Shown piece after piece: positions 1-56,885 of a stretch of 56,885 nt of DNA. The notes beneath the pieces are model-generated. The model worked only from the letters and a program-made list of their open reading frames with translations. It made no database searches and was not told the origin of the DNA. This stretch comes from a virus. The stretch is taken from the IMG/VR virus record IMGVR_UViG_3300030109_001059, positions 1-56,885 of that record; one strand, written 5' to 3'. Numbering within the stretch: the stretch's first letter is position 1; every line of letters begins with the position of its first letter. Made by a program: the position numbers and the translations under genes.

Positions 1-372
1 AACGCTGCTCAGAAATTTATTTTGCAGTACGATCATTTTCGGCGGTGGTCTGCGTTGCGTGGTGTAGAGCTTATACCTCATTACACGCATTCTCGTAATA
101 AAGGTGATCCTAAGTATGGTGTGCAGATGTTGGCTCCGTTGTATCGTTTAGGTCGTATTCGGCTTGCAGGAAAACAAGGGACTAATGCTAGACCTAATTC
201 GTTAAGTTTAGTTAATGAAGTAACAAAATGGAATCCAGAAGGCACAGGGTCTAGAACTGATGACTGTGTAATGGCACAATGGTTTGTAGAACATAATCTG
301 GAGAAACTATACGTACCTGCAATTAAGCCGTTAAAACAATGGCGACCTACGTGGGTAACAGCAGAAAGCTAA
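1..372 (+). CDS. Terminase large subunit, C-terminal (nuclease) part, cut by window edge
   Basis: The frame is open from base 1, so the gene begins outside the window. The visible 123 residues fit the end of a packaging motor nuclease domain: the segment KYGVQMLAPLYRLGRIRLAG, an EVTKWNP segment and the acidic TDDCVMAQWF near the C-terminus, where terminase nucleases place metal-binding Asp residues. The portal gene follows after 4 bases, which supports the call. It does not resemble the other large terminase in the window (46210-47768), so two packaging motors are represented. Assignment rests on motif style and position, because the ATPase part is missing. Confidence 0.7.
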   Translation, partial: NAAQKFILQYDHFRRWSALRGVELIPHYTHSRNKGDPKYGVQMLAPLYRLGRIRLAGKQGTNARPNSLSLVNEVTKWNPEGTGSRTDDCVMAQWFVEHNLEKLYVPAIKPLKQWRPTWVTAES

Positions 373-376
373 AAAA

Positions 377-2146
377 TTGAAAACAGCAGAAGAAATTGTA
401 GACCTGTACTACACCCGTTCATCTAATAATGCTGGTGTAAAAGAAAAAATGCGGCATATACGTGACCATTACAATGGCGATGTTATTGTTCCGCTTCCTG
501 AAATAGATACGACAGAATCTTCTGCTGTAGCTAATTTGTTGGCGCAGGGTTTAGATCAAACTGCTATGCGTATAGCGTCAGTTACTCCTGATATTATTTG
601 CCCTCCTGAAGATGAAACATCTAAACAAGCTCAGAAATATTCTGCGATTCGTCGTAAAGCGTTGTTTGGTTGGTGGCAGAACTCAAGAATTGACATGCAA
701 CTGGCTAAAAGAGCACGTCATTTAATTGGGTATTCTAACACTATTGTTCAGATACGTTTTAATCAAGAAAAAGGATGTCCGACGTGGCATGTTCGTGACC
801 CGTTGACAGCGTATCCGTCTAATTTACGTGGCGCTGATAATATGACTCCTTCTGATTGCGTGTTTGGGTATGAACGTTCGTATGGTTGGGTTAGAAAATC
901 TTATCCTGAAGCTGCTTTGCGGTTTGCTGGCGTTTCTAACGCTCCGTTAGATAATGATAAACCGATTGAACTTATTGAGTATGTGGACCATGAAGAGTAT
1001 GTGCTTGTAGCGGTCCGGCATCCAGCTAATAGCGTTGGCATGTATTCACGTAATAATGATACTGGACCTGTTGTTGCTGAGTTAGAACGAACACCTAACC
1101 CTACAGGCGTATGCCCTGTCATTATGGCAGAACGTATTTCTTTAGATCAACCTAACGGCCAGTTTGATGGCATTCTTGGAATGTATCAACAGCAAGCAAA
1201 ACTTATGGCGTTGGAAGTGATAGCTGTCCAGAAAGGTATTTTTCCTGATACGTGGCTTGTTGGCCGTGCTGGTGAACAACCAAATATTGTTAACCCTGCT
1301 AATGGTTTAACTGGAGAAGTTGGTGTTATTCGTGGCGGTGATTTAAGAGATATGCAATTAAATGTAGGGTTTATGACGAACCCTGCGATTGATCGTTTAG
1401 AAAGGGCGCAACGTTTAACTGCTGGTGTCCCTGCCGAATTTGGTGGAGAATCTACTAGCAATATTCGTACTGGTCGTCGTGGCGACGCTGTGCTTTCTGC
1501 GGTTGTTGATTTTGCTGTGCAAGAATCTCAAAAAATACTTGCTCGTTCTTTAGAAGCAGAAAATAAAATAGCTATTGCTATGGCTAAATCGTATGCTGGC
1601 AATAAATCTAAATCGTTTTATGTTTCTATGAATAAAGTGAAAGGCAAAGTAGATTATGTCCCCAACAAACATTTTACAACCGACGACAACGTTGTTTCGT
1701 ACAGTCAAGCTGGCGCTGATATTAACAACCTTGTTATCGCTGGTGGTCAACGTTTGGCTATGGGTACAATGTCGAAAGAATCGTTTATGAAAATAGATCC
1801 TCTTGTTGAGGATGTTGAAGCTGAACTTGATTCTGTTACTGCGGAACAATTAGAAGGAAGTTTGCTTGCTAGTTTGCAGCAACAAGCAGCAGGAGGGGCA
1901 ATACCGCCTTCTGATCTTGCTCGAATTATTGATCTTGTTAAATCAGATAAAGCTGAACTTGCTGAAGCTGTTGAAAAAGTACAGCGTGAAGCGCAAGAAA
2001 GGCAAGCCACAATGGTTTCGCCTACATCCCCTGAAGCACAAGCTGGTATAGCCCAAGCCGGAGCAGGAGCAGAGGCAATGGCTAGTCCACCTCCTCCTGC
2101 TCAAGGTGGGGCTGGCGGTTTGCGTGAGTTGTTAGGAGCGTTGTAA
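377..2146 (+). CDS. Portal protein (part A)
   Basis: 589 aa, starting at TTG four bases after the terminase stop; no upstream ATG is available in this frame. The head-to-tail connector would form the ring through which DNA is packaged. The N-terminal third carries typical portal features: an RDHYNGD segment, an alpha-rich region, and DPLTAYPS around residue 145. The C-terminus is Ala/Gln-rich and then Pro-rich, probably disordered. Position directly after the terminase and before the capsid genes supports the role. It is unlike the 633-aa portal at 48353-50254 in sequence, although both end in Pro/Gln-rich tails. Confidence 0.8.
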   Translation: MKTAEEIVDLYYTRSSNNAGVKEKMRHIRDHYNGDVIVPLPEIDTTESSAVANLLAQGLDQTAMRIASVTPDIICPPEDETSKQAQKYSAIRRKALFGWWQNSRIDMQLAKRARHLIGYSNTIVQIRFNQEKGCPTWHVRDPLTAYPSNLRGADNMTPSDCVFGYERSYGWVRKSYPEAALRFAGVSNAPLDNDKPIELIEYVDHEEYVLVAVRHPANSVGMYSRNNDTGPVVAELERTPNPTGVCPVIMAERISLDQPNGQFDGILGMYQQQAKLMALEVIAVQKGIFPDTWLVGRAGEQPNIVNPANGLTGEVGVIRGGDLRDMQLNVGFMTNPAIDRLERAQRLTAGVPAEFGGESTSNIRTGRRGDAVLSAVVDFAVQESQKILARSLEAENKIAIAMAKSYAGNKSKSFYVSMNKVKGKVDYVPNKHFTTDDNVVSYSQAGADINNLVIAGGQRLAMGTMSKESFMKIDPLVEDVEAELDSVTAEQLEGSLLASLQQQAAGGAIPPSDLARIIDLVKSDKAELAEAVEKVQREAQERQATMVSPTSPEAQAGIAQAGAGAEAMASPPPPAQGGAGGLRELLGAL

Positions 2147-2514
2147 TGCCTAGAAAAGGTAAAGGACAAAAAATACAAACTGTTGCTGACCAACAGTATG
2201 GTAAAGTTAAAGAGCAACGTGAAGCGCAAGCTGTTGTTCCTTTGCCACGGATGGAAGAACCTCCTAGAGTTGCTATGAAAGCTGGTGAAGTTCCTTTTAA
2301 TAGGCCGACAGAACGACGCAATGAATCTGTGTTAACTCCTCAATCGACAAGACCTGCGAGTAGACCAATATCGACAACACGTAAATTTCAAATGTTGACT
2401 TCATTGCCTGTTTTAGAAAAAATGGCTTCTCAACGAGATGCTTCACCAGAGTTGAGGCAAATAGTTCGTGAGATGCGTGTAGCGATTGGACCTATAGAAG
2501 AACTAGGTTCGTAA
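2146..2514 (+). CDS. Hypothetical basic, Pro/Arg-rich protein
   Basis: 122 aa. The ATG overlaps the portal stop (TAATG), suggesting coupled translation. The N-terminus is Lys/Arg-rich (MPRKGKGQK), the middle is Pro/Arg/Thr-rich and low in complexity, and only the last 35 residues look helical. No family recognised. Its place between the portal and a giant virion protein suggests a minor virion or assembly factor; this is inference only. Confidence 0.6.
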   Translation: MPRKGKGQKIQTVADQQYGKVKEQREAQAVVPLPRMEEPPRVAMKAGEVPFNRPTERRNESVLTPQSTRPASRPISTTRKFQMLTSLPVLEKMASQRDASPELRQIVREMRVAIGPIEELGS

Positions 2515-2515
2515 C

Positions 2516-5500
2516 GTGGGCTTGTACGATTATCTTAAAGACAAAGCAGGCGACGCACAAAATCTTGTTGACAAGATTATTCCTGATCCGATACAAGAAG
2601 CAGCAAAAAGTGTTCCTATTTATGGGGAATTGTTTCAACCTCAACGTGCTGTTACTGAAACGCTTAGACCTTTTGTAGCTACTACTAATCTTTTTCGTGG
2701 CGCTGGAGGCACAGTTGTTGTAATAGGTAAAAACCTTTTATTTGATAGTGGAAGACAAATTTTTGGTAATGGCGACAGGGTAGCTCTTTGGGAAGATCCG
2801 TTAGCTGCAATAATTCAATACGGTAGAGAAGACATAGCACGTGATATTTTAGGTTTACCTCTTGACCCTGAAAATGAAGGCATGGGATCTGGCTATGGAT
2901 TGTTTGCCTCTAAAGGTTTAGGTGGCGGTACTTTTGGTTTAGTTCCAGAAGAAATACGTGATGTTACAAGACCTGCTGTTCAAGAAGGCGTAGAAGGTTT
3001 GCATTGGGCTTTTAATAATTTAGTAGATAATCCATTGTCAATGACATTTACGATGATAGCTAGAGTGCAGGACGCAGCAGGAAATAACCCTTTAAATTTG
3101 CTTGATTACAATACGTACAGTGTTTTATTTGACGCTAACGAATGGAAACAAGCATACGATGTTGCATGGGTTCAAGAACGTTCAGCAGGTCAAGCGTTAG
3201 CTACTGGTGTATATGCAATAGATCCATTTGATGAAGAAGCTTATAACGCTATTAAAACAAACGATTTATTTACTGTTATTTCAGGTACAGCAGATTTAAT
3301 TAAAGAATGGAAAGATCCTTTAGGAAGAATTGTTAGAGGAATTAAGCTCATATCACGTGGTGAAACGGCAATAGTTAAGTTAAACGACGCTGGAGATCTT
3401 GTAAGAATATATGATTATGGTGTTCCGTTTATGCCAGTTCGTCAAGCTATGCCTAATAAAATATGGGTTGTTGAAGGAACTGGCAATGTTCGTAAAATTG
3501 TTTACGATAAAGATATAACAACGTCAGCGATTCAAAAACCAGATAGTTTAACGCCTCCTCAAGGGATGGTTTCTAAAGTTAAAGATCGGTTTAATAAGCC
3601 TAATAATTTAACTGAACAAGATTTAGCGTTGCGTAAAACTGTTACAACTGAACAAGCTAAAGGTATGGCTGAAAGCAAATGGTTTAATGACACGTGGAAT
3701 ACGGTTATGGACGCTGTTCCTGATAATAAATTTTCTGCACAGTATAAGTCTAGTAAAATTGTTTCTACTGACGCTGACCAAACATTAATTAATGAACGTG
3801 GTGTTCGTTGGAGACAAGCTGCTGGTAGGAAAAATAATACTAAATTACCTGAGCGTGTGCAGACAGCGTTAGCTACTGCTCCTAGTAAACTTGCTGCTCA
3901 AAGAATTTTGCGTGAGTATTTAGGCGATACAACTGTTAAGGGTGAAATAGCAGAAGTTATTAGGCAAGCTGGCGCTGTTTTAATAGATAGTGATTATGGT
4001 AAGAGAATTAAATTATTAGATGACGTTGATCGTGCTATAACTAGGGCAAGAAAACGTATTGACGGTACTAACGGTAAAATATCTACGTTAAGAAATAGAA
4101 TTGAAAAGTTACAAGAAAAACGTGAATTAATTTCTACAGAAGTTCAGCCTATTGAAATACAACAAGCACGTAGAATTTCTGATTCGTTTGAAGGTGGTAT
4201 TGAATCTGTAGATGATACTCGTCGGCGTATTCTTAAAACTAGGCGTGCTGCTAATACCAGAGAAATAAATGCTCTTAAACAAGAAATAGAAGATTTAAAA
4301 GTTCAACGAGTTAAAGATGAAAATTTTGTTCGGGAAGAATCTGTTAGAAACGATGCGTTAGAAGCGGAATTAAAAATTGAAGGTCAAGTTTTTAATGATG
4401 TTCATTGGGAATACCATTTTGATTTTTATAATCAGATTAAAGTATCGCAACAAAAGAAAGTTACTTTAGATGCTAACGGCGATGTGTCGCTTCCTAAATC
4501 GCAAGTTGATGAATGGGATGATTTAGATAGAATTACTGCTCAAATTGTTGTAGATAAAATTGTTGAAGATGCTTTGTTGGCTGACAATATTGTTAAATCT
4601 GTTGGCAATAGAAAAATTTATCAACCGATTGGTGTAGTTCATAGGAATCATTTAAATAAAGTAAAAGAAACTACTGGCAATAAATTTACGTCTAATCATG
4701 ACACTGTTGTTACTACTTTTGATAAGGCGTATTCAAATCCGTCTGTGTTTTTGCCTTTGGGAATAAAGGCTTTAAAAATATTTACTAGCCGTGTGCCTCA
4801 AGGCTTAATCCATTTTACTGATTTAGGTGGGCAATCTACGATTATGTTTGAGCGTGCTATTGAAGACGCTTCAGAATTTGTTATTGGTGGGAAAAGATTG
4901 CTTTCTGAAAAAGAAGCTGTAGAAATTTTAGGCAAATGGAATGAATATGTTTTTAAAGGTGAAGATTACTCAACGTTTGTTGAATATTACACAGCAACAA
5001 TGAACAAATTGATTTACAGGGCTGAAGGCATGATGCGTAAACAAGATATTAAAGTTTATGACGATACAGGCGCATTAGTTGATATACCTAAAGACTATCT
5101 TGTTAAGCAATTAAATGGCGCTCAAAAAGATTTTCTTAATAGGTTAGATAATAAAGAATTTAAACCTATTGATATGAGTGAAACTAAGTACACTGTTGAT
5201 GAAACTGGGATGCGTGGCAAACGTATATACGATAAAGATGGTCAACTTGTAACAGAACGTAAAGCGTATACTGAGGAGCATACGTATACTAACGTTCCTG
5301 TTAATGAAGGCATACATACGTATACGTATAATTTAAGTTTAGCTCAGTTAGCTGAATGTTCTATTATTCCTAGATTTGATTTGTTGCAACGTGAAATTAA
5401 TAGATCAATGAATAGAACTGATTATTTTGGTAGCGGTAAACGTGGAACGCAAAAAGAAGGAAAGTTAGTAGATCTTAAACGAAGCAAATACGCTAAGGCA

Positions 5501-8500
5501 GTTCCTGTGGCTGCTAAAGGTTTACAGGAAGTTTGGACTGCTGGTAAATTGTTAACGCCTCGTTGGACTGTGCGTGTGTTAACTGATGAAAAGTTGCGTG
5601 CTGCTGCTGTCATGGGAGTACTACCTATGTTAGGTACGCTTAACAAAGGGTTTAATCGTTGGGTTCAAAATATGCAAGCACGTGGTTTGAATTTGACTGA
5701 TGAAGGTTTTTCTGTTGCGTTGCGAAATGAATTAAATAAAGATTTTGCAAAAAGTAAAGACGTGCCAAAAGTTTCTAATGATGCGACGTTAATAGATATA
5801 GTTAAATTTGTTGAAGAACGAGGTTTAAATTTAGAAGCTGTTATGGATAGTGCTTCTGCTCGTTATATAGAAGACGCTTTAAGAGCTAAAGAAGAAGCTA
5901 CTAAAATAAGCCCTTCACGTAGAAAAGGTCTTGGCATAACTGCACGTGCGCTTGTAGGGGGTATGGTTAATCCTTTGCTTGGTGCTGGTTGGGGTTTTAG
6001 ATATTGGAAAAACCGTACTAAGAATTTACAAAAGTATGCTGTTAAAAGTTCAGCAGCGCAATTAGCGAATGCGTTTCAAATTGACGCTGCACGTATAATA
6101 GGAGAAGCAGCAGATGATATAACTGTTATAGAACTTGCTGAACGTTTAAGTTCTAGTGGCGATCAGTTGTTAAAAGATTTAGCGTGGCTTGAAGATGAAT
6201 ATAATTTTGGTTTGTCTTGGGCTGATAAAGATAAGGTTGTTAGTTTATTTGACCAAGCTGATATGTGGTGGGAAAAAGCTGGTTACCCTAGACAAACTAT
6301 TGGTAACGCAACTTTTGGTAATGCGTGGGGTTCTGATTTAAGGTTCCAACGCATGTCTCAAAGGCAGTTATCTAGCGCTAATAGTCTTGACACATCTATG
6401 CGTGGACCTGTTGCTGCTGCTAAACGCCAAATAAATGAAAACATAGGTGAAGGATGGGAAATTGTTGATGTTCTTAAAGAAGGTGTTACTGCTTCTCAGA
6501 TGAGAACAGCGTGGACACGTACTTATATGCAGATGTCACGTACAGGTACTAACGAAATATCATTTTACAACATTATGTATAATGACAGTTTGTCTCACGT
6601 GCAAAAAGTTGAAGCTATCGCTGCTTTAATTGAAAACACGCCTCGTTTGCAACGTAAGTATCAAATAAAAGGTTATGAAGGAAAAGGCGCTGATAGAAAA
6701 ATATTTAAAGAAATAGCTGAAGACGCTATTGATGAAGTTAATGATTTTCTTCCTCCTGAATATTTCCCTGATTTGCGTGCCAAGGTGCGTGCAGGTGAGG
6801 AAATTAGTTGGGATGATGTTAAATCGACATTAACTGATCCAGAGTTTATAGCTAGACATGGATTTGATGGTAGTAAAGCTAACGAAATTATTGCTCAAAT
6901 TCGTATAAAAGATAACTCTTCACGTGGAGGGTTTGGTAAAGCTAGAGATTCTATTAGTCAACCATCAGCAAAACAAGAAGGTTTTATAAAATGGACACGT
7001 GATTTGATTGATAAAACATTTCAAAATCTTGGCACAGGCGCAGCAGATGATATTTCAAGAGGACCATTTTTTGAATCTAGGTATAGGACGCATTTAATAG
7101 ATAGCGCAGCGCCTTACGCTAAAGCTGACGGCACGTATGATTTAACGCCTGCTGATATTATTCGTATGGAAGACGAAGCACGTAAAGCAGCTTTTAAAGA
7201 TACTAGAGAAGTTATGTATGAGCTAGCTGAACACAGCGAATTTGCTGAAATGGTTGGTTTTATGTCGCCGTTCTTTAATGCGTGGCAAGAAGTTATTGGC
7301 AGGTGGGCTGGGCTAGCTATAGAAAACCCTGCGTTTGCTTACAAAGGTGTCCGGTTGTTTACTAAAGATGATGTTGAACTGCCGATCCTAGGGTTGACAC
7401 AAGAAGAAGATCAATACGGAAATTTAAATGTTGTGTTTAGACCTAAAGATAGCGCTCTTGCATCGTTGTTAGTTAATCCTAAATTTACTAATAGTATTAG
7501 TGACGCTGCTAATCAGGTGTTGCCTAGTTCTCCTATTGGTAGTGTCGGTGAGCTTGTTGACGAGGTTGGAATTAAGTTAGATAAAGATGGGTTGTTTACG
7601 ATGTTGACTAAAACAACTCCTAGTGCTGGCCCGTTTATTACGTTGCCTTTACGAACGTTTATGTTTGATTTTAAAAAACCTGAAATAGAAAAAGTTGCTG
7701 GATGGATGTTCCCATTTGGCCACCCAGATGGAAACTTTGTTGAACGTTTTGTTCAAGAATTTACTCCGTCATGGGCCGATCATTTATACTACACAGCGTT
7801 AGATCCAGATAATCCTTTCCGTTTTGGCAATAAACAAAACTACGGATTGACCATGATTGATATGGTGACTTACCTTGACGTTAAAGCTAGAGAAGCAGGA
7901 ACTCCTTACGACTACACTGACCCTGAAGTACAAAGTAGTGTTATAGCTAAAGCTGAAGAAATGACACAAAGTGTCGGGTTTTTAAAGTTTCTTGCAACTA
8001 CTGTAATACCTGTAGCTTCTGCTGAAGGTTCTCCGTATGAACCGTATATTATAAAATTAAATCAATTAGAAGAACATGGTAGAGTCATAGGAAAAGAACC
8101 TGAATGGGCTGTTAACCAATTCCTCAGTATTTACGGTGAAGAGTTTTTCTTTCTAAGCGGTAACGCAACTAGAAACGCTAAAGGTGTTGCTCCGACAATA
8201 GAGTCGTTTAAATTATCTCAAGAACATAAAGATTTTATAGAAAAATATCCTGTAATGACTTCTGTTGTAACTAATTCTTTGCGTGTTAGCGCTATTGAAG
8301 ATGGAGCGTTTTCACCGGCTGTTCAACAAATTTTTATGAATGAAGGATGGCGTGAAATTTATACGCCTGAAGAATTTATTAAACAGACAGAAGTGTCACG
8401 TGGGTATACTGAATTAAACGCTTGGAAAGATAGTCCGATAGATGGTGTAGAAGGAAGCCCGTCTTATAATCAATTGTTGTATGCTAATGATGGGTTAAGT

Positions 8501-8905
8501 AATTCGCCTTCTGCTGCTGTTCATTCTGGTTTGAAGCTATATTATGATCTTAAAAAAGCAGAACTTAGTGAAAAATATCCGTTGTTTGGTGAAGCGATTG
8601 AAGAATTTAGTTCTTCTAATTATATTGCTGAGGTGATGGAAGGCGCTAGGGCTTTGGTTGAAGAACCGTCGTTAGCGTATAAGCCTTGGATTGGTAGCCT
8701 TGTAGAGTATTTAGATATTCGGAACGATTTTGAAAATGATTTGAGAAGGTTGCCTAGTAGTTCTTTGGAAGCTGATAACAATAGGTTATTAATGTATGAG
8801 TGGGATCAAGTTAGATCTGAATTTGCTACTAGGCCAGATTTTGCTTTGTTTTATTCAAGGTTTTTAGAGAATGATCTTATTCCCAAGAACAGTTGGGCAG
8901 ACTAG
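2516..8905 (+). CDS. Giant virion protein, 2129 aa (part A), putative internal/ejection protein
   Basis: 2129 aa from GTG one base after the previous stop. It is probably a structural protein carried in the particle and delivered with the DNA, as the largest proteins of podoviruses often are; that role is inferred from size, position and lack of tape-measure features. A strongly charged coiled-coil region lies about residues 510-620. A late segment has SPFFNAWQEV in a helical stretch near residue 1590, echoing PFWTWQKN in the other giant protein (20614-26139). I see no clear peptidase, transglycosylase or polymerase motif. Codons are strongly A/T-ending (TTA, AAA, GAA), unlike the giant gene of part B. 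Confidence 0.75.
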   Translation: MGLYDYLKDKAGDAQNLVDKIIPDPIQEAAKSVPIYGELFQPQRAVTETLRPFVATTNLFRGAGGTVVVIGKNLLFDSGRQIFGNGDRVALWEDPLAAIIQYGREDIARDILGLPLDPENEGMGSGYGLFASKGLGGGTFGLVPEEIRDVTRPAVQEGVEGLHWAFNNLVDNPLSMTFTMIARVQDAAGNNPLNLLDYNTYSVLFDANEWKQAYDVAWVQERSAGQALATGVYAIDPFDEEAYNAIKTNDLFTVISGTADLIKEWKDPLGRIVRGIKLISRGETAIVKLNDAGDLVRIYDYGVPFMPVRQAMPNKIWVVEGTGNVRKIVYDKDITTSAIQKPDSLTPPQGMVSKVKDRFNKPNNLTEQDLALRKTVTTEQAKGMAESKWFNDTWNTVMDAVPDNKFSAQYKSSKIVSTDADQTLINERGVRWRQAAGRKNNTKLPERVQTALATAPSKLAAQRILREYLGDTTVKGEIAEVIRQAGAVLIDSDYGKRIKLLDDVDRAITRARKRIDGTNGKISTLRNRIEKLQEKRELISTEVQPIEIQQARRISDSFEGGIESVDDTRRRILKTRRAANTREINALKQEIEDLKVQRVKDENFVREESVRNDALEAELKIEGQVFNDVHWEYHFDFYNQIKVSQQKKVTLDANGDVSLPKSQVDEWDDLDRITAQIVVDKIVEDALLADNIVKSVGNRKIYQPIGVVHRNHLNKVKETTGNKFTSNHDTVVTTFDKAYSNPSVFLPLGIKALKIFTSRVPQGLIHFTDLGGQSTIMFERAIEDASEFVIGGKRLLSEKEAVEILGKWNEYVFKGEDYSTFVEYYTATMNKLIYRAEGMMRKQDIKVYDDTGALVDIPKDYLVKQLNGAQKDFLNRLDNKEFKPIDMSETKYTVDETGMRGKRIYDKDGQLVTERKAYTEEHTYTNVPVNEGIHTYTYNLSLAQLAECSIIPRFDLLQREINRSMNRTDYFGSGKRGTQKEGKLVDLKRSKYAKAVPVAAKGLQEVWTAGKLLTPRWTVRVLTDEKLRAAAVMGVLPMLGTLNKGFNRWVQNMQARGLNLTDEGFSVALRNELNKDFAKSKDVPKVSNDATLIDIVKFVEERGLNLEAVMDSASARYIEDALRAKEEATKISPSRRKGLGITARALVGGMVNPLLGAGWGFRYWKNRTKNLQKYAVKSSAAQLANAFQIDAARIIGEAADDITVIELAERLSSSGDQLLKDLAWLEDEYNFGLSWADKDKVVSLFDQADMWWEKAGYPRQTIGNATFGNAWGSDLRFQRMSQRQLSSANSLDTSMRGPVAAAKRQINENIGEGWEIVDVLKEGVTASQMRTAWTRTYMQMSRTGTNEISFYNIMYNDSLSHVQKVEAIAALIENTPRLQRKYQIKGYEGKGADRKIFKEIAEDAIDEVNDFLPPEYFPDLRAKVRAGEEISWDDVKSTLTDPEFIARHGFDGSKANEIIAQIRIKDNSSRGGFGKARDSISQPSAKQEGFIKWTRDLIDKTFQNLGTGAADDISRGPFFESRYRTHLIDSAAPYAKADGTYDLTPADIIRMEDEARKAAFKDTREVMYELAEHSEFAEMVGFMSPFFNAWQEVIGRWAGLAIENPAFAYKGVRLFTKDDVELPILGLTQEEDQYGNLNVVFRPKDSALASLLVNPKFTNSISDAANQVLPSSPIGSVGELVDEVGIKLDKDGLFTMLTKTTPSAGPFITLPLRTFMFDFKKPEIEKVAGWMFPFGHPDGNFVERFVQEFTPSWADHLYYTALDPDNPFRFGNKQNYGLTMIDMVTYLDVKAREAGTPYDYTDPEVQSSVIAKAEEMTQSVGFLKFLATTVIPVASAEGSPYEPYIIKLNQLEEHGRVIGKEPEWAVNQFLSIYGEEFFFLSGNATRNAKGVAPTIESFKLSQEHKDFIEKYPVMTSVVTNSLRVSAIEDGAFSPAVQQIFMNEGWREIYTPEEFIKQTEVSRGYTELNAWKDSPIDGVEGSPSYNQLLYANDGLSNSPSAAVHSGLKLYYDLKKAELSEKYPLFGEAIEEFSSSNYIAEVMEGARALVEEPSLAYKPWIGSLVEYLDIRNDFENDLRRLPSSSLEADNNRLLMYEWDQVRSEFATRPDFALFYSRFLENDLIPKNSWAD

Positions 8906-8914
8906 GATAGTGTT

Positions 8915-10057
8915 ATGGAGTTAAGCAATAAAGCTAAAGATAATTTAAAGAGAATATTCGGCGACAACATAGCTGAGCAAATTATTGCACAGTATGAATC
9001 TGTTGAAGATTCTATAATTTTTAAACAAATTGAAAAAAGTTGGGAAACTGATTTTGCAAGTATCGAAGAATATGATGCAAACTCGTTGCTTACACAACCG
9101 GAAATACTTGGACTTTTTAATCAAACAATTCTTGAAAATAATAAATTAATAGGACTTAGTTCAGTAAATCCTGAAGGTGTTACTAAAGGTGAATTAGATA
9201 GTTTTCTTATAGAGGTAAGAGACAGCGATGAGTTTAAAAGTGTTTTGTCGTTAACTACTCCTACTTTGGGAACAATTAATCCTGAAATGGTTAGAGAAGG
9301 ATTTATCCCTGAAGGCACAGAAGGGGTAGTAGCACCAGCTACGTCTTTGGGAGTTAGACCTACACCAGAAACTACTTATAGTACTGATGAGGAAGAAGCG
9401 TTAGCTGAGCTTTTTTCTGAAACTGATGAATGGTTTATTAAAGAAAATATAGGTGAAGTACTTAATTATTTGCCAGATGACCAGAAAGCATTAATAGCTA
9501 TTGAATTAGCGTTTGTGAATATTGGCAATATGGGCGATATTTTTAGGTCTGATGGTTCGTTTGACAATACTGCGTTTAATAACCAGATGCTAGAAGCGTA
9601 TAGAATGATGGAAATTGCTAAACCTACGTTGCCTGTTACTGATGTAGGTGGTGTTCCAGTACCTGCCCAGTTTGGTACTGGTGATCCGACAACGTTTAAT
9701 ATTTTAACTGGTCAAAGCGGAAGAACAGTAGAAGAAATACAAGCCTTATTTGAATTAGGTATAACTCAAGAACGAGAAGAAGAAGGTTATAAAGATTACG
9801 ACCCTGTGTATTTAATGGATGCTGTTAATAACAAAGCTGGCCAGATGTTAGGTATTGAATTAACAGAAGCGCAGAAACGAGCGTTTGTTGTTTTTATGAA
9901 AGAAACAGTTGACCATTATTATACTGATAATATGCAAATGCCTATGGTAGATTCTCAAGCTAAAAAGTTTGTGCAAGAAGAGTTCCCTAAATTGTCTCTA
10001 GCTGAAGCTGAGGGTTCGACTATTAGAGCTATTGAAGCTGCTGTTAGGAATATGTAA
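8915..10057 (+). CDS. Hypothetical acidic virion-module protein
   Basis: 380 aa, ATG nine bases after the giant gene's stop. The sequence is acidic and mostly helical, with no Cys and no membrane segment. Residues near 150-165 form an acidic stretch (STDEEEALAELFSET). No family recognised. Co-directional packing between the giant protein and the virion lysozyme implies a structural or assembly role. Confidence 0.65.
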   Translation: MELSNKAKDNLKRIFGDNIAEQIIAQYESVEDSIIFKQIEKSWETDFASIEEYDANSLLTQPEILGLFNQTILENNKLIGLSSVNPEGVTKGELDSFLIEVRDSDEFKSVLSLTTPTLGTINPEMVREGFIPEGTEGVVAPATSLGVRPTPETTYSTDEEEALAELFSETDEWFIKENIGEVLNYLPDDQKALIAIELAFVNIGNMGDIFRSDGSFDNTAFNNQMLEAYRMMEIAKPTLPVTDVGGVPVPAQFGTGDPTTFNILTGQSGRTVEEIQALFELGITQEREEEGYKDYDPVYLMDAVNNKAGQMLGIELTEAQKRAFVVFMKETVDHYYTDNMQMPMVDSQAKKFVQEEFPKLSLAEAEGSTIRAIEAAVRNM

Positions 10058-10114
10058 TGATAGATTTGGGTTATGTTTTTGCGTTGGTTGGTAGTGTTGC
10101 TGATGGGAGGCACT

Positions 10115-12187
10115 ATGGCTATTCCTAATATTGATTGGAATAAGTTTGAAAATTTAGCTGAAACTGACGGAGATTATAAGTTTGCGCTTGAGTTGATTAG
10201 GTCGTTTGATGCGGAAAAAGCTACGTTGGATTCTCAAAGAAGAGTTGAAAATGAGTTGCGTGATTCACGTAATCAAAATATAGAGTTAGAACGTGCGGTA
10301 ATTATGGCGCATGAAGGTTTCCGTGAAAATGCTTATTCAGATCCTTTGCGTGGCGATGATGTGCCGACTATAGGGTTTGGGTTTACTGGTGGCGTTCAAC
10401 CTGACGACACTATGGATAAAGAAACAGCTCTTGCTCGTTTAGATCAAGAAATTGAAAAACATAGAGAAATTTTATTTGCTGAACTTGCATTGAATACCGC
10501 TAGTTTGCGTAAAGGTAGTAGCGATCAAGATTATATTAATAGGTTTGGTGATGGTTGGCAGTATGATTTTATTAGTTCGGAGGCTGATGGTGAAGAATAC
10601 GCTCCGTTGCCTTCAGGTGCTACTGAACCGTATGTTGAATTAGATCAATATAGTCATGTAACTATTTACGGGTTTGAGAATAGAGAAGAGTTGTTAGCTG
10701 CTGGGCAAGAAAGGTATCAGTCTTTAGATGCGAATACGCAAGCTGCGGTTATGTCAATTACGTATAATTATGGTTCTGCTGGTGGCCCAGATTTTGTTAA
10801 AGAAATTAATAAAGCTGTAGATACTGGCGATGTTTTAGCGTTAGCTGATTATATTGATAACACAGAATATGGTTTAGCTGCTAATGATGGCGGTGCTTTG
10901 TATGGCAGGCGAAATGATGAAGCTAATCTTATAAGAACTGGAAGAAGTAAAGAGGTTGCTGCACACGCAGCTACTGGCACGTTAAAAGAATTTGGTATGG
11001 GCGATCCGTTCCAAGGTGGTAGCGCTGCTCTTCCTAAAGACACGGGTTATGTTGGAGCTACTAGATCTCGCAATCAAGGTACTGCCCGACAAAACCGCAT
11101 GTCGTCTAGGGCATTTATGGCAGATGGTTCTTTACCTCCTTCTGGGACGCAAGCTCAACCTGCTCAAGAAACAACTTTAAGTAGTAGCGGACCGTTTTTA
11201 GGAGTTCCATCTTTTGCGGATACGTTAGGAGATGCAACTGGTTTAAGTGAACAATACGGTGCGTTTGGTTTCTTTATGTATGACCGTGACATAAGAGGTG
11301 ATTTATATATCGGGCTTGATATTAATGGTAACCCTGTTGCATATAACGATCCTTCAAAATTAATGGAAGTAGACGTTGTTACTTATATAGAATCAACCAA
11401 TATAGACCCGACTACTGAAAACGCTATGCTGTACCAAATTCCGAGTTTGTTGCGTAAAACTGAATGGGGTATGGAAAATAATTCACGTATGCGTGAGTTC
11501 GATGTTGAGTATCAAAAGAAGAGTGAAGCAGATCGTTTAGAATTTTTGCAAGCAACTATAGATCAAGTAAGCGATAGCCTTAGAGGTCTTGGGTATGAGT
11601 TATCTGACCAAGAAGTTTATAATTTAGCTTATCAGTTTCAAAGATTAAATGGCCCTGTTACACAAACAAATACTGATACGTTGTATAAAACTATTTTTGC
11701 TGAAATTGAAAATAAAGAAATGGTTAATGAGTTAAATGAATTTCAAGGAATGGTAGAAAATACTTTAGTAACTGCTGGCGATTATTATTTAAATATGAAT
11801 GAAGAACAAGCTAGAGAATATGCAGAGCAGTTGCTTACTGGTGATTTAACTCAAGAAGAATTTAAACAAATGTTGCAGGATCAGGCGTATATTGCTTATC
11901 CGCATTTAGAAGAGCAAGCTACAAAATTAGGGGTGACTCCTAAGCAGTTACTTTTTAATACTGAAACATCTATTGAGAATTTGTTAGGTAAGAAAGTTGA
12001 TTTGCGTGATAGTAAATGGAATCCGGTTATAAATTATGTTGATAATTCAGGTAGCCCTAGATTGATGACTACTTGGGAAGCAGAAAATTATGTGCGTTCT
12101 ACTGGGGATTATTTAGGTAGTAACAAAGGGCAAGAAAAGATATATAGTCTTGTTGATGCTTTAGCTGATTCGTTTGGAAGGGTTTAG
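10115..12187 (+). CDS. Virion-associated GH24 (T4-type) lysozyme fused to a long structural region
   Basis: 690 aa from the ATG at 10115, preferred over 10073 because GGGAGG lies just upstream and the longer form adds only a short hydrophobic tail. Residues about 60-300 carry a GH24 muramidase: Glu67 in AHEGF, Asp76 in AYSDP and Thr85 in PTIGFGF give the E...D...T catalytic triad, with a few extra residues before the Thr; SITYNYG and NRR-like segments follow. The last 400 residues are helical and unassigned. GPFLGVPS near residue 350 recurs at the start of the next protein. A cell-wall hydrolase embedded in a long virion-module protein suggests local peptidoglycan cleavage at entry. Confidence 0.8.
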   Translation: MAIPNIDWNKFENLAETDGDYKFALELIRSFDAEKATLDSQRRVENELRDSRNQNIELERAVIMAHEGFRENAYSDPLRGDDVPTIGFGFTGGVQPDDTMDKETALARLDQEIEKHREILFAELALNTASLRKGSSDQDYINRFGDGWQYDFISSEADGEEYAPLPSGATEPYVELDQYSHVTIYGFENREELLAAGQERYQSLDANTQAAVMSITYNYGSAGGPDFVKEINKAVDTGDVLALADYIDNTEYGLAANDGGALYGRRNDEANLIRTGRSKEVAAHAATGTLKEFGMGDPFQGGSAALPKDTGYVGATRSRNQGTARQNRMSSRAFMADGSLPPSGTQAQPAQETTLSSSGPFLGVPSFADTLGDATGLSEQYGAFGFFMYDRDIRGDLYIGLDINGNPVAYNDPSKLMEVDVVTYIESTNIDPTTENAMLYQIPSLLRKTEWGMENNSRMREFDVEYQKKSEADRLEFLQATIDQVSDSLRGLGYELSDQEVYNLAYQFQRLNGPVTQTNTDTLYKTIFAEIENKEMVNELNEFQGMVENTLVTAGDYYLNMNEEQAREYAEQLLTGDLTQEEFKQMLQDQAYIAYPHLEEQATKLGVTPKQLLFNTETSIENLLGKKVDLRDSKWNPVINYVDNSGSPRLMTTWEAENYVRSTGDYLGSNKGQEKIYSLVDALADSFGRV

Positions 12188-12189
12188 AT

Positions 12190-13155
12190 ATGGCAAATGG
12201 GCCGTTTTTAGGAGTGCCTTCGGAAGAAGAAATTAATGAGGCAATAGAACAAGAAACACAAGATAATTTGTATGTAGGGCAAAATCCTTTTATAAATCAA
12301 AATATACCAGTACCAGATACACCAGAATATAATGCAGACGAAGCATACGACATACTTGAAGACTTGTTAAATCAATATGATTTACCTTTATCTTTAGTAG
12401 ATACAATTAAAGAATGGGTTTCTTTAAATCTTTCAGTTCAGCAGATGACAATTCGGTTACGAGGAACAGATGAATATAAAGATCGGTTTGCTGGTATGGC
12501 TACTCGTAGAGAAAACGGTTTGAATCAAGTTTCAGAAGCTAGATACCTTGAATTAGAAAGTGGTTACGCTAGTGTTTTAGCTGAATTTGGTTTGCCTAAA
12601 TCTTTTTATGATTCGCCTGAAGATTTTGCGTCTTTTATAGGCAACGATGTTTCGCCTGAAGAATTTGCTACACGTACAGCGTTAGCAGCGCAAGCAGTAT
12701 CAGAAATTGATCCTAATTTAGATGAAGAGTTACGGCGGTTGTATCCAGAAATAGACGACGGAGATTTAATATCGTATTTCTTAGATCCTGATAGGGCCGT
12801 TACTTTAATGGAATTAAAACTGCAAATGACTGCTGCTGGGTTATCTTCTACAGCTAAAAGCACTTTAGGTGAAGGGTTTAGTACTGGTGTGGCTGAACAG
12901 TTAGCTAGGCAACCTGATGTGCAACCAGTTTCAGTGCGTGCTTTAGCATCTAGCGCTGGTTTAACACAGTCTACGTTAAGAAGCGAAGGCGTTTCTGTTG
13001 ATACGTTAGCTTCTTCTGCTTTTGGGTTAGACGCTGATGACGCTACTTTAGTTAGGCGTATACGTGAAAGAAGGCAACAGACGCAACAGTCTGGAGCTGG
13101 TGGTTTGTTGCAACAAACTGGTGCTTCTGGGCTAGGCGCTGCACAAATGGCTTAG
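12190..13155 (+). CDS. Hypothetical virion-module protein with N-terminal GPFLGVPS motif
   Basis: 321 aa, ATG two bases after the lysozyme stop. It opens MANGPFLGVPS, the same motif found inside the preceding lysozyme protein, so the two may share a docking signal or have split from one protein. The remainder is acidic and helical; the last 35 residues are Gln/Gly/Ala-rich. No enzyme motif seen. Probably a virion component. Confidence 0.65.
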   Translation: MANGPFLGVPSEEEINEAIEQETQDNLYVGQNPFINQNIPVPDTPEYNADEAYDILEDLLNQYDLPLSLVDTIKEWVSLNLSVQQMTIRLRGTDEYKDRFAGMATRRENGLNQVSEARYLELESGYASVLAEFGLPKSFYDSPEDFASFIGNDVSPEEFATRTALAAQAVSEIDPNLDEELRRLYPEIDDGDLISYFLDPDRAVTLMELKLQMTAAGLSSTAKSTLGEGFSTGVAEQLARQPDVQPVSVRALASSAGLTQSTLRSEGVSVDTLASSAFGLDADDATLVRRIRERRQQTQQSGAGGLLQQTGASGLGAAQMA

Positions 13156-13295
13156 GTTGTAGACACAAACCTTAATTCTTTATATATTTATATTTGTGAT
13201 CTGCCCCATTAAGAGGGTGAGCCGTTCACACACAAAAAAAATTAACTCCGCTAACATGCCACCGTTGTTAGCGTGTACCAGAGGTGAGTGACATA
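13156..13295 (+). promoter_or_regulatory. Leader region before scaffold gene, with small hairpin
   Basis: A 140-base non-coding gap between two co-directional genes. It contains an AT-rich run (TTATATATTTATATTTG) near 13180 that could hold a promoter, and a 7-bp inverted repeat CGCTAAC / GTTAGCG at 13249-13255 and 13267-13273 just before the scaffold ribosome site. No T-tract follows the hairpin, so a terminator is unlikely. Confidence 0.35.
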
Positions 13296-13763
13296 ATGGA
13301 AAATGAGTCTACAGAAACCGAAGAAGTTTCTAGTACTGAATCCAAACCAAATTGGCGTAGAGAACTTGAAGCGAAAGCTGCGAGGGCTACTGAGCTTGAA
13401 GCGCAAGTTGAGCAGATGCAACGTAAAGAAGTGTTCCGTGATGCTGGCTTAGATCCATCTAATAAGATGACTGAGTATTTCATGAAAGGCTACGAAGGCG
13501 AGCTATCTGTTCAAGCGATACAAGCTGAGGCTAACGATGCTGGGTTGTCTGCTATGACGACTACAGCTAGTATCGGCAATTTGGCAGAGCAGCAGGCGCA
13601 AGCAAATCAGTTTGAAACGGAGCGTAGAATCCAACAAGCTGGCGATGATGCTGGTCCTGTGGCAGATGCTAACCTTATTGAGTTAATTAAACAAACTAAA
13701 AACCCTGAAGAATTACGGGCAATTTGGGAATCTAATGGCGGTACTTGGAACGCAATGGTGTAA
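13296..13763 (+). CDS. Putative scaffolding protein (part A)
   Basis: 156 aa from ATG 13296, chosen over GTG 13284 because AGGTGAG sits at a suitable distance. Small, acidic at the N-terminus (MENESTETEEVSS), then a coiled coil around residues 25-50 (ELEAKAARATELEAQ) and a helical Gln-rich centre. This composition and the position directly before the major capsid gene are typical of scaffolds, which template the procapsid and leave before or during DNA filling. Short compared with many scaffolds. Confidence 0.65.
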   Translation: MENESTETEEVSSTESKPNWRRELEAKAARATELEAQVEQMQRKEVFRDAGLDPSNKMTEYFMKGYEGELSVQAIQAEANDAGLSAMTTTASIGNLAEQQAQANQFETERRIQQAGDDAGPVADANLIELIKQTKNPEELRAIWESNGGTWNAMV

Positions 13764-13794
13764 GTAGGCTCCAAACTTAATTGGAGAAACTACA

Positions 13795-14733
13795 ATGGCA
13801 ACTACAGGAACGGGACAAGTAAGTTCCGATACCGCCGCATTTGAACAGTTAGCGTATTTCGCTCTCCGTTCACAACCTATGTTTGAGATGGTATGTGACG
13901 TAAAGTCAACTAACCAGTCTCATGCAGGTGCTAGCGTCCAATTCAACATTTATAGTGACCTTTCTCAAGCTACATCAGCTCTCACTGAAGCCAGTGACGT
14001 AACTGCTGTTGCGCTTGGTGATTCAACGGTTACTGTAACTCTTGCTGAATATGGTAACGCTGTCACCACAACCGCTAAACTCCGTGGAACCAGCTTCTTA
14101 AACGTAGACGCTGACGCTGCGAACATTATCGGTTACAACATGGCCAACAGCCTCGACAATATCGTTCACGGTATTCTTGTCGCTGGAAGCAACGTGCTGT
14201 ACGGTGGCGATGCCACAGCTACAGGAGAACTAGCAGCAGGCGATATTATGACCGCTGCTCTTGTCCGTAAAGCTGTTGCTAATGCCCGTGCTGCATCTGC
14301 ACCTACTTTTGATGGAGGCGTTTACGTTGGATTTATCCACCCTGACGTTTCCTACGATTTACGAAATGCTACTACGGTAACTGACGTAATCGCACACCAA
14401 AACCAGCAAGACGCTGGCGCTATCCGAACAGGTAGCATTGGTGTTTATGGTGGTGTTGACTTCATTGAAACCCCACGTTTGGACATTGGTACAAACGCTG
14501 GTGCTTCTAATGTTGACGAGTATGAAACCATTATCTGTGGTAAGCAAGCTATGGCAAAAGCCGTTAGCCGTGCAGCCGGATTTGGTGAAGACCCCAGTGT
14601 CGTATTTGGTCCTACAACTGATCTCCTCCGACGTTTCAACCACGTTGGCTGGTATCACCTTGTTGGGTACTCACGATTCCGTGAAGCATCCATCAGAAGG
14701 ATTGAATCTTCATCCTCAATAGGCGCTAACTAA
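13795..14733 (+). CDS. Major capsid protein (part A)
   Basis: 312 aa, with a GGAGAAAC ribosome site before the ATG. The features fit the HK97-fold capsid proteins of small phages: no Cys-rich or membrane segments, beta-rich FNIYSDLSQAT near residue 45, YGNAVTTTAKLRG, and a C-terminal region with FGEDPSVVFGPT and GWYHLVGYSRFRE. It lies after the scaffold and before a strong terminator, the usual place for the most abundant virion protein. Codons here are more C/G-ending than in flanking part A genes, as expected for high expression. It is only distantly comparable with the second capsid protein at 51092-52054. Confidence 0.8.
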   Translation: MATTGTGQVSSDTAAFEQLAYFALRSQPMFEMVCDVKSTNQSHAGASVQFNIYSDLSQATSALTEASDVTAVALGDSTVTVTLAEYGNAVTTTAKLRGTSFLNVDADAANIIGYNMANSLDNIVHGILVAGSNVLYGGDATATGELAAGDIMTAALVRKAVANARAASAPTFDGGVYVGFIHPDVSYDLRNATTVTDVIAHQNQQDAGAIRTGSIGVYGGVDFIETPRLDIGTNAGASNVDEYETIICGKQAMAKAVSRAAGFGEDPSVVFGPTTDLLRRFNHVGWYHLVGYSRFREASIRRIESSSSIGAN

Positions 14734-14752
14734 TAGCTCCTAACGATAGTTT

Positions 14753-14798
14753 GGGAAGGCTAACTTTACTGGGAGGTTGGCCTTCCCTCTATCTTTTA
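14753..14798 (+). terminator. Rho-independent terminator after capsid gene
   Basis: Inverted repeat GGGAAGGCTAAC ... GGTTGGCCTTCCC (14753-14787) with one mismatch, followed by TCTATCTTTT. It lies 20 bases after the capsid stop and would uncouple abundant capsid transcription from the tail genes. Confidence 0.75.
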
Positions 14799-14826
14799 AT
14801 GTGTTAGTATATTATTATTAACGGTT

Positions 14827-14913
14827 ATGGAAGACGAACAAGTAGATGTGGTTATAACTGCTGAGACGATACAAGCCAGTGTTGTAACTGATAAGGAGAA
14901 CGCTGATGGCTAG
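14827..14913 (+). CDS. Possible 28-aa acidic peptide
   Basis: ATG to TAG, product MEDEQVDVVITAETIQASV plus nine residues. It overlaps the next gene's start by eight bases, a typical coupling arrangement, and the AAGGAG inside it serves the next gene. No clear ribosome site of its own. It may be a real small protein or just leader sequence. Confidence 0.3.
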   Translation: MEDEQVDVVITAETIQASVVTDKENADG

Positions 14914-15334
14914 CGGACTTTATGGGATAACGTTCCTAAACGCTTTAAAAAATACTCTTGCGTTAGATTTAGACAGCGACACTATTAAAATAATGTTAGT
15001 TACGTCGTCGTATACGCCTGATTTTGGAGCGCACGATTTTAAAGCTGATGTAAGTAATGAAGTTTCTGGAACTAATTATACTGCTGGTGGTAATACGTTA
15101 AGTAGTTTGGCTTTGACTCAGACAGGTGGCACTATTAAGTTTGATGCTGCCGATACGTCATGGTCATCTGCGACGATTACAGACGCTAGAGGCGCTGTGA
15201 TTTATGACGATTCTTTAACTGATGATCCGCTTATTGCGTATATTGATTTTGGTGCTAATTTTTCGTCGAGTAATGGCACGTTTACAATTGCGTTTAATGC
15301 TGGTGGTATTTTCACGATTGATTTAACTCCGTAG
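14906..15334 (+). CDS. Small beta-rich virion protein
   Basis: 142 aa, AAGGAG before the ATG. It begins MASGLYGITFLNALKNT and is rich in Ser, Thr, Gly and Asp with alternating beta pattern; no membrane segment or Cys. Proteins of this look are frequent next to fibre genes in aquatic phages, but I cannot name a function. Position after the capsid terminator and before an S74 fibre suggests a tail or decoration protein. Confidence 0.6.
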   Translation: MASGLYGITFLNALKNTLALDLDSDTIKIMLVTSSYTPDFGAHDFKADVSNEVSGTNYTAGGNTLSSLALTQTGGTIKFDAADTSWSSATITDARGAVIYDDSLTDDPLIAYIDFGANFSSSNGTFTIAFNAGGIFTIDLTP

Positions 15335-15342
15335 GAGGGTGA

Positions 15343-16368
15343 ATGGCTGCAACAAATTATCCAAGTAGTTTAGATAGCACAAGTAATCTTCCGAGTAGTA
15401 TTTCTGAAACTGCTAATCTTAATTCACCTAATCATGCTGATATGCATGAGGTTACGAATACGGCGATTGTTCAAATTGAGGAGAAGGTAGGTACTGGTGA
15501 TACTACTGCTTCTACTGGCGCTGTTCTTATAGGTACTGGTTCTGGGGCTTCTGCTTGGGATACGTCACCTACGTTTCTTGGCGATGTAACTGTTGGCGTT
15601 AATGATACTGGCCATGACGTTAAGTTCTTTGGTGCTTCTGCGGATCATTGGATGCTTTGGGATCAAGCGTATGATGCTTTAGTTCTAACTCAAGATAGCG
15701 GTATATATTTTTATGATAGAGGTGGCGAAAGAATTGTAGCTGCTGGTGATGGGCATTTAACTATGGATGCTGGTACTACGTTGGATTTCACAGCACCAAC
15801 GATTGATTTGAATGCTTCTACAATAGTTACTATAGATGGTGACGTTGACCTTAACGGCGCTTTAGATGTTTCTGGCACTTTAAAAGTTGCTAATGGGTCT
15901 GACAGCGCCCCTTCTTTAACGTTTGCTAGTGACCCTGATCTTGGTTTTTTTCGATCAGCAGCAAACAACATGGGTTTTAAAGCTACGTTACCTACAGTTA
16001 CAAGTTACACAACGTTACGTCGAGGAGAAGACGCTAGTGGCAGGACGTTAGTAATAGGTGCAGATAGTTCGTCAAAACGGTATAAAGAAAATATTGAAAA
16101 CTTTACCAAATCAGATTGGGAAAATGTTTACAATTTACAAGCTGTAAAGTTTAACTGGAAAGAAGAAATAAACGCACAACGTACACGATCATTTGGTTTA
16201 ATAGCAGAAGACGTAGCCGAACAAATCCCAGAACTAGGCGTTTACCGTGTTGTCGATAGTGAAGGCGACACTCCTGTCGTTGACTCAGTAAACTACGAAC
16301 AACTATGCGTGTATTTGCTTGAAGTTGTTAAAGATCTAAATAGCCGTTTAAAAACATTAGAAGGATAA
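15343..16368 (+). CDS. Tail fibre with C-terminal S74 self-cleaving chaperone
   Basis: 341 aa. The N-terminal region has the motif TVGVNDTGHDVKFFGAS (about residue 85), shared with the fibres at 17460 and 55410, probably a conserved attachment module. The middle is beta-rich. The last about 100 residues are an S74 intramolecular chaperone: SSSKRYKENI gives the catalytic Ser-Lys region, FGLIAEDVAEQIPELG is the family core, and it ends in a coiled coil (LLEVVKDLNSRLKTLEG). Such domains trimerise the fibre and cut themselves off. A second S74 protein occurs at 54616-55410. Confidence 0.85.
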   Translation: MAATNYPSSLDSTSNLPSSISETANLNSPNHADMHEVTNTAIVQIEEKVGTGDTTASTGAVLIGTGSGASAWDTSPTFLGDVTVGVNDTGHDVKFFGASADHWMLWDQAYDALVLTQDSGIYFYDRGGERIVAAGDGHLTMDAGTTLDFTAPTIDLNASTIVTIDGDVDLNGALDVSGTLKVANGSDSAPSLTFASDPDLGFFRSAANNMGFKATLPTVTSYTTLRRGEDASGRTLVIGADSSSKRYKENIENFTKSDWENVYNLQAVKFNWKEEINAQRTRSFGLIAEDVAEQIPELGVYRVVDSEGDTPVVDSVNYEQLCVYLLEVVKDLNSRLKTLEG

Positions 16369-16370
16369 TA

Positions 16371-16502
16371 ATGGAACTCAGCCCAGTAGAGATACTTCAA
16401 GAAGTAGAAAGACAATTTCCGCTACAACTACAAATCTGCGTACAAGCAGTACAAATCAGAAAGTTACAAGAGCCACCAGAAAATGATACCGACAACGAAT
16501 AG
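16371..16502 (+). CDS. Small fibre-linked protein, 43 aa (paralogue of 18520-18687)
   Basis: ATG two bases after the S74 fibre stop. The product MELSPVEILQEVERQFPLQ... has the core EILQEV-x7-P-x4-I-x-VQAVQIRKL, matching the 55-aa protein at 18520-18687 (AILQEIQ...P...ISVQAVRISAL). Two copies next to fibre genes in the two halves argue for a real gene and a conserved fibre-linked role, perhaps a chaperone; the role is inference. Confidence 0.6.
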   Translation: MELSPVEILQEVERQFPLQLQICVQAVQIRKLQEPPENDTDNE

Positions 16503-17208
16503 CAGTATAAATACTAAACTTCTACACCCTGAGTTTAAACGCAGGTTAGAAGCGTTTTTTGCAGATGACAGAATTTCTGGCCGTGTCAAGGTAGTATCTG
16601 CTGTACGTACTTACGCACAACAAAAATACTTGTACGACGGATACAAAAGCGGTAGGGCAGGTTTTAACCTAGCAGCTAACCCTGACCGTAAAACAGCGTC
16701 AGGCTTTCAGGGTTCGTATCACATGCAGCAACCAGCGTTTGATAACTGGGGTTATGCCGTTGACTTTAGAATTACTGGGCGTGGTATCAGTACTTCTCAA
16801 GTAAACGCTATAGCTAAATCTTATGGTATGGTTGCATACGTTAGAGGAGAGTGGTGGCATCACCAGCCTTGCAAGGTAGTTAAGGGCAAGATTCAGTGGT
16901 TTGATGCTCCGGCTTTGAAGGGAACGAAAGCTAAGAAGAAAGTTAAGCAAGACCTTAAGGGTATCGGCGCTGCGTTAGCTGAGATAGAAGATTTGATTCG
17001 ACGGCATCCGTTGAAGAAGGGTTCTAAGGGGCAGCCTGTGAAAGTAGTTCAGGGGCTTCTTGGTAATAAGGGGTTTTATCGGTACAAAGTTGATGGGGAT
17101 TTTGGAAGGCTTACGCATAAGGCTGTTGTGGAGTTTCAGAAGCGTCGTCTATTATATGTTGATGGGATTGTTGGTCCTAATACTTGGAAGGCTTTATTGA
17201 GAAAATGA
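16483..17208 (+). CDS. Endolysin: M15 (VanY-like) D,D-peptidase with peptidoglycan-binding domain
   Basis: 241 aa, starting inside the previous gene with a 20-base overlap. Residues 1-135 resemble M15 zinc carboxypeptidases: SAVRTYAQQ (39-47), His80 in GSYH, Asp94 in WGYAVDF and Glu123-His126 in EWWH. The spacing from His80 to Asp94 is longer than the usual SxHxxGxAxD. Residues 175-241 are a PG_binding_1 repeat domain (KGSKGQPVKVVQGLL, VDGDFGRLT, VDGIVGPNTW). It would cut the peptide stems of peptidoglycan at lysis. A holin gene follows. Part B instead uses an amidase (26139-26912) with the same binding domain. Confidence 0.85.
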   Translation: MIPTTNSSINTKLLHPEFKRRLEAFFADDRISGRVKVVSAVRTYAQQKYLYDGYKSGRAGFNLAANPDRKTASGFQGSYHMQQPAFDNWGYAVDFRITGRGISTSQVNAIAKSYGMVAYVRGEWWHHQPCKVVKGKIQWFDAPALKGTKAKKKVKQDLKGIGAALAEIEDLIRRHPLKKGSKGQPVKVVQGLLGNKGFYRYKVDGDFGRLTHKAVVEFQKRRLLYVDGIVGPNTWKALLRK

Positions 17209-17450
17209 AAGAATATTTAGATTTACTTGAACGCTGCGGAGCGACTTTCGTACAAGCAGCAGTAGCCACGATCAGTGGTAACTCCTTCCTTGAGATGGGC
17301 GTAAGCAACTGGAAACTTGTTGTAGCTTCTGGGTTTGCTGCCGTGTTATCTGTTCTTAAAGGTTGGGCTGCTACTAAAGTTGGAGATAGTTCGTTCTCGT
17401 TGGTTGGTCGTAAGACTCAATCTGAGGAGATTCTTTACGGAGAAGAATAG
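17205..17450 (+). CDS. Holin-like membrane protein (part A)
   Basis: 81 aa from ATG 17205, which overlaps the endolysin stop (ATGA). One or two weakly hydrophobic helices (GATFVQAAVATISG and KLVVASGFAAVLSVLKG) followed by a charged tail fit the r1t-type phage holin pattern, ERxxxTFxQA then a membrane segment. It would release the M15 endolysin. A related layout occurs at 28370-28558. Confidence 0.7.
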   Translation: MKEYLDLLERCGATFVQAAVATISGNSFLEMGVSNWKLVVASGFAAVLSVLKGWAATKVGDSSFSLVGRKTQSEEILYGEE

Positions 17451-17459
17451 GGGTGTTGT

Positions 17460-18233
17460 ATGGCTACAAATTTCCCTAGTAGTTTAGATACTTCGACTCA
17501 GCAGCCGACAATTGCTGCGTCGGATGAGATGGATGATTCTGGTAAGGAACATGATGTTGTTCATACAAATCATTCTGGTGCGATTATTGCGTTAGAGACG
17601 AAGTTGGGTACTGGTGATTCTAATGCTGTTGCTGATGCTGTGCTTATGGGTACTGGTTCTGGTACGTCTGCGTGGGATACTTCTCCTACGTTTAAGGGTG
17701 CGTTGACTGTCGGTGTTAATGGTACTGGGCATGATGTAATTTTCTACGGAGCGACAGCCGACACTAGTTACTTTTGGTGGGACGAAAGCGACGACAGAAT
17801 GGTGGTCAGTGGGAAGGTAGAATTTGTTGGCGACGGCGCTTGGAAAACATGGACTCCAACATGGGGCAACGTATCAATCGGAAATGCGACAGTAGTTGCA
17901 CAATACGTTCAGCTCGACGAATGGGTATTCGTAAAAATGAGAGCTGTAGCAGGTAGTGGGACTGGTTATTCGTCAGGGTCTATGTCCGTGTCACTTCCAG
18001 TGGCAGCAGAGGGTAATACTAGCTACCAATGGCTAACCTGTGCGTTAGCTCCAGACGGAGGAACGCTTTATGAAGGGCCAGTTCTGACTTCAGGGTCTTC
18101 AGCGTTTCTTTGCACTGAGGTTGCAAGTAGCACTTACGCTTCTTTGACGAATGCCAACGGTGGTACAAGTGTTCCAGCAGGGTGGAACACAAGCGGAATT
18201 ATTCACATGAACGGATGGTATCGGGCAGCATGA
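17460..18233 (+). CDS. Tail fibre/adhesin, chimeric junction candidate
   Basis: 257 aa. The N-terminus MATNFPSSLDTSTQQP resembles that of the 15343 fibre (NYPSSLDSTS), then comes [18 protein letters not shown], then a receptor-side region ([15 protein letters not shown], then beta-rich to HMNGWYRAA). Bases 17761-17987 are nearly identical to the last 227 bases of the window. The N-terminal part therefore belongs with part A genes and the C-terminal part may belong with part B, so this CDS may be a natural mosaic or an assembly join. Followed by a fibre-assembly-type protein in TGATG overlap. Confidence 0.75.
   Translation: MATNFPSSLDTSTQQPTIAASDEMDDSGKEHDVVHTNHSGAIIALETKLGTGDSNAVADAVLMGTGSGTSAWDTSPTFKGALTVGVNGTGHDVIFYGATADTSYFWWDESDDRMVVSGKVEFVGDGAWKTWTPTWGNVSIGNATVVAQYVQLDEWVFVKMRAVAGSGTGYSSGSMSVSLPVAAEGNTSYQWLTCALAPDGGTLYEGPVLTSGSSAFLCTEVASSTYASLTNANGGTSVPAGWNTSGIIHMNGWYRAA
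17761..17987 (+). repeat. 227-bp direct repeat, copy 1 (fibre segment)
   Basis: Matches 56659-56885 at a constant offset of 38,898 with three mismatches; 17880-17987 is exact for 108 bases and ends where the window ends. Similarity falls quickly upstream of 17761. Confidence 0.95.
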
Positions 18234-18520
18234 TGATCCAAATAGGTTTAGAACCAGCACATGGAGTTTACAATTCTGGGACCGAACAGTGGGAGGATGG
18301 TACTGACGGCCCAATGAGTGACGCTCAATGGGTGGCCATGCTCAGACGAGAAAGAGATCGTCGCCTAGTAACTTCTGACTGGACTCAAACAGCAGACAGC
18401 CCATTGTCTGATTCTAAAAAAGTTGAATGGGCTTCATATAGGACAGCATTGAGAAATTTGCCTGCAACTGCTACCTTGGGAATGGTTGTAGAGTTTCCTG
18501 ACCCACCTGAAGGAGCGTAA
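18230..18520 (+). CDS. Tail-fibre assembly/chaperone-like protein
   Basis: 96 aa from ATG 18230, overlapping the fibre stop. The pattern LRRERDRRLVTSDWTQTAD then WASYRTALRNLP is the common C-terminal signature of small phage fibre-assembly or tail-associated proteins (DUF4376-like). It ends in an acidic, Pro-rich tail. It lies between a fibre and a giant virion protein, consistent with helping fibre folding or attachment; the exact role is inferred. Confidence 0.65.
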   Translation: MMIQIGLEPAHGVYNSGTEQWEDGTDGPMSDAQWVAMLRRERDRRLVTSDWTQTADSPLSDSKKVEWASYRTALRNLPATATLGMVVEFPDPPEGA

Positions 18521-18687
18521 TGGAAGAACAATTACCGCAAGAAGCGATACTACAAGAAATACAAGCACGTTACCCACAGGAGTTTCTTATTTCTGTGCAA
18601 GCTGTGCGTATCTCTGCGTTGCTTAACCACATGAAAGAGTGTGAATGTGAGCATTGTAGGGCGCATGCTGGGACATTAGAGGGTTAA
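18520..18687 (+). CDS. Small fibre-linked protein, 55 aa (paralogue of 16371-16502)
   Basis: TAATG overlap with the preceding gene. MEEQLPQEAILQEIQARYP continues with ISVQAVRIS, matching the 43-aa part A protein, and adds a Cys-rich end CECEHCRAH that could bind zinc. Its last bases contain one copy of the bipartite upstream motif (18669-18694). Confidence 0.65.
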   Translation: MEEQLPQEAILQEIQARYPQEFLISVQAVRISALLNHMKECECEHCRAHAGTLEG

Positions 18688-18694
18688 TATAGGA
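18669..18694 (+). promoter_or_regulatory. Bipartite motif, copy 1: TGGGACATT-N9-ATATAGGA
   Basis: First of five copies (others at 26933, 42467, 47756 and 50259). The right half merges with the AGGAGG ribosome site of the gene starting at 18702. Candidate late promoter or leader element; see findings. Confidence 0.55.
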
Positions 18695-18701
18695 GGCTTT
18701 A

Positions 18702-19166
18702 ATGTCGATTACTGGTTATCAGGGGGATAATTACAAGGATTTAGTATCTGGGACTACTGGTGCTGCTGCTAGTTCGATAGCTCCTAATTTATCTACTGCT
18801 ACTGCTAACACGCAGGAAACTCTGGCTTGGAATACTTATCATAGTCAAAGGGCTTTGATGGATTGGGCTAGGCAGCAGGATCGTTCAAAACGCTCGTTTG
18901 ATTTAGGTGTTCGTAGTTTACCTGCTGCGTATAATCGGCGTGGGATGCTTGACAGCGGTCAGTATCAGCGTGGTGGGCAGCGTTTAGCGGATGCTTATGG
19001 CCGAGCTACTGGTGATTTGAGGTCTGATTTAGAGACAGTGTTACAGGGTTTGGGTTTGCAGGATTTAACTGCACAGTATGATTTAGGAGAGTTGCGCCAG
19101 ATGGTGGGTACAGATAGGTTTCAGCAGGTTGTTGCGAATGCTTTGCGTAGTCAGGGGATGGCATAA
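18702..19166 (+). CDS. Hypothetical virion protein, Gln/Arg-rich
   Basis: 154 aa, strong AGGAGG ribosome site. Soluble, rich in Gln, Arg, Leu and Ala, with a Tyr/Gly segment PAAYNRRGMLDSGQYQRGG about residue 75. No Cys and no membrane segment. No family recognised. It heads the gene group leading to the 1841-aa virion protein. Confidence 0.65.
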   Translation: MSITGYQGDNYKDLVSGTTGAAASSIAPNLSTATANTQETLAWNTYHSQRALMDWARQQDRSKRSFDLGVRSLPAAYNRRGMLDSGQYQRGGQRLADAYGRATGDLRSDLETVLQGLGLQDLTAQYDLGELRQMVGTDRFQQVVANALRSQGMA

Positions 19167-20611
19167 TGAGTCACGAATGGTGGCATCACGGCCCTGTAGG
19201 GAAAGTTGTGGATAAAATCAACCCGATGAATTACGACTCTATTTACGATGATTTGGGAGGCTGGATTCAAAGCGGTTGGAATGAGTCTGGCTTAGGTGAT
19301 AGCTCTACTGTTCAAGGAGGCCTGTTTGATGTTATAGGTGGTTTACCTGTGTTGGGTGGAACTACATCTATTAACGATGTAGTTACTGGAATACCTCAGA
19401 TAGCAGGAGATACTATACAAGGCGTAACCAGCGGTGTTATGTGGCCTATGGAGAACATTAAAGAAGGCGTTCAAGAAATGTTTAACCCAAGTGGTCCTAC
19501 TCAAGAGGAATTGATTGCAGGTTACATAGACCAGTACGGGATGCCTGAGTTAGTTGGCGGTGGAATAGGTTCACCGTATGCTAATCTTTCGCAAGCAGGT
19601 CCTGAAAATTATGGTCCTACTCCTCCAAGGGATCAAAACATTAACGACGTATTCGCAGGCGTTGACTATGTTGACCAAGTACTTGGTGAAGCTGGGCCTT
19701 ATGGTGGCGGTGGATCTCCAGCTTATCAAGGGCCAAGCGCATTAGATTACTACACTCAGCTTGCCAATATGCAACGCGAAGAGGCTATAAGAGCAGCTTC
19801 TGCTGGCACAGGCCTTGTAGAAAGCGAGTACGCAAGATTACTTGAAGACTACGACAGGTGGGAAGCCGAAAGAGGAGCTACTACTGAAGCTTCAAATGTG
19901 GCATCTCAAGGAAGACTTGATGAGGCTTTAGAGTTCATGGGTGTATCCCTTGATGAGACATCTTCTGCGTTAGCTGACATTGGGATAGATGCTTTAGAAA
20001 CAGTTCGTGAAGTTGGTGGTGAAGTGGGCGCAGCGTTGTATGGCATATACAACATGGGCGCTGACTTAACTTCTAATTTGGATCGGATAGCTGCTGATAC
20101 GTTGGCACAAATGAGGTCGCAGACCGACAGTGACCTTGCTATGGGCTTATTCCAGATAAGCGAGAATTTACAATCGACACTTTCTATGATCGATGCAAGC
20201 GTTTTGCAGCGTAAAATAAGCGGTGCTGAGGCTGCTGCTGCTGCTGCTGCCGAGCTTCAGCAAGCACAGCAAGATGCTCAGATGCAAATGGATATAGCTA
20301 CAATTATTGCTGCTGGTAGTGCAAATAGGGGAGGTGCTCTTAGTGACCCTTGGGAAGTTTACGCTTTGATGGAAGCTGGTTTGCTTGATGACAGCATGCT
20401 AATGGCCCCTGATGCTCCTGATCCAGTAGAGCAGCCAAACATGTATCAAGGGGTTCCTATGGAATGGCTAGATGACTATTTGGGCTTGTTTGATACTCAG
20501 TATCTGACGCAGGAAGAACTGGATGAGATTGTTTCTGGCATAATAGCGCAACGAGGAGGTGCTGGTTTTGATCCTGCTACTATTGCTGGCCTTCCTCAAT
20601 TTCAGTCATAG
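19166..20611 (+). CDS. Hypothetical virion protein, 481 aa
   Basis: ATG overlaps the preceding stop (TAATG). N-terminus MSHEWWHHGPVGK; a Gly-rich first third, then long helical segments with an Ala run (AEAAAAAAAELQQAQQDAQ, about residue 355) typical of coiled-coil or channel-forming virion proteins. Acidic C-terminus. Together with its neighbours it resembles the internal or ejection protein sets of podoviruses; this is inferred from order and composition only. Confidence 0.65.
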   Translation: MSHEWWHHGPVGKVVDKINPMNYDSIYDDLGGWIQSGWNESGLGDSSTVQGGLFDVIGGLPVLGGTTSINDVVTGIPQIAGDTIQGVTSGVMWPMENIKEGVQEMFNPSGPTQEELIAGYIDQYGMPELVGGGIGSPYANLSQAGPENYGPTPPRDQNINDVFAGVDYVDQVLGEAGPYGGGGSPAYQGPSALDYYTQLANMQREEAIRAASAGTGLVESEYARLLEDYDRWEAERGATTEASNVASQGRLDEALEFMGVSLDETSSALADIGIDALETVREVGGEVGAALYGIYNMGADLTSNLDRIAADTLAQMRSQTDSDLAMGLFQISENLQSTLSMIDASVLQRKISGAEAAAAAAAELQQAQQDAQMQMDIATIIAAGSANRGGALSDPWEVYALMEAGLLDDSMLMAPDAPDPVEQPNMYQGVPMEWLDDYLGLFDTQYLTQEELDEIVSGIIAQRGGAGFDPATIAGLPQFQS

Positions 20612-20613
20612 TC

Positions 20614-23600
20614 ATGGCAATAGAGTTTGATTCAGCGGGGCCTTTAACAGAAGAAGTTAAACTTTCTCGTTCTAATATAGCCAAAGCTCTGGGGATACAA
20701 GCTCCGACGACTCCTGCTCCTGCTCCTATTGTCCCCCAACAACCTATAGCACCTCCACAGACTACTGGATTTAGTGTTGCTGGGCCTCTTACCCAGCCTA
20801 AGCCGAAGCAAAGCGGAGGTATTTTTGATGTACCTATTTTGGGTCCTATCATTGGCGTGCTTGACGCTCCGCGTTCTTTTTTGGTTTCTACAGTTAAAGA
20901 AGTAGGAGATATTTTTGCAGATGGGCAAAGCTTTTCTTTAAATGAATGGTGGGATCAAGCTAACCGTCACATGATGGGGGGAGAAGTACTCAGGGATTGG
21001 AATATTGGGCCTGATGGTTTAGAAGGTTTTCTTCTTGGTTTAAGTCTTGATGTTGCTTTAGATCCTTTGACGTATATGGCTGGCCTTGGGTTGGCTGCTA
21101 GGGCTTCTAAAGTTGATGATGTCGCTAAGGCGCTTATCGACGTGGGTCGCACAGCAGAAAAAGCTGGCGATATTCAGAAAGCTGAACGAATGTTCAGAGC
21201 TGAGGAGGCTGTATCCCGTAGTCGCACGATTATGGCTGGCGGAGATGCTTTAAAAGAAATAGGTATTGATACAGGGTTAAGGTTTACTATTCCTGCGACT
21301 GGCCGTTTAGGTCGAGGAATCGTTGAACGCCCTTTGCGTTCTATGGTTCCTCGTCTTGGCGATTGGTTGGATGTTCGCCGTGTTCAACAGTTAGCTCCAA
21401 CTGCTGTTAAGGGTAGGTCTGGTTCTTTAACGTTTGTCGAGAAGGCCATTGACACTACTGATGATGTGGTGCAAGCCCAAATTCTTAAAAGGATGGGAGA
21501 TATACGAAAAGGGGTTCTTGGCGGTGGTGTGAATAGGCAAATAGATGCTGCTGCTCGTGCAGCTATGAACATGCCTGTTGAAGCGTTTAAGATTCCTTTT
21601 TCTACGGGAAGAGTTATGGCTACTATGGCTGGTAGTTTGGGTAAGACTTGGCGTGGTGTGTTGGCGACTAAGTATGGGGCTAGCATAGCTGATGGTCTTT
21701 CTACTTCGGCTCCTATTCGTCGGTCTAGGTCCGCTAAGAATGCTGAAGAGCGTCTTTGGGGCTACTTTGGTCAGGAGGGGGCGCAAGCTTCTGATGTATC
21801 TGCGGGAATCTGGAAAACATATACTTCAAATGAGTTTAACAAGATCGTTAGGAACGCTCATAAAGCTGGTTTAACAGATGAGGACTTTGCTAAAATTATG
21901 GTTGGTGTTGAAGCTCCCCTTAGGTACAGGCTAGCTGCAGCGGGGCAGGAAGGTGTTCTTCCCCCTAGCCAGTTCACTGGGGAGGAAATACTTAACCCTT
22001 ATCTTTTGGAGTTATCTGGTAAATACCATACTGATGCGTGGATAGATACGCATACGGCGCTTGTTAATTTTTGGGAAAACGTTGGAACTAAATGGAATGA
22101 TTCTTTGCCTCTTGCTGGTGTTAAACCGCATTTGTCTATGTTGAGGGAGCAGTTTTATTCTGCTCACTTTATTGATGATGAGGGGTGGCGGGCTTTAAAA
22201 CGATTAGGCCCTGACGATCCGATGCTTCCTGCTGATAAAGCTGGGACTACTGGTTTGCGTGGTTCTGCAACTACTGGAAGAAAGATAGCTGAACCTGAAG
22301 AAATAGTTAGGATGGTTGAGGACAACTGGGGTTCATTTAATATATCTCCAGAGTTTACGCGAATGATTCATCCTCGTAAATTGAACTTAAATAGGAATGT
22401 CGGTAGGGAAGAGTTCTTAGCAAAGCTTAGAATCCATTTAAATACTGTTGGTGAAAGTCTTACTATTAAGTTAATGGATGGCGGAGAAGCTGTTCGCCAT
22501 AATTTAGTTGGGAAAGCACCTATTAAGGACCCAAGGTTAGCTGGGGGGTTAAGCGCTCGCGCTCAGCAGGTTAAACTTGGGGAAGATGCTGGGCTTGAGA
22601 ACTGGATCGATATTTTTTCTAAAGATCCTCAGAAGGTATTTACTCGGTATGTAACCCAGATGGAGTCAACGCTTCGCGCTGACTACATGCTTGATTACTT
22701 TCAGGAGGCAGGCATTGTTGTCAAAGGTTTTGAAGGTCAGCCATTTCTTGGCTCCTATGATAACTTTCAAAAACAAATACTGGCGATGTTTCCTAAAGTA
22801 TACGCCCAGATGTGGGATGGTACTGCTTTAGGTAGAAAGGGTGTAAGTAGGAAGTATCGAGGGACGATGGCCCAGCAGCAAGATCTAGATAGGGTCGCTG
22901 CTGAAATTAACGATTTGGAAGATGCTCTTGCTTGGATGGATAATCCTGTTGGCCCGTATGGGGGCAGCAAAAACGTTTCTGCTGCTTCTGTTGAAAAGAG
23001 CAAAGCGGTAGTTCGAGATCTGGCTCAGGTTGAGGGTTTAATTTCTGATGTTACAAGTGCGGTGTCTGCTTTGTTAAATGGTTCTATGAAGGGTTTAAGT
23101 CAACGTGCCCGTATGCTTTTGCAGGGGGATGAAGTTGTTCTTGATTTAGCTGGGACTGTTTCTAAGAAGCAGTTCAAAGAAGCTCGTAGGGCTGCTGGTC
23201 TTGAAGTTACTAAAGGTCTTCCTAAAACAGCTAGAGTTAAAATTCCTCGCCCTGCAACAAAAGCGCCGTCTACTACGGGTCTTGCTCGTGCTTTTAAGAA
23301 TAAGGAAGTTATAGAGGCGAGTCAGGAGGAAGCTGCTCAGATACTTGCAGAGTTGTACGGGGTGCAGCAGTCTCTTAGGGCCGTGGTGACTGGTATTCAG
23401 AATCAAATTAAGTTAGTTGGTAAGGTCGCTGAAGGCGCTCCTGAATCTATTAGAAACTTGTGGGATTTGGGCGAGGGCCTCCCTGCGTACCGCCCTCGTA
23501 ATTTACGAGATATTAGTCAAGCTGACGATTTGGATACGTTGTTGGGGGCAGCTAAAGAAGCTGATTATGCTAAGGAATCTTTTGGTGTAACCCCTTCTCA

Positions 23601-26139
23601 GTATTTGAGTAGTTATCAGAAGAGAGTTGAACGAGCTGTTGATCGTTTGGGTGGCATGATTGACGGTATGCAATCTGTGTTGGCTAAGAACATTGTTGAT
23701 TCTGACCCGACTACGATTACTGCTAATTTGATTACTGACATTGGGCAGCTTTCTGCAAAGGTGTCTCCTGATTTATCTGCGTTGCGTCAGGTATTAACTA
23801 ACATGGATAGCGGTACGTTGCAGAGCATTCGGAAATCTCTTCAGGATTTCCGTGAGGTTGGACGTACAGCGGTGCAGTCAGCCCGTCGCGGTGTAGCGTC
23901 TTTACCTGATCCTTTAACTGAAGATGTTATTAGAGCTATTGATGCAGCTTTGAAGGGCAAGCGTATCCCTAGTAAGCAAGTTTATGCGAAGAATCTCCCG
24001 TTGGATATTTTAGAGCAGTTGGCTGTGAAGATGGGTCCTAGTGCTGGTGGGCCTTTGCGCCAGTGGGTTGCTTCTGTTAAGCAGTTGGAGCGAGAAATGC
24101 TTGAGTTGGGGCGTGCTTGGGATACTAATTTAACGCCTAGCATTAATGCAGCTAGAAATTACAAAGGCCAGTTGCTTACTGATTTAGCTTCAGCAGAGGA
24201 AGACATTATTGTTGCTTTAGTGAAAGAGTTAGAAGCTCAAGTTGCTAAAGGTACGGCCAGTATTAAGAACAGGGAAGCTGCTGCTAGTTTAGAGGGGTGG
24301 GCTGCGGAGCTTAAAGGCGTAAGAGAATCAGGCAAGACTTACTTGGAAGGGCAACGGGCTACATGGCAAGCCCGTTTAGATGAAGCTGTTCTTAGGCAGG
24401 CAGATCTAGAAGAAATTAGAGATATTCGTCAAGCTTGGCTTATGGATTCGTTTAGGTCTATTAAAGAATTTAGAAGCCAATACAACGAGGTGCTTTCTTC
24501 TCCTGTTCTGAAAGATAGGGTCCTTGCTTCTGAAACTGCTAACGATGCTTTGAAAGCTATGAACGATAACCGTGTAGTTTTGGGTTTTGCTGATGCTTGG
24601 AGTGAGGCAGCGCAAAAGACCGCTCTTCATTTGCATGATTTAAGTGGGACTCAGGGAGCTAATATATCGAACTTTACTAGAAATAAGTTAAGGGGTTATT
24701 CGCTTGCTAGTGATACTCCTTTGACGACGCAACAGCTTGAGAATTTTCAGGCGTTGTTTCAGGCTTCTGCGAAGATGCACCCTGAGAGTTTGAAGCCTTG
24801 GGCTAAGAATTATTTGACGCTTGTGAATTGGTGGAAGGCTATGGCTATTTCTACTACTGGGTTTATTTGGCGTAACACTATGGGTGGTTTCTGGTTGAAT
24901 AACCAGATAGCTGGGGTTCCGCTTTCGACGCATACTCGTGTGTTGGGGATACGCAATCTGGCTTCTAAGGCTGGCGATGGAGATATTTATACTGGTATTA
25001 ATAAGTTAATTGAGCGGGGTTCTACTGTCAGTATGGAGAAAGGCTTTCTGCTTGGTGCTGGTAGTAGCACCAAGGTGACGGTTGATGAGTTGCGTTTGTT
25101 TAAGGAATGGCTTGATACTGGGGTTGCGACAAGCGGTCAGGTTTCTCAAGAGATTGTTTCTACTTTGGATACTATGGGTGCGATGACTCGTAGGGAGAAG
25201 TTGGCTCAGGGTGGCACGATTAAGCCTTGGAAAGCAGAGTTCTATCCTGCTGCTGGTATTCGTATTCTGAACCAAGACGCTGAGTTCATGTTACGCGGGG
25301 CGGTTGCTCATCACACGATGATGACTGGTGGCTCGGTTGATGACGCTTTTAAGCAGGCTGAGAAGTTTCATTTTAATTATTCTGATCTTACTCAGGCCGA
25401 GCGTAACGTTAAGATGGCTGTTCCTTTCTGGACTTGGCAGAAGAACATTGTTCCTGTGTTGTTGGAATCTTTGGGTAAGAACCCTAGGGCTTGGGCTAGG
25501 CTCCAACAAGTCAAGAACAATTTAGAGTTCCAGTCCGATGAGGAGGGTGTTGTTCCTGATTTCTTTGCGGAGAATATGGGGATGCGTACTCCTTGGTCGT
25601 TTGATAGTTCTCGTATTTATGTTTTGCCTGATTTGCCGTTTAGGGATTTGAGTCGTTGGTTGAAGGAGGCTGATAGCCCTCAGGATATGTGGAAGTCTCC
25701 TACTCGTGCGGTTGTTGAATCTGCGTTGCCTTGGTTTAAGTTACCTATTGAGCTTTGGGCTGGGAAGCAGACGTTTGCTGATATTCCTATTACTGGTAGG
25801 TATCAGCAGGCCCCTATGTGGGCGAGGGTTCCTGTGTTCCAGCAGGTGCTTGAGGGTATGGGTATACTTAAAAGAAATAAAAAGGGCCAGTTGAAGATGC
25901 GCGATAACCATATTTATATGTTGGATCAGTTTCATCCGATGTTTGGTCGTGCTCGTAGGTTGTGGCCGAACGAGGAGGGCAAACAGGAGCGGTGGTTTAC
26001 TACTGTTGTTAACACTGCTTTGGGTTTGGGTCTTCGTATGAACACGCCTAGGGCGCAACGTGGTCAACGTATTAAAGATCAAGTTGAAGTGTCGCAGATG
26101 TTCCGTGACATGGTTGATCTAGAAAGAAGAGAAATTTAA
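20614..26139 (+). CDS. Giant virion protein, 1841 aa (part B), putative internal/ejection protein
   Basis: ATG two bases after the previous stop. The N-terminus is Pro-rich with the motif AGPLT twice (about residues 8 and 54). Most of the chain is helical. A region about residues 1270-1450 is followed by a hydrophobic stretch (LTLVNWWKAMAISTTGFIW), and NVKMAVPFWTWQKN parallels SPFFNAWQEV in the part A giant. The last 60 residues are basic. No catalytic motif found. Codons are markedly more G-ending (TTG, AAG) than in the part A giant. Probably ejected with or guiding the genome; inference from size and context. Confidence 0.75.
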   Translation: MAIEFDSAGPLTEEVKLSRSNIAKALGIQAPTTPAPAPIVPQQPIAPPQTTGFSVAGPLTQPKPKQSGGIFDVPILGPIIGVLDAPRSFLVSTVKEVGDIFADGQSFSLNEWWDQANRHMMGGEVLRDWNIGPDGLEGFLLGLSLDVALDPLTYMAGLGLAARASKVDDVAKALIDVGRTAEKAGDIQKAERMFRAEEAVSRSRTIMAGGDALKEIGIDTGLRFTIPATGRLGRGIVERPLRSMVPRLGDWLDVRRVQQLAPTAVKGRSGSLTFVEKAIDTTDDVVQAQILKRMGDIRKGVLGGGVNRQIDAAARAAMNMPVEAFKIPFSTGRVMATMAGSLGKTWRGVLATKYGASIADGLSTSAPIRRSRSAKNAEERLWGYFGQEGAQASDVSAGIWKTYTSNEFNKIVRNAHKAGLTDEDFAKIMVGVEAPLRYRLAAAGQEGVLPPSQFTGEEILNPYLLELSGKYHTDAWIDTHTALVNFWENVGTKWNDSLPLAGVKPHLSMLREQFYSAHFIDDEGWRALKRLGPDDPMLPADKAGTTGLRGSATTGRKIAEPEEIVRMVEDNWGSFNISPEFTRMIHPRKLNLNRNVGREEFLAKLRIHLNTVGESLTIKLMDGGEAVRHNLVGKAPIKDPRLAGGLSARAQQVKLGEDAGLENWIDIFSKDPQKVFTRYVTQMESTLRADYMLDYFQEAGIVVKGFEGQPFLGSYDNFQKQILAMFPKVYAQMWDGTALGRKGVSRKYRGTMAQQQDLDRVAAEINDLEDALAWMDNPVGPYGGSKNVSAASVEKSKAVVRDLAQVEGLISDVTSAVSALLNGSMKGLSQRARMLLQGDEVVLDLAGTVSKKQFKEARRAAGLEVTKGLPKTARVKIPRPATKAPSTTGLARAFKNKEVIEASQEEAAQILAELYGVQQSLRAVVTGIQNQIKLVGKVAEGAPESIRNLWDLGEGLPAYRPRNLRDISQADDLDTLLGAAKEADYAKESFGVTPSQYLSSYQKRVERAVDRLGGMIDGMQSVLAKNIVDSDPTTITANLITDIGQLSAKVSPDLSALRQVLTNMDSGTLQSIRKSLQDFREVGRTAVQSARRGVASLPDPLTEDVIRAIDAALKGKRIPSKQVYAKNLPLDILEQLAVKMGPSAGGPLRQWVASVKQLEREMLELGRAWDTNLTPSINAARNYKGQLLTDLASAEEDIIVALVKELEAQVAKGTASIKNREAAASLEGWAAELKGVRESGKTYLEGQRATWQARLDEAVLRQADLEEIRDIRQAWLMDSFRSIKEFRSQYNEVLSSPVLKDRVLASETANDALKAMNDNRVVLGFADAWSEAAQKTALHLHDLSGTQGANISNFTRNKLRGYSLASDTPLTTQQLENFQALFQASAKMHPESLKPWAKNYLTLVNWWKAMAISTTGFIWRNTMGGFWLNNQIAGVPLSTHTRVLGIRNLASKAGDGDIYTGINKLIERGSTVSMEKGFLLGAGSSTKVTVDELRLFKEWLDTGVATSGQVSQEIVSTLDTMGAMTRREKLAQGGTIKPWKAEFYPAAGIRILNQDAEFMLRGAVAHHTMMTGGSVDDAFKQAEKFHFNYSDLTQAERNVKMAVPFWTWQKNIVPVLLESLGKNPRAWARLQQVKNNLEFQSDEEGVVPDFFAENMGMRTPWSFDSSRIYVLPDLPFRDLSRWLKEADSPQDMWKSPTRAVVESALPWFKLPIELWAGKQTFADIPITGRYQQAPMWARVPVFQQVLEGMGILKRNKKGQLKMRDNHIYMLDQFHPMFGRARRLWPNEEGKQERWFTTVVNTALGLGLRMNTPRAQRGQRIKDQVEVSQMFRDMVDLERREI

Positions 26140-26912
26140 TGTCATTAACTATTATATCTAGGGATGGTTGGGGCGCTCGGCGACCCAAGAGGCCGTTTAG
26201 TAGGCTGAATAAAAACAGGGTTAAGGGAATTGTGTTACATCATTCTGGTGTGAAGAACGGCCCGAAGGGTGTGTCTGCTGTGCAGGCTTTTGAGCGTCAT
26301 CATATTGACGCTAATGGTTGGAACGGTATTGCGTACAACTGGTTGGTGGATGAGCAGGGGGTTGTCTACGAGGGTAGGGGTGCTGGTGTGATTTCTGCTG
26401 CGAATCGTCCTTGGAATAGCCGTACAGAGGCTATTTGTTATACGGGTTGGGGTGGTGACCCTATTCCTGAGGCTACGAAGCGGTCTATTAAGGCTTTGGT
26501 GGATGATATTCAGAGGCGTTATGACGGCAAGTTGTGGGTTAAGGGCCATAGGGACCTTGCTTCTACGACTTGTCCTGAGCAAATGCTGTATCACTGGATG
26601 CAATCTGGTATGCCGTTGAATGGTCCTGTCATTAAATCTGATAAAGAGGTTGTTCAGGAGAACGTTGAGTTGGCTCGTTTGGGCGGTCAGGTATCTAAGA
26701 AGCCACTATCACGGAGGCGTAGAAGCCGTGGAGAGGCTGTCAGAGCCGTTCAGAGCCGTTTAAATGAGTTGGGGCATGATACAGGACCCGTCGATGGGGT
26801 TTATGGCCCTAAAACGGCTGCTGGTGTCCGTTCGTTCCAACATAAATTTCGTGATTTTTTAACTGTTGATGGGGTAGTTGGTCAGCAGACTTGGAAGATG
26901 TTGTTTAGCTAG
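26139..26912 (+). CDS. Endolysin: PGRP-type N-acetylmuramoyl-L-alanine amidase with peptidoglycan-binding domain
   Basis: 257 aa; ATG overlaps the giant gene's stop. Residues 5-155 are an amidase_2/PGRP domain: RDGWGAR at the N-terminus, zinc ligands His34 (IVLHHSG), His137 (KGHRDL) and Cys145 (STTCPE), and YNWLV near Tyr66. Residues about 185-257 are a PG_binding_1 domain (RAVQSRLNELG, VDGVYGPKT, VDGVVGQQTW). It cleaves the bond between glycan and peptide stem for host lysis. A holin-like gene lies 1.5 kb downstream. The binding domain parallels that of the M15 endolysin, but the catalytic domain differs. Confidence 0.9.
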   Translation: MSLTIISRDGWGARRPKRPFSRLNKNRVKGIVLHHSGVKNGPKGVSAVQAFERHHIDANGWNGIAYNWLVDEQGVVYEGRGAGVISAANRPWNSRTEAICYTGWGGDPIPEATKRSIKALVDDIQRRYDGKLWVKGHRDLASTTCPEQMLYHWMQSGMPLNGPVIKSDKEVVQENVELARLGGQVSKKPLSRRRRSRGEAVRAVQSRLNELGHDTGPVDGVYGPKTAAGVRSFQHKFRDFLTVDGVVGQQTWKMLFS

Positions 26913-26928
26913 GTCGCGTGTACGCGAC
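26913..26928. repeat. GTCGCG-TGTA-CGCGAC palindrome, copy 1
   Basis: Six-base arms and a TNNA centre. It sits one base after the amidase stop and five bases before a bipartite motif. Weakest copy: the outer C/G pair is lost. Confidence 0.7.
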
Positions 26929-26932
26929 ACGG

Positions 26933-26958
26933 TGGGACACTTAGCACTACTTATAGGA
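26933..26958 (+). promoter_or_regulatory. Bipartite motif, copy 2: TGGGACACT-N9-TTATAGGA
   Basis: Lies between the amidase and the small gene at 26965; TTATAGGAGG includes the ribosome site of that gene. Confidence 0.6.
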
Positions 26959-26964
26959 GGTAAC

Positions 26965-27150
26965 ATGCCAAAAGGTGAAGGTTACGGAAATTTTGAAGAT
27001 ACGTTTGGTTCGCAAGACAAGCAACCTTACGATTCTTCTTCGTCTGAGAACATGGCTGACATGGCTGTGAAGGCGAAGAAAGACGCAGCGTATCTACGTT
27101 CAACTAATTTAGGTAACGCTCATTCCAATGGGCGACCATTCGGAAAGTGA
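26965..27150 (+). CDS. Hypothetical small hydrophilic protein, 61 aa
   Basis: Start set by AGGAGG six bases upstream. Gly/Ser/Asp-rich front (MPKGEGYGNFEDTFGS) and a Lys/Asn-rich rear ending NGRPFGK. No family recognised. First gene after a palindrome and bipartite motif, so probably well expressed late; small virion proteins are often found here. Confidence 0.6.
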   Translation: MPKGEGYGNFEDTFGSQDKQPYDSSSSENMADMAVKAKKDAAYLRSTNLGNAHSNGRPFGK

Positions 27151-27156
27151 GGCATT

Positions 27157-27195
27157 ATGCCTAAGAAACGTAAACCCAAAAGGCCTAAGTACTGA
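27157..27195 (+). CDS. Possible 12-aa basic peptide MPKKRKPKRPKY
   Basis: A complete ATG-to-TGA frame with GTGAGG upstream and a TGATG overlap with the next gene. Nine of twelve residues are Lys, Arg or Pro. Too short to judge by sequence; it may be a translated DNA- or RNA-contacting peptide or a coupling leader. Confidence 0.35.
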   Translation: MPKKRKPKRPKY

Positions 27196-28370
27196 TGGCT
27201 ACTAGTTTGGCTGCTATTCTTGCAGCAGCAGGTGCAGCAGCAAATACAATAAATGCTCCTTCTTCTACTGGTCGTGGCGGAGGTGCGTATAGTAGTTCAA
27301 CTCCCACACCGCAACCACCTTACAGCAACAACGCTATCCGTAGCGTAGACGCTCGTATCCCTGCGCCTATTCCAAGGGACGCTGGTGTCGGCCAACTAAA
27401 AGTAAGCAGACCTGATGAGGCAAGAAAACAGTATGAGGCAGCAGGAGGAACCGATCAATTAGGAACTCCGCTAGGTACTTATTTACCTAATACAGGTAGT
27501 CGTTCAGACCAAGCAAGAGCTACAGAATTTGGGCTGGATGTCTTGGATGAAAGAAATAGGCAGTTGCAAGTGGGTAGGCAAACAAACCCTGCCCAACGGC
27601 AAGCAGATATGCGACGTTTCCTTGCTATGGAAACTGATTATGACAAGGTTCTAGGTGGTCCTGATCCTTCTAATGAAGCACGACGACCTCAAGAGCAAGC
27701 CCCACGGTACGGTAATCCTTACAATGAGTCTGATAGAGATGCCCCTGATTCGGGGTATCCCTCTGGAGGATTGGATAGAGTAGCCGACACAGGTGATTAT
27801 GAAGGTGGCTTTAGGTTTGGCACTGATCCGCTAGGTAAGCAGTTAGCGCTTCAAGCTGCTGCGCTAGCTAGCAAACCCTATGTTCGAGCTGACGCTTTCA
27901 CCTCTGGAACTGCTGACCCTATGACTAATACTTCAAGGGCGTATTGGGAAGGGATGTTCCCTGACTTTGGAATAGGCGAACCATACGGTTTAGACAGGAG
28001 AGGATCAGCCCTAGGTCCAGACCAAAGATTCCTGCCCAAAGACCACCGTTACACCAACTTTGGTCCCATTTCCAGAGGAGGGCCACCATCGTCGAACGTT
28101 GACGCTTACCCGCAGGTAACAGGTTCTCAATTCGGGCCTTACCAAGCTACAGCGTTTAACCCTGCTTTAAACACTTCGCTTTCTCAAGGCCCTATGTCAG
28201 GACCGCAACACTTGATCCCCATAGGTTACGATTGGTATGAGCAAGACCCACGACAGACCCACCCAACTGGAGGTCAAATAAATCGTGCAAGGGCAGCTAA
28301 CGCTCTACGAGCGCAAGATCATTACAATCGTGCTTGGGCTGCTGGGCCAAGCTACGGTGGAGGCTACTAA
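27195..28370 (+). CDS. Hypothetical Gly/Pro-rich virion-module protein
   Basis: 391 aa. N-terminal Ala-rich hydrophobic helix (TSLAAILAAAGAAANTI), then a long Pro/Gly/Tyr/Arg-rich, probably disordered chain with few hydrophobics. No catalytic motif. Between late genes and the holin. It could be a minor structural or membrane-linked protein; function unknown. Confidence 0.6.
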   Translation: MATSLAAILAAAGAAANTINAPSSTGRGGGAYSSSTPTPQPPYSNNAIRSVDARIPAPIPRDAGVGQLKVSRPDEARKQYEAAGGTDQLGTPLGTYLPNTGSRSDQARATEFGLDVLDERNRQLQVGRQTNPAQRQADMRRFLAMETDYDKVLGGPDPSNEARRPQEQAPRYGNPYNESDRDAPDSGYPSGGLDRVADTGDYEGGFRFGTDPLGKQLALQAAALASKPYVRADAFTSGTADPMTNTSRAYWEGMFPDFGIGEPYGLDRRGSALGPDQRFLPKDHRYTNFGPISRGGPPSSNVDAYPQVTGSQFGPYQATAFNPALNTSLSQGPMSGPQHLIPIGYDWYEQDPRQTHPTGGQINRARAANALRAQDHYNRAWAAGPSYGGGY

Positions 28371-28558
28371 TGACTGAACAAAACAAAGGGTTCAACATAA
28401 CGAATTGGGTTGAACGCACTGTTTGGACGGCAGCACAGTCCTTTCTCGCTATCTTTGTTGTAACTGACCTTTCAACGTTAAAAAGCGCAGCCACCGCTGG
28501 GGTAGCTGCGCTTCTATCGGCAGTAAAGTCTTTAGCTCAGGAGCGTTTGAAAGGTTAA
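28370..28558 (+). CDS. Holin-like membrane protein (part B)
   Basis: 62 aa from ATG 28370 in TAATG overlap. WVERTVWTAAQSFLAIFVV followed by LKSAATAGVAALLSAVKSL matches the r1t-type holin layout: amphipathic N-terminus, one or two membrane helices, short basic tail. It probably permits exit of the amidase encoded upstream. Confidence 0.75.
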   Translation: MTEQNKGFNITNWVERTVWTAAQSFLAIFVVTDLSTLKSAATAGVAALLSAVKSLAQERLKG

Positions 28559-28561
28559 CCA

Positions 28562-28876
28562 GTGTCGTCTGATGAACAGTTTGAAGATGAATGGGCTGAC
28601 TTCATGGCCATTCAGGGGCTGGACATCGAGGAAGAGATCGATCAGGAGATACAGGCGAACAAGTTTCGTTTAGATATGGACGATGGCACTCACGCCCAGT
28701 GGGATGGGGAGAGCCTTGGTGTTCTTATTGTCTTTGATCGGGGAGAGCCTGAGGAGATATTGAAGTCGTGGGAGGATGCTTCTAGGGGGAATCTTGTGGC
28801 GTTGACTGCTTTGTTTCATTGGTTGGAAAGCTTTTCTTTTTTCTTGATGGATTGCATGCAACAAAAAGATCATTAA
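28562..28876 (+). CDS. Hypothetical acidic protein, last gene of + block
   Basis: 104 aa from GTG. Acidic N-terminal half (MSSDEQFEDEWADF); the C-terminus is hydrophobic and ends in a His/Lys tail. No family recognised. It ends at a palindrome and faces the minus-strand early block. Confidence 0.55.
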   Translation: MSSDEQFEDEWADFMAIQGLDIEEEIDQEIQANKFRLDMDDGTHAQWDGESLGVLIVFDRGEPEEILKSWEDASRGNLVALTALFHWLESFSFFLMDCMQQKDH

Positions 28877-28900
28877 CTCGTCGCGTGGACGCGACGGGTT
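28875..28900. terminator. Palindrome copy 2 as bidirectional terminator between convergent genes
   Basis: AACTCGTCGCG-TGGA-CGCGACGGGTT: 11-base arms with one T-G pair, overlapping the stop codons of both converging genes. The position suits a two-way terminator, although the T-tracts are short. Confidence 0.6.
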
Positions 28901-29312
28901 ACAGTCCGAGTTTGTCTCGAACTACCTCGTGTTTAAGTAGTTCGTTACGAATTTTCTTAGCTAGTTCATCTCTTTGTCTAGCGAACGTTGTTTTAGGTAT
29001 GTTTAATGTTCGTGCTACGAACCGCATGGATAGTCCTACTTCTACGAGCATGTGGTATATCCATTGTTCTTCTTCTGTTAGTGTATCGAATGTTGCTTGA
29101 ACGGCAAGAACGAGGTCAGCGTTTAACCGACCTCGTTCTTCTTGAGATAATGCAGGTTCTATATATGGGCCTGCACTTATTAATGCTTCAGCTACGGTAT
29201 CAGGGATACGTTCTGACGCTACTCCAAATGATTTTCGTAAAGGTTGGAGAGAGGGAAAGTTTAGATCTTTTAACCTCTCGAATATGAGTTCCCCCTCTGT
29301 GGGGTCAGTCAC
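28899..29312 (-). CDS. Sigma-like helix-turn-helix protein
   Basis: 137 aa from GTG, overlapping the upstream gene. The C-terminal 60 residues resemble sigma-70 region 4: LTEEEQWIYHMLVEVGLSM, then VARTLNIPKTTFARQRDEL as the HTH. There is no region 2, so it is more likely a transcription activator or sigma-like cofactor than a full sigma factor. It is the last gene of the early block, next to the end of the late genes. It is a natural candidate to recognise the bipartite motif found upstream of late genes; this link is inference. Confidence 0.65.
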   Translation of the reverse strand: MTDPTEGELIFERLKDLNFPSLQPLRKSFGVASERIPDTVAEALISAGPYIEPALSQEERGRLNADLVLAVQATFDTLTEEEQWIYHMLVEVGLSMRFVARTLNIPKTTFARQRDELAKKIRNELLKHEVVRDKLGL

Positions 29313-29757
29313 TATTCCAAGGTAAAAGCTTTGAACTTATAGAGAAGTACTTCTTTCCCTCATGGAAGCTCCCAATAGGAACATCATTTTTGTTGATAAT
29401 ATCCATCATGTTTCTGAAGGATAGCTCAGCGTAGTTTTGTCTGGTGGATGACCAGACCCAAATCCATACTGGAGCGCCTGCGCCGTCCCACCATTGTAAC
29501 GCAGCGAGCTTTTCCATCTTAAATTTTAATGGGGTTTTGCCCATGCCTACTACTTCGACCAGCCTTGTGGGGTCTGCTTGGATGTAGTCGGGCGTGTATC
29601 GCAGTACATGTGGGAGGTAATGAAATTTAGTCATTCCTTCTGGGCGGTTAAAGCCGTACCTCGCCCACTGGGTATTGTGGGCTTCAAATTGGGATTCGGC
29701 TTCATCGCCCATAGAAGCAAACCGTTCTTGGTATGTTCCTTCATGGAATGCTTTCAT
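29305..29757 (-). CDS. Putative PD-(D/E)XK-like nuclease
   Basis: 150 aa, ATG with GGGAG upstream, overlapping RusA by four bases. YTPDYIQADPTRLVEVVGMGK followed by KMEKLAALQWW resembles the core of small PD-(D/E)XK endonucleases (PD, then E-x-V near a Lys), with the Lys displaced. Lies beside RusA and a primase, so a DNA-processing role fits. A degenerate active site is possible. Confidence 0.5.
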   Translation of the reverse strand: MKAFHEGTYQERFASMGDEAESQFEAHNTQWARYGFNRPEGMTKFHYLPHVLRYTPDYIQADPTRLVEVVGMGKTPLKFKMEKLAALQWWDGAGAPVWIWVWSSTRQNYAELSFRNMMDIINKNDVPIGSFHEGKKYFSISSKLLPWNSD

Positions 29758-30089
29758 TTTTTTCTCCCTGTTAGTTTATGTATCTGTTTATCGTCGTCGT
29801 AGGCTACGCCGTTGAGAGCGTCTTCTATGCCTTTGACGTAATTAGAAATGTCGCCCCGTAAGGGCGACATTTCTACGTCTATTTCGGTTATGGTAACCAC
29901 CGCACGTTTAGGTGAAAGGGTCACAGTCATAGACACTGGGCCTTCAAACTTAGGCCCTTTGTAATAGGACCGCACCGCAGCTTCATAATCCCTAGTCGCT
30001 TTAGGGGTATACGTCCCGTTTCTAGTTACACGAGGCCTACCTTTACTCTTAGGCCTTATCGGTACTGAAAATTTATAGGATTTACCCAC
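29754..30089 (-). CDS. rusA: RusA-type Holliday junction resolvase
   Basis: 111 aa from GTG with GGGGGA upstream. Family signature present: PKSKGRPRVTRNG near residues 13-24, and acidic residues Asp80 (GDISNY), Asp90 (GIEDALNG) and Asp98-100 (AYDDDKQI). RusA enzymes form a dimer that cuts four-way junctions symmetrically. In a phage this resolves branched DNA before packaging. Length is normal for the family. It overlaps the primase gene by eight bases. Confidence 0.9.
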   Translation of the reverse strand: MGKSYKFSVPIRPKSKGRPRVTRNGTYTPKATRDYEAAVRSYYKGPKFEGPVSMTVTLSPKRAVVTITEIDVEMSPLRGDISNYVKGIEDALNGVAYDDDKQIHKLTGRKK

Positions 30090-30978
30090 GGGTCCCCCTT
30101 TGGGCTGCTCTGCTTACTAGGTTTCGTATTTGTTTATCTCTATCTGACCTGCCAGTAAATTTCTCTAACCTGTCATCTAGTCTTCTTACCCAGTCAACTG
30201 TAGCCTCAAATGAGAAGTCTTGCCATAATAGGCTGGAAGCGAACGCGTAGAGAGCTTCTGATCTGTCTCTTTCTTCTTCTCTCCGTTCCCATATTCTCTT
30301 AGCTACCCCATGAAATTCTCCTTTAACCCTTGTCCCCCCAGAGAAAACTTTACGTTTCTCTGGTTCGGTGGAGTCGTAGAGTTTCATCAGCTTTCTATAA
30401 ACAGCAGGAGGGGTTCTGCTTTCTAGGGCTAGCTCTACAAATTCGCCCAAGCTGTAACCTATAACTTCTTGTTTTCCCTCTGCCCTGATGTTCGGGTAGG
30501 GAAGTCTAAGGCAGTTGCCCATCTTGCCGTCTTCTAGCTTTTCTTGTTTGGGATACACTTCGCGTATGGGTACTTTACCTATACGGCATGCGCCTATCAT
30601 CCCTTGTCTAGCTAGTTTAGCTGCGAGGGGTTCTTTGAGGTATACCCAGACGTGGTAGCCTTTGCTTCGTGATGGTTCTTTCCATGAGACTATGCCCATT
30701 TTGAGCAGTATTCTTTGAAGGTTATCAGCGTGTATGTCGCTGATGTCTCCTTCGTCTAAGTCTACTGCTGCCCAGTTGACCATCCAGACGTTATTTCTTT
30801 CCCATAAGGGGTAGACCCCTATGGGTAGGTCGCCTGTTAGGTGTTCTCCGATTAAGGTTAGGTAGTCCTCTCCTTTGGCTTTTGTGTACAGGGGCCTAAC
30901 TTGGTCTTTGACTGTAGCTACTTGGCCTCCTTCGTGGAGTTCGGCGAAGCCTTCTACGACTTGCTTTACTCTAGCCAT
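30082..30978 (-). CDS. TOTE-type archaeo-eukaryotic primase (AEP superfamily)
   Basis: 298 aa. The catalytic layout of AEP primases is visible: VDLD (residues 72-75) as the metal-binding DxD pair, then SRSKGYHVWVYL (about 103-114) as the S-x-H nucleotide-binding strand, and LRLPYPN. The best fit is the AEP branch of TOTE conflict systems, which is also common in phages. The C-terminal 100 residues are helical and charged. Start with ATG; overlaps the helicase end by 13 bases. It should prime replication with the adjacent helicase. Confidence 0.8.
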   Translation of the reverse strand: MARVKQVVEGFAELHEGGQVATVKDQVRPLYTKAKGEDYLTLIGEHLTGDLPIGVYPLWERNNVWMVNWAAVDLDEGDISDIHADNLQRILLKMGIVSWKEPSRSKGYHVWVYLKEPLAAKLARQGMIGACRIGKVPIREVYPKQEKLEDGKMGNCLRLPYPNIRAEGKQEVIGYSLGEFVELALESRTPPAVYRKLMKLYDSTEPEKRKVFSGGTRVKGEFHGVAKRIWERREEERDRSEALYAFASSLLWQDFSFEATVDWVRRLDDRLEKFTGRSDRDKQIRNLVSRAAQRGTRG

Positions 30979-31940
30979 CGGTCATCCTCTGGAACATCTG
31001 AGTCGTAGTATTCTCTGACGAATCCGCAGTCTGGGTCCATGAAGTAATCAATCGGAGGTGACGTTATCTTGCATGGGGGGCGCTTATTCTTACAGAGGTC
31101 AAGAGATACACTCACGCTGTGTACCCTCCGCTCTTCATCTGAGAGCTTTGGATTGTCCCTCTGTCTGAATACGTTAAGCTGCTGTATGGCGTATTCGTCT
31201 GCGTTGTATTTGCCTGAGTTCATCCCATCTGACGAACCTCTGTGCGAGGATTTGCCTGACTGGTGGATCAGCCCAACTGGTAGGTTCTCAAACTCTGCCC
31301 ATTCCTTTAGCCCTTTAAGTACGTTAGATACTCCTTCGTACCCTGAGGCTTTAGGTAATTGTTCTAGAAAATCTACCATTACAAAGCGTGGTTTGTGTTG
31401 CCAGTAGTCTTCGCATTCACGCATGGCTAAGCTCATGTCGCTAAACGAAAGTGCGTTAGGAAATATCTTTACCCTGTCAAGGAAACCATCGCGGGCTTCT
31501 CGTATCTCAGATAGGATATCCCTGTCTTCATTCCGTAGAGCTTCCTCTACTTGCGCTAGGTTGCGTTTGTATAGCAAAGCGTAGAGCTTTGCGACTACCA
31601 GTACTTCAGGTTCATCGGGAGTATAGATAACGCTATAAAAGTCGGGGTCTTCTTGCAAGTTCCGAGCAATACTTGATAGAAGAACTGCACTCTTACCTGA
31701 GTGCGCCCTACCTGTTACAACTAAAACATCTGATGGCCAAACTCCACGCATCTTCTCATCTATGGCTTGTAACCCTAGATAGAAACAATCATGTGAGCCT
31801 TGTGCATAAGTTACCCACTTATCCACAGCTTCAGATGTTGGTGTAAAGAAACGATATTTCTCTCCCTGTTCAGACAAGTCAACGCCCTCAATGAGGGCGT
31901 TGACTTCATCTGCGGTAAGAGCTTCTACGCTCTCACTCAT
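30966..31940 (-). CDS. DnaB-like replicative helicase / RecA-fold ATPase
   Basis: 324 aa from ATG 31940 (MSESVEALTADE), preferred because it overlaps the upstream stop as TAATG; a longer frame to 31997 has no support. Walker A GRAHSGKS (residues 77-84), Walker B FVMVDFLEQL, and a GLIHQSGKSS H-loop-like segment place it in the DnaB/RecA helicase family. It lacks a DnaG-interacting N-domain of full DnaB length. With the AEP primase it forms a compact helicase-primase pair; the host would have to supply the polymerase. Confidence 0.8.
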   Translation of the reverse strand: MSESVEALTADEVNALIEGVDLSEQGEKYRFFTPTSEAVDKWVTYAQGSHDCFYLGLQAIDEKMRGVWPSDVLVVTGRAHSGKSAVLLSSIARNLQEDPDFYSVIYTPDEPEVLVVAKLYALLYKRNLAQVEEALRNEDRDILSEIREARDGFLDRVKIFPNALSFSDMSLAMRECEDYWQHKPRFVMVDFLEQLPKASGYEGVSNVLKGLKEWAEFENLPVGLIHQSGKSSHRGSSDGMNSGKYNADEYAIQQLNVFRQRDNPKLSDEERRVHSVSVSLDLCKNKRPPCKITSPPIDYFMDPDCGFVREYYDSDVPEDDRWLE

Positions 31941-32695
31941 TATTGTGCCTTGTAGGTGTACTGCTGTAACTCTGCTCGGCGAGCCAGCCAGTCCCATTCA
32001 ACGGCATCTTCTTCTGTTTGACCCGATACTTGGTCCCAAACAGTCAGCGGAACATTGCTGTCTCCGTCACGAACCCAAATGCCGTGATCTCTTTCAACAG
32101 AGATTTCACAGTACTTAAGGGCTTCTTTCGATACAGAGAAATTCGGGAAGTTCTTCCCACTCTTTGTAACGTCAGTTGTGCCGTCAGCATGTTCTTTAAC
32201 CTGATATACGGTTACCTCACCAGTATCACCTGCCCATTTGTTCGGGTGAAACGCCAAGATGTTAAACGCTGCTTGGTTAACTTCAGCGTTCTTACCGACA
32301 CAAGTAGGTAGGCGCTTGTAAGCCCTACCAGTAACAACCCCACCACTAGGTTTAGCTGGTGGTGCTGCTACGGATTTCGCCGTTGGACCGTTTTGCTCAC
32401 TACTGGCGGGCGCTTTCGCAGGGGCGCTTGGCGCACTACCACTAGGTTCGGAAACAGCACTTTTGAGGCGACGCATCACTACGCCTGTGTCACTAAGGTC
32501 ATAATCTTGACCTGCTTGTTTGAGGACTTCGGATTTAACCATGTCGAATAGCCCTGCTGCTTCTGCATTCAGGCCATCCGCCCCAACAGATTCTGGAAGT
32601 GTTCTCTCAATGGTGAGAGAATAATCCGCAGTCTCGTATGGAGCCTCGCTTACTTTCTGTGAGAAGGTCACAGATACCTTTGCCATGTCTGTCAT
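31940..32695 (-). CDS. Hypothetical early protein, possible ssDNA-binding role
   Basis: 251 aa, ATG with GGAAG upstream. N-terminal beta-rich 85 residues, then a low-complexity Ala/Pro/Ser linker (about 85-125), then a beta-rich C-terminal domain with many aromatic residues. No catalytic motif. The position between a Cas4-like nuclease and the helicase is one where phages often place single-strand annealing or binding proteins, but I see no OB-fold signature that proves it. Confidence 0.5.
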   Translation of the reverse strand: MTDMAKVSVTFSQKVSEAPYETADYSLTIERTLPESVGADGLNAEAAGLFDMVKSEVLKQAGQDYDLSDTGVVMRRLKSAVSEPSGSAPSAPAKAPASSEQNGPTAKSVAAPPAKPSGGVVTGRAYKRLPTCVGKNAEVNQAAFNILAFHPNKWAGDTGEVTVYQVKEHADGTTDVTKSGKNFPNFSVSKEALKYCEISVERDHGIWVRDGDSNVPLTVWDQVSGQTEEDAVEWDWLARRAELQQYTYKAQ

Positions 32696-32710
32696 GGTCT
32701 TCCTTTCTCC

Positions 32711-33484
32711 CTAAAAGGGATCATCACCGAGGATAGCTCCTCGGCATTTATTGTTTTGCCACACAGGACACCATTTGGGACTGCAATGCCAGCCTTCCCA
32801 TCTTTGGGGCCATGTAGTGGCTTCGTCGATGGTCAATAGTGTAGGCACTATGGACCAACAAAGATCTACAAAAGCTTTCTTATCTTCTGGAGTGCGGGGA
32901 ATTTCAATAATCTGGATTTTCCCGTTAGACATCACGCACAAATTAAATTGTTCTTTATCACAAGCCCAAGTGTAGGCGTGCGATTGTATGTCCCAACGCT
33001 TCTTCTCCCAAGCAGCATAATGCCGTGAAGGGTTCTTCCAGTCCCATATCACACCGCTCTCATCTATCCAGTCAGCGGTCCCTCGCAAGCTCAGGTTCAC
33101 CCCATGTCGTATCCCCATTGATTTAGTAAATGTTTTTTCTACAGCTTGAGGCCGTAACTCTGGGAATACTTCTTCGTACCAAGCCACTAGGTTTGCTCGG
33201 CATACATCAACTATGTCTTCGTAGTTGTGCCTCCATACTTCAACGATATGCCCGTTGTCAGCTAGGTAGTTATCAGAGACATCTAGTAGTTCATCTAAGG
33301 TAACTTCTTCTTCATCACCTTGTTTGACAAGCCCTGCCCATTCTATTGCTGCATGAACTGCGTTTCCCCGTAGAAGATCTGATGTTTCTTTTTGGGATAC
33401 AAGTTCGAGGCGTTCTTGTCGTGCTTGTTCAGGGCATCGCAGGAAAGTATTTATCCAGCTTTGCCTTAAAATGATTTCTTTCAT
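32711..33484 (-). CDS. Cas4/RecB-like PD-(D/E)XK exonuclease with Fe-S cysteines
   Basis: 257 aa. Nuclease core: His44, Asp138 (GTADWID), Asp148-Trp-Lys150 (WDWKNPS) and Gln167...Tyr171 (WDIQSHAYTWA). Four cysteines, Cys17 near the N-terminus and Cys234, Cys239 and Cys247 at the C-terminus, match the iron-sulphur staple of Cas4 and AddB-type nucleases. No CRISPR array or cas genes are near, so a phage recombination or end-processing role is likely. Palindrome copy 3 lies 14 bases before the start and abuts the GGGGAGAGGA ribosome site. Confidence 0.85.
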   Translation of the reverse strand: MKEIILRQSWINTFLRCPEQARQERLELVSQKETSDLLRGNAVHAAIEWAGLVKQGDEEEVTLDELLDVSDNYLADNGHIVEVWRHNYEDIVDVCRANLVAWYEEVFPELRPQAVEKTFTKSMGIRHGVNLSLRGTADWIDESGVIWDWKNPSRHYAAWEKKRWDIQSHAYTWACDKEQFNLCVMSNGKIQIIEIPRTPEDKKAFVDLCWSIVPTLLTIDEATTWPQRWEGWHCSPKWCPVWQNNKCRGAILGDDPF

Positions 33485-33497
33485 GTGGTCCTCTCCC

Positions 33498-33515
33498 CGT
33501 CGCGTTTACGCGACG
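33498..33515. repeat. Palindrome copy 3: CGTCGCG-TTTA-CGCGACG
   Basis: Directly upstream of the ribosome site of the Cas4-like gene. Full 7-base arms plus one outer C-G pair, TNNA centre. Confidence 0.9.
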
Positions 33516-33530
33516 GTGTTCGCCAAGTCA

Positions 33531-33622
33531 GGTCCAGAGGGAGAGGGTTGTTGTTCTGGACCCGACCCGACTTGATTCTTGGGGGGTAAGGGGAGCGCTT
33601 TGGAGCGCCCCCCTTACCCCCC
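33531..33622. other. Stacked hairpins: GGTCCAGA/TCTGGACC and long G-rich hairpin
   Basis: An 8-bp stem at 33531-33562 is followed by a long hairpin at 33581-33622: GGGGGGTAAGGGG pairs with CCCCTTACCCCCC, one mismatch, then GCGCT/AGCGC, loop TTGG. No T-tract in either direction. Similar in design to the hairpin at 42392-42434; the 16-mer AGGGATACAAGGAGTA lies beside both. Confidence 0.85.
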
Positions 33623-33653
33623 ATCTTAAGAGTAAGGGATACAAGGAGTAAAA

Positions 33654-33920
33654 TCAACGTATTACCCAAGTTCTTTTCGGAGCTGTAACGTCTGTTCCGA
33701 ATTTTACCCTTCTTTGCTGGCGTATCTCTCTAATTGTTAAGCCCCCCCATATGCCAGCTTCAAAGAAGTTATCAATCGCGTACTCGCGACACTCATTGAT
33801 AACTTCACAACGAGAACATATCTGTTTCGCTGTTGTAAAGTTTGGTCTTCCTCCCTCTGGGAAGAAAACAGAAGTGTCTTTTCCTTTGCACGCTGCTTTA
33901 GCTAGTTGCTCTTCTAACAA
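33654..33920 (-). CDS. WhiB-family Fe-S transcription regulator
   Basis: 88 aa from TTG, chosen because GGGAGAAG lies five bases upstream and the first cysteine follows soon after. Four cluster cysteines are present (Cys11, Cys35, Cys38, Cys44, with CSRC and a further Cys six residues on), then the hallmark GIWGG turn (56-60) and a basic C-terminal segment (IREIRQQRR) for DNA contact. WhiB proteins bind a 4Fe-4S cluster and the housekeeping sigma factor, and occur in Actinobacteria and their phages, so this gene identifies the host group. A nested inverted repeat (33765-33806) lies inside the coding region. Confidence 0.92.
   Translation of the reverse strand: MLEEQLAKAACKGKDTSVFFPEGGRPNFTTAKQICSRCEVINECREYAIDNFFEAGIWGGLTIREIRQQRRVKFGTDVTAPKRTWVIR
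33765..33806. repeat. Nested inverted repeat inside whiB-like gene
   Basis: Perfect 12-base arms GAAGTTATCAAT / ATTGATAACTTC enclose CGCG-TACT-CGCG, a reduced form of the dispersed palindrome. It encodes residues between the fourth cysteine and the GIWGG turn. Confidence 0.85.
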
Positions 33921-34314
33921 TGTCTTCTCCCGTCACGCGAGCTAGACGCTCGTCTCTCGCTTCACCTACCAGCTCACTGATACGTTGCTTACCTACGCCA
34001 ATGTCATTTGCCAAGGCTGTCATACTCCCAAGGCCACCTTCATTAACGTAGTCGTAAATGAATTGTCTCCTGTAGTACGATATGACGCTTCTAAACACCT
34101 CTATCTGTTTACTGGCATGCGATAAATCCATTACAGCCATAAGCTCAGAGGTTTCTCCGTCTCTTACCCGTTTGAGGAGTTCTTCACAATCGTAGACAAG
34201 GCTATCTGGATCTGTTCTATTAATAAAGTTTAATTTATCCATATCTCTCCCTACTTTAGCTTGTGTGCTACCTGTTTGCTCATTCGATACAAAAGGGTTT
34301 ATTAAATTGTGCAT
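33898..34314 (-). CDS. Helix-turn-helix regulator, putative
   Basis: 138 aa; ATG 34242 (MDKLNF) is an alternative start with GGGAGA upstream. The C-terminal part MTALANDIGVGKQRISELVGEAR has a clear HTH shape (A-x3-G-x3-R-x-S). The rest is helical and charged. Overlaps the WhiB start by 23 bases, so the two regulators are translated together. Probably a DNA-binding early regulator. Confidence 0.6.
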   Translation of the reverse strand: MHNLINPFVSNEQTGSTQAKVGRDMDKLNFINRTDPDSLVYDCEELLKRVRDGETSELMAVMDLSHASKQIEVFRSVISYYRRQFIYDYVNEGGLGSMTALANDIGVGKQRISELVGEARDERLARVTGEDIVRRATS

Positions 34315-34321
34315 TTTCCCT

Positions 34322-34534
34322 CTATTCTTTGTTGTTGTATATTTCGTTAGGGTCTTTCTCTAACCTTCTTTGGTTGAGATCTATTATGTTGTCTTGACTT
34401 TCAACTTTAAAAGTGTCTTTGACAAAATCGTCATATGCCTTTCCCATGCTGTCTAAAGCATGGAACGCATCTGATGTTCTATCCAAGAGAAGTCTAAGCT
34501 TCTCAAAGTTAACTTCAATTCTGTTATCTACCAT
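34322..34534 (-). CDS. Hypothetical small early protein, 70 aa
   Basis: Start at ATG 34534 (MVDNRIEVNFEKL), with GGAG upstream; a longer frame to 34579 runs through the previous gene. Helical, charged, no Cys. No family recognised. Confidence 0.55.
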   Translation of the reverse strand: MVDNRIEVNFEKLRLLLDRTSDAFHALDSMGKAYDDFVKDTFKVESQDNIIDLNQRRLEKDPNEIYNNKE

Positions 34535-34703
34535 TATCTTCACTCCAATTCGCACCGCCACAAAATGGGCAGGTGTCATAGTTTTCCGTCACGCGATCAG
34601 AAATAATCGCACGACAATCTAAACATTTGTTCCACCACTTTGGCTTCACATACGAAGGCTTGCGCCTACGATCTTTATTGTACTCTCCTGTATCAAAGTC
34701 CAT
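34524..34703 (-). CDS. Small zinc-ribbon protein, 59 aa
   Basis: ATG 34703 preferred, with TGGGAG upstream, 11-base overlap with the upstream gene. A CLDC...CPFCG pair of CxxC motifs, 19 residues apart, is a typical zinc ribbon. The N-terminus is Lys/Arg-rich. May contact nucleic acid; no specific family. Confidence 0.6.
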   Translation of the reverse strand: MDFDTGEYNKDRRRKPSYVKPKWWNKCLDCRAIISDRVTENYDTCPFCGGANWSEDNGR

Positions 34704-35100
34704 AGCACTCCCAGTGTTTCCAACCTCCAATATCTGGCAGCGCTAACAACCAAACGCTAGCGTATATATTAGCGACAGGATTAAACACACTGTATCCCGC
34801 AAACCCTGATTCTTCCGCCCTCCAGTCCCAGTACTGAGGCATATGTTGCATCAGCCCAGAAGTCCCAGAGGTTGGATTAACAGCGTAGGGTCTTCCCTTG
34901 CTCTCGCACCAGAGGACACGCATAAACGTATCCAATTCTGACTCTAAGCCGTAGTCCTCTAAGGCCTCCTCTACGATGGGGGTCCACCTGTCAGTGTGCC
35001 AGCCCCAAACTTCTGGTACTGGTTCAACGACAGGAGTCCACGGGATACAGAACAGCCATAATAAATTAATCATCATTAGGCCAACATGAATCGCAAACAT
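34693..35100 (-). CDS. Secreted lytic-transglycosylase-like (SLT) protein in the early block
   Basis: 135 aa with an N-terminal hydrophobic segment (LMMINLLWLFCIPW), probably a signal peptide or anchor; ATG 35076 is an alternative start. The core VLWCESKGRPYAVNP then SGLMQHMPQYW is the SLT signature, with Glu in CESKG as the catalytic acid. Such enzymes cut glycan strands of peptidoglycan. Finding it in the early, minus-strand block rather than with the late lysis genes is unusual and could mean wall modification early in infection. Confidence 0.75.
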   Translation of the reverse strand: MFAIHVGLMMINLLWLFCIPWTPVVEPVPEVWGWHTDRWTPIVEEALEDYGLESELDTFMRVLWCESKGRPYAVNPTSGTSGLMQHMPQYWDWRAEESGFAGYSVFNPVANIYASVWLLALPDIGGWKHWECYGL

Positions 35101-35293
35101 AGTGCCCGCTACGCAAACCTATAAGCTTCTCCCTGTATGAGGCAGGCGCTTCAGGCCATACGTTTTGGACCATCTGTCCCCCTATGTACTGTTGCCAGCG
35201 AAAGGGGTCGTATTCAACGGTGTCTGATTCACCACACATGGTACATGTAATGGATTTCTTAATCCATTGCTCTGTAAAAATGTTATCTGACAT
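35066..35293 (-). CDS. Small zinc-binding protein, 75 aa
   Basis: Start ATG 35293 (MSDNIF), with AAAGGAGC eight bases upstream. CTMCGESD near the front and CDSCWPND at the end form two CxxC pairs about 50 residues apart. No family recognised. Overlaps the SLT gene by 35 bases. Confidence 0.55.
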   Translation of the reverse strand: MSDNIFTEQWIKKSITCTMCGESDTVEYDPFRWQQYIGGQMVQNVWPEAPASYREKLIGLRSGHYVCDSCWPNDD

Positions 35294-35309
35294 TACTTGC
35301 TCCTTTAGT

Positions 35310-35410
35310 GGCACAGGCAGAGGGTCTTGATAAAGGACCCCCCGTAACTGGGGAAAGGATATAAAACCAGCTTAGCCTGTGCCCGATTGAGCCGTCGCGT
35401 GCTCGCGACG
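35310..35410. other. Intergenic structured region with palindrome copy 4
   Basis: GGCACAGGC / GCCTGTGCC arms (35310-35318, 35375-35383) enclose a smaller hairpin GGGTC...GACCC. Palindrome CGTCGCG-TGCT-CGCGACG lies at 35393-35410, two bases from the stop of the next gene upstream in transcription. Confidence 0.8.
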
Positions 35411-35411
35411 A

Positions 35412-35663
35412 CTAGTCTAACTCCTCCAAAGCTGAAAAGTCCAGCTCTGGGTCTTGAACCGTTAGGTCCAGTATCTCTTCATTACAACGGCGTTCAATGA
35501 CACTGAGAACAGCGTCACTCAGATCCTCGTTACTCGCCACGGAGCTATGCTTCAGACCCCTCACATGCGTAATACAGTGACGGATGAAGTCTAGAGCTGA
35601 CCGCATCTTTAACTTCAGTAACGCTAGCTCTTCTGCTAGGTCTGTGTTTTGCTGGCTACTCAC
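35412..35663 (-). CDS. Hypothetical helical early protein, 83 aa
   Basis: GTG start in GTGA overlap with the DUF932 gene stop. Helical, acidic at the C-terminus, one coiled segment (LAEELALLKLKMRSALDFI). No family recognised; translationally coupled to DUF932. Confidence 0.55.
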   Translation of the reverse strand: MSSQQNTDLAEELALLKLKMRSALDFIRHCITHVRGLKHSSVASNEDLSDAVLSVIERRCNEEILDLTVQDPELDFSALEELD

Positions 35664-36625
35664 ACTGTTGCCAGTTCGCTCAGGTATTCCATAGCAGCAG
35701 AGCTGTACGGTTGCTTACCTCGGACTACATCGATCTTCTTCTCCTTAGAGTTAGCAAGATCATGGTACTCCATAGACTGGATAGCGTTCCAAGCGCCCCA
35801 AGCAGTCCAACCTGCTGGGCCATCTCGTTCCTCATTCCAGTAGTAGTTGGCAGCTTCAACCTTCTTGTCGTAGATGTTCTGGGTACGGCCATGAATCTTA
35901 CCTTCTTCATCTTCCTCAGGTTCAGGTACGATTGCATCAAACATCCGCCAAAACTCACCGTCAGTTACCTTGAGGTGTTTCAGCGTGGACGCGTTCGTCA
36001 TGTACCTTTCGAGGCTGTCTGCTTTATCAGCGAGAACAGTCGAGCGTAGATGTAGACGTATGTCATGGTTCGTTGTCCGCTTAATCGAAATGATCTTACC
36101 GCCAAGACGTTGCTGGTTCGTGCAGAATACACGATTAACGAACGTTATGACAGACGTAGACCATGTAGAGTTCAGTGACGCTAGACCCAAGATATGGGGC
36201 TGTACGACATCACCGTCGCCTAAGTCTACGGGATCATCCAAAGTCCAACGACACGCAAGCCTTGCACCCTTGTCAAGCACATCTACATTGATGCACGACT
36301 CAGGGAACACAGCTTCCATCATCTCCAAGAACTGCTGGTAGTTAGACGCAGGGTGAGACGGGTGCGCTACGTTAAGAATCTTATCGAGCGGGCCATCAGC
36401 CTCATCGTTCTGGGTGCGGTAATAGATCTGGTGCGTAGGCTTGTCTTGATACTTGCCGTCCTGCACTTTCTCTATTGCTGGCCCCCATGCGGTATCAACC
36501 ACAACAGGTTGGGTGTGGACCTTGAACAGCGCACCTGCGTCCAGAGCGAGATTCAACGTGTTCCTCTCCTCTGTAACGTCAGACTCACTGAACATGTGGT
36601 CCGTATTTGTATATAAAGTTGACAT
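35660..36625 (-). CDS. DUF932 family phage/plasmid-like protein
   Basis: 321 aa, AAGGAGACTTT before ATG. The layout is that of the DUF932 / TIGR03299 family: LNLALDAGALFKVHTQPV at the front, GLASLNSTWSTSV and TNQQRL around the middle, a helical C-terminus with AANYYWNEERDG. The family is widespread in phages and plasmids of Actinobacteria and others, without a firm biochemical role. Its leader contains two hairpins (36647-36697). Confidence 0.75.
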   Translation of the reverse strand: MSTLYTNTDHMFSESDVTEERNTLNLALDAGALFKVHTQPVVVDTAWGPAIEKVQDGKYQDKPTHQIYYRTQNDEADGPLDKILNVAHPSHPASNYQQFLEMMEAVFPESCINVDVLDKGARLACRWTLDDPVDLGDGDVVQPHILGLASLNSTWSTSVITFVNRVFCTNQQRLGGKIISIKRTTNHDIRLHLRSTVLADKADSLERYMTNASTLKHLKVTDGEFWRMFDAIVPEPEEDEEGKIHGRTQNIYDKKVEAANYYWNEERDGPAGWTAWGAWNAIQSMEYHDLANSKEKKIDVVRGKQPYSSAAMEYLSELATV

Positions 36626-36646
36626 AAAGTCTCCTTGTTTTATTTG

Positions 36647-36697
36647 CCTCAGGCTTTTCCTGAGGGTCGTGCCTGTAGCAGCTTCGACACTGCTACA
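36647..36697. other. Two hairpins in leader of DUF932 gene
   Basis: CCTCAGG/CCTGAGG (36647-36665) and TGTAGCAG/CTGCTACA (36674-36697). No T-tract towards the minus-strand gene. Possible mRNA processing or translation control elements; this gap has no copy of the dispersed palindrome. Confidence 0.6.
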
Positions 36698-36705
36698 AGC
36701 TGTAA

Positions 36706-37164
36706 TTACATAGCTCGGTTACCGAAGAACTCTAAGGTTTCTGGGGTTGCTTCCTCACGTTCGTAACCACCCCAAAGAGCAAACAAGCGTGCTGTCTCTT
36801 CAAGAACCTTACGAAGCCTAAAGATCTCTTTCCAGAGAGCTTTAATTTCATCTCCGTCACCGAGATCATCGACTTCTCGTTGAAGATCATTGAACGATTC
36901 AAAATCATGCAGATCTAAGTCTTCGATCATGCTGTATGCTTCTTCACCGCGCTCGATCTGATGCGACCAATTATTCTCGATCACTCCAGAAATCAAATCC
37001 TTCAGATGTTCCTCAATACGACTACTGTTCTCAATCGTGTCTTTGATTGTTTCTTGTAAGTCGTCTTCGGCATGGTCGCTAAAATCTATATGTTTAACGA
37101 TCTCATCTACATCTATGCTAAATGTGCAATTTATTGGAACTTGTACTTTTCTTTCTTCTGACAA
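36706..37164 (-). CDS. Hypothetical acidic coiled-coil protein
   Basis: 152 aa from TTG, with AAAGGAG upstream. Strongly acidic (many Glu/Asp), with a likely coiled coil around residues 105-125 (LWKEIFRLRKVLEETARLF). No Cys, no membrane segment. No family recognised. Preceded by palindrome copy 5. Confidence 0.55.
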   Translation of the reverse strand: MSEERKVQVPINCTFSIDVDEIVKHIDFSDHAEDDLQETIKDTIENSSRIEEHLKDLISGVIENNWSHQIERGEEAYSMIEDLDLHDFESFNDLQREVDDLGDGDEIKALWKEIFRLRKVLEETARLFALWGGYEREEATPETLEFFGNRAM

Positions 37165-37183
37165 GGTATTCTCCTTTGGTTAT

Positions 37184-37227
37184 TGGGCAGGATTGCCCAG
37201 TACGCCCGTCGCGTTCACGCGACGGGC
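37184..37227. repeat. Hairpin TGGGCA/TGCCCA and palindrome copy 5
   Basis: TGGGCA-GGAT-TGCCCA at 37184-37199, then GCCCGTCGCG-TTCA-CGCGACGGGC at 37204-37227, with 10-base arms. It fills most of the gap between two minus-strand genes. Confidence 0.9.
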
Positions 37228-37250
37228 TAACTGCGTAGCCCTGCTAGTAG

Positions 37251-37439
37251 TTAGGCATCACTTACCTCCTCGCACTCAAGAACCATTGTGTGAGTGTGCA
37301 TGGCATGGTCCCAAGCATTGTTAGGACCATCTGCTTCATCCTCAGCCTTATCACGAGCTTCGTAGTCATTGTCTGCCTCTATTTCTACCCACTCATCATC
37401 TTCGTAGACAAAGTTAAGGTGTACTTTATACATTGGCAT
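37251..37439 (-). CDS. Hypothetical small acidic protein, 62 aa
   Basis: ATG with GGAGGT seven bases upstream; TAATG overlap with the preceding gene. Acidic, beta-rich N-terminus (MYKVHLNFVYEDDEW) then a charged helix. No family recognised. Confidence 0.55.
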   Translation of the reverse strand: MPMYKVHLNFVYEDDEWVEIEADNDYEARDKAEDEADGPNNAWDHAMHTHTMVLECEEVSDA

Positions 37440-37711
37440 TATTTACCTCCTGCAAGGAATCGTCCGACTCTGTTAAATCTCTCTCTATCTAGCGCTCGTG
37501 CCCTTATCTCTGGCCCAGCCTTCTCACAGATCTCGTCCTGTATCTCCCTGCTCCTTTGCTTGGCAAAGGTTACAAGCTGGTCGCCTATTGCGTGCATGAC
37601 ACGCAGATGCTCTATCTCGCTAAGGCCCTCCTTGAGAGTCAACTTAGCTAGATCATGGTCGATCTGAGAGTAGGTAGATTCTATTATTTCTTCCATTTTC
37701 TCATTAAACAT
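37439..37711 (-). CDS. Hypothetical helical protein, 90 aa
   Basis: ATG with TAGGAGG upstream. All-helical, charged; no family recognised. Between the small acidic protein and the GP88 protein. Confidence 0.55.
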   Translation of the reverse strand: MFNEKMEEIIESTYSQIDHDLAKLTLKEGLSEIEHLRVMHAIGDQLVTFAKQRSREIQDEICEKAGPEIRARALDRERFNRVGRFLAGGK

Positions 37712-37732
37712 TTCTGCCTCCTATTGCAGTTG

Positions 37733-38521
37733 TTAGTTGTTTGCACTGAAACGAACGTTGCCCTTGCCATGCGTGCAATACTCGCACGCAGTACAGGCCC
37801 CTTCGCCTATGTGTTTACCTTGCTTCGTAGTCTGCTCAGACCACTCCACCAAGTCCACACGCCCAGTCAGCTCTGGACACTTTAACCCTCTAGGCTCCTC
37901 GCACAGCTCAGCTACTTGCTGAGTGTCAGCCCACGTCAAACCATTGAAGGCATACATGACGTTAGGGTTAGCGTTCTTTGTTCGTTTAGCCCACTCCCAG
38001 TTATCTATATCTGTAGACAGATACACATACAGGTTCTGAGCTTTGAGATAGCGGACCACATCAAAGTTCCGTGTGTACACCCAGAACTTCACCAGCGGAT
38101 ACTCACGGGCGATCACAGACATAGCCTGAGCGAAAGCCTTGCTAGGTATCTCACCATCCCAAAACCAGCGAAACGTCCACTTCTCAGGTGGCACGTCTCG
38201 TTTCAGCTTCTGCGCTACCGACTCATCGATTATAGGCCTGAGTAAATCCACTAGGCCCGTAATCGAATGTAGATGTGGCTCGATCACTGCCCAGTTATGC
38301 TCAAGCGCATTATGGATAGTTGGGAACCGCTCTAACGCTGCTGCGTAACAGTTATCGCAGAAACTGGTTTTATATTCCTCTTTGCAACGGGTCGCAGACA
38401 GGGCAAAACTGTTCTTGTCATTGACAGTTGCGTCTGTGCCTAGCGCACCCTTGGATGTTGCGTGGTTGGTGACTTTACGGTCACCACTCGCTTTGAGCCG
38501 TAGCTCTACTTGTGTTTCCAT
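37733..38521 (-). CDS. GP88-like cysteine-rich phage protein
   Basis: 262 aa; ATG 38521 preferred over GTG 38533 because AGGTGGGA precedes it and it starts just past the upstream stop. FCDNCYAAALERFP near residue 56 (CxxCYA) and a C-terminal ACTACEYC cluster match the gene product 88 family known from actinobacterial and other phages. FRWFWDGEIP and WVYTRNFDVVRYL lie between. The paired cysteine clusters suggest a metal or Fe-S centre; radical-type chemistry has been proposed for related CxxCYA proteins, but I cannot confirm it here. Confidence 0.75.
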   Translation of the reverse strand: METQVELRLKASGDRKVTNHATSKGALGTDATVNDKNSFALSATRCKEEYKTSFCDNCYAAALERFPTIHNALEHNWAVIEPHLHSITGLVDLLRPIIDESVAQKLKRDVPPEKWTFRWFWDGEIPSKAFAQAMSVIAREYPLVKFWVYTRNFDVVRYLKAQNLYVYLSTDIDNWEWAKRTKNANPNVMYAFNGLTWADTQQVAELCEEPRGLKCPELTGRVDLVEWSEQTTKQGKHIGEGACTACEYCTHGKGNVRFSANN

Positions 38522-38523
38522 GT

Positions 38524-38847
38524 TCAATCCCACCTGTTCAGTGCTTGTCGTTGTTTATCTGTCAGCCCGATAGCTTTTATCCGCTGCTCAAAAGAAGCAC
38601 CGAGATACGTTGCCCAGTTCTTGAAAGAAGGCAGAACCTCAGCCAGCTTCTTGGTGCAGTTCTTACACACCGCAAGCCGTAAAGGTCCTGTCTCCCAATC
38701 GTCTACGAACTGGCCGTACCCACCCTCAAGGGTGATGTCGATACCATCCTCAGGTTGGACTAGCCGTCCATCATTAGCAGTAGAGAGATAGCGTATTTCC
38801 TTACCGCACTCACTACAGGGTTTAACATTCGTATATTCAGAGGCCAC
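38524..38847 (-). CDS. Zinc-ribbon protein, 107 aa
   Basis: GTG 38847 chosen because AGGAGG lies seven bases upstream; an ATG at 38895 has no such site. CSECGKEIRY at the front and CKNCTKKL in the middle form a split zinc ribbon. The C-terminus is basic (LTDKQRQALNRWD). Possibly an Fpg/IleRS-like ribbon or nuclease cofactor; no family certain. Confidence 0.55.
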   Translation of the reverse strand: MASEYTNVKPCSECGKEIRYLSTANDGRLVQPEDGIDITLEGGYGQFVDDWETGPLRLAVCKNCTKKLAEVLPSFKNWATYLGASFEQRIKAIGLTDKQRQALNRWD

Positions 38848-39295
38848 GTTCCACCCTCCTATCTTGAACAAACTCTCCAATGGCGTGGATCTCATTCATG
38901 ATCTCATCCGTAGTGCCATCCTTATCAAAAATGGCTCTCCTTAGACGTTCACTGCCACGACCCATCATCTGGTCGTACTCAGGCGTACACTTAGGGGGAG
39001 TCTCATCCCCGCGTGTATCCCAATTCCAATAACGCTCACTGCGTTTATTGAACTCGGCGATCTGATCTTCTCTCTCATAGAGATACGATCCAGACCCAAC
39101 CACGTCTAAACGTATAGGCCCGTACTGTTCTTCTGGTTCTTGGCGACCCTTGACATCCCACACAACGTGTTCGTTAGGGTCGATATTTCCCCAGTGGCAG
39201 ATCACTACACCTACAAGGTATCCTGACAACGTGTCAGAACTTATCAGTGTGGCTTTCATGATCGGCGCACCGTTATTCATTACAATATCTTGCAT
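38837..39295 (-). CDS. Hypothetical early protein, 152 aa
   Basis: ATG with AAAGGA upstream; palindrome copy 6 lies 21 bases before the start. Mixed alpha/beta, acidic, with one Cys in VVICHWGN. The C-terminal third is helical and charged. No family recognised. Confidence 0.55.
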   Translation of the reverse strand: MQDIVMNNGAPIMKATLISSDTLSGYLVGVVICHWGNIDPNEHVVWDVKGRQEPEEQYGPIRLDVVGSGSYLYEREDQIAEFNKRSERYWNWDTRGDETPPKCTPEYDQMMGRGSERLRRAIFDKDGTTDEIMNEIHAIGEFVQDRRVERGL

Positions 39296-39315
39296 TGTTA
39301 TTATCCTTTGTTAAG

Positions 39316-39335
39316 CCGTCGCGTGAACGCGACGG
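39316..39335. repeat. Palindrome copy 6: CCGTCGCG-TGAA-CGCGACGG
   Basis: Eight-base arms. On the minus strand it lies between promoter P1 and the gene starting at 39295. No T-tract follows, so it is not a standard terminator. Confidence 0.9.
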
Positions 39336-39344
39336 GAACTTACA

Positions 39345-39431
39345 TCAGGTGAGGTAATGTGAAAGCCGAGCCTTGATTGTTTTAAGACATCTCTTTATTC
39401 GGCATTTGTGGTAGTTCGTCACTCTACCCAT
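39345..39431 (-). CDS. Possible 28-aa basic leader peptide
   Basis: ATG about 30 bases after the predicted -10 box of P1. Product MGRVTNYHKCRIKRCLKTI plus nine residues, net strongly positive. GGGAGAGG lies upstream but at a long distance (13 bases). It could be a translated small protein or only leader RNA. The longer frame to 39539 crosses the promoter and is rejected. Confidence 0.3.
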   Translation of the reverse strand: MGRVTNYHKCRIKRCLKTIKARLSHYLT

Positions 39432-39461
39432 CAGGGTTTCACACCTCTCCCACCAACACCT

Positions 39462-39490
39462 ATAGTAGCACCGTACAAAGCTTGCGTCAA
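39462..39490 (-). promoter_or_regulatory. Minus-strand promoter P1: TTGACG-17-TACTAT
   Basis: -35 TTGACG (39485-39490), 17-base spacer, -10 TACTAT (39462-39467). Near-consensus for housekeeping sigma. After the -10 comes GGTGTTGGTG(G)GAGAGG, also present after P2 (40657-40685). Confidence 0.75.
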
Positions 39491-39589
39491 GTATCCCTAG
39501 ACTCACAGGACCGCTCGACATACCACTCGCCACGATCACGCACTACCGCCAGAACAGCTCACCATGACGCTGTGACCACGATCAAAACT

Positions 39590-39692
39590 GCCGTCGCGTG
39601 CTCGCGACGGCCCCGACCAGCCCACAACCAAAACGTCAAGAGCCAACAGGCAACAAGACAAAAAGAAACCCCGTCGCGTGCTCGCGACGGGG
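39590..39692. terminator. Palindrome copies 7 and 8; the second is a minus-strand terminator
   Basis: GCCGTCGCG-TGCT-CGCGACGGC at 39590-39611 and CCCCGTCGCG-TGCT-CGCGACGGGG at 39669-39692. On the minus strand the latter is followed by TTTCTTTTT, 16 bases after the stop of the 28-aa membrane protein gene: a good Rho-independent terminator. Copy 7 is followed only by AGTTTTGATC. The stretch 39493-39707 has no other gene. Confidence 0.8.
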
Positions 39693-39707
39693 AATCTTAA
39701 CGGGAGG

Positions 39708-39794
39708 CTACTTGCGGGATCTTCTATATTTAATAGTATCCCAAACAAACCAGCCGATACAGCCGATCAGTGCAAGTTCTACAAGTATGAACAT
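39708..39794 (-). CDS. 28-aa single-pass membrane protein
   Basis: TGATG overlap with the preceding gene indicates coupled translation. MFILVELALIGCIGWFVWD is one hydrophobic helix, followed by a basic tail (IKYRRSRK) that orients it with the C-terminus inside. A terminator follows. No family; small single-pass phage proteins can act in superinfection control or lysis timing, but nothing here decides that. Confidence 0.55.
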   Translation of the reverse strand: MFILVELALIGCIGWFVWDTIKYRRSRK

Positions 39795-40036
39795 CAGCCC
39801 ACAGCCTTTCCACCCATAATGGATTTATACTGCATATACATGCGTTCACATTGCTCATAGACATGATCCTGTTTAGCAGTAGCCAACCTGTTGAAACCAT
39901 GAATAAACTGAAATGCTTTAACAGGTTCACATTCAAATAGAACATGAAACTTATGGATAGCTATTTGTTCCTCAGGAGATACAATATAAATTCTATCTTC
40001 TGGAACTTCCATTAATTCATTTTTAATTGCACCCAT
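39794..40036 (-). CDS. Hypothetical early protein, 80 aa
   Basis: ATG with AAAGGAGG upstream. Helical, with two Cys (FECEPVKAF and EQCERMY), no CxxC pair. No family recognised. Co-transcribed with the gene at 40049-40576 upstream and the membrane peptide downstream. Confidence 0.55.
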   Translation of the reverse strand: MGAIKNELMEVPEDRIYIVSPEEQIAIHKFHVLFECEPVKAFQFIHGFNRLATAKQDHVYEQCERMYMQYKSIMGGKAVG

Positions 40037-40048
40037 TTAGGGCCTCCT

Positions 40049-40576
40049 TTATTTCGCAGGCGTGAACGTGATACAACCGCTCTCGCCAACTTGTTGTTTA
40101 TTACCATCAGCCCACTGTTCATCTATAGCTTGAACAGTAGAACCAACTTCTACTTCGCCATGACATGACTCACACCACGAGTTCTCAAACGCCAACTGCT
40201 CACGCAAAAGAACACGGTAATCATCAGACAACTGCCAGACTTGCTCCAACTTGGACACGCCATTAACTCTCTCACGAAGAAAGAACAACGGCTCAACCGC
40301 CATAAAAGCAGAAACACCATGTAGGTCTATCCACCGATACTTGTTGTAGCCATTATGCACCAGAACCTGACAAGGCTTATCACCCTTAATCAACTCCTGA
40401 ACAGGGAACTGTCGCACGCGCTGATGAACTGCAATCACACTAACATTAAACCGAAGATCAATCACCTTAAACTCTTTGTGACCTTTCACCCATTGGTGAA
40501 CCCTCTGATTTAACAGGAACTCAGCATCATCAATATGCAAACGACAATTACATCTCGCTGCTGTAGTAGCAACCAT
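40049..40576 (-). CDS. Hypothetical early protein, 175 aa
   Basis: Start ATG 40576 (MVATTAARCNC), with AAAAGGAG upstream; the frame to 40672 crosses a palindrome and promoter P2. Basic N-terminal half, a WCESCHGEV CxxC near residue 135 and an early CNC. Mixed alpha/beta. No family recognised. First gene after promoter P2 and palindrome copy 9. Confidence 0.6.
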   Translation of the reverse strand: MVATTAARCNCRLHIDDAEFLLNQRVHQWVKGHKEFKVIDLRFNVSVIAVHQRVRQFPVQELIKGDKPCQVLVHNGYNKYRWIDLHGVSAFMAVEPLFFLRERVNGVSKLEQVWQLSDDYRVLLREQLAFENSWCESCHGEVEVGSTVQAIDEQWADGNKQQVGESGCITFTPAK

Positions 40577-40602
40577 ATTATTGTCTCCTTTTCTTGTATC
40601 CC

Positions 40603-40618
40603 GTCGCGTGAACGCGAC
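40603..40618. repeat. Palindrome copy 9: GTCGCG-TGAA-CGCGAC
   Basis: Six-base arms. Its minus-strand sequence runs into GGGATACAAGAAAAGGAG before the ATG at 40576. Confidence 0.85.
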
Positions 40619-40656
40619 CAAGGATAGGGAGAGGTCTATCCCTCTCACCAACACCA

Positions 40657-40685
40657 ATACTACTACCCGCAACAGCTTACGTCAA
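40657..40685 (-). promoter_or_regulatory. Minus-strand promoter P2: TTGACG-17-TAGTAT
   Basis: -35 TTGACG (40680-40685), 17-base spacer, -10 TAGTAT (40657-40662), then GGTGTTGGTGAGAGGG. Same architecture and downstream sequence as P1. TTTTGATCGTGGT lies upstream of both. Confidence 0.75.
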
Positions 40686-40782
40686 CGACCCAACACGTCA
40701 CAGCACAGCTCTAACCACGATCAAAAATAAGACACACCACAGAACAAACCACCACTCCGCTACAAACCACTATCAATAATGC

Positions 40783-40798
40783 GTCGCGTACACGCGAC
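40783..40798. repeat. Palindrome copy 10: GTCGCG-TACA-CGCGAC
   Basis: In the 290-base gap between the genes at 40576 and 40867; outer C-G pair lost. Confidence 0.85.
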
Positions 40799-40825
40799 CA
40801 CCTAACCTGAGGTAGGACAAAAAAA

Positions 40826-40855
40826 TATCCCCGTCGCGTAAACGCGACGGGGATA
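40826..40855 (-). terminator. Palindrome copy 11 as minus-strand terminator
   Basis: TATCCCCGTCGCG-TAAA-CGCGACGGGGATA: 13-bp perfect stem, followed on the minus strand by TTTTTTT after A. It begins 11 bases after the stop of the 40867-41883 gene. Clear Rho-independent terminator. Confidence 0.9.
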
Positions 40856-40866
40856 CTTCTTCGGTG

Positions 40867-41883
40867 CTACTGAGTAGCTCTAATGTTCTTATTAAGCTGT
40901 ATGACTTGCGCTAGCTTATCGCTTGCAGTCTCCAAAGCTTTAAAGGTTACATCATCAAGCTGTCTCACATCAGCCTCAAGAGCTATGACCATCGCGTTAA
41001 TGTTCGCGACGATGGGCGCTACCCTGTCAAGGTCATTAGCATGCTTTGCCAGTTCAGCTTCTATAGCTTCTTCAGCCTCCCTAGCTTTATCTTCCCGCTG
41101 CTGCTCTTTCAGCGCTTCTGCCTCTTCCCTTTTCTTCTTCGCATTTGGGTCAGGCTGGCGAGTCACCTTAACTAGGTTATGGTTAACAAGTGCTTGCCTG
41201 AATTTCTTGGCCTTGGCACTCTTATCGCTAGACTTGGGCATTTGCTCACCATTGCCCGTCATGATCGATAACGCTATCCGCTTAGCTTCAGCGTTAGCCT
41301 TGAAGAAAGGCTTAACCGCATTAGGTTGGCCAAGTTTCTTAGCTTCGCCGTGACGCTTGATGAGAGTAGCTTTCATCTTCCTGACCATAGGCCAGTTGAA
41401 AGTATTTCTTTCATCATCACCAACTAGGCGACGGTACTGCGCTAGCGCTTCAAATGGCCTCGAAGACCTCGCGCCAACATTTGCAGCAACAAGACCTATG
41501 GCCTTATTCATAGCGCTAGCCGTGGGCAACTTATCACCTTTCTCATACGCTTTATTCTTGCCCGTAGTATCCGCGCAAGCGATAGCGAAGATCATCTGGC
41601 CCGCGCCTATCCACTTGCTTAGATTCTTACGCTCATTTCTAAAGCGCTGATCAGATGTCTTGATTTCCTTATTAGGTTGACCAAGATCAGCCCTAACCTT
41701 TTCAATTAAGATAAGGGTGATCATTTCAGCTCTTGCAGCTTTCGTATTCCGCTGCGATTGCTCTTGCCCTATGAGATAAACCAACTTCAACCATTCATTA
41801 AGTGATTGGTCTTGGGCTTGCCACAAGCCGACTATCTCTCTTGCTTTCTTAATGGATTTAATGTCTCCCGACTGTTGAGCCAT
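40867..41883 (-). CDS. Hypothetical large early protein, first gene of minus block
   Basis: 338 aa, AAAGGAG before ATG, preceded by GGGATACACG. Basic and helical; a long charged coiled coil near the C-terminal third (KKKREEAEALKEQQREDKA). No catalytic motif found. As the first gene after the divergent control region, with its own terminator, it is likely the earliest product; it could be a replication initiator or host-takeover factor, but the sequence does not decide. Confidence 0.6.
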   Translation of the reverse strand: MAQQSGDIKSIKKAREIVGLWQAQDQSLNEWLKLVYLIGQEQSQRNTKAARAEMITLILIEKVRADLGQPNKEIKTSDQRFRNERKNLSKWIGAGQMIFAIACADTTGKNKAYEKGDKLPTASAMNKAIGLVAANVGARSSRPFEALAQYRRLVGDDERNTFNWPMVRKMKATLIKRHGEAKKLGQPNAVKPFFKANAEAKRIALSIMTGNGEQMPKSSDKSAKAKKFRQALVNHNLVKVTRQPDPNAKKKREEAEALKEQQREDKAREAEEAIEAELAKHANDLDRVAPIVANINAMVIALEADVRQLDDVTFKALETASDKLAQVIQLNKNIRATQ

Positions 41884-41995
41884 ATTCAGTGACTCTCCTT
41901 TCGTGTATCCCTTGGGCCTATCCCAAGTGATAACCCTATTTTAATCCCGCTCTAGTCTTGTGTCGAATACCCTGACCAGTAATCCACCACAGAGG

Positions 41996-42090
41996 ACGAC
42001 ACAGGCACGACACAGGCCACTAAAACAAAGCGTCGCGTACACGCGACAAGACAGGCCACGCAAGGCCACGCAAGGCAGCCCGTAGGCCAC
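41996..42090. repeat. Tandem and iteron-like repeats
   Basis: ACGACACAGGC twice in tandem (41996-42006, 42007-42017), and AGGCCAC at 42014, 42053, 42063 and 42084. The last three lie 10 and 21 bases apart, about one and two helical turns. Confidence 0.75.
42032..42047. repeat. Palindrome copy 12: GTCGCG-TACA-CGCGAC
   Basis: Placed between the two AGGCCAC groups. Confidence 0.85.
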
Positions 42091-42153
42091 ACCTGACAGC
42101 CTAGGGTCTTCACCTGTTACCGCTCTAGTATTCCCGCCCGCCGTGCTGATGCC

Positions 42154-42171
42154 CGTCGCGTCGACGCGACG
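42154..42171. repeat. Palindrome copy 13: CGTCGCG-TCGA-CGCGACG
   Basis: A fully self-complementary 18-mer, the only copy with a perfect centre (contains GTCGAC). Confidence 0.9.
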
Positions 42172-42391
42172 AGGGTGCGACCAGACAATGATGTTCTGAT
42201 CGTGGGCATGGGGGGACCCTTGGGGGGGTACTACGGCCTCAACCATTTATGTATAGATATGGATGGACAGTGCGTGAGGTTTTTTTTCTTGGCCGTGGGG
42301 GGTGTGTGGGGGTGTTTTGGTTGTTCTTCGGCCTGTATCCCTTCTTTTTTCTGTTTGAAGGTTGTGATACAGGGATACAAGGAGTAGGGTT

Positions 42392-42434
42392 GGGGGGGAG
42401 GAGGGCGCTCTGGGGGAGCGCCCTCCTCCCCCCC
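42392..42434. other. 19-bp perfect G-rich hairpin
   Basis: GGGGGGGAGGAGGGCGCTC pairs perfectly with GAGCGCCCTCCTCCCCCCC across a TGGGG loop. No T-tract follows. AGGGATACAAGGAGTA lies just before it (42371-42386). G-quadruplex formation is also possible on the + strand. Confidence 0.9.
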
Positions 42435-42448
42435 CTACTTATATCACC

Positions 42449-42475
42449 TTTGTCCCACAAGCATTGTGGGACAAA
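42449..42475. repeat. Inverted repeat TTTGTCCCACAA-GCA-TTGTGGGACAAA
   Basis: Perfect 12-base arms, three-base loop, 27 bases before the small terminase start. The right arm is the left half of a bipartite motif copy. Confidence 0.9.
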
Positions 42476-42492
42476 AGAAGTAAACTGTAGGA
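42467..42492 (+). promoter_or_regulatory. Bipartite motif, copy 3: TGGGACAAA-N9-CTGTAGGA
   Basis: Upstream of the small terminase; the right half runs into its AGGAGG ribosome site. Confidence 0.55.
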
Positions 42493-42501
42493 GGTTACAA
42501 T

Positions 42502-42945
42502 ATGCCACAAAACGGTGGAGGAAAAGGTTGGAAAACCGACCCCGAAACAGGTCAACAAGTAATGCCAGATAAATGGAAAGCTTACTTAGACTGGCTGTTA
42601 TCGGAGGTTCGTGAGCCTGCTACGTCGAAGGCGTGGGCTGCTGAGAATGGGTTGAATGATCGTACTGTTCGGCGGTGGAAAGCTGACTCTAGGTTTATTC
42701 GTGAATGGGACCGTAGGGCTGCTGAGTTAAATGTCCACCCTGAGAGGACTCAGAGCGTTGTAGATGCGTTACATCGGCGTGCTATTGAGGGGGATGTGAA
42801 GGCTGCTTCGTTGTATTTGCAGTACATTGAGAAGTTCACGCCGAAGCGTCGTTTGGTGGTTGACGATGATCGGGCTGTGTCTGGTTTATCTGATGCTGAG
42901 CTGCATGCTGAGTTGGAGTCTTTGATGGATGGTTTAGATGTCTAG
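42502..42945 (+). CDS. Terminase small subunit (part B)
   Basis: 147 aa, AGGAGG before ATG. WLLSEVREPATSKAWAAENGLNDRTVRRWKADSRF (residues 29-63) is a helix-turn-helix of the type used by small terminases to bind packaging sites. A second helical part (VVDALHRRAIEGDVKAASLYL) would form the oligomer core, and the C-terminus is acidic (ELESLMDGLDV), as in proteins that contact the large subunit. It heads the second late block, although the large terminase lies 3.3 kb further on. Confidence 0.8.
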   Translation: MPQNGGGKGWKTDPETGQQVMPDKWKAYLDWLLSEVREPATSKAWAAENGLNDRTVRRWKADSRFIREWDRRAAELNVHPERTQSVVDALHRRAIEGDVKAASLYLQYIEKFTPKRRLVVDDDRAVSGLSDAELHAELESLMDGLDV

Positions 42946-43048
42946 CCCCTTTGAAGATGAAGATTGGTTTCCTTTGAATCCTTTTGAGGATGATGAGTTG
43001 TTGGAATGTGGAATTGAGAATCCTGAAATTTGTGAAAGTTGTGAATAA
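42938..43048 (+). CDS. Small acidic Cys protein, 36 aa
   Basis: Starts inside the terminase gene with an eight-base overlap and ends in TAATG overlap with the next gene, so it is flanked by coupling on both sides. MSSPFEDEDWFPLNPFED then CGIENPEICESCE, with a final CxxC. Very acidic, in contrast to the two very basic proteins that follow. No family recognised. Confidence 0.5.
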   Translation: MSSPFEDEDWFPLNPFEDDELLECGIENPEICESCE

Positions 43049-43338
43049 TGCCTGCTAAAAAAGATCCGAGGTTAACTAGGGCTGGCGTGTCTGGCTATAA
43101 CAAGCCTAAACGTACACCTAACCATAAAACTAAATCTCATGTTGTTGTTGCTAAACAAGGTGACCAAATTAAAACTATTAGGTTTGGTCAGCAGGGTGTT
43201 AAGACTGCTGGTAAACCTAAGAAGGGTGAGTCGGCTAAGCAAACTGCTAGGCGTAAGTCGTTTAAGGCTCGTCATGGTAAGAACATTGCTAAGGGCAAGA
43301 TGTCTGCTGCTTATTGGGCAAATAAAGAGAAGTGGTAG
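43048..43338 (+). CDS. Basic phage protein, 96 aa (DUF6321-like)
   Basis: Lys/Arg-rich throughout, with the core KSFKARHGKNIAKGKMSAAYWANKEKW, a pattern shared by small basic proteins of many aquatic phages (DUF6321-like). Could bind nucleic acid. In TAATG overlap with the preceding gene. Confidence 0.65.
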   Translation: MPAKKDPRLTRAGVSGYNKPKRTPNHKTKSHVVVAKQGDQIKTIRFGQQGVKTAGKPKKGESAKQTARRKSFKARHGKNIAKGKMSAAYWANKEKW

Positions 43339-43342
43339 AGTA

Positions 43343-43627
43343 ATGGCTTCTCCTAAATCTTCTAATCCTCGCAAGTCGGCTCGGAATTATAGTAAAAACC
43401 CTGCTTCGTATAAGAAGAAGTTGGCGTATGATAAGGCGTATAATGCTCGTCCTGAGAATAAAGCTAAGCGTAGAGAGTTGGGTAATGCTAGGAATAAGGC
43501 TAAACGTTTAGGTGTTGCTTTAACTGGTAAGGATATGTCTCATACAAAAGGTGGAAGGCTTGTTCCTGAGAAATCTTCTACGAACAGAGCTAGAAATGGC
43601 CACGGTAGGAATGGGCGTTTGAAGTAG
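43343..43627 (+). CDS. Basic phage protein, 94 aa
   Basis: Lys/Arg/Asn-rich; segment RPENKAKRRELGNARNKAK then DMSHTKGGRLVPEKSS and a basic tail. Small proteins of this appearance recur near terminase genes of aquatic phages. Likely nucleic-acid or capsid associated; function unknown. Confidence 0.65.
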   Translation: MASPKSSNPRKSARNYSKNPASYKKKLAYDKAYNARPENKAKRRELGNARNKAKRLGVALTGKDMSHTKGGRLVPEKSSTNRARNGHGRNGRLK

Positions 43628-43641
43628 TTCTTAGGGGGGCT

Positions 43642-45186
43642 GTGTCTAGATTTTTTAAGGTCTTTAGTCGGGCTTTGTTGGCTTCTTTGTTGGCTGTAGT
43701 GTGGTTTGCTCCTGCTGCGTCTGCTGAAACGGTGTGTGAGGTTACAGACGACGGCTGGGATTGTAACATTGTTGTTGAAACGTTTAATCAGGGTCCGCAG
43801 TTTACGTTTACTTTGACGGAGGAAACTGAGGTTACTGTTAGAACTTTTACTTCTTTGACCTGCGATGACTGGGAAAGTGGTGAGGGAACAGATTTGTATG
43901 CTGCTGATCCTGTGTTGCATTTGTTTAACGATCAGGGTGCGTTGTTGTTCTCTGACGATGATTCGGCAGAGCATAACAACGATGAAACGTTTTGTTGGGA
44001 TGCGCTTCTGGATGTAACCCTACCTGCTGGTTCCTATGTGTTGCAGGCTGATGCTTACAATGAGGCTACGACGGGGGTGTATTCGTTGGAGATCTTTGGT
44101 GGTGAGTGGACTGTTCCGCAGTCAGTACCAGAAGCTACTCCTACTCCTGAACCAACGCCAACTCCTGTACCTACTTCTGAGCCTGAGCCAACTCCAGAGC
44201 CTACTCCTACGAGTACACCCGAACCTACACCGTCGCCTACACCCGAACCTACACCTGTACCTACTTCTCAACCTGATCCCACTCCTGAAGAGGTTTCTGA
44301 AGCAACCCCAGAAGAACCAGAGCTACCAGAAGTCCCAGAATTACCAGAGGAGCTACCCACACCAGAAGAATTGCCACCAGTAGAGGTATATGAACCCCCA
44401 GTAGAAGAAGAGTGGCAACCACCACCATTGATATTAGAGTTAGAGGAAGAAGAAGAATACCCATATGATGATGGTATCATCTTTGAAGACATAGATTGGG
44501 AAGACTACGATTTTAATGATTTGCCTGAAGTTAATTTGGACACAGAGTTTGAATTTGAGGAAGAACCCTTTGATTTAGAGGAATTTGAGGAGTTTGATGA
44601 GGGACAAGAAGAGCTATTAGTAGAGGAAGAAATTTTTGATTTTGACGAGGAATTGGTGGATGAACCTATATCAGAAGAGGATGAGGCAGAAACGGAAGAA
44701 GAAGTTACTTTTGTTGATGAGGGAGAACAAGAGGAACCTTTCGTACTCGAACCAGATGTGGGATTAGAGGAGCAAGATTTTGAGGAATTGGAGGTAGAGG
44801 ATTTAGATGATGAAACTATTGCTGAGATACTACAAGATGAAGATGCTGCTGAGGAATTTTTTGAAGAAGTCATAGAAGACAATCCTGATTTTTTTGAGGA
44901 AAGTAGCGAAGAGGAATTAGAAGAAGTTTTTGAGGCAGCTCCAGAATTATTTAACGAGATGCCAGATGAGATTAAAGAAGAATTTGAGGAGGAAACTAAT
45001 ATATTTGCTGGGGGATTTGAGGATTATCAAGCGGAAGATAGCACTATTACTGTGCAAGAACGGCGTGTTGTTGTGACTGCGACAACTATTAGTGCTGTGG
45101 CTGCTGCAAGACCAACTGTTCGTGTATCACCATCGCCTTCTGTGGGTGGTCCTTCAGTTTCTCAAGGGGGTAGAAAAAGAAGATGA
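43642..45186 (+). CDS. Secreted beta-sandwich protein with Pro/Thr and long acidic regions
   Basis: 514 aa from GTG with AGGGGGG upstream. Order: signal peptide (FFKVFSRALLASLLAVVWF, likely cleavage after PAASA near residue 28); a PPC-like beta-sandwich domain to about 158 (DPVLHLFNDQG, LPAGSYVLQAD, GVYSLEIFGG); Pro/Thr/Glu repeats (about 165-255); then about 220 residues dominated by Glu/Asp/Phe; a short basic Ser/Gly/Arg end. No catalytic motif or LPXTG. A cleaved export signal is unusual between terminase subunits. It may act at the cell surface during infection; unknown. Confidence 0.7.
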   Translation: MSRFFKVFSRALLASLLAVVWFAPAASAETVCEVTDDGWDCNIVVETFNQGPQFTFTLTEETEVTVRTFTSLTCDDWESGEGTDLYAADPVLHLFNDQGALLFSDDDSAEHNNDETFCWDALLDVTLPAGSYVLQADAYNEATTGVYSLEIFGGEWTVPQSVPEATPTPEPTPTPVPTSEPEPTPEPTPTSTPEPTPSPTPEPTPVPTSQPDPTPEEVSEATPEEPELPEVPELPEELPTPEELPPVEVYEPPVEEEWQPPPLILELEEEEEYPYDDGIIFEDIDWEDYDFNDLPEVNLDTEFEFEEEPFDLEEFEEFDEGQEELLVEEEIFDFDEELVDEPISEEDEAETEEEVTFVDEGEQEEPFVLEPDVGLEEQDFEELEVEDLDDETIAEILQDEDAAEEFFEEVIEDNPDFFEESSEEELEEVFEAAPELFNEMPDEIKEEFEEETNIFAGGFEDYQAEDSTITVQERRVVVTATTISAVAAARPTVRVSPSPSVGGPSVSQGGRKRR

Positions 45187-45359
45187 AGAAATTATTTAAA
45201 AAGATATTTTTTGAAACAAGCGCTTTAAGTTGGACTATTGGAGGTACTGGCTTGGTGCTTATTACTCTTTCGGGTGAAACTCGTGAGATGGGTATTTGGA
45301 TTTCTATTGCTAGTTTTGTGTTTCACATGATTGGCGTTTTATTAGATAAGGAAAATTAA
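45183..45359 (+). CDS. Small membrane protein, 58 aa
   Basis: ATGA overlap upstream and TAATG overlap downstream. Two hydrophobic helices (LSWTIGGTGLVLITLSG and GIWISIASFVFHMIGVLL) with a basic N-terminus. Adjacent to another holin-like protein, so it may be a holin partner or antiholin; not certain. Confidence 0.6.
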   Translation: MKKLFKKIFFETSALSWTIGGTGLVLITLSGETREMGIWISIASFVFHMIGVLLDKEN

Positions 45360-45619
45360 TGACAGACAATCTACATGTGTTTTTTAATACTTGCTTGCGT
45401 ATCCTCAGTGTGTTTGGCATTCAGTGTATGGCAATTATTGGGGGCAGCTCTATTATTGGTGGCATTGAGGTGCATAAGGCAGCAATTCTTAGCGGTGTTG
45501 CTGCTGTAGCGCAGGTGTTGCAAAAGCTAGCTATAGCTTTTGCAGATGATGGGAAGTTGACGCAAGCTGAGCTTGACGCTGCTTTTCAGAATAGGTCTAT
45601 CGAAGGGGAGGGCCGTTAA
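45359..45619 (+). CDS. Holin-like membrane protein, 86 aa
   Basis: Two hydrophobic segments (CMAIIGGSSIIGGI and AAILSGVAAVAQVLQKLAIAF) and a charged C-terminus, similar in outline to the r1t-type holins at 17205 and 28370. Its end overlaps the antisense oxygenase by 23 bases. If it is a holin, part B encodes two. Confidence 0.55.
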   Translation: MTDNLHVFFNTCLRILSVFGIQCMAIIGGSSIIGGIEVHKAAILSGVAAVAQVLQKLAIAFADDGKLTQAELDAAFQNRSIEGEGR

Positions 45620-46211
45620 ACCACATTACGGCTGATTTTCTGTTACCTTTGGTAATAGGAGTTATTCTATGAGATACAAAACTGGGAAAAACTATAGCAG
45701 AGCCATACGGCGGATTTGGGAATTCATGTTTGGCTCCATTGAAAAGAAGTTCTAATGTTCCACCTTCGTAATCTTCGGGGGGACTTAAATTTACGGTTAT
45801 GGATAATTTACGGACTAGCCCTACTAGCAGCGGGTTTGTTGTTTGGTTTAGGGGCATTGGGTCTATGGATTTTTGCACCAAATGTTTTGCAGCGTATCGG
45901 TCTTGGTGGCCGTCGGTATGAAAACCGTACTCGTCATCCTGCTTATAGGTCGTATATTGCACATTCTCTGGACGGGTCAAATCTAACACCCACCCAGCGG
46001 AGACGTTTGCGGAGTAAACAAGTTCCTCCATCATATGCGTCACGGTCACATTATCGAGCCAAGCAATTTGAGAAGAACGCTCAGCGTTATCCCCTTGATG
46101 GGAACCTTCAATAGCATGGACTTTCATTTGTATCTCGCCTTCATTATGAATGAAGTCAGTTTCTTCGGATGTAAGCGCGTCTGGCATGTACCAGTAAAGA
46201 TTTGTAAGCAT
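45597..46211 (-). CDS. 2OG-Fe(II) oxygenase, antisense in the late block
   Basis: 204 aa. His98-x-Asp100 (FHTDGH) and the distal His181 (SHRITPI) form the iron triad; Arg191 in GNRKSAVMWF should bind 2-oxoglutarate. This is the PKHD/phage-type oxygenase fold, which hydroxylates proteins, nucleic acids or small molecules; the substrate is unknown. It is the only minus-strand gene in the 42.5-56.9 kb block: its end overlaps the holin-like gene and its start overlaps the large terminase start by two bases. This looks like an inserted cargo gene (moron). Confidence 0.85.
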   Translation of the reverse strand: MLTNLYWYMPDALTSEETDFIHNEGEIQMKVHAIEGSHQGDNAERSSQIAWLDNVTVTHMMEELVYSANVSAGWVLDLTRPENVQYTTYKQDDEYGFHTDGHQDRYAAKHLVQKSIDPMPLNQTTNPLLVGLVRKLSITVNLSPPEDYEGGTLELLFNGAKHEFPNPPYGSAIVFPSFVSHRITPITKGNRKSAVMWFNGPPLR

Positions 46212-47100
46212 GGTGTATAGCTTATCAGAATTACGGCAAGAAGCTGAGTGGCGTAAATGTGTTAAAGACGAAAAGTATTTTTTGCAAAATTATTGGCATA
46301 TAGCGCATCCTGCTCATGGCCGTATCTTGTTTGATTTGCGTTCAGCGCAATCAACAGCGTTAGAACATTGGGAAGAACATAGATATTCGTTAACGTTAAA
46401 AGCTCGACAAATTGGGTGGTCTACGCTGGTAGCTGCTCACCAATTCTGGTTAGCTTTTTTTCATCCTGACCAGAACATTATTGATCTTTCTAGGACTGAA
46501 CGTGAAGCCGTGTTATTGTTAAGAAAAACTAAATATGGGTTCAAACATTTGCCTGATTGGATGCTTGAACGAGGGCCTGCTTCTTTAGTGGAGCATCAAC
46601 AAAGAATGGGGTTTGACAATGGTTCACTTATTACTTCGATGCCATCGGCTTCTGACCCAGCTCGCGGCGAGTCAGCATCGCTTATTGTCGTGGATGAATG
46701 GGCATTTCTCCCTAATCCTGAAGAGGCTTGGGCCTCTATCGAACCTGTTGCTGATATTGGTGGTCGTATTATTGGTCTTTCCACTGCGAATGGTTCAGGG
46801 AATTTTTATCATCAGTTGTGGGTGGGTGCTACTACTAATGCGAATAAGTTTGCTCCTATGTTTTTCCCTTGGTCGGCGACTGAAGATAGGGGTGAAGCGT
46901 GGTATCAAGAAAAAATAGAGAGCATGTTGCCTTGGCAGCTTGCTCAAGAGTATCCAACTACTCCTGAGGAAGCGTTTGTGAAGTCAGGAAATCCTGTGTT
47001 TGATTTAAGTGTTTTGCAAGAAATGGATCGTAGAACCAAGCATGGGCAGATGGGCTACATGTGGAGAAATAACCGCGAAGTAGAATTTAGGTATCAATGA
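46210..47100 (+). CDS. Terminase large subunit, ATPase part (part B)
   Basis: 296 aa from ATG. Walker A variant KARQIGWST (residues 64-72) and Walker B VVDEWAFL (160-167) are typical of phage packaging ATPases. An ISTANGSG-like coupling motif (GLSTANGSGNF) follows. It stops at GYMWRNNREVEFRYQ, just before where a normal large terminase continues into the nuclease domain. It overlaps the next gene by ATGA. Confidence 0.85.
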   Translation: MVYSLSELRQEAEWRKCVKDEKYFLQNYWHIAHPAHGRILFDLRSAQSTALEHWEEHRYSLTLKARQIGWSTLVAAHQFWLAFFHPDQNIIDLSRTEREAVLLLRKTKYGFKHLPDWMLERGPASLVEHQQRMGFDNGSLITSMPSASDPARGESASLIVVDEWAFLPNPEEAWASIEPVADIGGRIIGLSTANGSGNFYHQLWVGATTNANKFAPMFFPWSATEDRGEAWYQEKIESMLPWQLAQEYPTTPEEAFVKSGNPVFDLSVLQEMDRRTKHGQMGYMWRNNREVEFRYQ

Positions 47101-47768
47101 GTTTAGAGGTTTGGGCAGAGCCAAAAATACGTTCGGCGTATGTTATGGGCGTTGATACTGCTGAGGGTCTAAAACATGGTGATTATTCGTGTATTCAAGT
47201 GCTTGATATTGGAACTGGCGAACAAGCAGCTATATGGCATGGCCATATAGCGCCTGATCTATTGGCTGAAGATGTTCTAGCGGTAGGGTTATGGTACAAC
47301 GATGCTTTGTGTTGCGTTGAATCTAACAATCATGGTCTTACAACGATAACAGAATTACGTCATCTTGGTTATCCTAATTTATTTAGGCGTAGGCAATTAA
47401 ACAATGTTAACAACAGGATTGGCCAAGAGTACGGTTGGAAAACTACACGAACGTCTAAACCATTAATGATTGACGATTTGAGTTCTGCTTTGCGGAACTG
47501 GGAACTTCAAATTAACGACAAGCATACTGTAGCTGAATTAAGAACTTTTACTAGAAATGAGCGCGGGTCAATGTCTGGTTCTCCTTATGATGACCGTGTT
47601 ATGGCCCTTGCTTTAGCTAACCAAATGAGGAAATACGCTTATGAACCTGAATACGCCCCGCAAGTTGATGACTATTGGACTGTTGATTGGTTTGCTCGTT
47701 TGGGTAATGATGCTCCTGCGGAAAATCCGCATCAAATAGGTGTTCACAATGTTCGTGGGACACTGTAG
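47097..47768 (+). CDS. Terminase large subunit, nuclease part (part B)
   Basis: 223 aa from ATG in ATGA overlap. MGVDTAEGLKHGDYS (about residues 17-31), VESNNHG (73-79) and DDRVMALALA supply the acidic residues of the RNase H-like terminase nuclease. The N-terminus SLEVWAEPKIRSAYV continues the fold of the preceding protein, so the terminase is encoded as two polypeptides or as one protein with a -1 frameshift or sequencing error. Confidence 0.85.
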   Translation: MSLEVWAEPKIRSAYVMGVDTAEGLKHGDYSCIQVLDIGTGEQAAIWHGHIAPDLLAEDVLAVGLWYNDALCCVESNNHGLTTITELRHLGYPNLFRRRQLNNVNNRIGQEYGWKTTRTSKPLMIDDLSSALRNWELQINDKHTVAELRTFTRNERGSMSGSPYDDRVMALALANQMRKYAYEPEYAPQVDDYWTVDWFARLGNDAPAENPHQIGVHNVRGTL

Positions 47769-47781
47769 GTTGTTTATAGAG
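47756..47781 (+). promoter_or_regulatory. Bipartite motif, copy 4: TGGGACACT-N9-TTATAGAG
   Basis: Overlaps the terminase stop and leads to the gene at 47807. Here the right half is not a ribosome site; GGAAGG lies further downstream. Confidence 0.55.
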
Positions 47782-47806
47782 CATATGTATACATGGAAGG
47801 TGCTTA

Positions 47807-48091
47807 ATGGCAAGTAAATTTGTATCTCACACGAGTGCATCACAAACAGTTGACGGGAAATCAGGGAAAAACAACAAAATGGAACGTGGTTCCAGTGTTG
47901 TTGCAAACCCTATTTGGGAACCACATGGTCCTCAAAGCCCTAAACAACGTTTTGATGGCGGAAAAATCAGTAACCAATCGACTGATAAGGGTCACACCTC
48001 AGTTCGTGAAACGCCGAAAAACCAGCATGGTATTTCTGGCAAGGTAGAACCCGCACACAAACAACCACATTACAAAGGACATAACGCTTAA
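47807..48091 (+). CDS. Hypothetical hydrophilic protein, 94 aa
   Basis: Rich in Lys, Ser, Gly, His and Gln; low complexity, no hydrophobic core. No family recognised. First gene after bipartite motif copy 4. Confidence 0.55.
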   Translation: MASKFVSHTSASQTVDGKSGKNNKMERGSSVVANPIWEPHGPQSPKQRFDGGKISNQSTDKGHTSVRETPKNQHGISGKVEPAHKQPHYKGHNA

Positions 48092-48093
48092 AT

Positions 48094-48351
48094 ATGGCGA
48101 TCTTGCCCAGAGGGGCAAGCTACGAAGAATTTGTAGAATACGTTACTAATTTGCGTGGCGAAGTCCCTGAAGAAGAACTGAAGGAACTGTACGAACGCCG
48201 TTTAAAGCTTCATGGTATTACTTTTGATACGAAGCGTGGTTGGAGAGCAGTTGCTCTTGCTCCTGACGAGCAAGACTTAACTAATCGAGAACGTGAACAG
48301 AAGATAGTTTCTGAAGCTAAAGCTCAGGGCAGAAACATAGCAAGGGTTTAA
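48094..48351 (+). CDS. Hypothetical helical protein, 85 aa
   Basis: Charged helical protein (ILPRGASYEEFVEYVTNL) one base before the portal gene. No family recognised; may assist portal or terminase. Confidence 0.55.
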   Translation: MAILPRGASYEEFVEYVTNLRGEVPEEELKELYERRLKLHGITFDTKRGWRAVALAPDEQDLTNREREQKIVSEAKAQGRNIARV

Positions 48352-48352
48352 T

Positions 48353-50254
48353 ATGGCTAAAAAAACTCGCCAAGAACTTCTTGACGATGCTCAAGAAAGA
48401 GTTCGTAAATGTAAACAATGGCGTGAATCAGAAAGCCTTGACCACACTTGGCGTAGACTCAATGACCTGTATCGCGGGAAACATTTCCCTGCTAGTAGTG
48501 TAAATAAACAAGATTTAATCTCTGTAAATTTAGCTTTTTCAACAGTTAACGTAATAGCGCCTTCCGTAGCTGTTAACTACCCTAAGATCGTTGTACAAGC
48601 TAACAAACCAGAAGATAGAGATAGAGCTGTTTTTGTAGAAGCTGTTATTAACCACTTGTGGAAACACCATGATTTCCGAACCCCATTTAGAAGAGCTGTT
48701 AAAGATTTTCTTATCTTTGGTCATGGTTGGGTAAAGGTTGGTTGGAAGTTCGTTGAGCAAGAACAAACAGTTACTGATAATGAAAGAGACGGCATTATCC
48801 AGCAAGCTTTAGATGAAGTGAAAATGTTTGCTCAGGACAACCCTGAAGAAGCACTTCAACTACCTACAGATGCAGAAATTGTCGCTAATGTGCCTGAAAC
48901 TATCATGCGAGTTGTTGAAGATCAGCCTTTCGTTGAACGGGTAAGCCCATTTGATGTATACGTTGACCCTGAAGCTACTTGTTTGGAAGATGCTAAGTGG
49001 ATTGCCCAGCGAGTAATACGTCCTCTTGCTATGGCAAAAGAGGATAAACGCTACAAGCCAGCAGCTCGGAAAAGATTGAATCTTTCTAACGTAGAATCTG
49101 AACTTCGTTATACGGCTGCGGAAGACGATAAGCGCCAATATGTAGATGAACGTGTTGTTATTTGGGAATACTACGATGTTGCAGCTAACACTCTTTCTGT
49201 ATATGCAGAAGATGGGGATGAATTTCTTATAGACCCCATACAAATGCCTTACGCATACGGTCAACCGTTTGTCATGATACGAAATTATGATGTTCCTGAC
49301 CAATTCTACCCAATGGGAGATCTAGAAGCGTTAGAGCCTCTACAGCTAGAACTTGATAAAACTCGTAGCCAACTAATGAACGACAGAAAAAGGTATGCTC
49401 GTAAATACTTATACCACGAAAGATCGTTTGGTCCTGAAGGTCGTGAAGCTCTTGAATCTGAAGATGATGGCCGTTTAGTCCCTGTTGTGGACGAAAATAA
49501 ACCTTTGTCAGAGGTCGTTATGCCTATGCCTCAGGTCCCTGTATCCCCTGAAATATATAATTATTCTCAAATTATTGAAAATGACATTAATACTGTTTCA
49601 GGTATTTCAGAATATGCACGAGGTGCTATGCCTGAAGTGCGCCGTACAGCTACTGAAGCTTCTATTGTTGCTGACGCTCAAAATGCACGCTCAGCAGACA
49701 AATTGGCAATAGTTGAAATTTCTACTTCTTTAGTAGCTAGACGAGTTGTCCAGCTTATGCAGCAATTTATGACTGGTGAGCAGATGGCTCGTGTGGCTAT
49801 GAAAGGTGGCGATTCTGTATTTGTGCCGTACACCCGTGAGGAAATTGTGGGCGAGTACGATTACAGCGTTCAAGCTGGTTCTACACAACCGATGAATGAA
49901 ACTATAAGAAAGCAGCAAGCTATTTCCTTGATGAACGCTGTTGCTCCTTTGGTTGGAACAGTAATAGACCCTGCTGCTTTAGCAATGCACGTTTTGGAGT
50001 TTGGATTTGGGATACAAGATCCTGATAAATTCTTAATGCAACAACCTCCTCCTCAAATGATGGGCGAAGAAGAAGCACCACCCGAAGAGGGTGGTGTTCC
50101 CCCTGAAATGATGGGTTCTGGGCCACCAATTCCTGCTGAGATGATGGGTGGGGTTCCTCCTAGTCCTGAATTATTTGCCCCTACGGGCGGTATTCCTCCT
50201 GAAATACTGGCTCAACTACAAAATCAGATGGGACTACAGCTTCCATCCTTGTAG
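48353..50254 (+). CDS. Portal protein (part B)
   Basis: 633 aa. Typical portal layout: helical N-terminus (RRLNDLYRGKHFP), FLIFGHGWVKVGW near residue 125, PFDVYVDPEAT near 200, then a long helical middle (LEPLQLELDKTRSQLMNDRKR), ASIVADAQNARSADK, and a Pro/Gly/Met-rich disordered tail. Forms the dodecameric DNA channel. It shares general layout with, but little sequence with, the 589-aa portal at 377-2146. Confidence 0.85.
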   Translation: MAKKTRQELLDDAQERVRKCKQWRESESLDHTWRRLNDLYRGKHFPASSVNKQDLISVNLAFSTVNVIAPSVAVNYPKIVVQANKPEDRDRAVFVEAVINHLWKHHDFRTPFRRAVKDFLIFGHGWVKVGWKFVEQEQTVTDNERDGIIQQALDEVKMFAQDNPEEALQLPTDAEIVANVPETIMRVVEDQPFVERVSPFDVYVDPEATCLEDAKWIAQRVIRPLAMAKEDKRYKPAARKRLNLSNVESELRYTAAEDDKRQYVDERVVIWEYYDVAANTLSVYAEDGDEFLIDPIQMPYAYGQPFVMIRNYDVPDQFYPMGDLEALEPLQLELDKTRSQLMNDRKRYARKYLYHERSFGPEGREALESEDDGRLVPVVDENKPLSEVVMPMPQVPVSPEIYNYSQIIENDINTVSGISEYARGAMPEVRRTATEASIVADAQNARSADKLAIVEISTSLVARRVVQLMQQFMTGEQMARVAMKGGDSVFVPYTREEIVGEYDYSVQAGSTQPMNETIRKQQAISLMNAVAPLVGTVIDPAALAMHVLEFGFGIQDPDKFLMQQPPPQMMGEEEAPPEEGGVPPEMMGSGPPIPAEMMGGVPPSPELFAPTGGIPPEILAQLQNQMGLQLPSL

Positions 50255-50258
50255 TTTT

Positions 50259-50284
50259 TGGGACACTGTGATTAACTTATAGGA
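50259..50284 (+). promoter_or_regulatory. Bipartite motif, copy 5: TGGGACACT-N9-TTATAGGA
   Basis: In the 65-base gap before the scaffold gene, 36 bases upstream of its GTG and separate from its AGGAGG site. Confidence 0.6.
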
Positions 50285-50319
50285 ACAACTTATTCACTGA
50301 GACTCCTAGGAGGGCAATT

Positions 50320-51072
50320 GTGCCTGAAGAAACAGAAGCCATAGAACCCACTCAAGAAGTGGACAACCTTGAAACTTCAACAGAAGTACCAGAGGAACCT
50401 GCATATACTGTCAAAGTAGATGGTGAGGAAGAGCAGGTCACCCTTGAAGAACTTCAACAAGGTTACCAAAGGCAAGCGGATTATACCCGTAAAACGCAAG
50501 AGGTAGCTGCTGAACGTGAAAGACTGCAACAAGCAGAGCAGATTGTATCGGCTCTGGAAGCAGATCCTGAAGGTACGCTTCAAACTTTGATGCGTTCATT
50601 CAATGTAGATTTAACACCGCCCTCGCGAGAGGAACAGCGTGAATTGGCTGAAGAGTGGGATTCTATGGATGAAACTGAACGTAAAGTGATAATGCTTGAA
50701 CAAAGATTAGCGGACCAAGATCAGAGATTTGCCCAACAGGAACAGGTTCAAAGGGTTCAGCGAATAGAGCGTGAAGTTAATTCTTTACAAGAAAAATACG
50801 GAGAGTTCGACGGAAAAGAACTTGTCAATCATGCCATCAAGCATCGTATCCCTAATTTGGATGCAGCATATGCTCACTGGCGTTTCAACGATGTTAAATC
50901 TGTTGCGGATAAATTAACGCAAGATCAAGAAATAACATCTAAAAAACGAGACGCTTCGGTTGTTACAACTGGTGGTTCAAGTCAAGCAACTGGTGATGTT
51001 GAATCAACTCCTCAAGTTTCAAGTCTTAGAGACGCTTTCGCTTTAGCCAAAAAACAATTAAGCAACAATTAA
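50320..51072 (+). CDS. Scaffolding protein (part B)
   Basis: 250 aa from GTG with AGGAGGG upstream. Acidic first 45 residues, then EQVTLEELQQGYQRQADYT, then a long coiled coil rich in Glu/Gln (residues 70-170), and a Ser/Thr tail. This is the usual shape of a podovirus scaffold and it precedes the capsid gene. Larger than the 156-aa part A scaffold. Confidence 0.75.
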   Translation: MPEETEAIEPTQEVDNLETSTEVPEEPAYTVKVDGEEEQVTLEELQQGYQRQADYTRKTQEVAAERERLQQAEQIVSALEADPEGTLQTLMRSFNVDLTPPSREEQRELAEEWDSMDETERKVIMLEQRLADQDQRFAQQEQVQRVQRIEREVNSLQEKYGEFDGKELVNHAIKHRIPNLDAAYAHWRFNDVKSVADKLTQDQEITSKKRDASVVTTGGSSQATGDVESTPQVSSLRDAFALAKKQLSNN

Positions 51073-51091
51073 CCTCTAAGGAGATAAGAAT

Positions 51092-52054
51092 ATGGCTGGT
51101 AACAGCAATTTTGATGAGATTCTTACCACCACCTTAAATAACTATGTTCCTAAATTGGTTGACAACATTTTCACAGCTAGGCCTCTGTTCTATGCTTTGA
51201 CAAATGGTCAAACAATTCGGCGCATCAACGGTGGTGCTAAGATAGTTGTTCCTGTAATTTATGGAACGAACTCAACCGCTTCTTCTTACAGTGGGACAGA
51301 TTCAATTTCTACGACTGCTCAGACAGGCATTTCAGCCGCTGAGTACAACTGGAAACAGTATGCTGCCACTGTAACCATCAACGGCTTGGAAGAAGCCAAA
51401 AACAATGGTGAGGCACAAATCATTGACCTTCTCGAAGGCAAGATTTTCCAAACCCAAGAAACAATTATTGAAAACATGAACGCAATGTTCTATGCAGACG
51501 GAAATGGCAACAGCCAAAAAGACTGGATGGGCATTGGCGGTATTGTTGGAACAGGCAACGATGGCGGTGGCGCAGCAGCCATTGGTAACATCGATGCTTC
51601 TGGTTCTAACAACACATGGTGGAGATCATCAGTTACTAACGTAGGTGGTGCTCTAACCGTGGCTGGCATGGCAACCATGTACAACAATGTTTCTGTAGGT
51701 AACGATCAGCCAACGATCATCATTACTGACCAAGACGAATACGAAAAGTATGAGTCTCTTCTCACTGACCAAATTCGGTACACAGATACCGATATGGCCG
51801 ACAGTGGGTTTCAGAACCTTCTATTCAAGGGTGCGCCTGTAACGTTTGATGCTGATTCAAACCTTGACGGCAAAATGTACTTCTTGAACACGAAGTATCT
51901 ACAACTCGTTGCACATAGCGATGTTTGGTTTAAGCCAACACCGTTTGTACGACCAACCAACCAAGACGCTGTGTTCTCACAGATTCTTTGTTACGGTGAG
52001 CTAACCACAAGCAACAGAGCGCGCCAAGGTGTGCTTGTTGGTCTAACCGACTAA
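51092..52054 (+). CDS. Major capsid protein (part B)
   Basis: 320 aa, AAGGAGATA before ATG. DEILTTTLNNYVPKLVDNIF at the front, GGAKIVVPVIYGT near 50, and a C-terminal region with APVTFDADSN and LTTSNRARQGVLVG are typical of HK97-fold capsids of small tailed phages. Codons are C-rich, as expected for the most expressed gene. Confidence 0.85.
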   Translation: MAGNSNFDEILTTTLNNYVPKLVDNIFTARPLFYALTNGQTIRRINGGAKIVVPVIYGTNSTASSYSGTDSISTTAQTGISAAEYNWKQYAATVTINGLEEAKNNGEAQIIDLLEGKIFQTQETIIENMNAMFYADGNGNSQKDWMGIGGIVGTGNDGGGAAAIGNIDASGSNNTWWRSSVTNVGGALTVAGMATMYNNVSVGNDQPTIIITDQDEYEKYESLLTDQIRYTDTDMADSGFQNLLFKGAPVTFDADSNLDGKMYFLNTKYLQLVAHSDVWFKPTPFVRPTNQDAVFSQILCYGELTTSNRARQGVLVGLTD

Positions 52055-52061
52055 GTTGCTG

Positions 52062-52313
52062 ATGGGTAGAGAATACGCTTACGCATACAAATCAAACGCA
52101 AAACCTTATGGGCAGCCTAAGGATAACTTTCACGAAAGTACTCCTCGGCCTGAAAGCGTAGGTTTGAAAAGAAATGTTCGTCGAGTTATGGACACTAGCG
52201 TAGCCGTTGCATCCCCTGAAGTTAGCAAATGCAGTGCGCTAACCCGAAGTGGGGAACCCTGTAAAGGGCGACCTGCTTCGGGTAGCGATCTGTGTAACTT
52301 CCACAGGAAGTAA
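52062..52313 (+). CDS. Small zinc-finger-like protein, 83 aa
   Basis: Start ATG 52062 preferred over TTG 52056. The C-terminal CSALTRSGEPCKGRPASG then LCNFH is a Cx8Cx10Cx2H zinc-binding motif seen in small phage proteins. N-terminal half Tyr/Lys-rich. Between capsid and adaptor genes; minor virion or assembly factor possible. Confidence 0.6.
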   Translation: MGREYAYAYKSNAKPYGQPKDNFHESTPRPESVGLKRNVRRVMDTSVAVASPEVSKCSALTRSGEPCKGRPASGSDLCNFHRK

Positions 52314-52315
52314 CT

Positions 52316-53020
52316 ATGCAAATATCCGAAATGCGAACGTACATTAGAGGAATACTGGATATAGATTCCACGGATATTTCAGACGATATTCTTAATCGTT
52401 TTATAGGTGAAGGCTACGATCAAGTTGTTTATTCTGAGAAACGTTGGCCTTTTTACGAAGTCGAAAAAACTTTCAGCACTGTAGCTGCCACTAAGGACTA
52501 TGACCTTAAAACAGATGGGGCTGTTTTTACTTCAGGTTTGCGTGATGTTGCTGCCTTAAGAACAGATGACCATGTGCTTTCATACATAGGTCGCGACGAT
52601 GGCGACGTGGTGTATCCCCTAGATAGTAATTCAACTGGGGATGTATGGTATTTCTCATACTGGGCTGAAAAAGTGCGTTTATACCCAACGCCGTCTTCTG
52701 TTCAAACCATTTATGTTAGGGGATACGGTAAGCCAAGTGCTTTTGGCGCTGGGAGTGTTGATACTGCGACCCCTTCAGATTTTGATGAACCTTTTCATAT
52801 CCTATTCGCTACTTACGCAATAGCTCGTGCTTATGAACAGCAAGAAGACCCTGAAATGGCCCAACAGTACTATACAATCTTTGCTAGAGAGCTAGATAAT
52901 CTTAGAGCTAGATTTTTAGATGTTCCCGCGCCTCAACCGCTTGTCTTAAATTCTAGAAGCGCTTCTCGTTGGCGTTCACAAAGTATTTTACCTGACAGAC
53001 TACGTTATAGCTGGGAGTAG
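52316..53020 (+). CDS. Head-tail adaptor protein
   Basis: 234 aa, ATG two bases after the previous stop. MQISEMRTYIRGILDID then FIGEGYDQVVYSEKRWPF and a helical C-terminus ending near LPDRLRYSWE match the adaptor family that docks under the portal of many podoviruses. Position after the capsid and before a large tail protein fits. Confidence 0.75.
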   Translation: MQISEMRTYIRGILDIDSTDISDDILNRFIGEGYDQVVYSEKRWPFYEVEKTFSTVAATKDYDLKTDGAVFTSGLRDVAALRTDDHVLSYIGRDDGDVVYPLDSNSTGDVWYFSYWAEKVRLYPTPSSVQTIYVRGYGKPSAFGAGSVDTATPSDFDEPFHILFATYAIARAYEQQEDPEMAQQYYTIFARELDNLRARFLDVPAPQPLVLNSRSASRWRSQSILPDRLRYSWE

Positions 53021-53023
53021 CCG

Positions 53024-54616
53024 ATGGCTAAAGAAGGCTATAAAACGCAAGTCTTAGAAAGTTTCTCAGGTGGGTTGAATTACAGAACCGATCAATTCAA
53101 TCTTGCCCCTAACGAATCACCTGATATGTTAAACGTTGACATTGACCCTCGTGGAGGTGTCAAGTTACGCAAAGGGGTTGCAGCAGTAAATTCAACGCAG
53201 GTTAGTTCTTCTAAGGAAATTATTGGGTTGGGTTCTTTTTTTACTGATTCTGGGACTTCTCATATTGTTGGCAATTACGGTACTGCGGTTGCGTACAGTA
53301 CAGGTGGAAATTTTACAACAATTTCTAGTGGGATTACGGCAAGGACTGATGGTTCTCGCATGTATGGCATGACGATGAACAACGTGTTTTATGGCGTGTC
53401 TGGAGATGTTGTTTCTTTTAAATGGGATGGTTCTAGCGGGGCTGATCTTGGAGTTAATTTAAATGGTTCTGCTGGGAATTATCCTATCGCCCAGTACACG
53501 GCGTTCTGGAATAACTTTGCATGGGCTGCTAAAACTCGTGAAGATGGAACTTACGAAAATTCTAGGGTTCGTTGGTCTAACGCTAACTTCCCTGAAAAAT
53601 GGACAGCAAATGACTATGTAGACATAGACGTTGGAGAACGTGGTGACTATATCACTGGGCTTCTTCCGCTTTCTGATCGTTTACTTGTTTTTAAGAACAA
53701 CAGTATTCATGCTATTTATGGTTTTGATTCTGATACTTTTCAAGTAGTTGCTTTGTCTCGTGACGTTGGTTCTGTTGCGTTGTCTTCTCCTGTATCCACA
53801 CCGTATGGGGTGTTTTTCTGGTATGGGCGTGAAGGAATAATGTTGTATGACGGTCAGCAATTTACTAATGTGTTTGAAAAACTGAAGCCTGCTATAGACA
53901 ATGGAAGAATTAGTTTTACGACAGCTCCTCAGTTGGCTTGGTTTGAAAATCGTTTATATGTTTCTGTAGACATGCTGAAATACTATGAAACAGGTACGAC
54001 TCGTTCGCGTCATGTGTTTGTATATGATCCTTCGATACGTTCGTGGGCAGCAACAGATATTAACGCTGCGACGTTACATGTTCATAGCGCTCCTACTGCG
54101 CTTCCTTTGCTTTTAGGAGCTTCCCAATTCTCTGGTTCTGGAGATAAGGGTCGTGTCGTTAAGTTGGAACAATCTAGAACTACGGACAGTTACAACGGTA
54201 GCGCTTCTACACGCATTAACTCATTTTTTACTACTCCTTGGATTTCTGGGAAAAATCCTGTTGTGAAAAAACGGTGGGGTAAACCTCAGGTAGTTATGGA
54301 TGCTGCTGCTACCCAAACTATGGAAATTGATGTGTATTCTGATTTTGATAAAGCTTCTACTAGCAAAACTGTGTATTTAAATGTTTCTGGTAGGGATTCT
54401 ACTTACACTTGGGAAACTGATGATACTGGCACAGGTAGTCTTTGGGGAACAGCTACTTGGTCTTCTGAAGCTGCTTCTAGCATTACTGATGTTGTTCGTT
54501 TACAAAGCTTAGGTTTATCTAAATCTGTAGCTTTAAAAATTAAGGGTCCTTCTCAATCTGTTGATTGGGAAATTAATGGAATTATGTTTACTTACAAACC
54601 AAGGAGATTACGCTAA
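53024..54616 (+). CDS. Tail tubular/nozzle-type protein, 530 aa
   Basis: Beta-rich protein with the common opening FSGGLNYRTDQFNLAPNE then MLNVDIDPRGGVKLRKG, the mark of tail tube or nozzle proteins in podovirus-like phages of aquatic bacteria. YNGSASTRINSFFTTPW and a beta-rich C-terminus follow. No enzyme motif. The portal-adaptor-nozzle order supports a short-tailed particle for part B. Confidence 0.7.
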   Translation: MAKEGYKTQVLESFSGGLNYRTDQFNLAPNESPDMLNVDIDPRGGVKLRKGVAAVNSTQVSSSKEIIGLGSFFTDSGTSHIVGNYGTAVAYSTGGNFTTISSGITARTDGSRMYGMTMNNVFYGVSGDVVSFKWDGSSGADLGVNLNGSAGNYPIAQYTAFWNNFAWAAKTREDGTYENSRVRWSNANFPEKWTANDYVDIDVGERGDYITGLLPLSDRLLVFKNNSIHAIYGFDSDTFQVVALSRDVGSVALSSPVSTPYGVFFWYGREGIMLYDGQQFTNVFEKLKPAIDNGRISFTTAPQLAWFENRLYVSVDMLKYYETGTTRSRHVFVYDPSIRSWAATDINAATLHVHSAPTALPLLLGASQFSGSGDKGRVVKLEQSRTTDSYNGSASTRINSFFTTPWISGKNPVVKKRWGKPQVVMDAAATQTMEIDVYSDFDKASTSKTVYLNVSGRDSTYTWETDDTGTGSLWGTATWSSEAASSITDVVRLQSLGLSKSVALKIKGPSQSVDWEINGIMFTYKPRRLR

Positions 54617-55410
54617 TGGCTGGAACATTATCTATTACAAATGACAATTTTCAGGCTGGCACTGCAATAGTTGCTTCTGAAATGAATACTAACTTTACTG
54701 AGGTTGAGAACTATATCAATAATAGTATGCCTTCTTTGGGGACAGCATCTGTGTTTACTGCTGCTGTTACTTGCAATGCTGGTTTTACTTCTACAACGGT
54801 AACAACTTCAGGCGAGTTAAAAGTACAAGACCAAGCATGCATAAGAGACGACGCAACCCCTGCAACGATAACTGATAGGTTACTTACGCTTCGGACACAA
54901 ACTTCAGGTATGGTTCCGTTGTTAGCGTTGGCAGAAACTGCTGTTTCTGGCACTACGCCAGTAGCTGGAATCTTTATGATAGGCACTGACGGTGATGGCA
55001 CTAATCCTGATACTAACGATTATTGGCTTTTGTTTCGGAAGGGAAATGGCGACACTATTGGTTCTGTCCGAGGGACTGGATCTAACACTGTTAATTTTGA
55101 AACATCTTCAGATCAAACGTTAAAAAATGATCTTGGGGTTGTTACCGAAGCTTCTTCTGTCATTGATGCTTTACAAGTTCATAAATTTACTTGGAAAGAC
55201 GCTGACAGCAAAGTTGGTGAACACATAGGTTTATTCGCTCAAGAAGCTATTGAAGTTCTACCTTATGGAATAGTTTCTCCAGCAAGCACACGAACAGAAG
55301 ATGGCAAAGAAATGTATATTCCTGCTGGTATTGACTATTCCAAGATCGTTCCTTTTTTAATTGCTGAGATTCAAAGCTTGCGGGCTAGGGTCGCTGCTGT
55401 GGAGGGCTAG
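54616..55410 (+). CDS. Tail fibre/spike with S74 self-cleaving chaperone (part B)
   Basis: 264 aa; ATG overlaps the preceding stop. A beta-rich N-terminal 165 residues, then an S74 domain: [13 protein letters not shown] supplies the Ser-Lys catalytic site, [16 protein letters not shown] is the core, and [19 protein letters not shown] is the final coiled coil. Same terminal domain class as the 15343 fibre but different sequence. Confidence 0.85.
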
Positions 55411-56885
55411 TGCCTAGAGATATACAATACACCAAGCTATTAGATCCTATTGTTCAGATAGCTATAGCTGACGGCCTTGATTACGAGGGGACGTATTCAG
55501 CGTCTACAACGTATGCTGCTGGCGATGTTGTAACACATCCTGCGGGTTCAGGCGCTTCGTCCTATGTTGCTAGGCAAGCTACTACTGGCAATGCTCCAAG
55601 TGATTCTGCGTATTGGCAGACGTTAGCTTCTTCTGTTACTGGCCCAACTGGTTCAACTGGTCCAACGGGGCCAACAGGTCCCGCTGGACCCACAGGCCCA
55701 AATGGTCCTACAGGGCCAAATGGCCCCACAGGACCTACAGGCCCAACAGGAGGAACAGGACCTACTGGACCTACAGGCCCTACAGGGCCAAGTGGTGCTG
55801 ATGGTAACACCATATTAAATGGTAGCGGAGATCCTAGTGGACCTACTGGTTCTAATGGCGATTTCTATATTGATACAAACGACAATGAAATTTTTGGACC
55901 TAAAAGTGGAAGTGGTTGGGGTTCAGCCACGTCACTTGTAGGCCCAACTGGTCCAACTGGACCTACAGGTCCAACTGGGGGAACTGGCCCTACAGGTCCA
56001 ACTGGTCCCGCTGGCCCTACAGGTCCTGCGGGACCCACAGGTCCTGACGGTCCTAACGGACCTACTGGCCCGACTGGACCCGCTGGCCCCACTGGGCCTG
56101 CTGGTCCGACTGGTTCTACTGGCCCGACTGGGCCTACAGGCGCACAAATTCTTAATGGCAGTGGTGACCCTTCTGGCCCCACAGGTTCTAACGGTGACTT
56201 TTATATAGATACTGGGGATAACGAAATCTTTGGCCCTAAGTCAGGTTCTGGCTGGGGTTCTGGTACTTCGTTGGTGGGACCTACTGGGCCTAGTGGCCCT
56301 ACTGGTCCCGCTGGGCCGACTGGACCTGCGGGTGGGACTGGTCCTACTGGGCCGACAGGCCCAACTGGACCTGCTGGACCTGATGGTCCTGATGGCCCTA
56401 CAGGTCCTAGTGGTGGTACTGGTCCTACAGGCCCGACTGGTCCTGCTGGTCCTGCTGGACCAACTGGACCTACAGGACCTACTGGTCCTTCTGGTACTCC
56501 TGCTGGTTCAGATCATCAAGTTCAATGGAACGACGGTGGTAGCTTTGGGGCTGACGCTAATCTTACTTATGATGGTTCAACGTTAACTGCTAAGGCAGCG
56601 TTAACTGTCGGCGTTAACGACTCAGGCCATGACGTTATTTTCTACGGGGCGACTGCCGACACTAGTTACTTTTGGTGGGACGAAAGCGACGACAGAATGG
56701 TGGTCAGTGGAAAGGTAGAATTTGTTGGCGACGGCGCTTGGAAAACATGGACTCCAACATGGGGCAACGTAACAATTGGAAATGCGACAGTAGTTGCACA
56801 ATACGTTCAGCTCGACGAATGGGTATTCGTAAAAATGAGAGCTGTAGCAGGTAGTGGGACTGGTTATTCGTCAGGGTCTATGTCC
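55410..56885 (+). CDS. Collagen-like tail fibre, cut by window end
   Basis: At least 492 aa from GTG (TAGTG overlap); open at the window end. An N-terminal domain (to about 75) with [17 protein letters not shown] is a carbohydrate-binding-type segment. It is followed by three runs of Gly-Pro-Thr/Ala triplets separated by two copies of [21 protein letters not shown], then [20 protein letters not shown], then [18 protein letters not shown] and the [10 protein letters not shown] segment shared with the 17460 fibre. If the repeat closes a circle, the full protein would be 573 aa, ending at 18233. Confidence 0.85.
56659..56885 (+). repeat. 227-bp direct repeat, copy 2 (fibre segment)
   Basis: Same sequence as 17761-17987 at offset 38,898. 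The last 108 bases are identical and run to the exact window end. Confidence 0.95.

Follow-up and report, generated by a model that had tools for sequence, protein, structure and literature searches.

The IMG/VR record IMGVR_UViG_3300030109_001059, classed as linear, is analysed here as a whole (56,885 bp; hereafter the window). Its hallmark genes are doubled: there are two portals, two capsids, and a terminase plus a terminase fragment. Is this one virus with two sets of modules, or two phages joined into one contig? The preliminary description favoured a rho-shaped join, in which a path through one phage enters the circular genome of another via a shared fibre segment, and named a true dual-module genome as the alternative. 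The comparisons below argue strongly that the window is such a rho-shaped chimera of two phages, and that the 56.9-kb record, taken as one genome, is not real. We refer to the upstream phage as B and to the downstream phage as A. Features lie on the plus strand unless stated otherwise.

A direct repeat and the closed genome of phage A

Positions 17,693-17,987 (copy 1) recur in direct orientation at 56,591-56,885 (copy 2), with 94% identity over 295 bp and an offset of 38,898 bp, a match far beyond chance. The window had been said to end inside a repeat of 17,761-17,987 with its last 108 bases exact, and the sequence comparison bears this out: there are three mismatches in 17,757-17,987, at 17,813, 17,874 and 17,879, and 17,880-17,987 is identical to 56,778-56,885, reaching the final base of the contig. 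Copy 1 further differs from phage A at 17,750 and 17,756. A terminal repeat of a linear genome was considered and rejected, as copy 1 lies inside the contig and the unit separating it from copy 2 is a whole genome.

The completeness of that unit (17,988-56,885; one turn of 38,898 bp) can be read from a separate contig, L004 (IMGVR 3300030110_002958, 38,954 bp), found by scanning viral contigs with the downstream (A) capsid. L004 contains window 50,991-56,885 (99.93% identity) and then, unbroken, window 17,988-51,046 (99.93% counted from 17,693), so that it is collinear across 56,885 to 17,988, and after exactly 38,898 bp its end overlaps its own start by 56 bp. The identity of this end overlap is 92.9%, i.e. 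not exact, which we counted against the chimera reading; L004 and the window may also come from related samples, their independence being not proven. Over the 295-bp repeat L004 shows no difference from copy 2 but does differ from copy 1; copy 2 is therefore phage A's sequence. With L004 included, ten distinct A-type contigs lead from A's upstream genes to A's gene at 19,166 or to its giant gene, in the same direction; in L004 the spacing from the upstream genes to the downstream gene is 3,451 bp, the distance round the circle. The complete 38,898-bp circle proposed for the window is thus confirmed by a contig that joins 56,885 to 17,988 with the same period.

The description of a single full phage gene set round this circle also holds, with the large terminase there comprising two ORFs. 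The giant protein (20,614-26,139; 1841 aa) has no Pfam or PHROG match and is followed by an amidase endolysin (26,139-26,912; Amidase_2, E = 1.3e-15). The early block occupies the minus strand (28,899-42,246) and includes a DnaB-like helicase (30,966-31,997) and a primase-like protein (30,082-30,978), with matches to phrog_243, phrog_21866, DnaB_C and AEP-TOTE. The primase-like protein, whose gene adjoins that of the helicase, matches the archaeo-eukaryotic primase domain AEP-TOTE (PF22548) with E = 2.2e-15. The portal (48,353-50,254; phrog_1216), scaffold (50,320-51,072; phrog_3927) and capsid (51,092-52,054; phrog_9953) lie further on. A collagen-like fibre (55,410-56,885; Collagen PF01391, E = 3.1e-22) runs over the circle closure into a tip ending at 18,233, and in L004 it is one open frame across the closure.

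The two ORFs of the phage A large terminase (46,210-47,768) encode the ATPase (46,210-47,100; phrog_5989, Terminase_6N) and the nuclease (47,097-47,768; phrog_38407, phrog_24361), overlapping by ATGA. The halves are in different frames in all 36 of the A-type loci that cover both. In L033 a whole gene for a 277-aa PAPS-reductase-like protein (2858-3691 of that locus) sits between them, and L034 has a gap of equal size. We found no clear precedent for split large terminases in the literature; a conserved two-protein packaging motor would deserve separate study. Directly before the terminase, the minus strand encodes a 2OG-Fe(II) oxygenase (45,597-46,211). The nearest annotated relative of phage A is Caudoviricetes sp. 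ct52p938 (MW202803, Manatee Spring), with 42.5% identity in the portal and 36.7% in the capsid. The order terminase-portal-capsid is the same in both, but the large terminase of MW202803 is annotated as one 1,683-bp gene, unlike the two ORFs of phage A.

Phage B as a separate genome

The upstream segment (1-17,879) is about half a genome of phage B and is 94-98% identical to contigs L090, L087, L088 and L084; its right border falls between ~17.7 and 17.99 kb. L090 (IMGVR 3300009481_000002, 37,652 bp), found via the upstream (B) capsid, has a 123-bp exact terminal repeat and hence represents a circle of 37,529 bp. It carries window 1-17,737 at 94-98%, except in two places, a short one near 12.2 kb and the inner part of fibre 1 (15,558-16,328); past 17,737 it has its own fibre tip and then an early region that has little in common with the window. 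L087 tracks the window up to 17,755, with one interior gap, and then diverges, while L088 ends at window 17,702 and L084 at 17,627. Both sides of the join therefore continue differently elsewhere: L004 passes from 56,885 to 17,988, and L087 and L090 turn to other sequence near 17,737-17,755.

The upstream gene set had been given as a second portal, scaffold, capsid, giant protein, endolysin and holin. This stands, but a piece of the large terminase was missed. It is the C-terminal 123 aa of the protein, cut by the contig start (1-372); the fragment itself has no family match, and the same frame ends a 637-aa ORF with a terminase-like layout in L090. The window thus starts inside B's large terminase and the other half of B is left out, which accounts for the lack of replication genes upstream. 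Next come the portal (377-2,146; phrog_104, E = 6.8e-7), a giant protein of 2129 aa (2,516-8,905; phrog_10618, of unknown function, E = 1.3e-19; no Pfam match), a 704-aa virion protein with a lysozyme domain (10,073-12,187; Phage_lysozyme PF00959, E = 6.4e-10), the major capsid protein (13,795-14,733; phrog_1357, E = 2.8e-66), fibre 1 with an S74 chaperone domain at its end (15,343-16,368; Peptidase_S74, E = 7.7e-11), the endolysin (16,483-17,208; phrog_2649, E = 9.9e-25; PG_binding_1) and a putative holin (17,184-17,450), a small hydrophobic ORF after the endolysin. Fibre 1 and the fibre 2 that follows the holin have hinge segments (15,463-15,644 and 17,580-17,761) that are 74% identical. This segment is a TVGVN-TGHDV module, which precedes many fibre tips in other contigs.

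In the records compared, the two phages are joined only in the window. The B capsid was absent from all 25 A-type records and the A capsid from all 33 B-type records, with queries that work on positive control records. Among all loci fetched, the B holin occurred with A's downstream genes only in the window's own. Megablast of both parts of the window against 50,697 phage records gave no match. Tetranucleotide composition was dropped as a chimera test, since correlations within and between the phages were alike and the GC difference alone was weak.

A shared fibre-tip and chaperone cassette

The region through which the phages are joined is an exchanged cassette of hinge, fibre tip and chaperone (17,704-18,501), with high-identity borders marked by L108 (17,704-17,833, 96%) and L183 (17,887-18,501, 96%). 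The tail fibre chaperone gene (18,182-18,520; Phage_tail_APC PF16778, E = 6.9e-18; phrog_4912) may start nearer 18,236. Two contigs, L183 (3300030109_003330) and L185 (3300030110_001701), start inside the fibre tip and carry the A-type tip and chaperone, L185 at 96% to 18,002-18,501; directly after these, both have a B-type endolysin and holin (90%) and then B-type early genes. In L183 and L185 the tip and the PF16778 chaperone are both 93-96% identical at the protein level. The IMG sample number of L185 is also that of L004, which places A and this B-type phage in one sample.

L108, which shares its sample number with L183, carries a B-type capsid together with a fibre whose end, at window 17,833, is in this module. 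At their far ends L108 and L183 are identical over 98 overlapping bases, and the two contigs very probably form one B-type genome of ~38.0 kb whose only gap (~53 bp) lies in the cassette. Between A and this B-type genome the cassette (~0.8 kb) is 92-96% identical, whereas elsewhere there are only short patches of 67-82%. Tip and chaperone have thus really been exchanged between the A and B lineages. As L183 and L185 show, the tip and the adjacent chaperone gene move together, in carriers that are otherwise distantly related.

Distant tips of the same family (~25-38%) are found on short fibres of the B-type genomes L151, L136, L149 and L091, three of which closely share the N-terminus of the ORF that spans the join. 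Six contig ends lie within 150 bp of the hinge module, against 1.5 expected (Poisson P = 0.004; one of the six comes from the present case), a modest excess that is not our main evidence. The B-type contig L094 (13,595-13,984) contains the C-terminal part of an S74 fibre of A (61% identity), perhaps a second A/B fibre exchange. A and B also have in common, at 67-75% (43,046-45,186), a small ORF (phrog_6437) and a protein that is rich in proline/threonine and acidic residues, has a signal-like start and is encoded in A between the terminase genes.

The tip had no match in 50,697 phage records (tblastn, 1e-5), a collection that may or may not include the Alteromonas phages A5 and V22 discussed below. 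The structure model of the tip, a weak one with a mean pLDDT of 65, is similar to predicted phage fibre proteins (best E = 4.7e-8); in the PDB there is no significant match, and several phage receptor-binding proteins are among the weak ones. The tip's position, the chaperone and these model resemblances point to a probable receptor-binding role.

How the contig may have formed

The join lies within one ORF (17,460-18,233) that combines the N-terminus of B fibre 2, as in the B-type L087 and L151, the hinge and an A-type tip; from 17,880 it is identical to A. Its layout is that of fibre 2 in L151 (247 aa). Since this is a natural layout for a B fibre 2, the false crossing is likely to lie inside the tip (17,880-17,987) and not in the hinge, and the 108-bp exact stretch, immediately preceded by mismatches at 17,874 and 17,879, is the most likely place for it. 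If B owns the sequence before 17,880, copy 1 should differ from A there, as it does at 17,750, 17,756, 17,813, 17,874 and 17,879. Ownership of 17,693-17,879 by B is likely but not proven, as the A-type L181 has the copy-1 bases at 17,750 and 17,756 too.

We hold with high confidence that the sequence is best explained as a chimeric metagenomic contig of two co-occurring, unrelated phages, joined via a nearly identical exchanged cassette. The window's own B strain would carry an A-like tip on fibre 2, and a de Bruijn graph with k of up to ~108 would collapse the identical 17,880-17,987 of both genomes. The assembly path would then run along B through the terminase, capsid, lysis and fibre-2 genes to the shared stretch, leave it along A, go once round A's 38,898-bp circle and halt on meeting the merged node again. 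Counting against this explanation, no other contig shows how the window's own B strain continues past 17,987. The join of two phages through a shared fibre segment, as originally suggested, is nevertheless supported: the halves are found separately and the segment is present in both lineages.

In a variant of the chimera that we consider unlikely, the window's B strain would lack an A-like tip; 17,693-17,879 would come from a third phage or an A variant, and the crossing would lie at the hinge or involve three genomes. Fibre 2 of the nearest B strains, L087 and L090, does leave the window at the hinge (~17,737-17,755), and the copy-1 bases shared with L181 would fit such a source. Against this, A-type tips do occur in a B-type genome, and fibre 2 of B-type genomes such as L151 bears this tip family behind the same N-terminus.

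Highly improbable, in our judgement, is a real recombinant molecule, formed in a co-infected cell by a single crossover in the cassette between a B genome and an A concatemer, and then sequenced. Parts of the cassette shared by the lineages are indeed close enough to identity for recombination, and one such crossover would give exactly the window's sequence. However, such molecules should be rare beside their parents, assembled contigs follow the abundant sequence, and the loci fetched contain no second case. If a recombinant were the true explanation, the cassette would be an active crossover point at which unrelated lineages are still exchanging host-recognition tips.

A true dual-module genome of ~57 kb with two portals, capsids, giant proteins and lysis sets is scarcely credible: the contig is continuous and the junction ORF is open, but in other contigs each half belongs to a closed genome of its own, the arrangement has no support from any related contig and no record tested carries both capsids, the left end is a cut terminase with half of B missing, and at the right end interior sequence comes round again after precisely one A genome.

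Consequences and comparison with known systems

Counted as one 57-kb virus, a record that comprises a complete genome and half of another would distort analyses of genome size, gene sharing and taxonomy. A chimera of this kind has a searchable signature: a contig end at which an internal fibre segment recurs at a distance of one genome length, together with doubled hallmark genes. At such cassettes virome assemblies may break or cross. On the biological side, phage lineages with almost nothing in common in their backbones exchange a small fibre tip together with its chaperone gene, and the sharing of both by A and B suggests a common host or receptor.

As an artefact the chimera is ordinary, and the cassette adds a new case to a known kind of exchange. 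In simulated data, virome contigs that combine distinct genomes with a highly similar region usually make up <5% of contigs of at least 10 kb (Roux et al. 2017, PMC5610896). The window is likewise built of distinct genomes that share a highly similar region. It differs in that it contains one component in full, as exactly one turn, so that a true genome can be read off the chimera, and in that the shared region is an identified, exchanged fibre cassette. The Alteromonas phages A5, V22 and P24 offer the closer parallel for the exchange itself: a tail fibre and its adjacent chaperone are common to these distantly related phages and were read as horizontal transfer (PMC10579305). In contrast to that module, only the tip and chaperone (~0.8 kb) are shared between A and B, on different fibre bodies, that of A being collagen-like.
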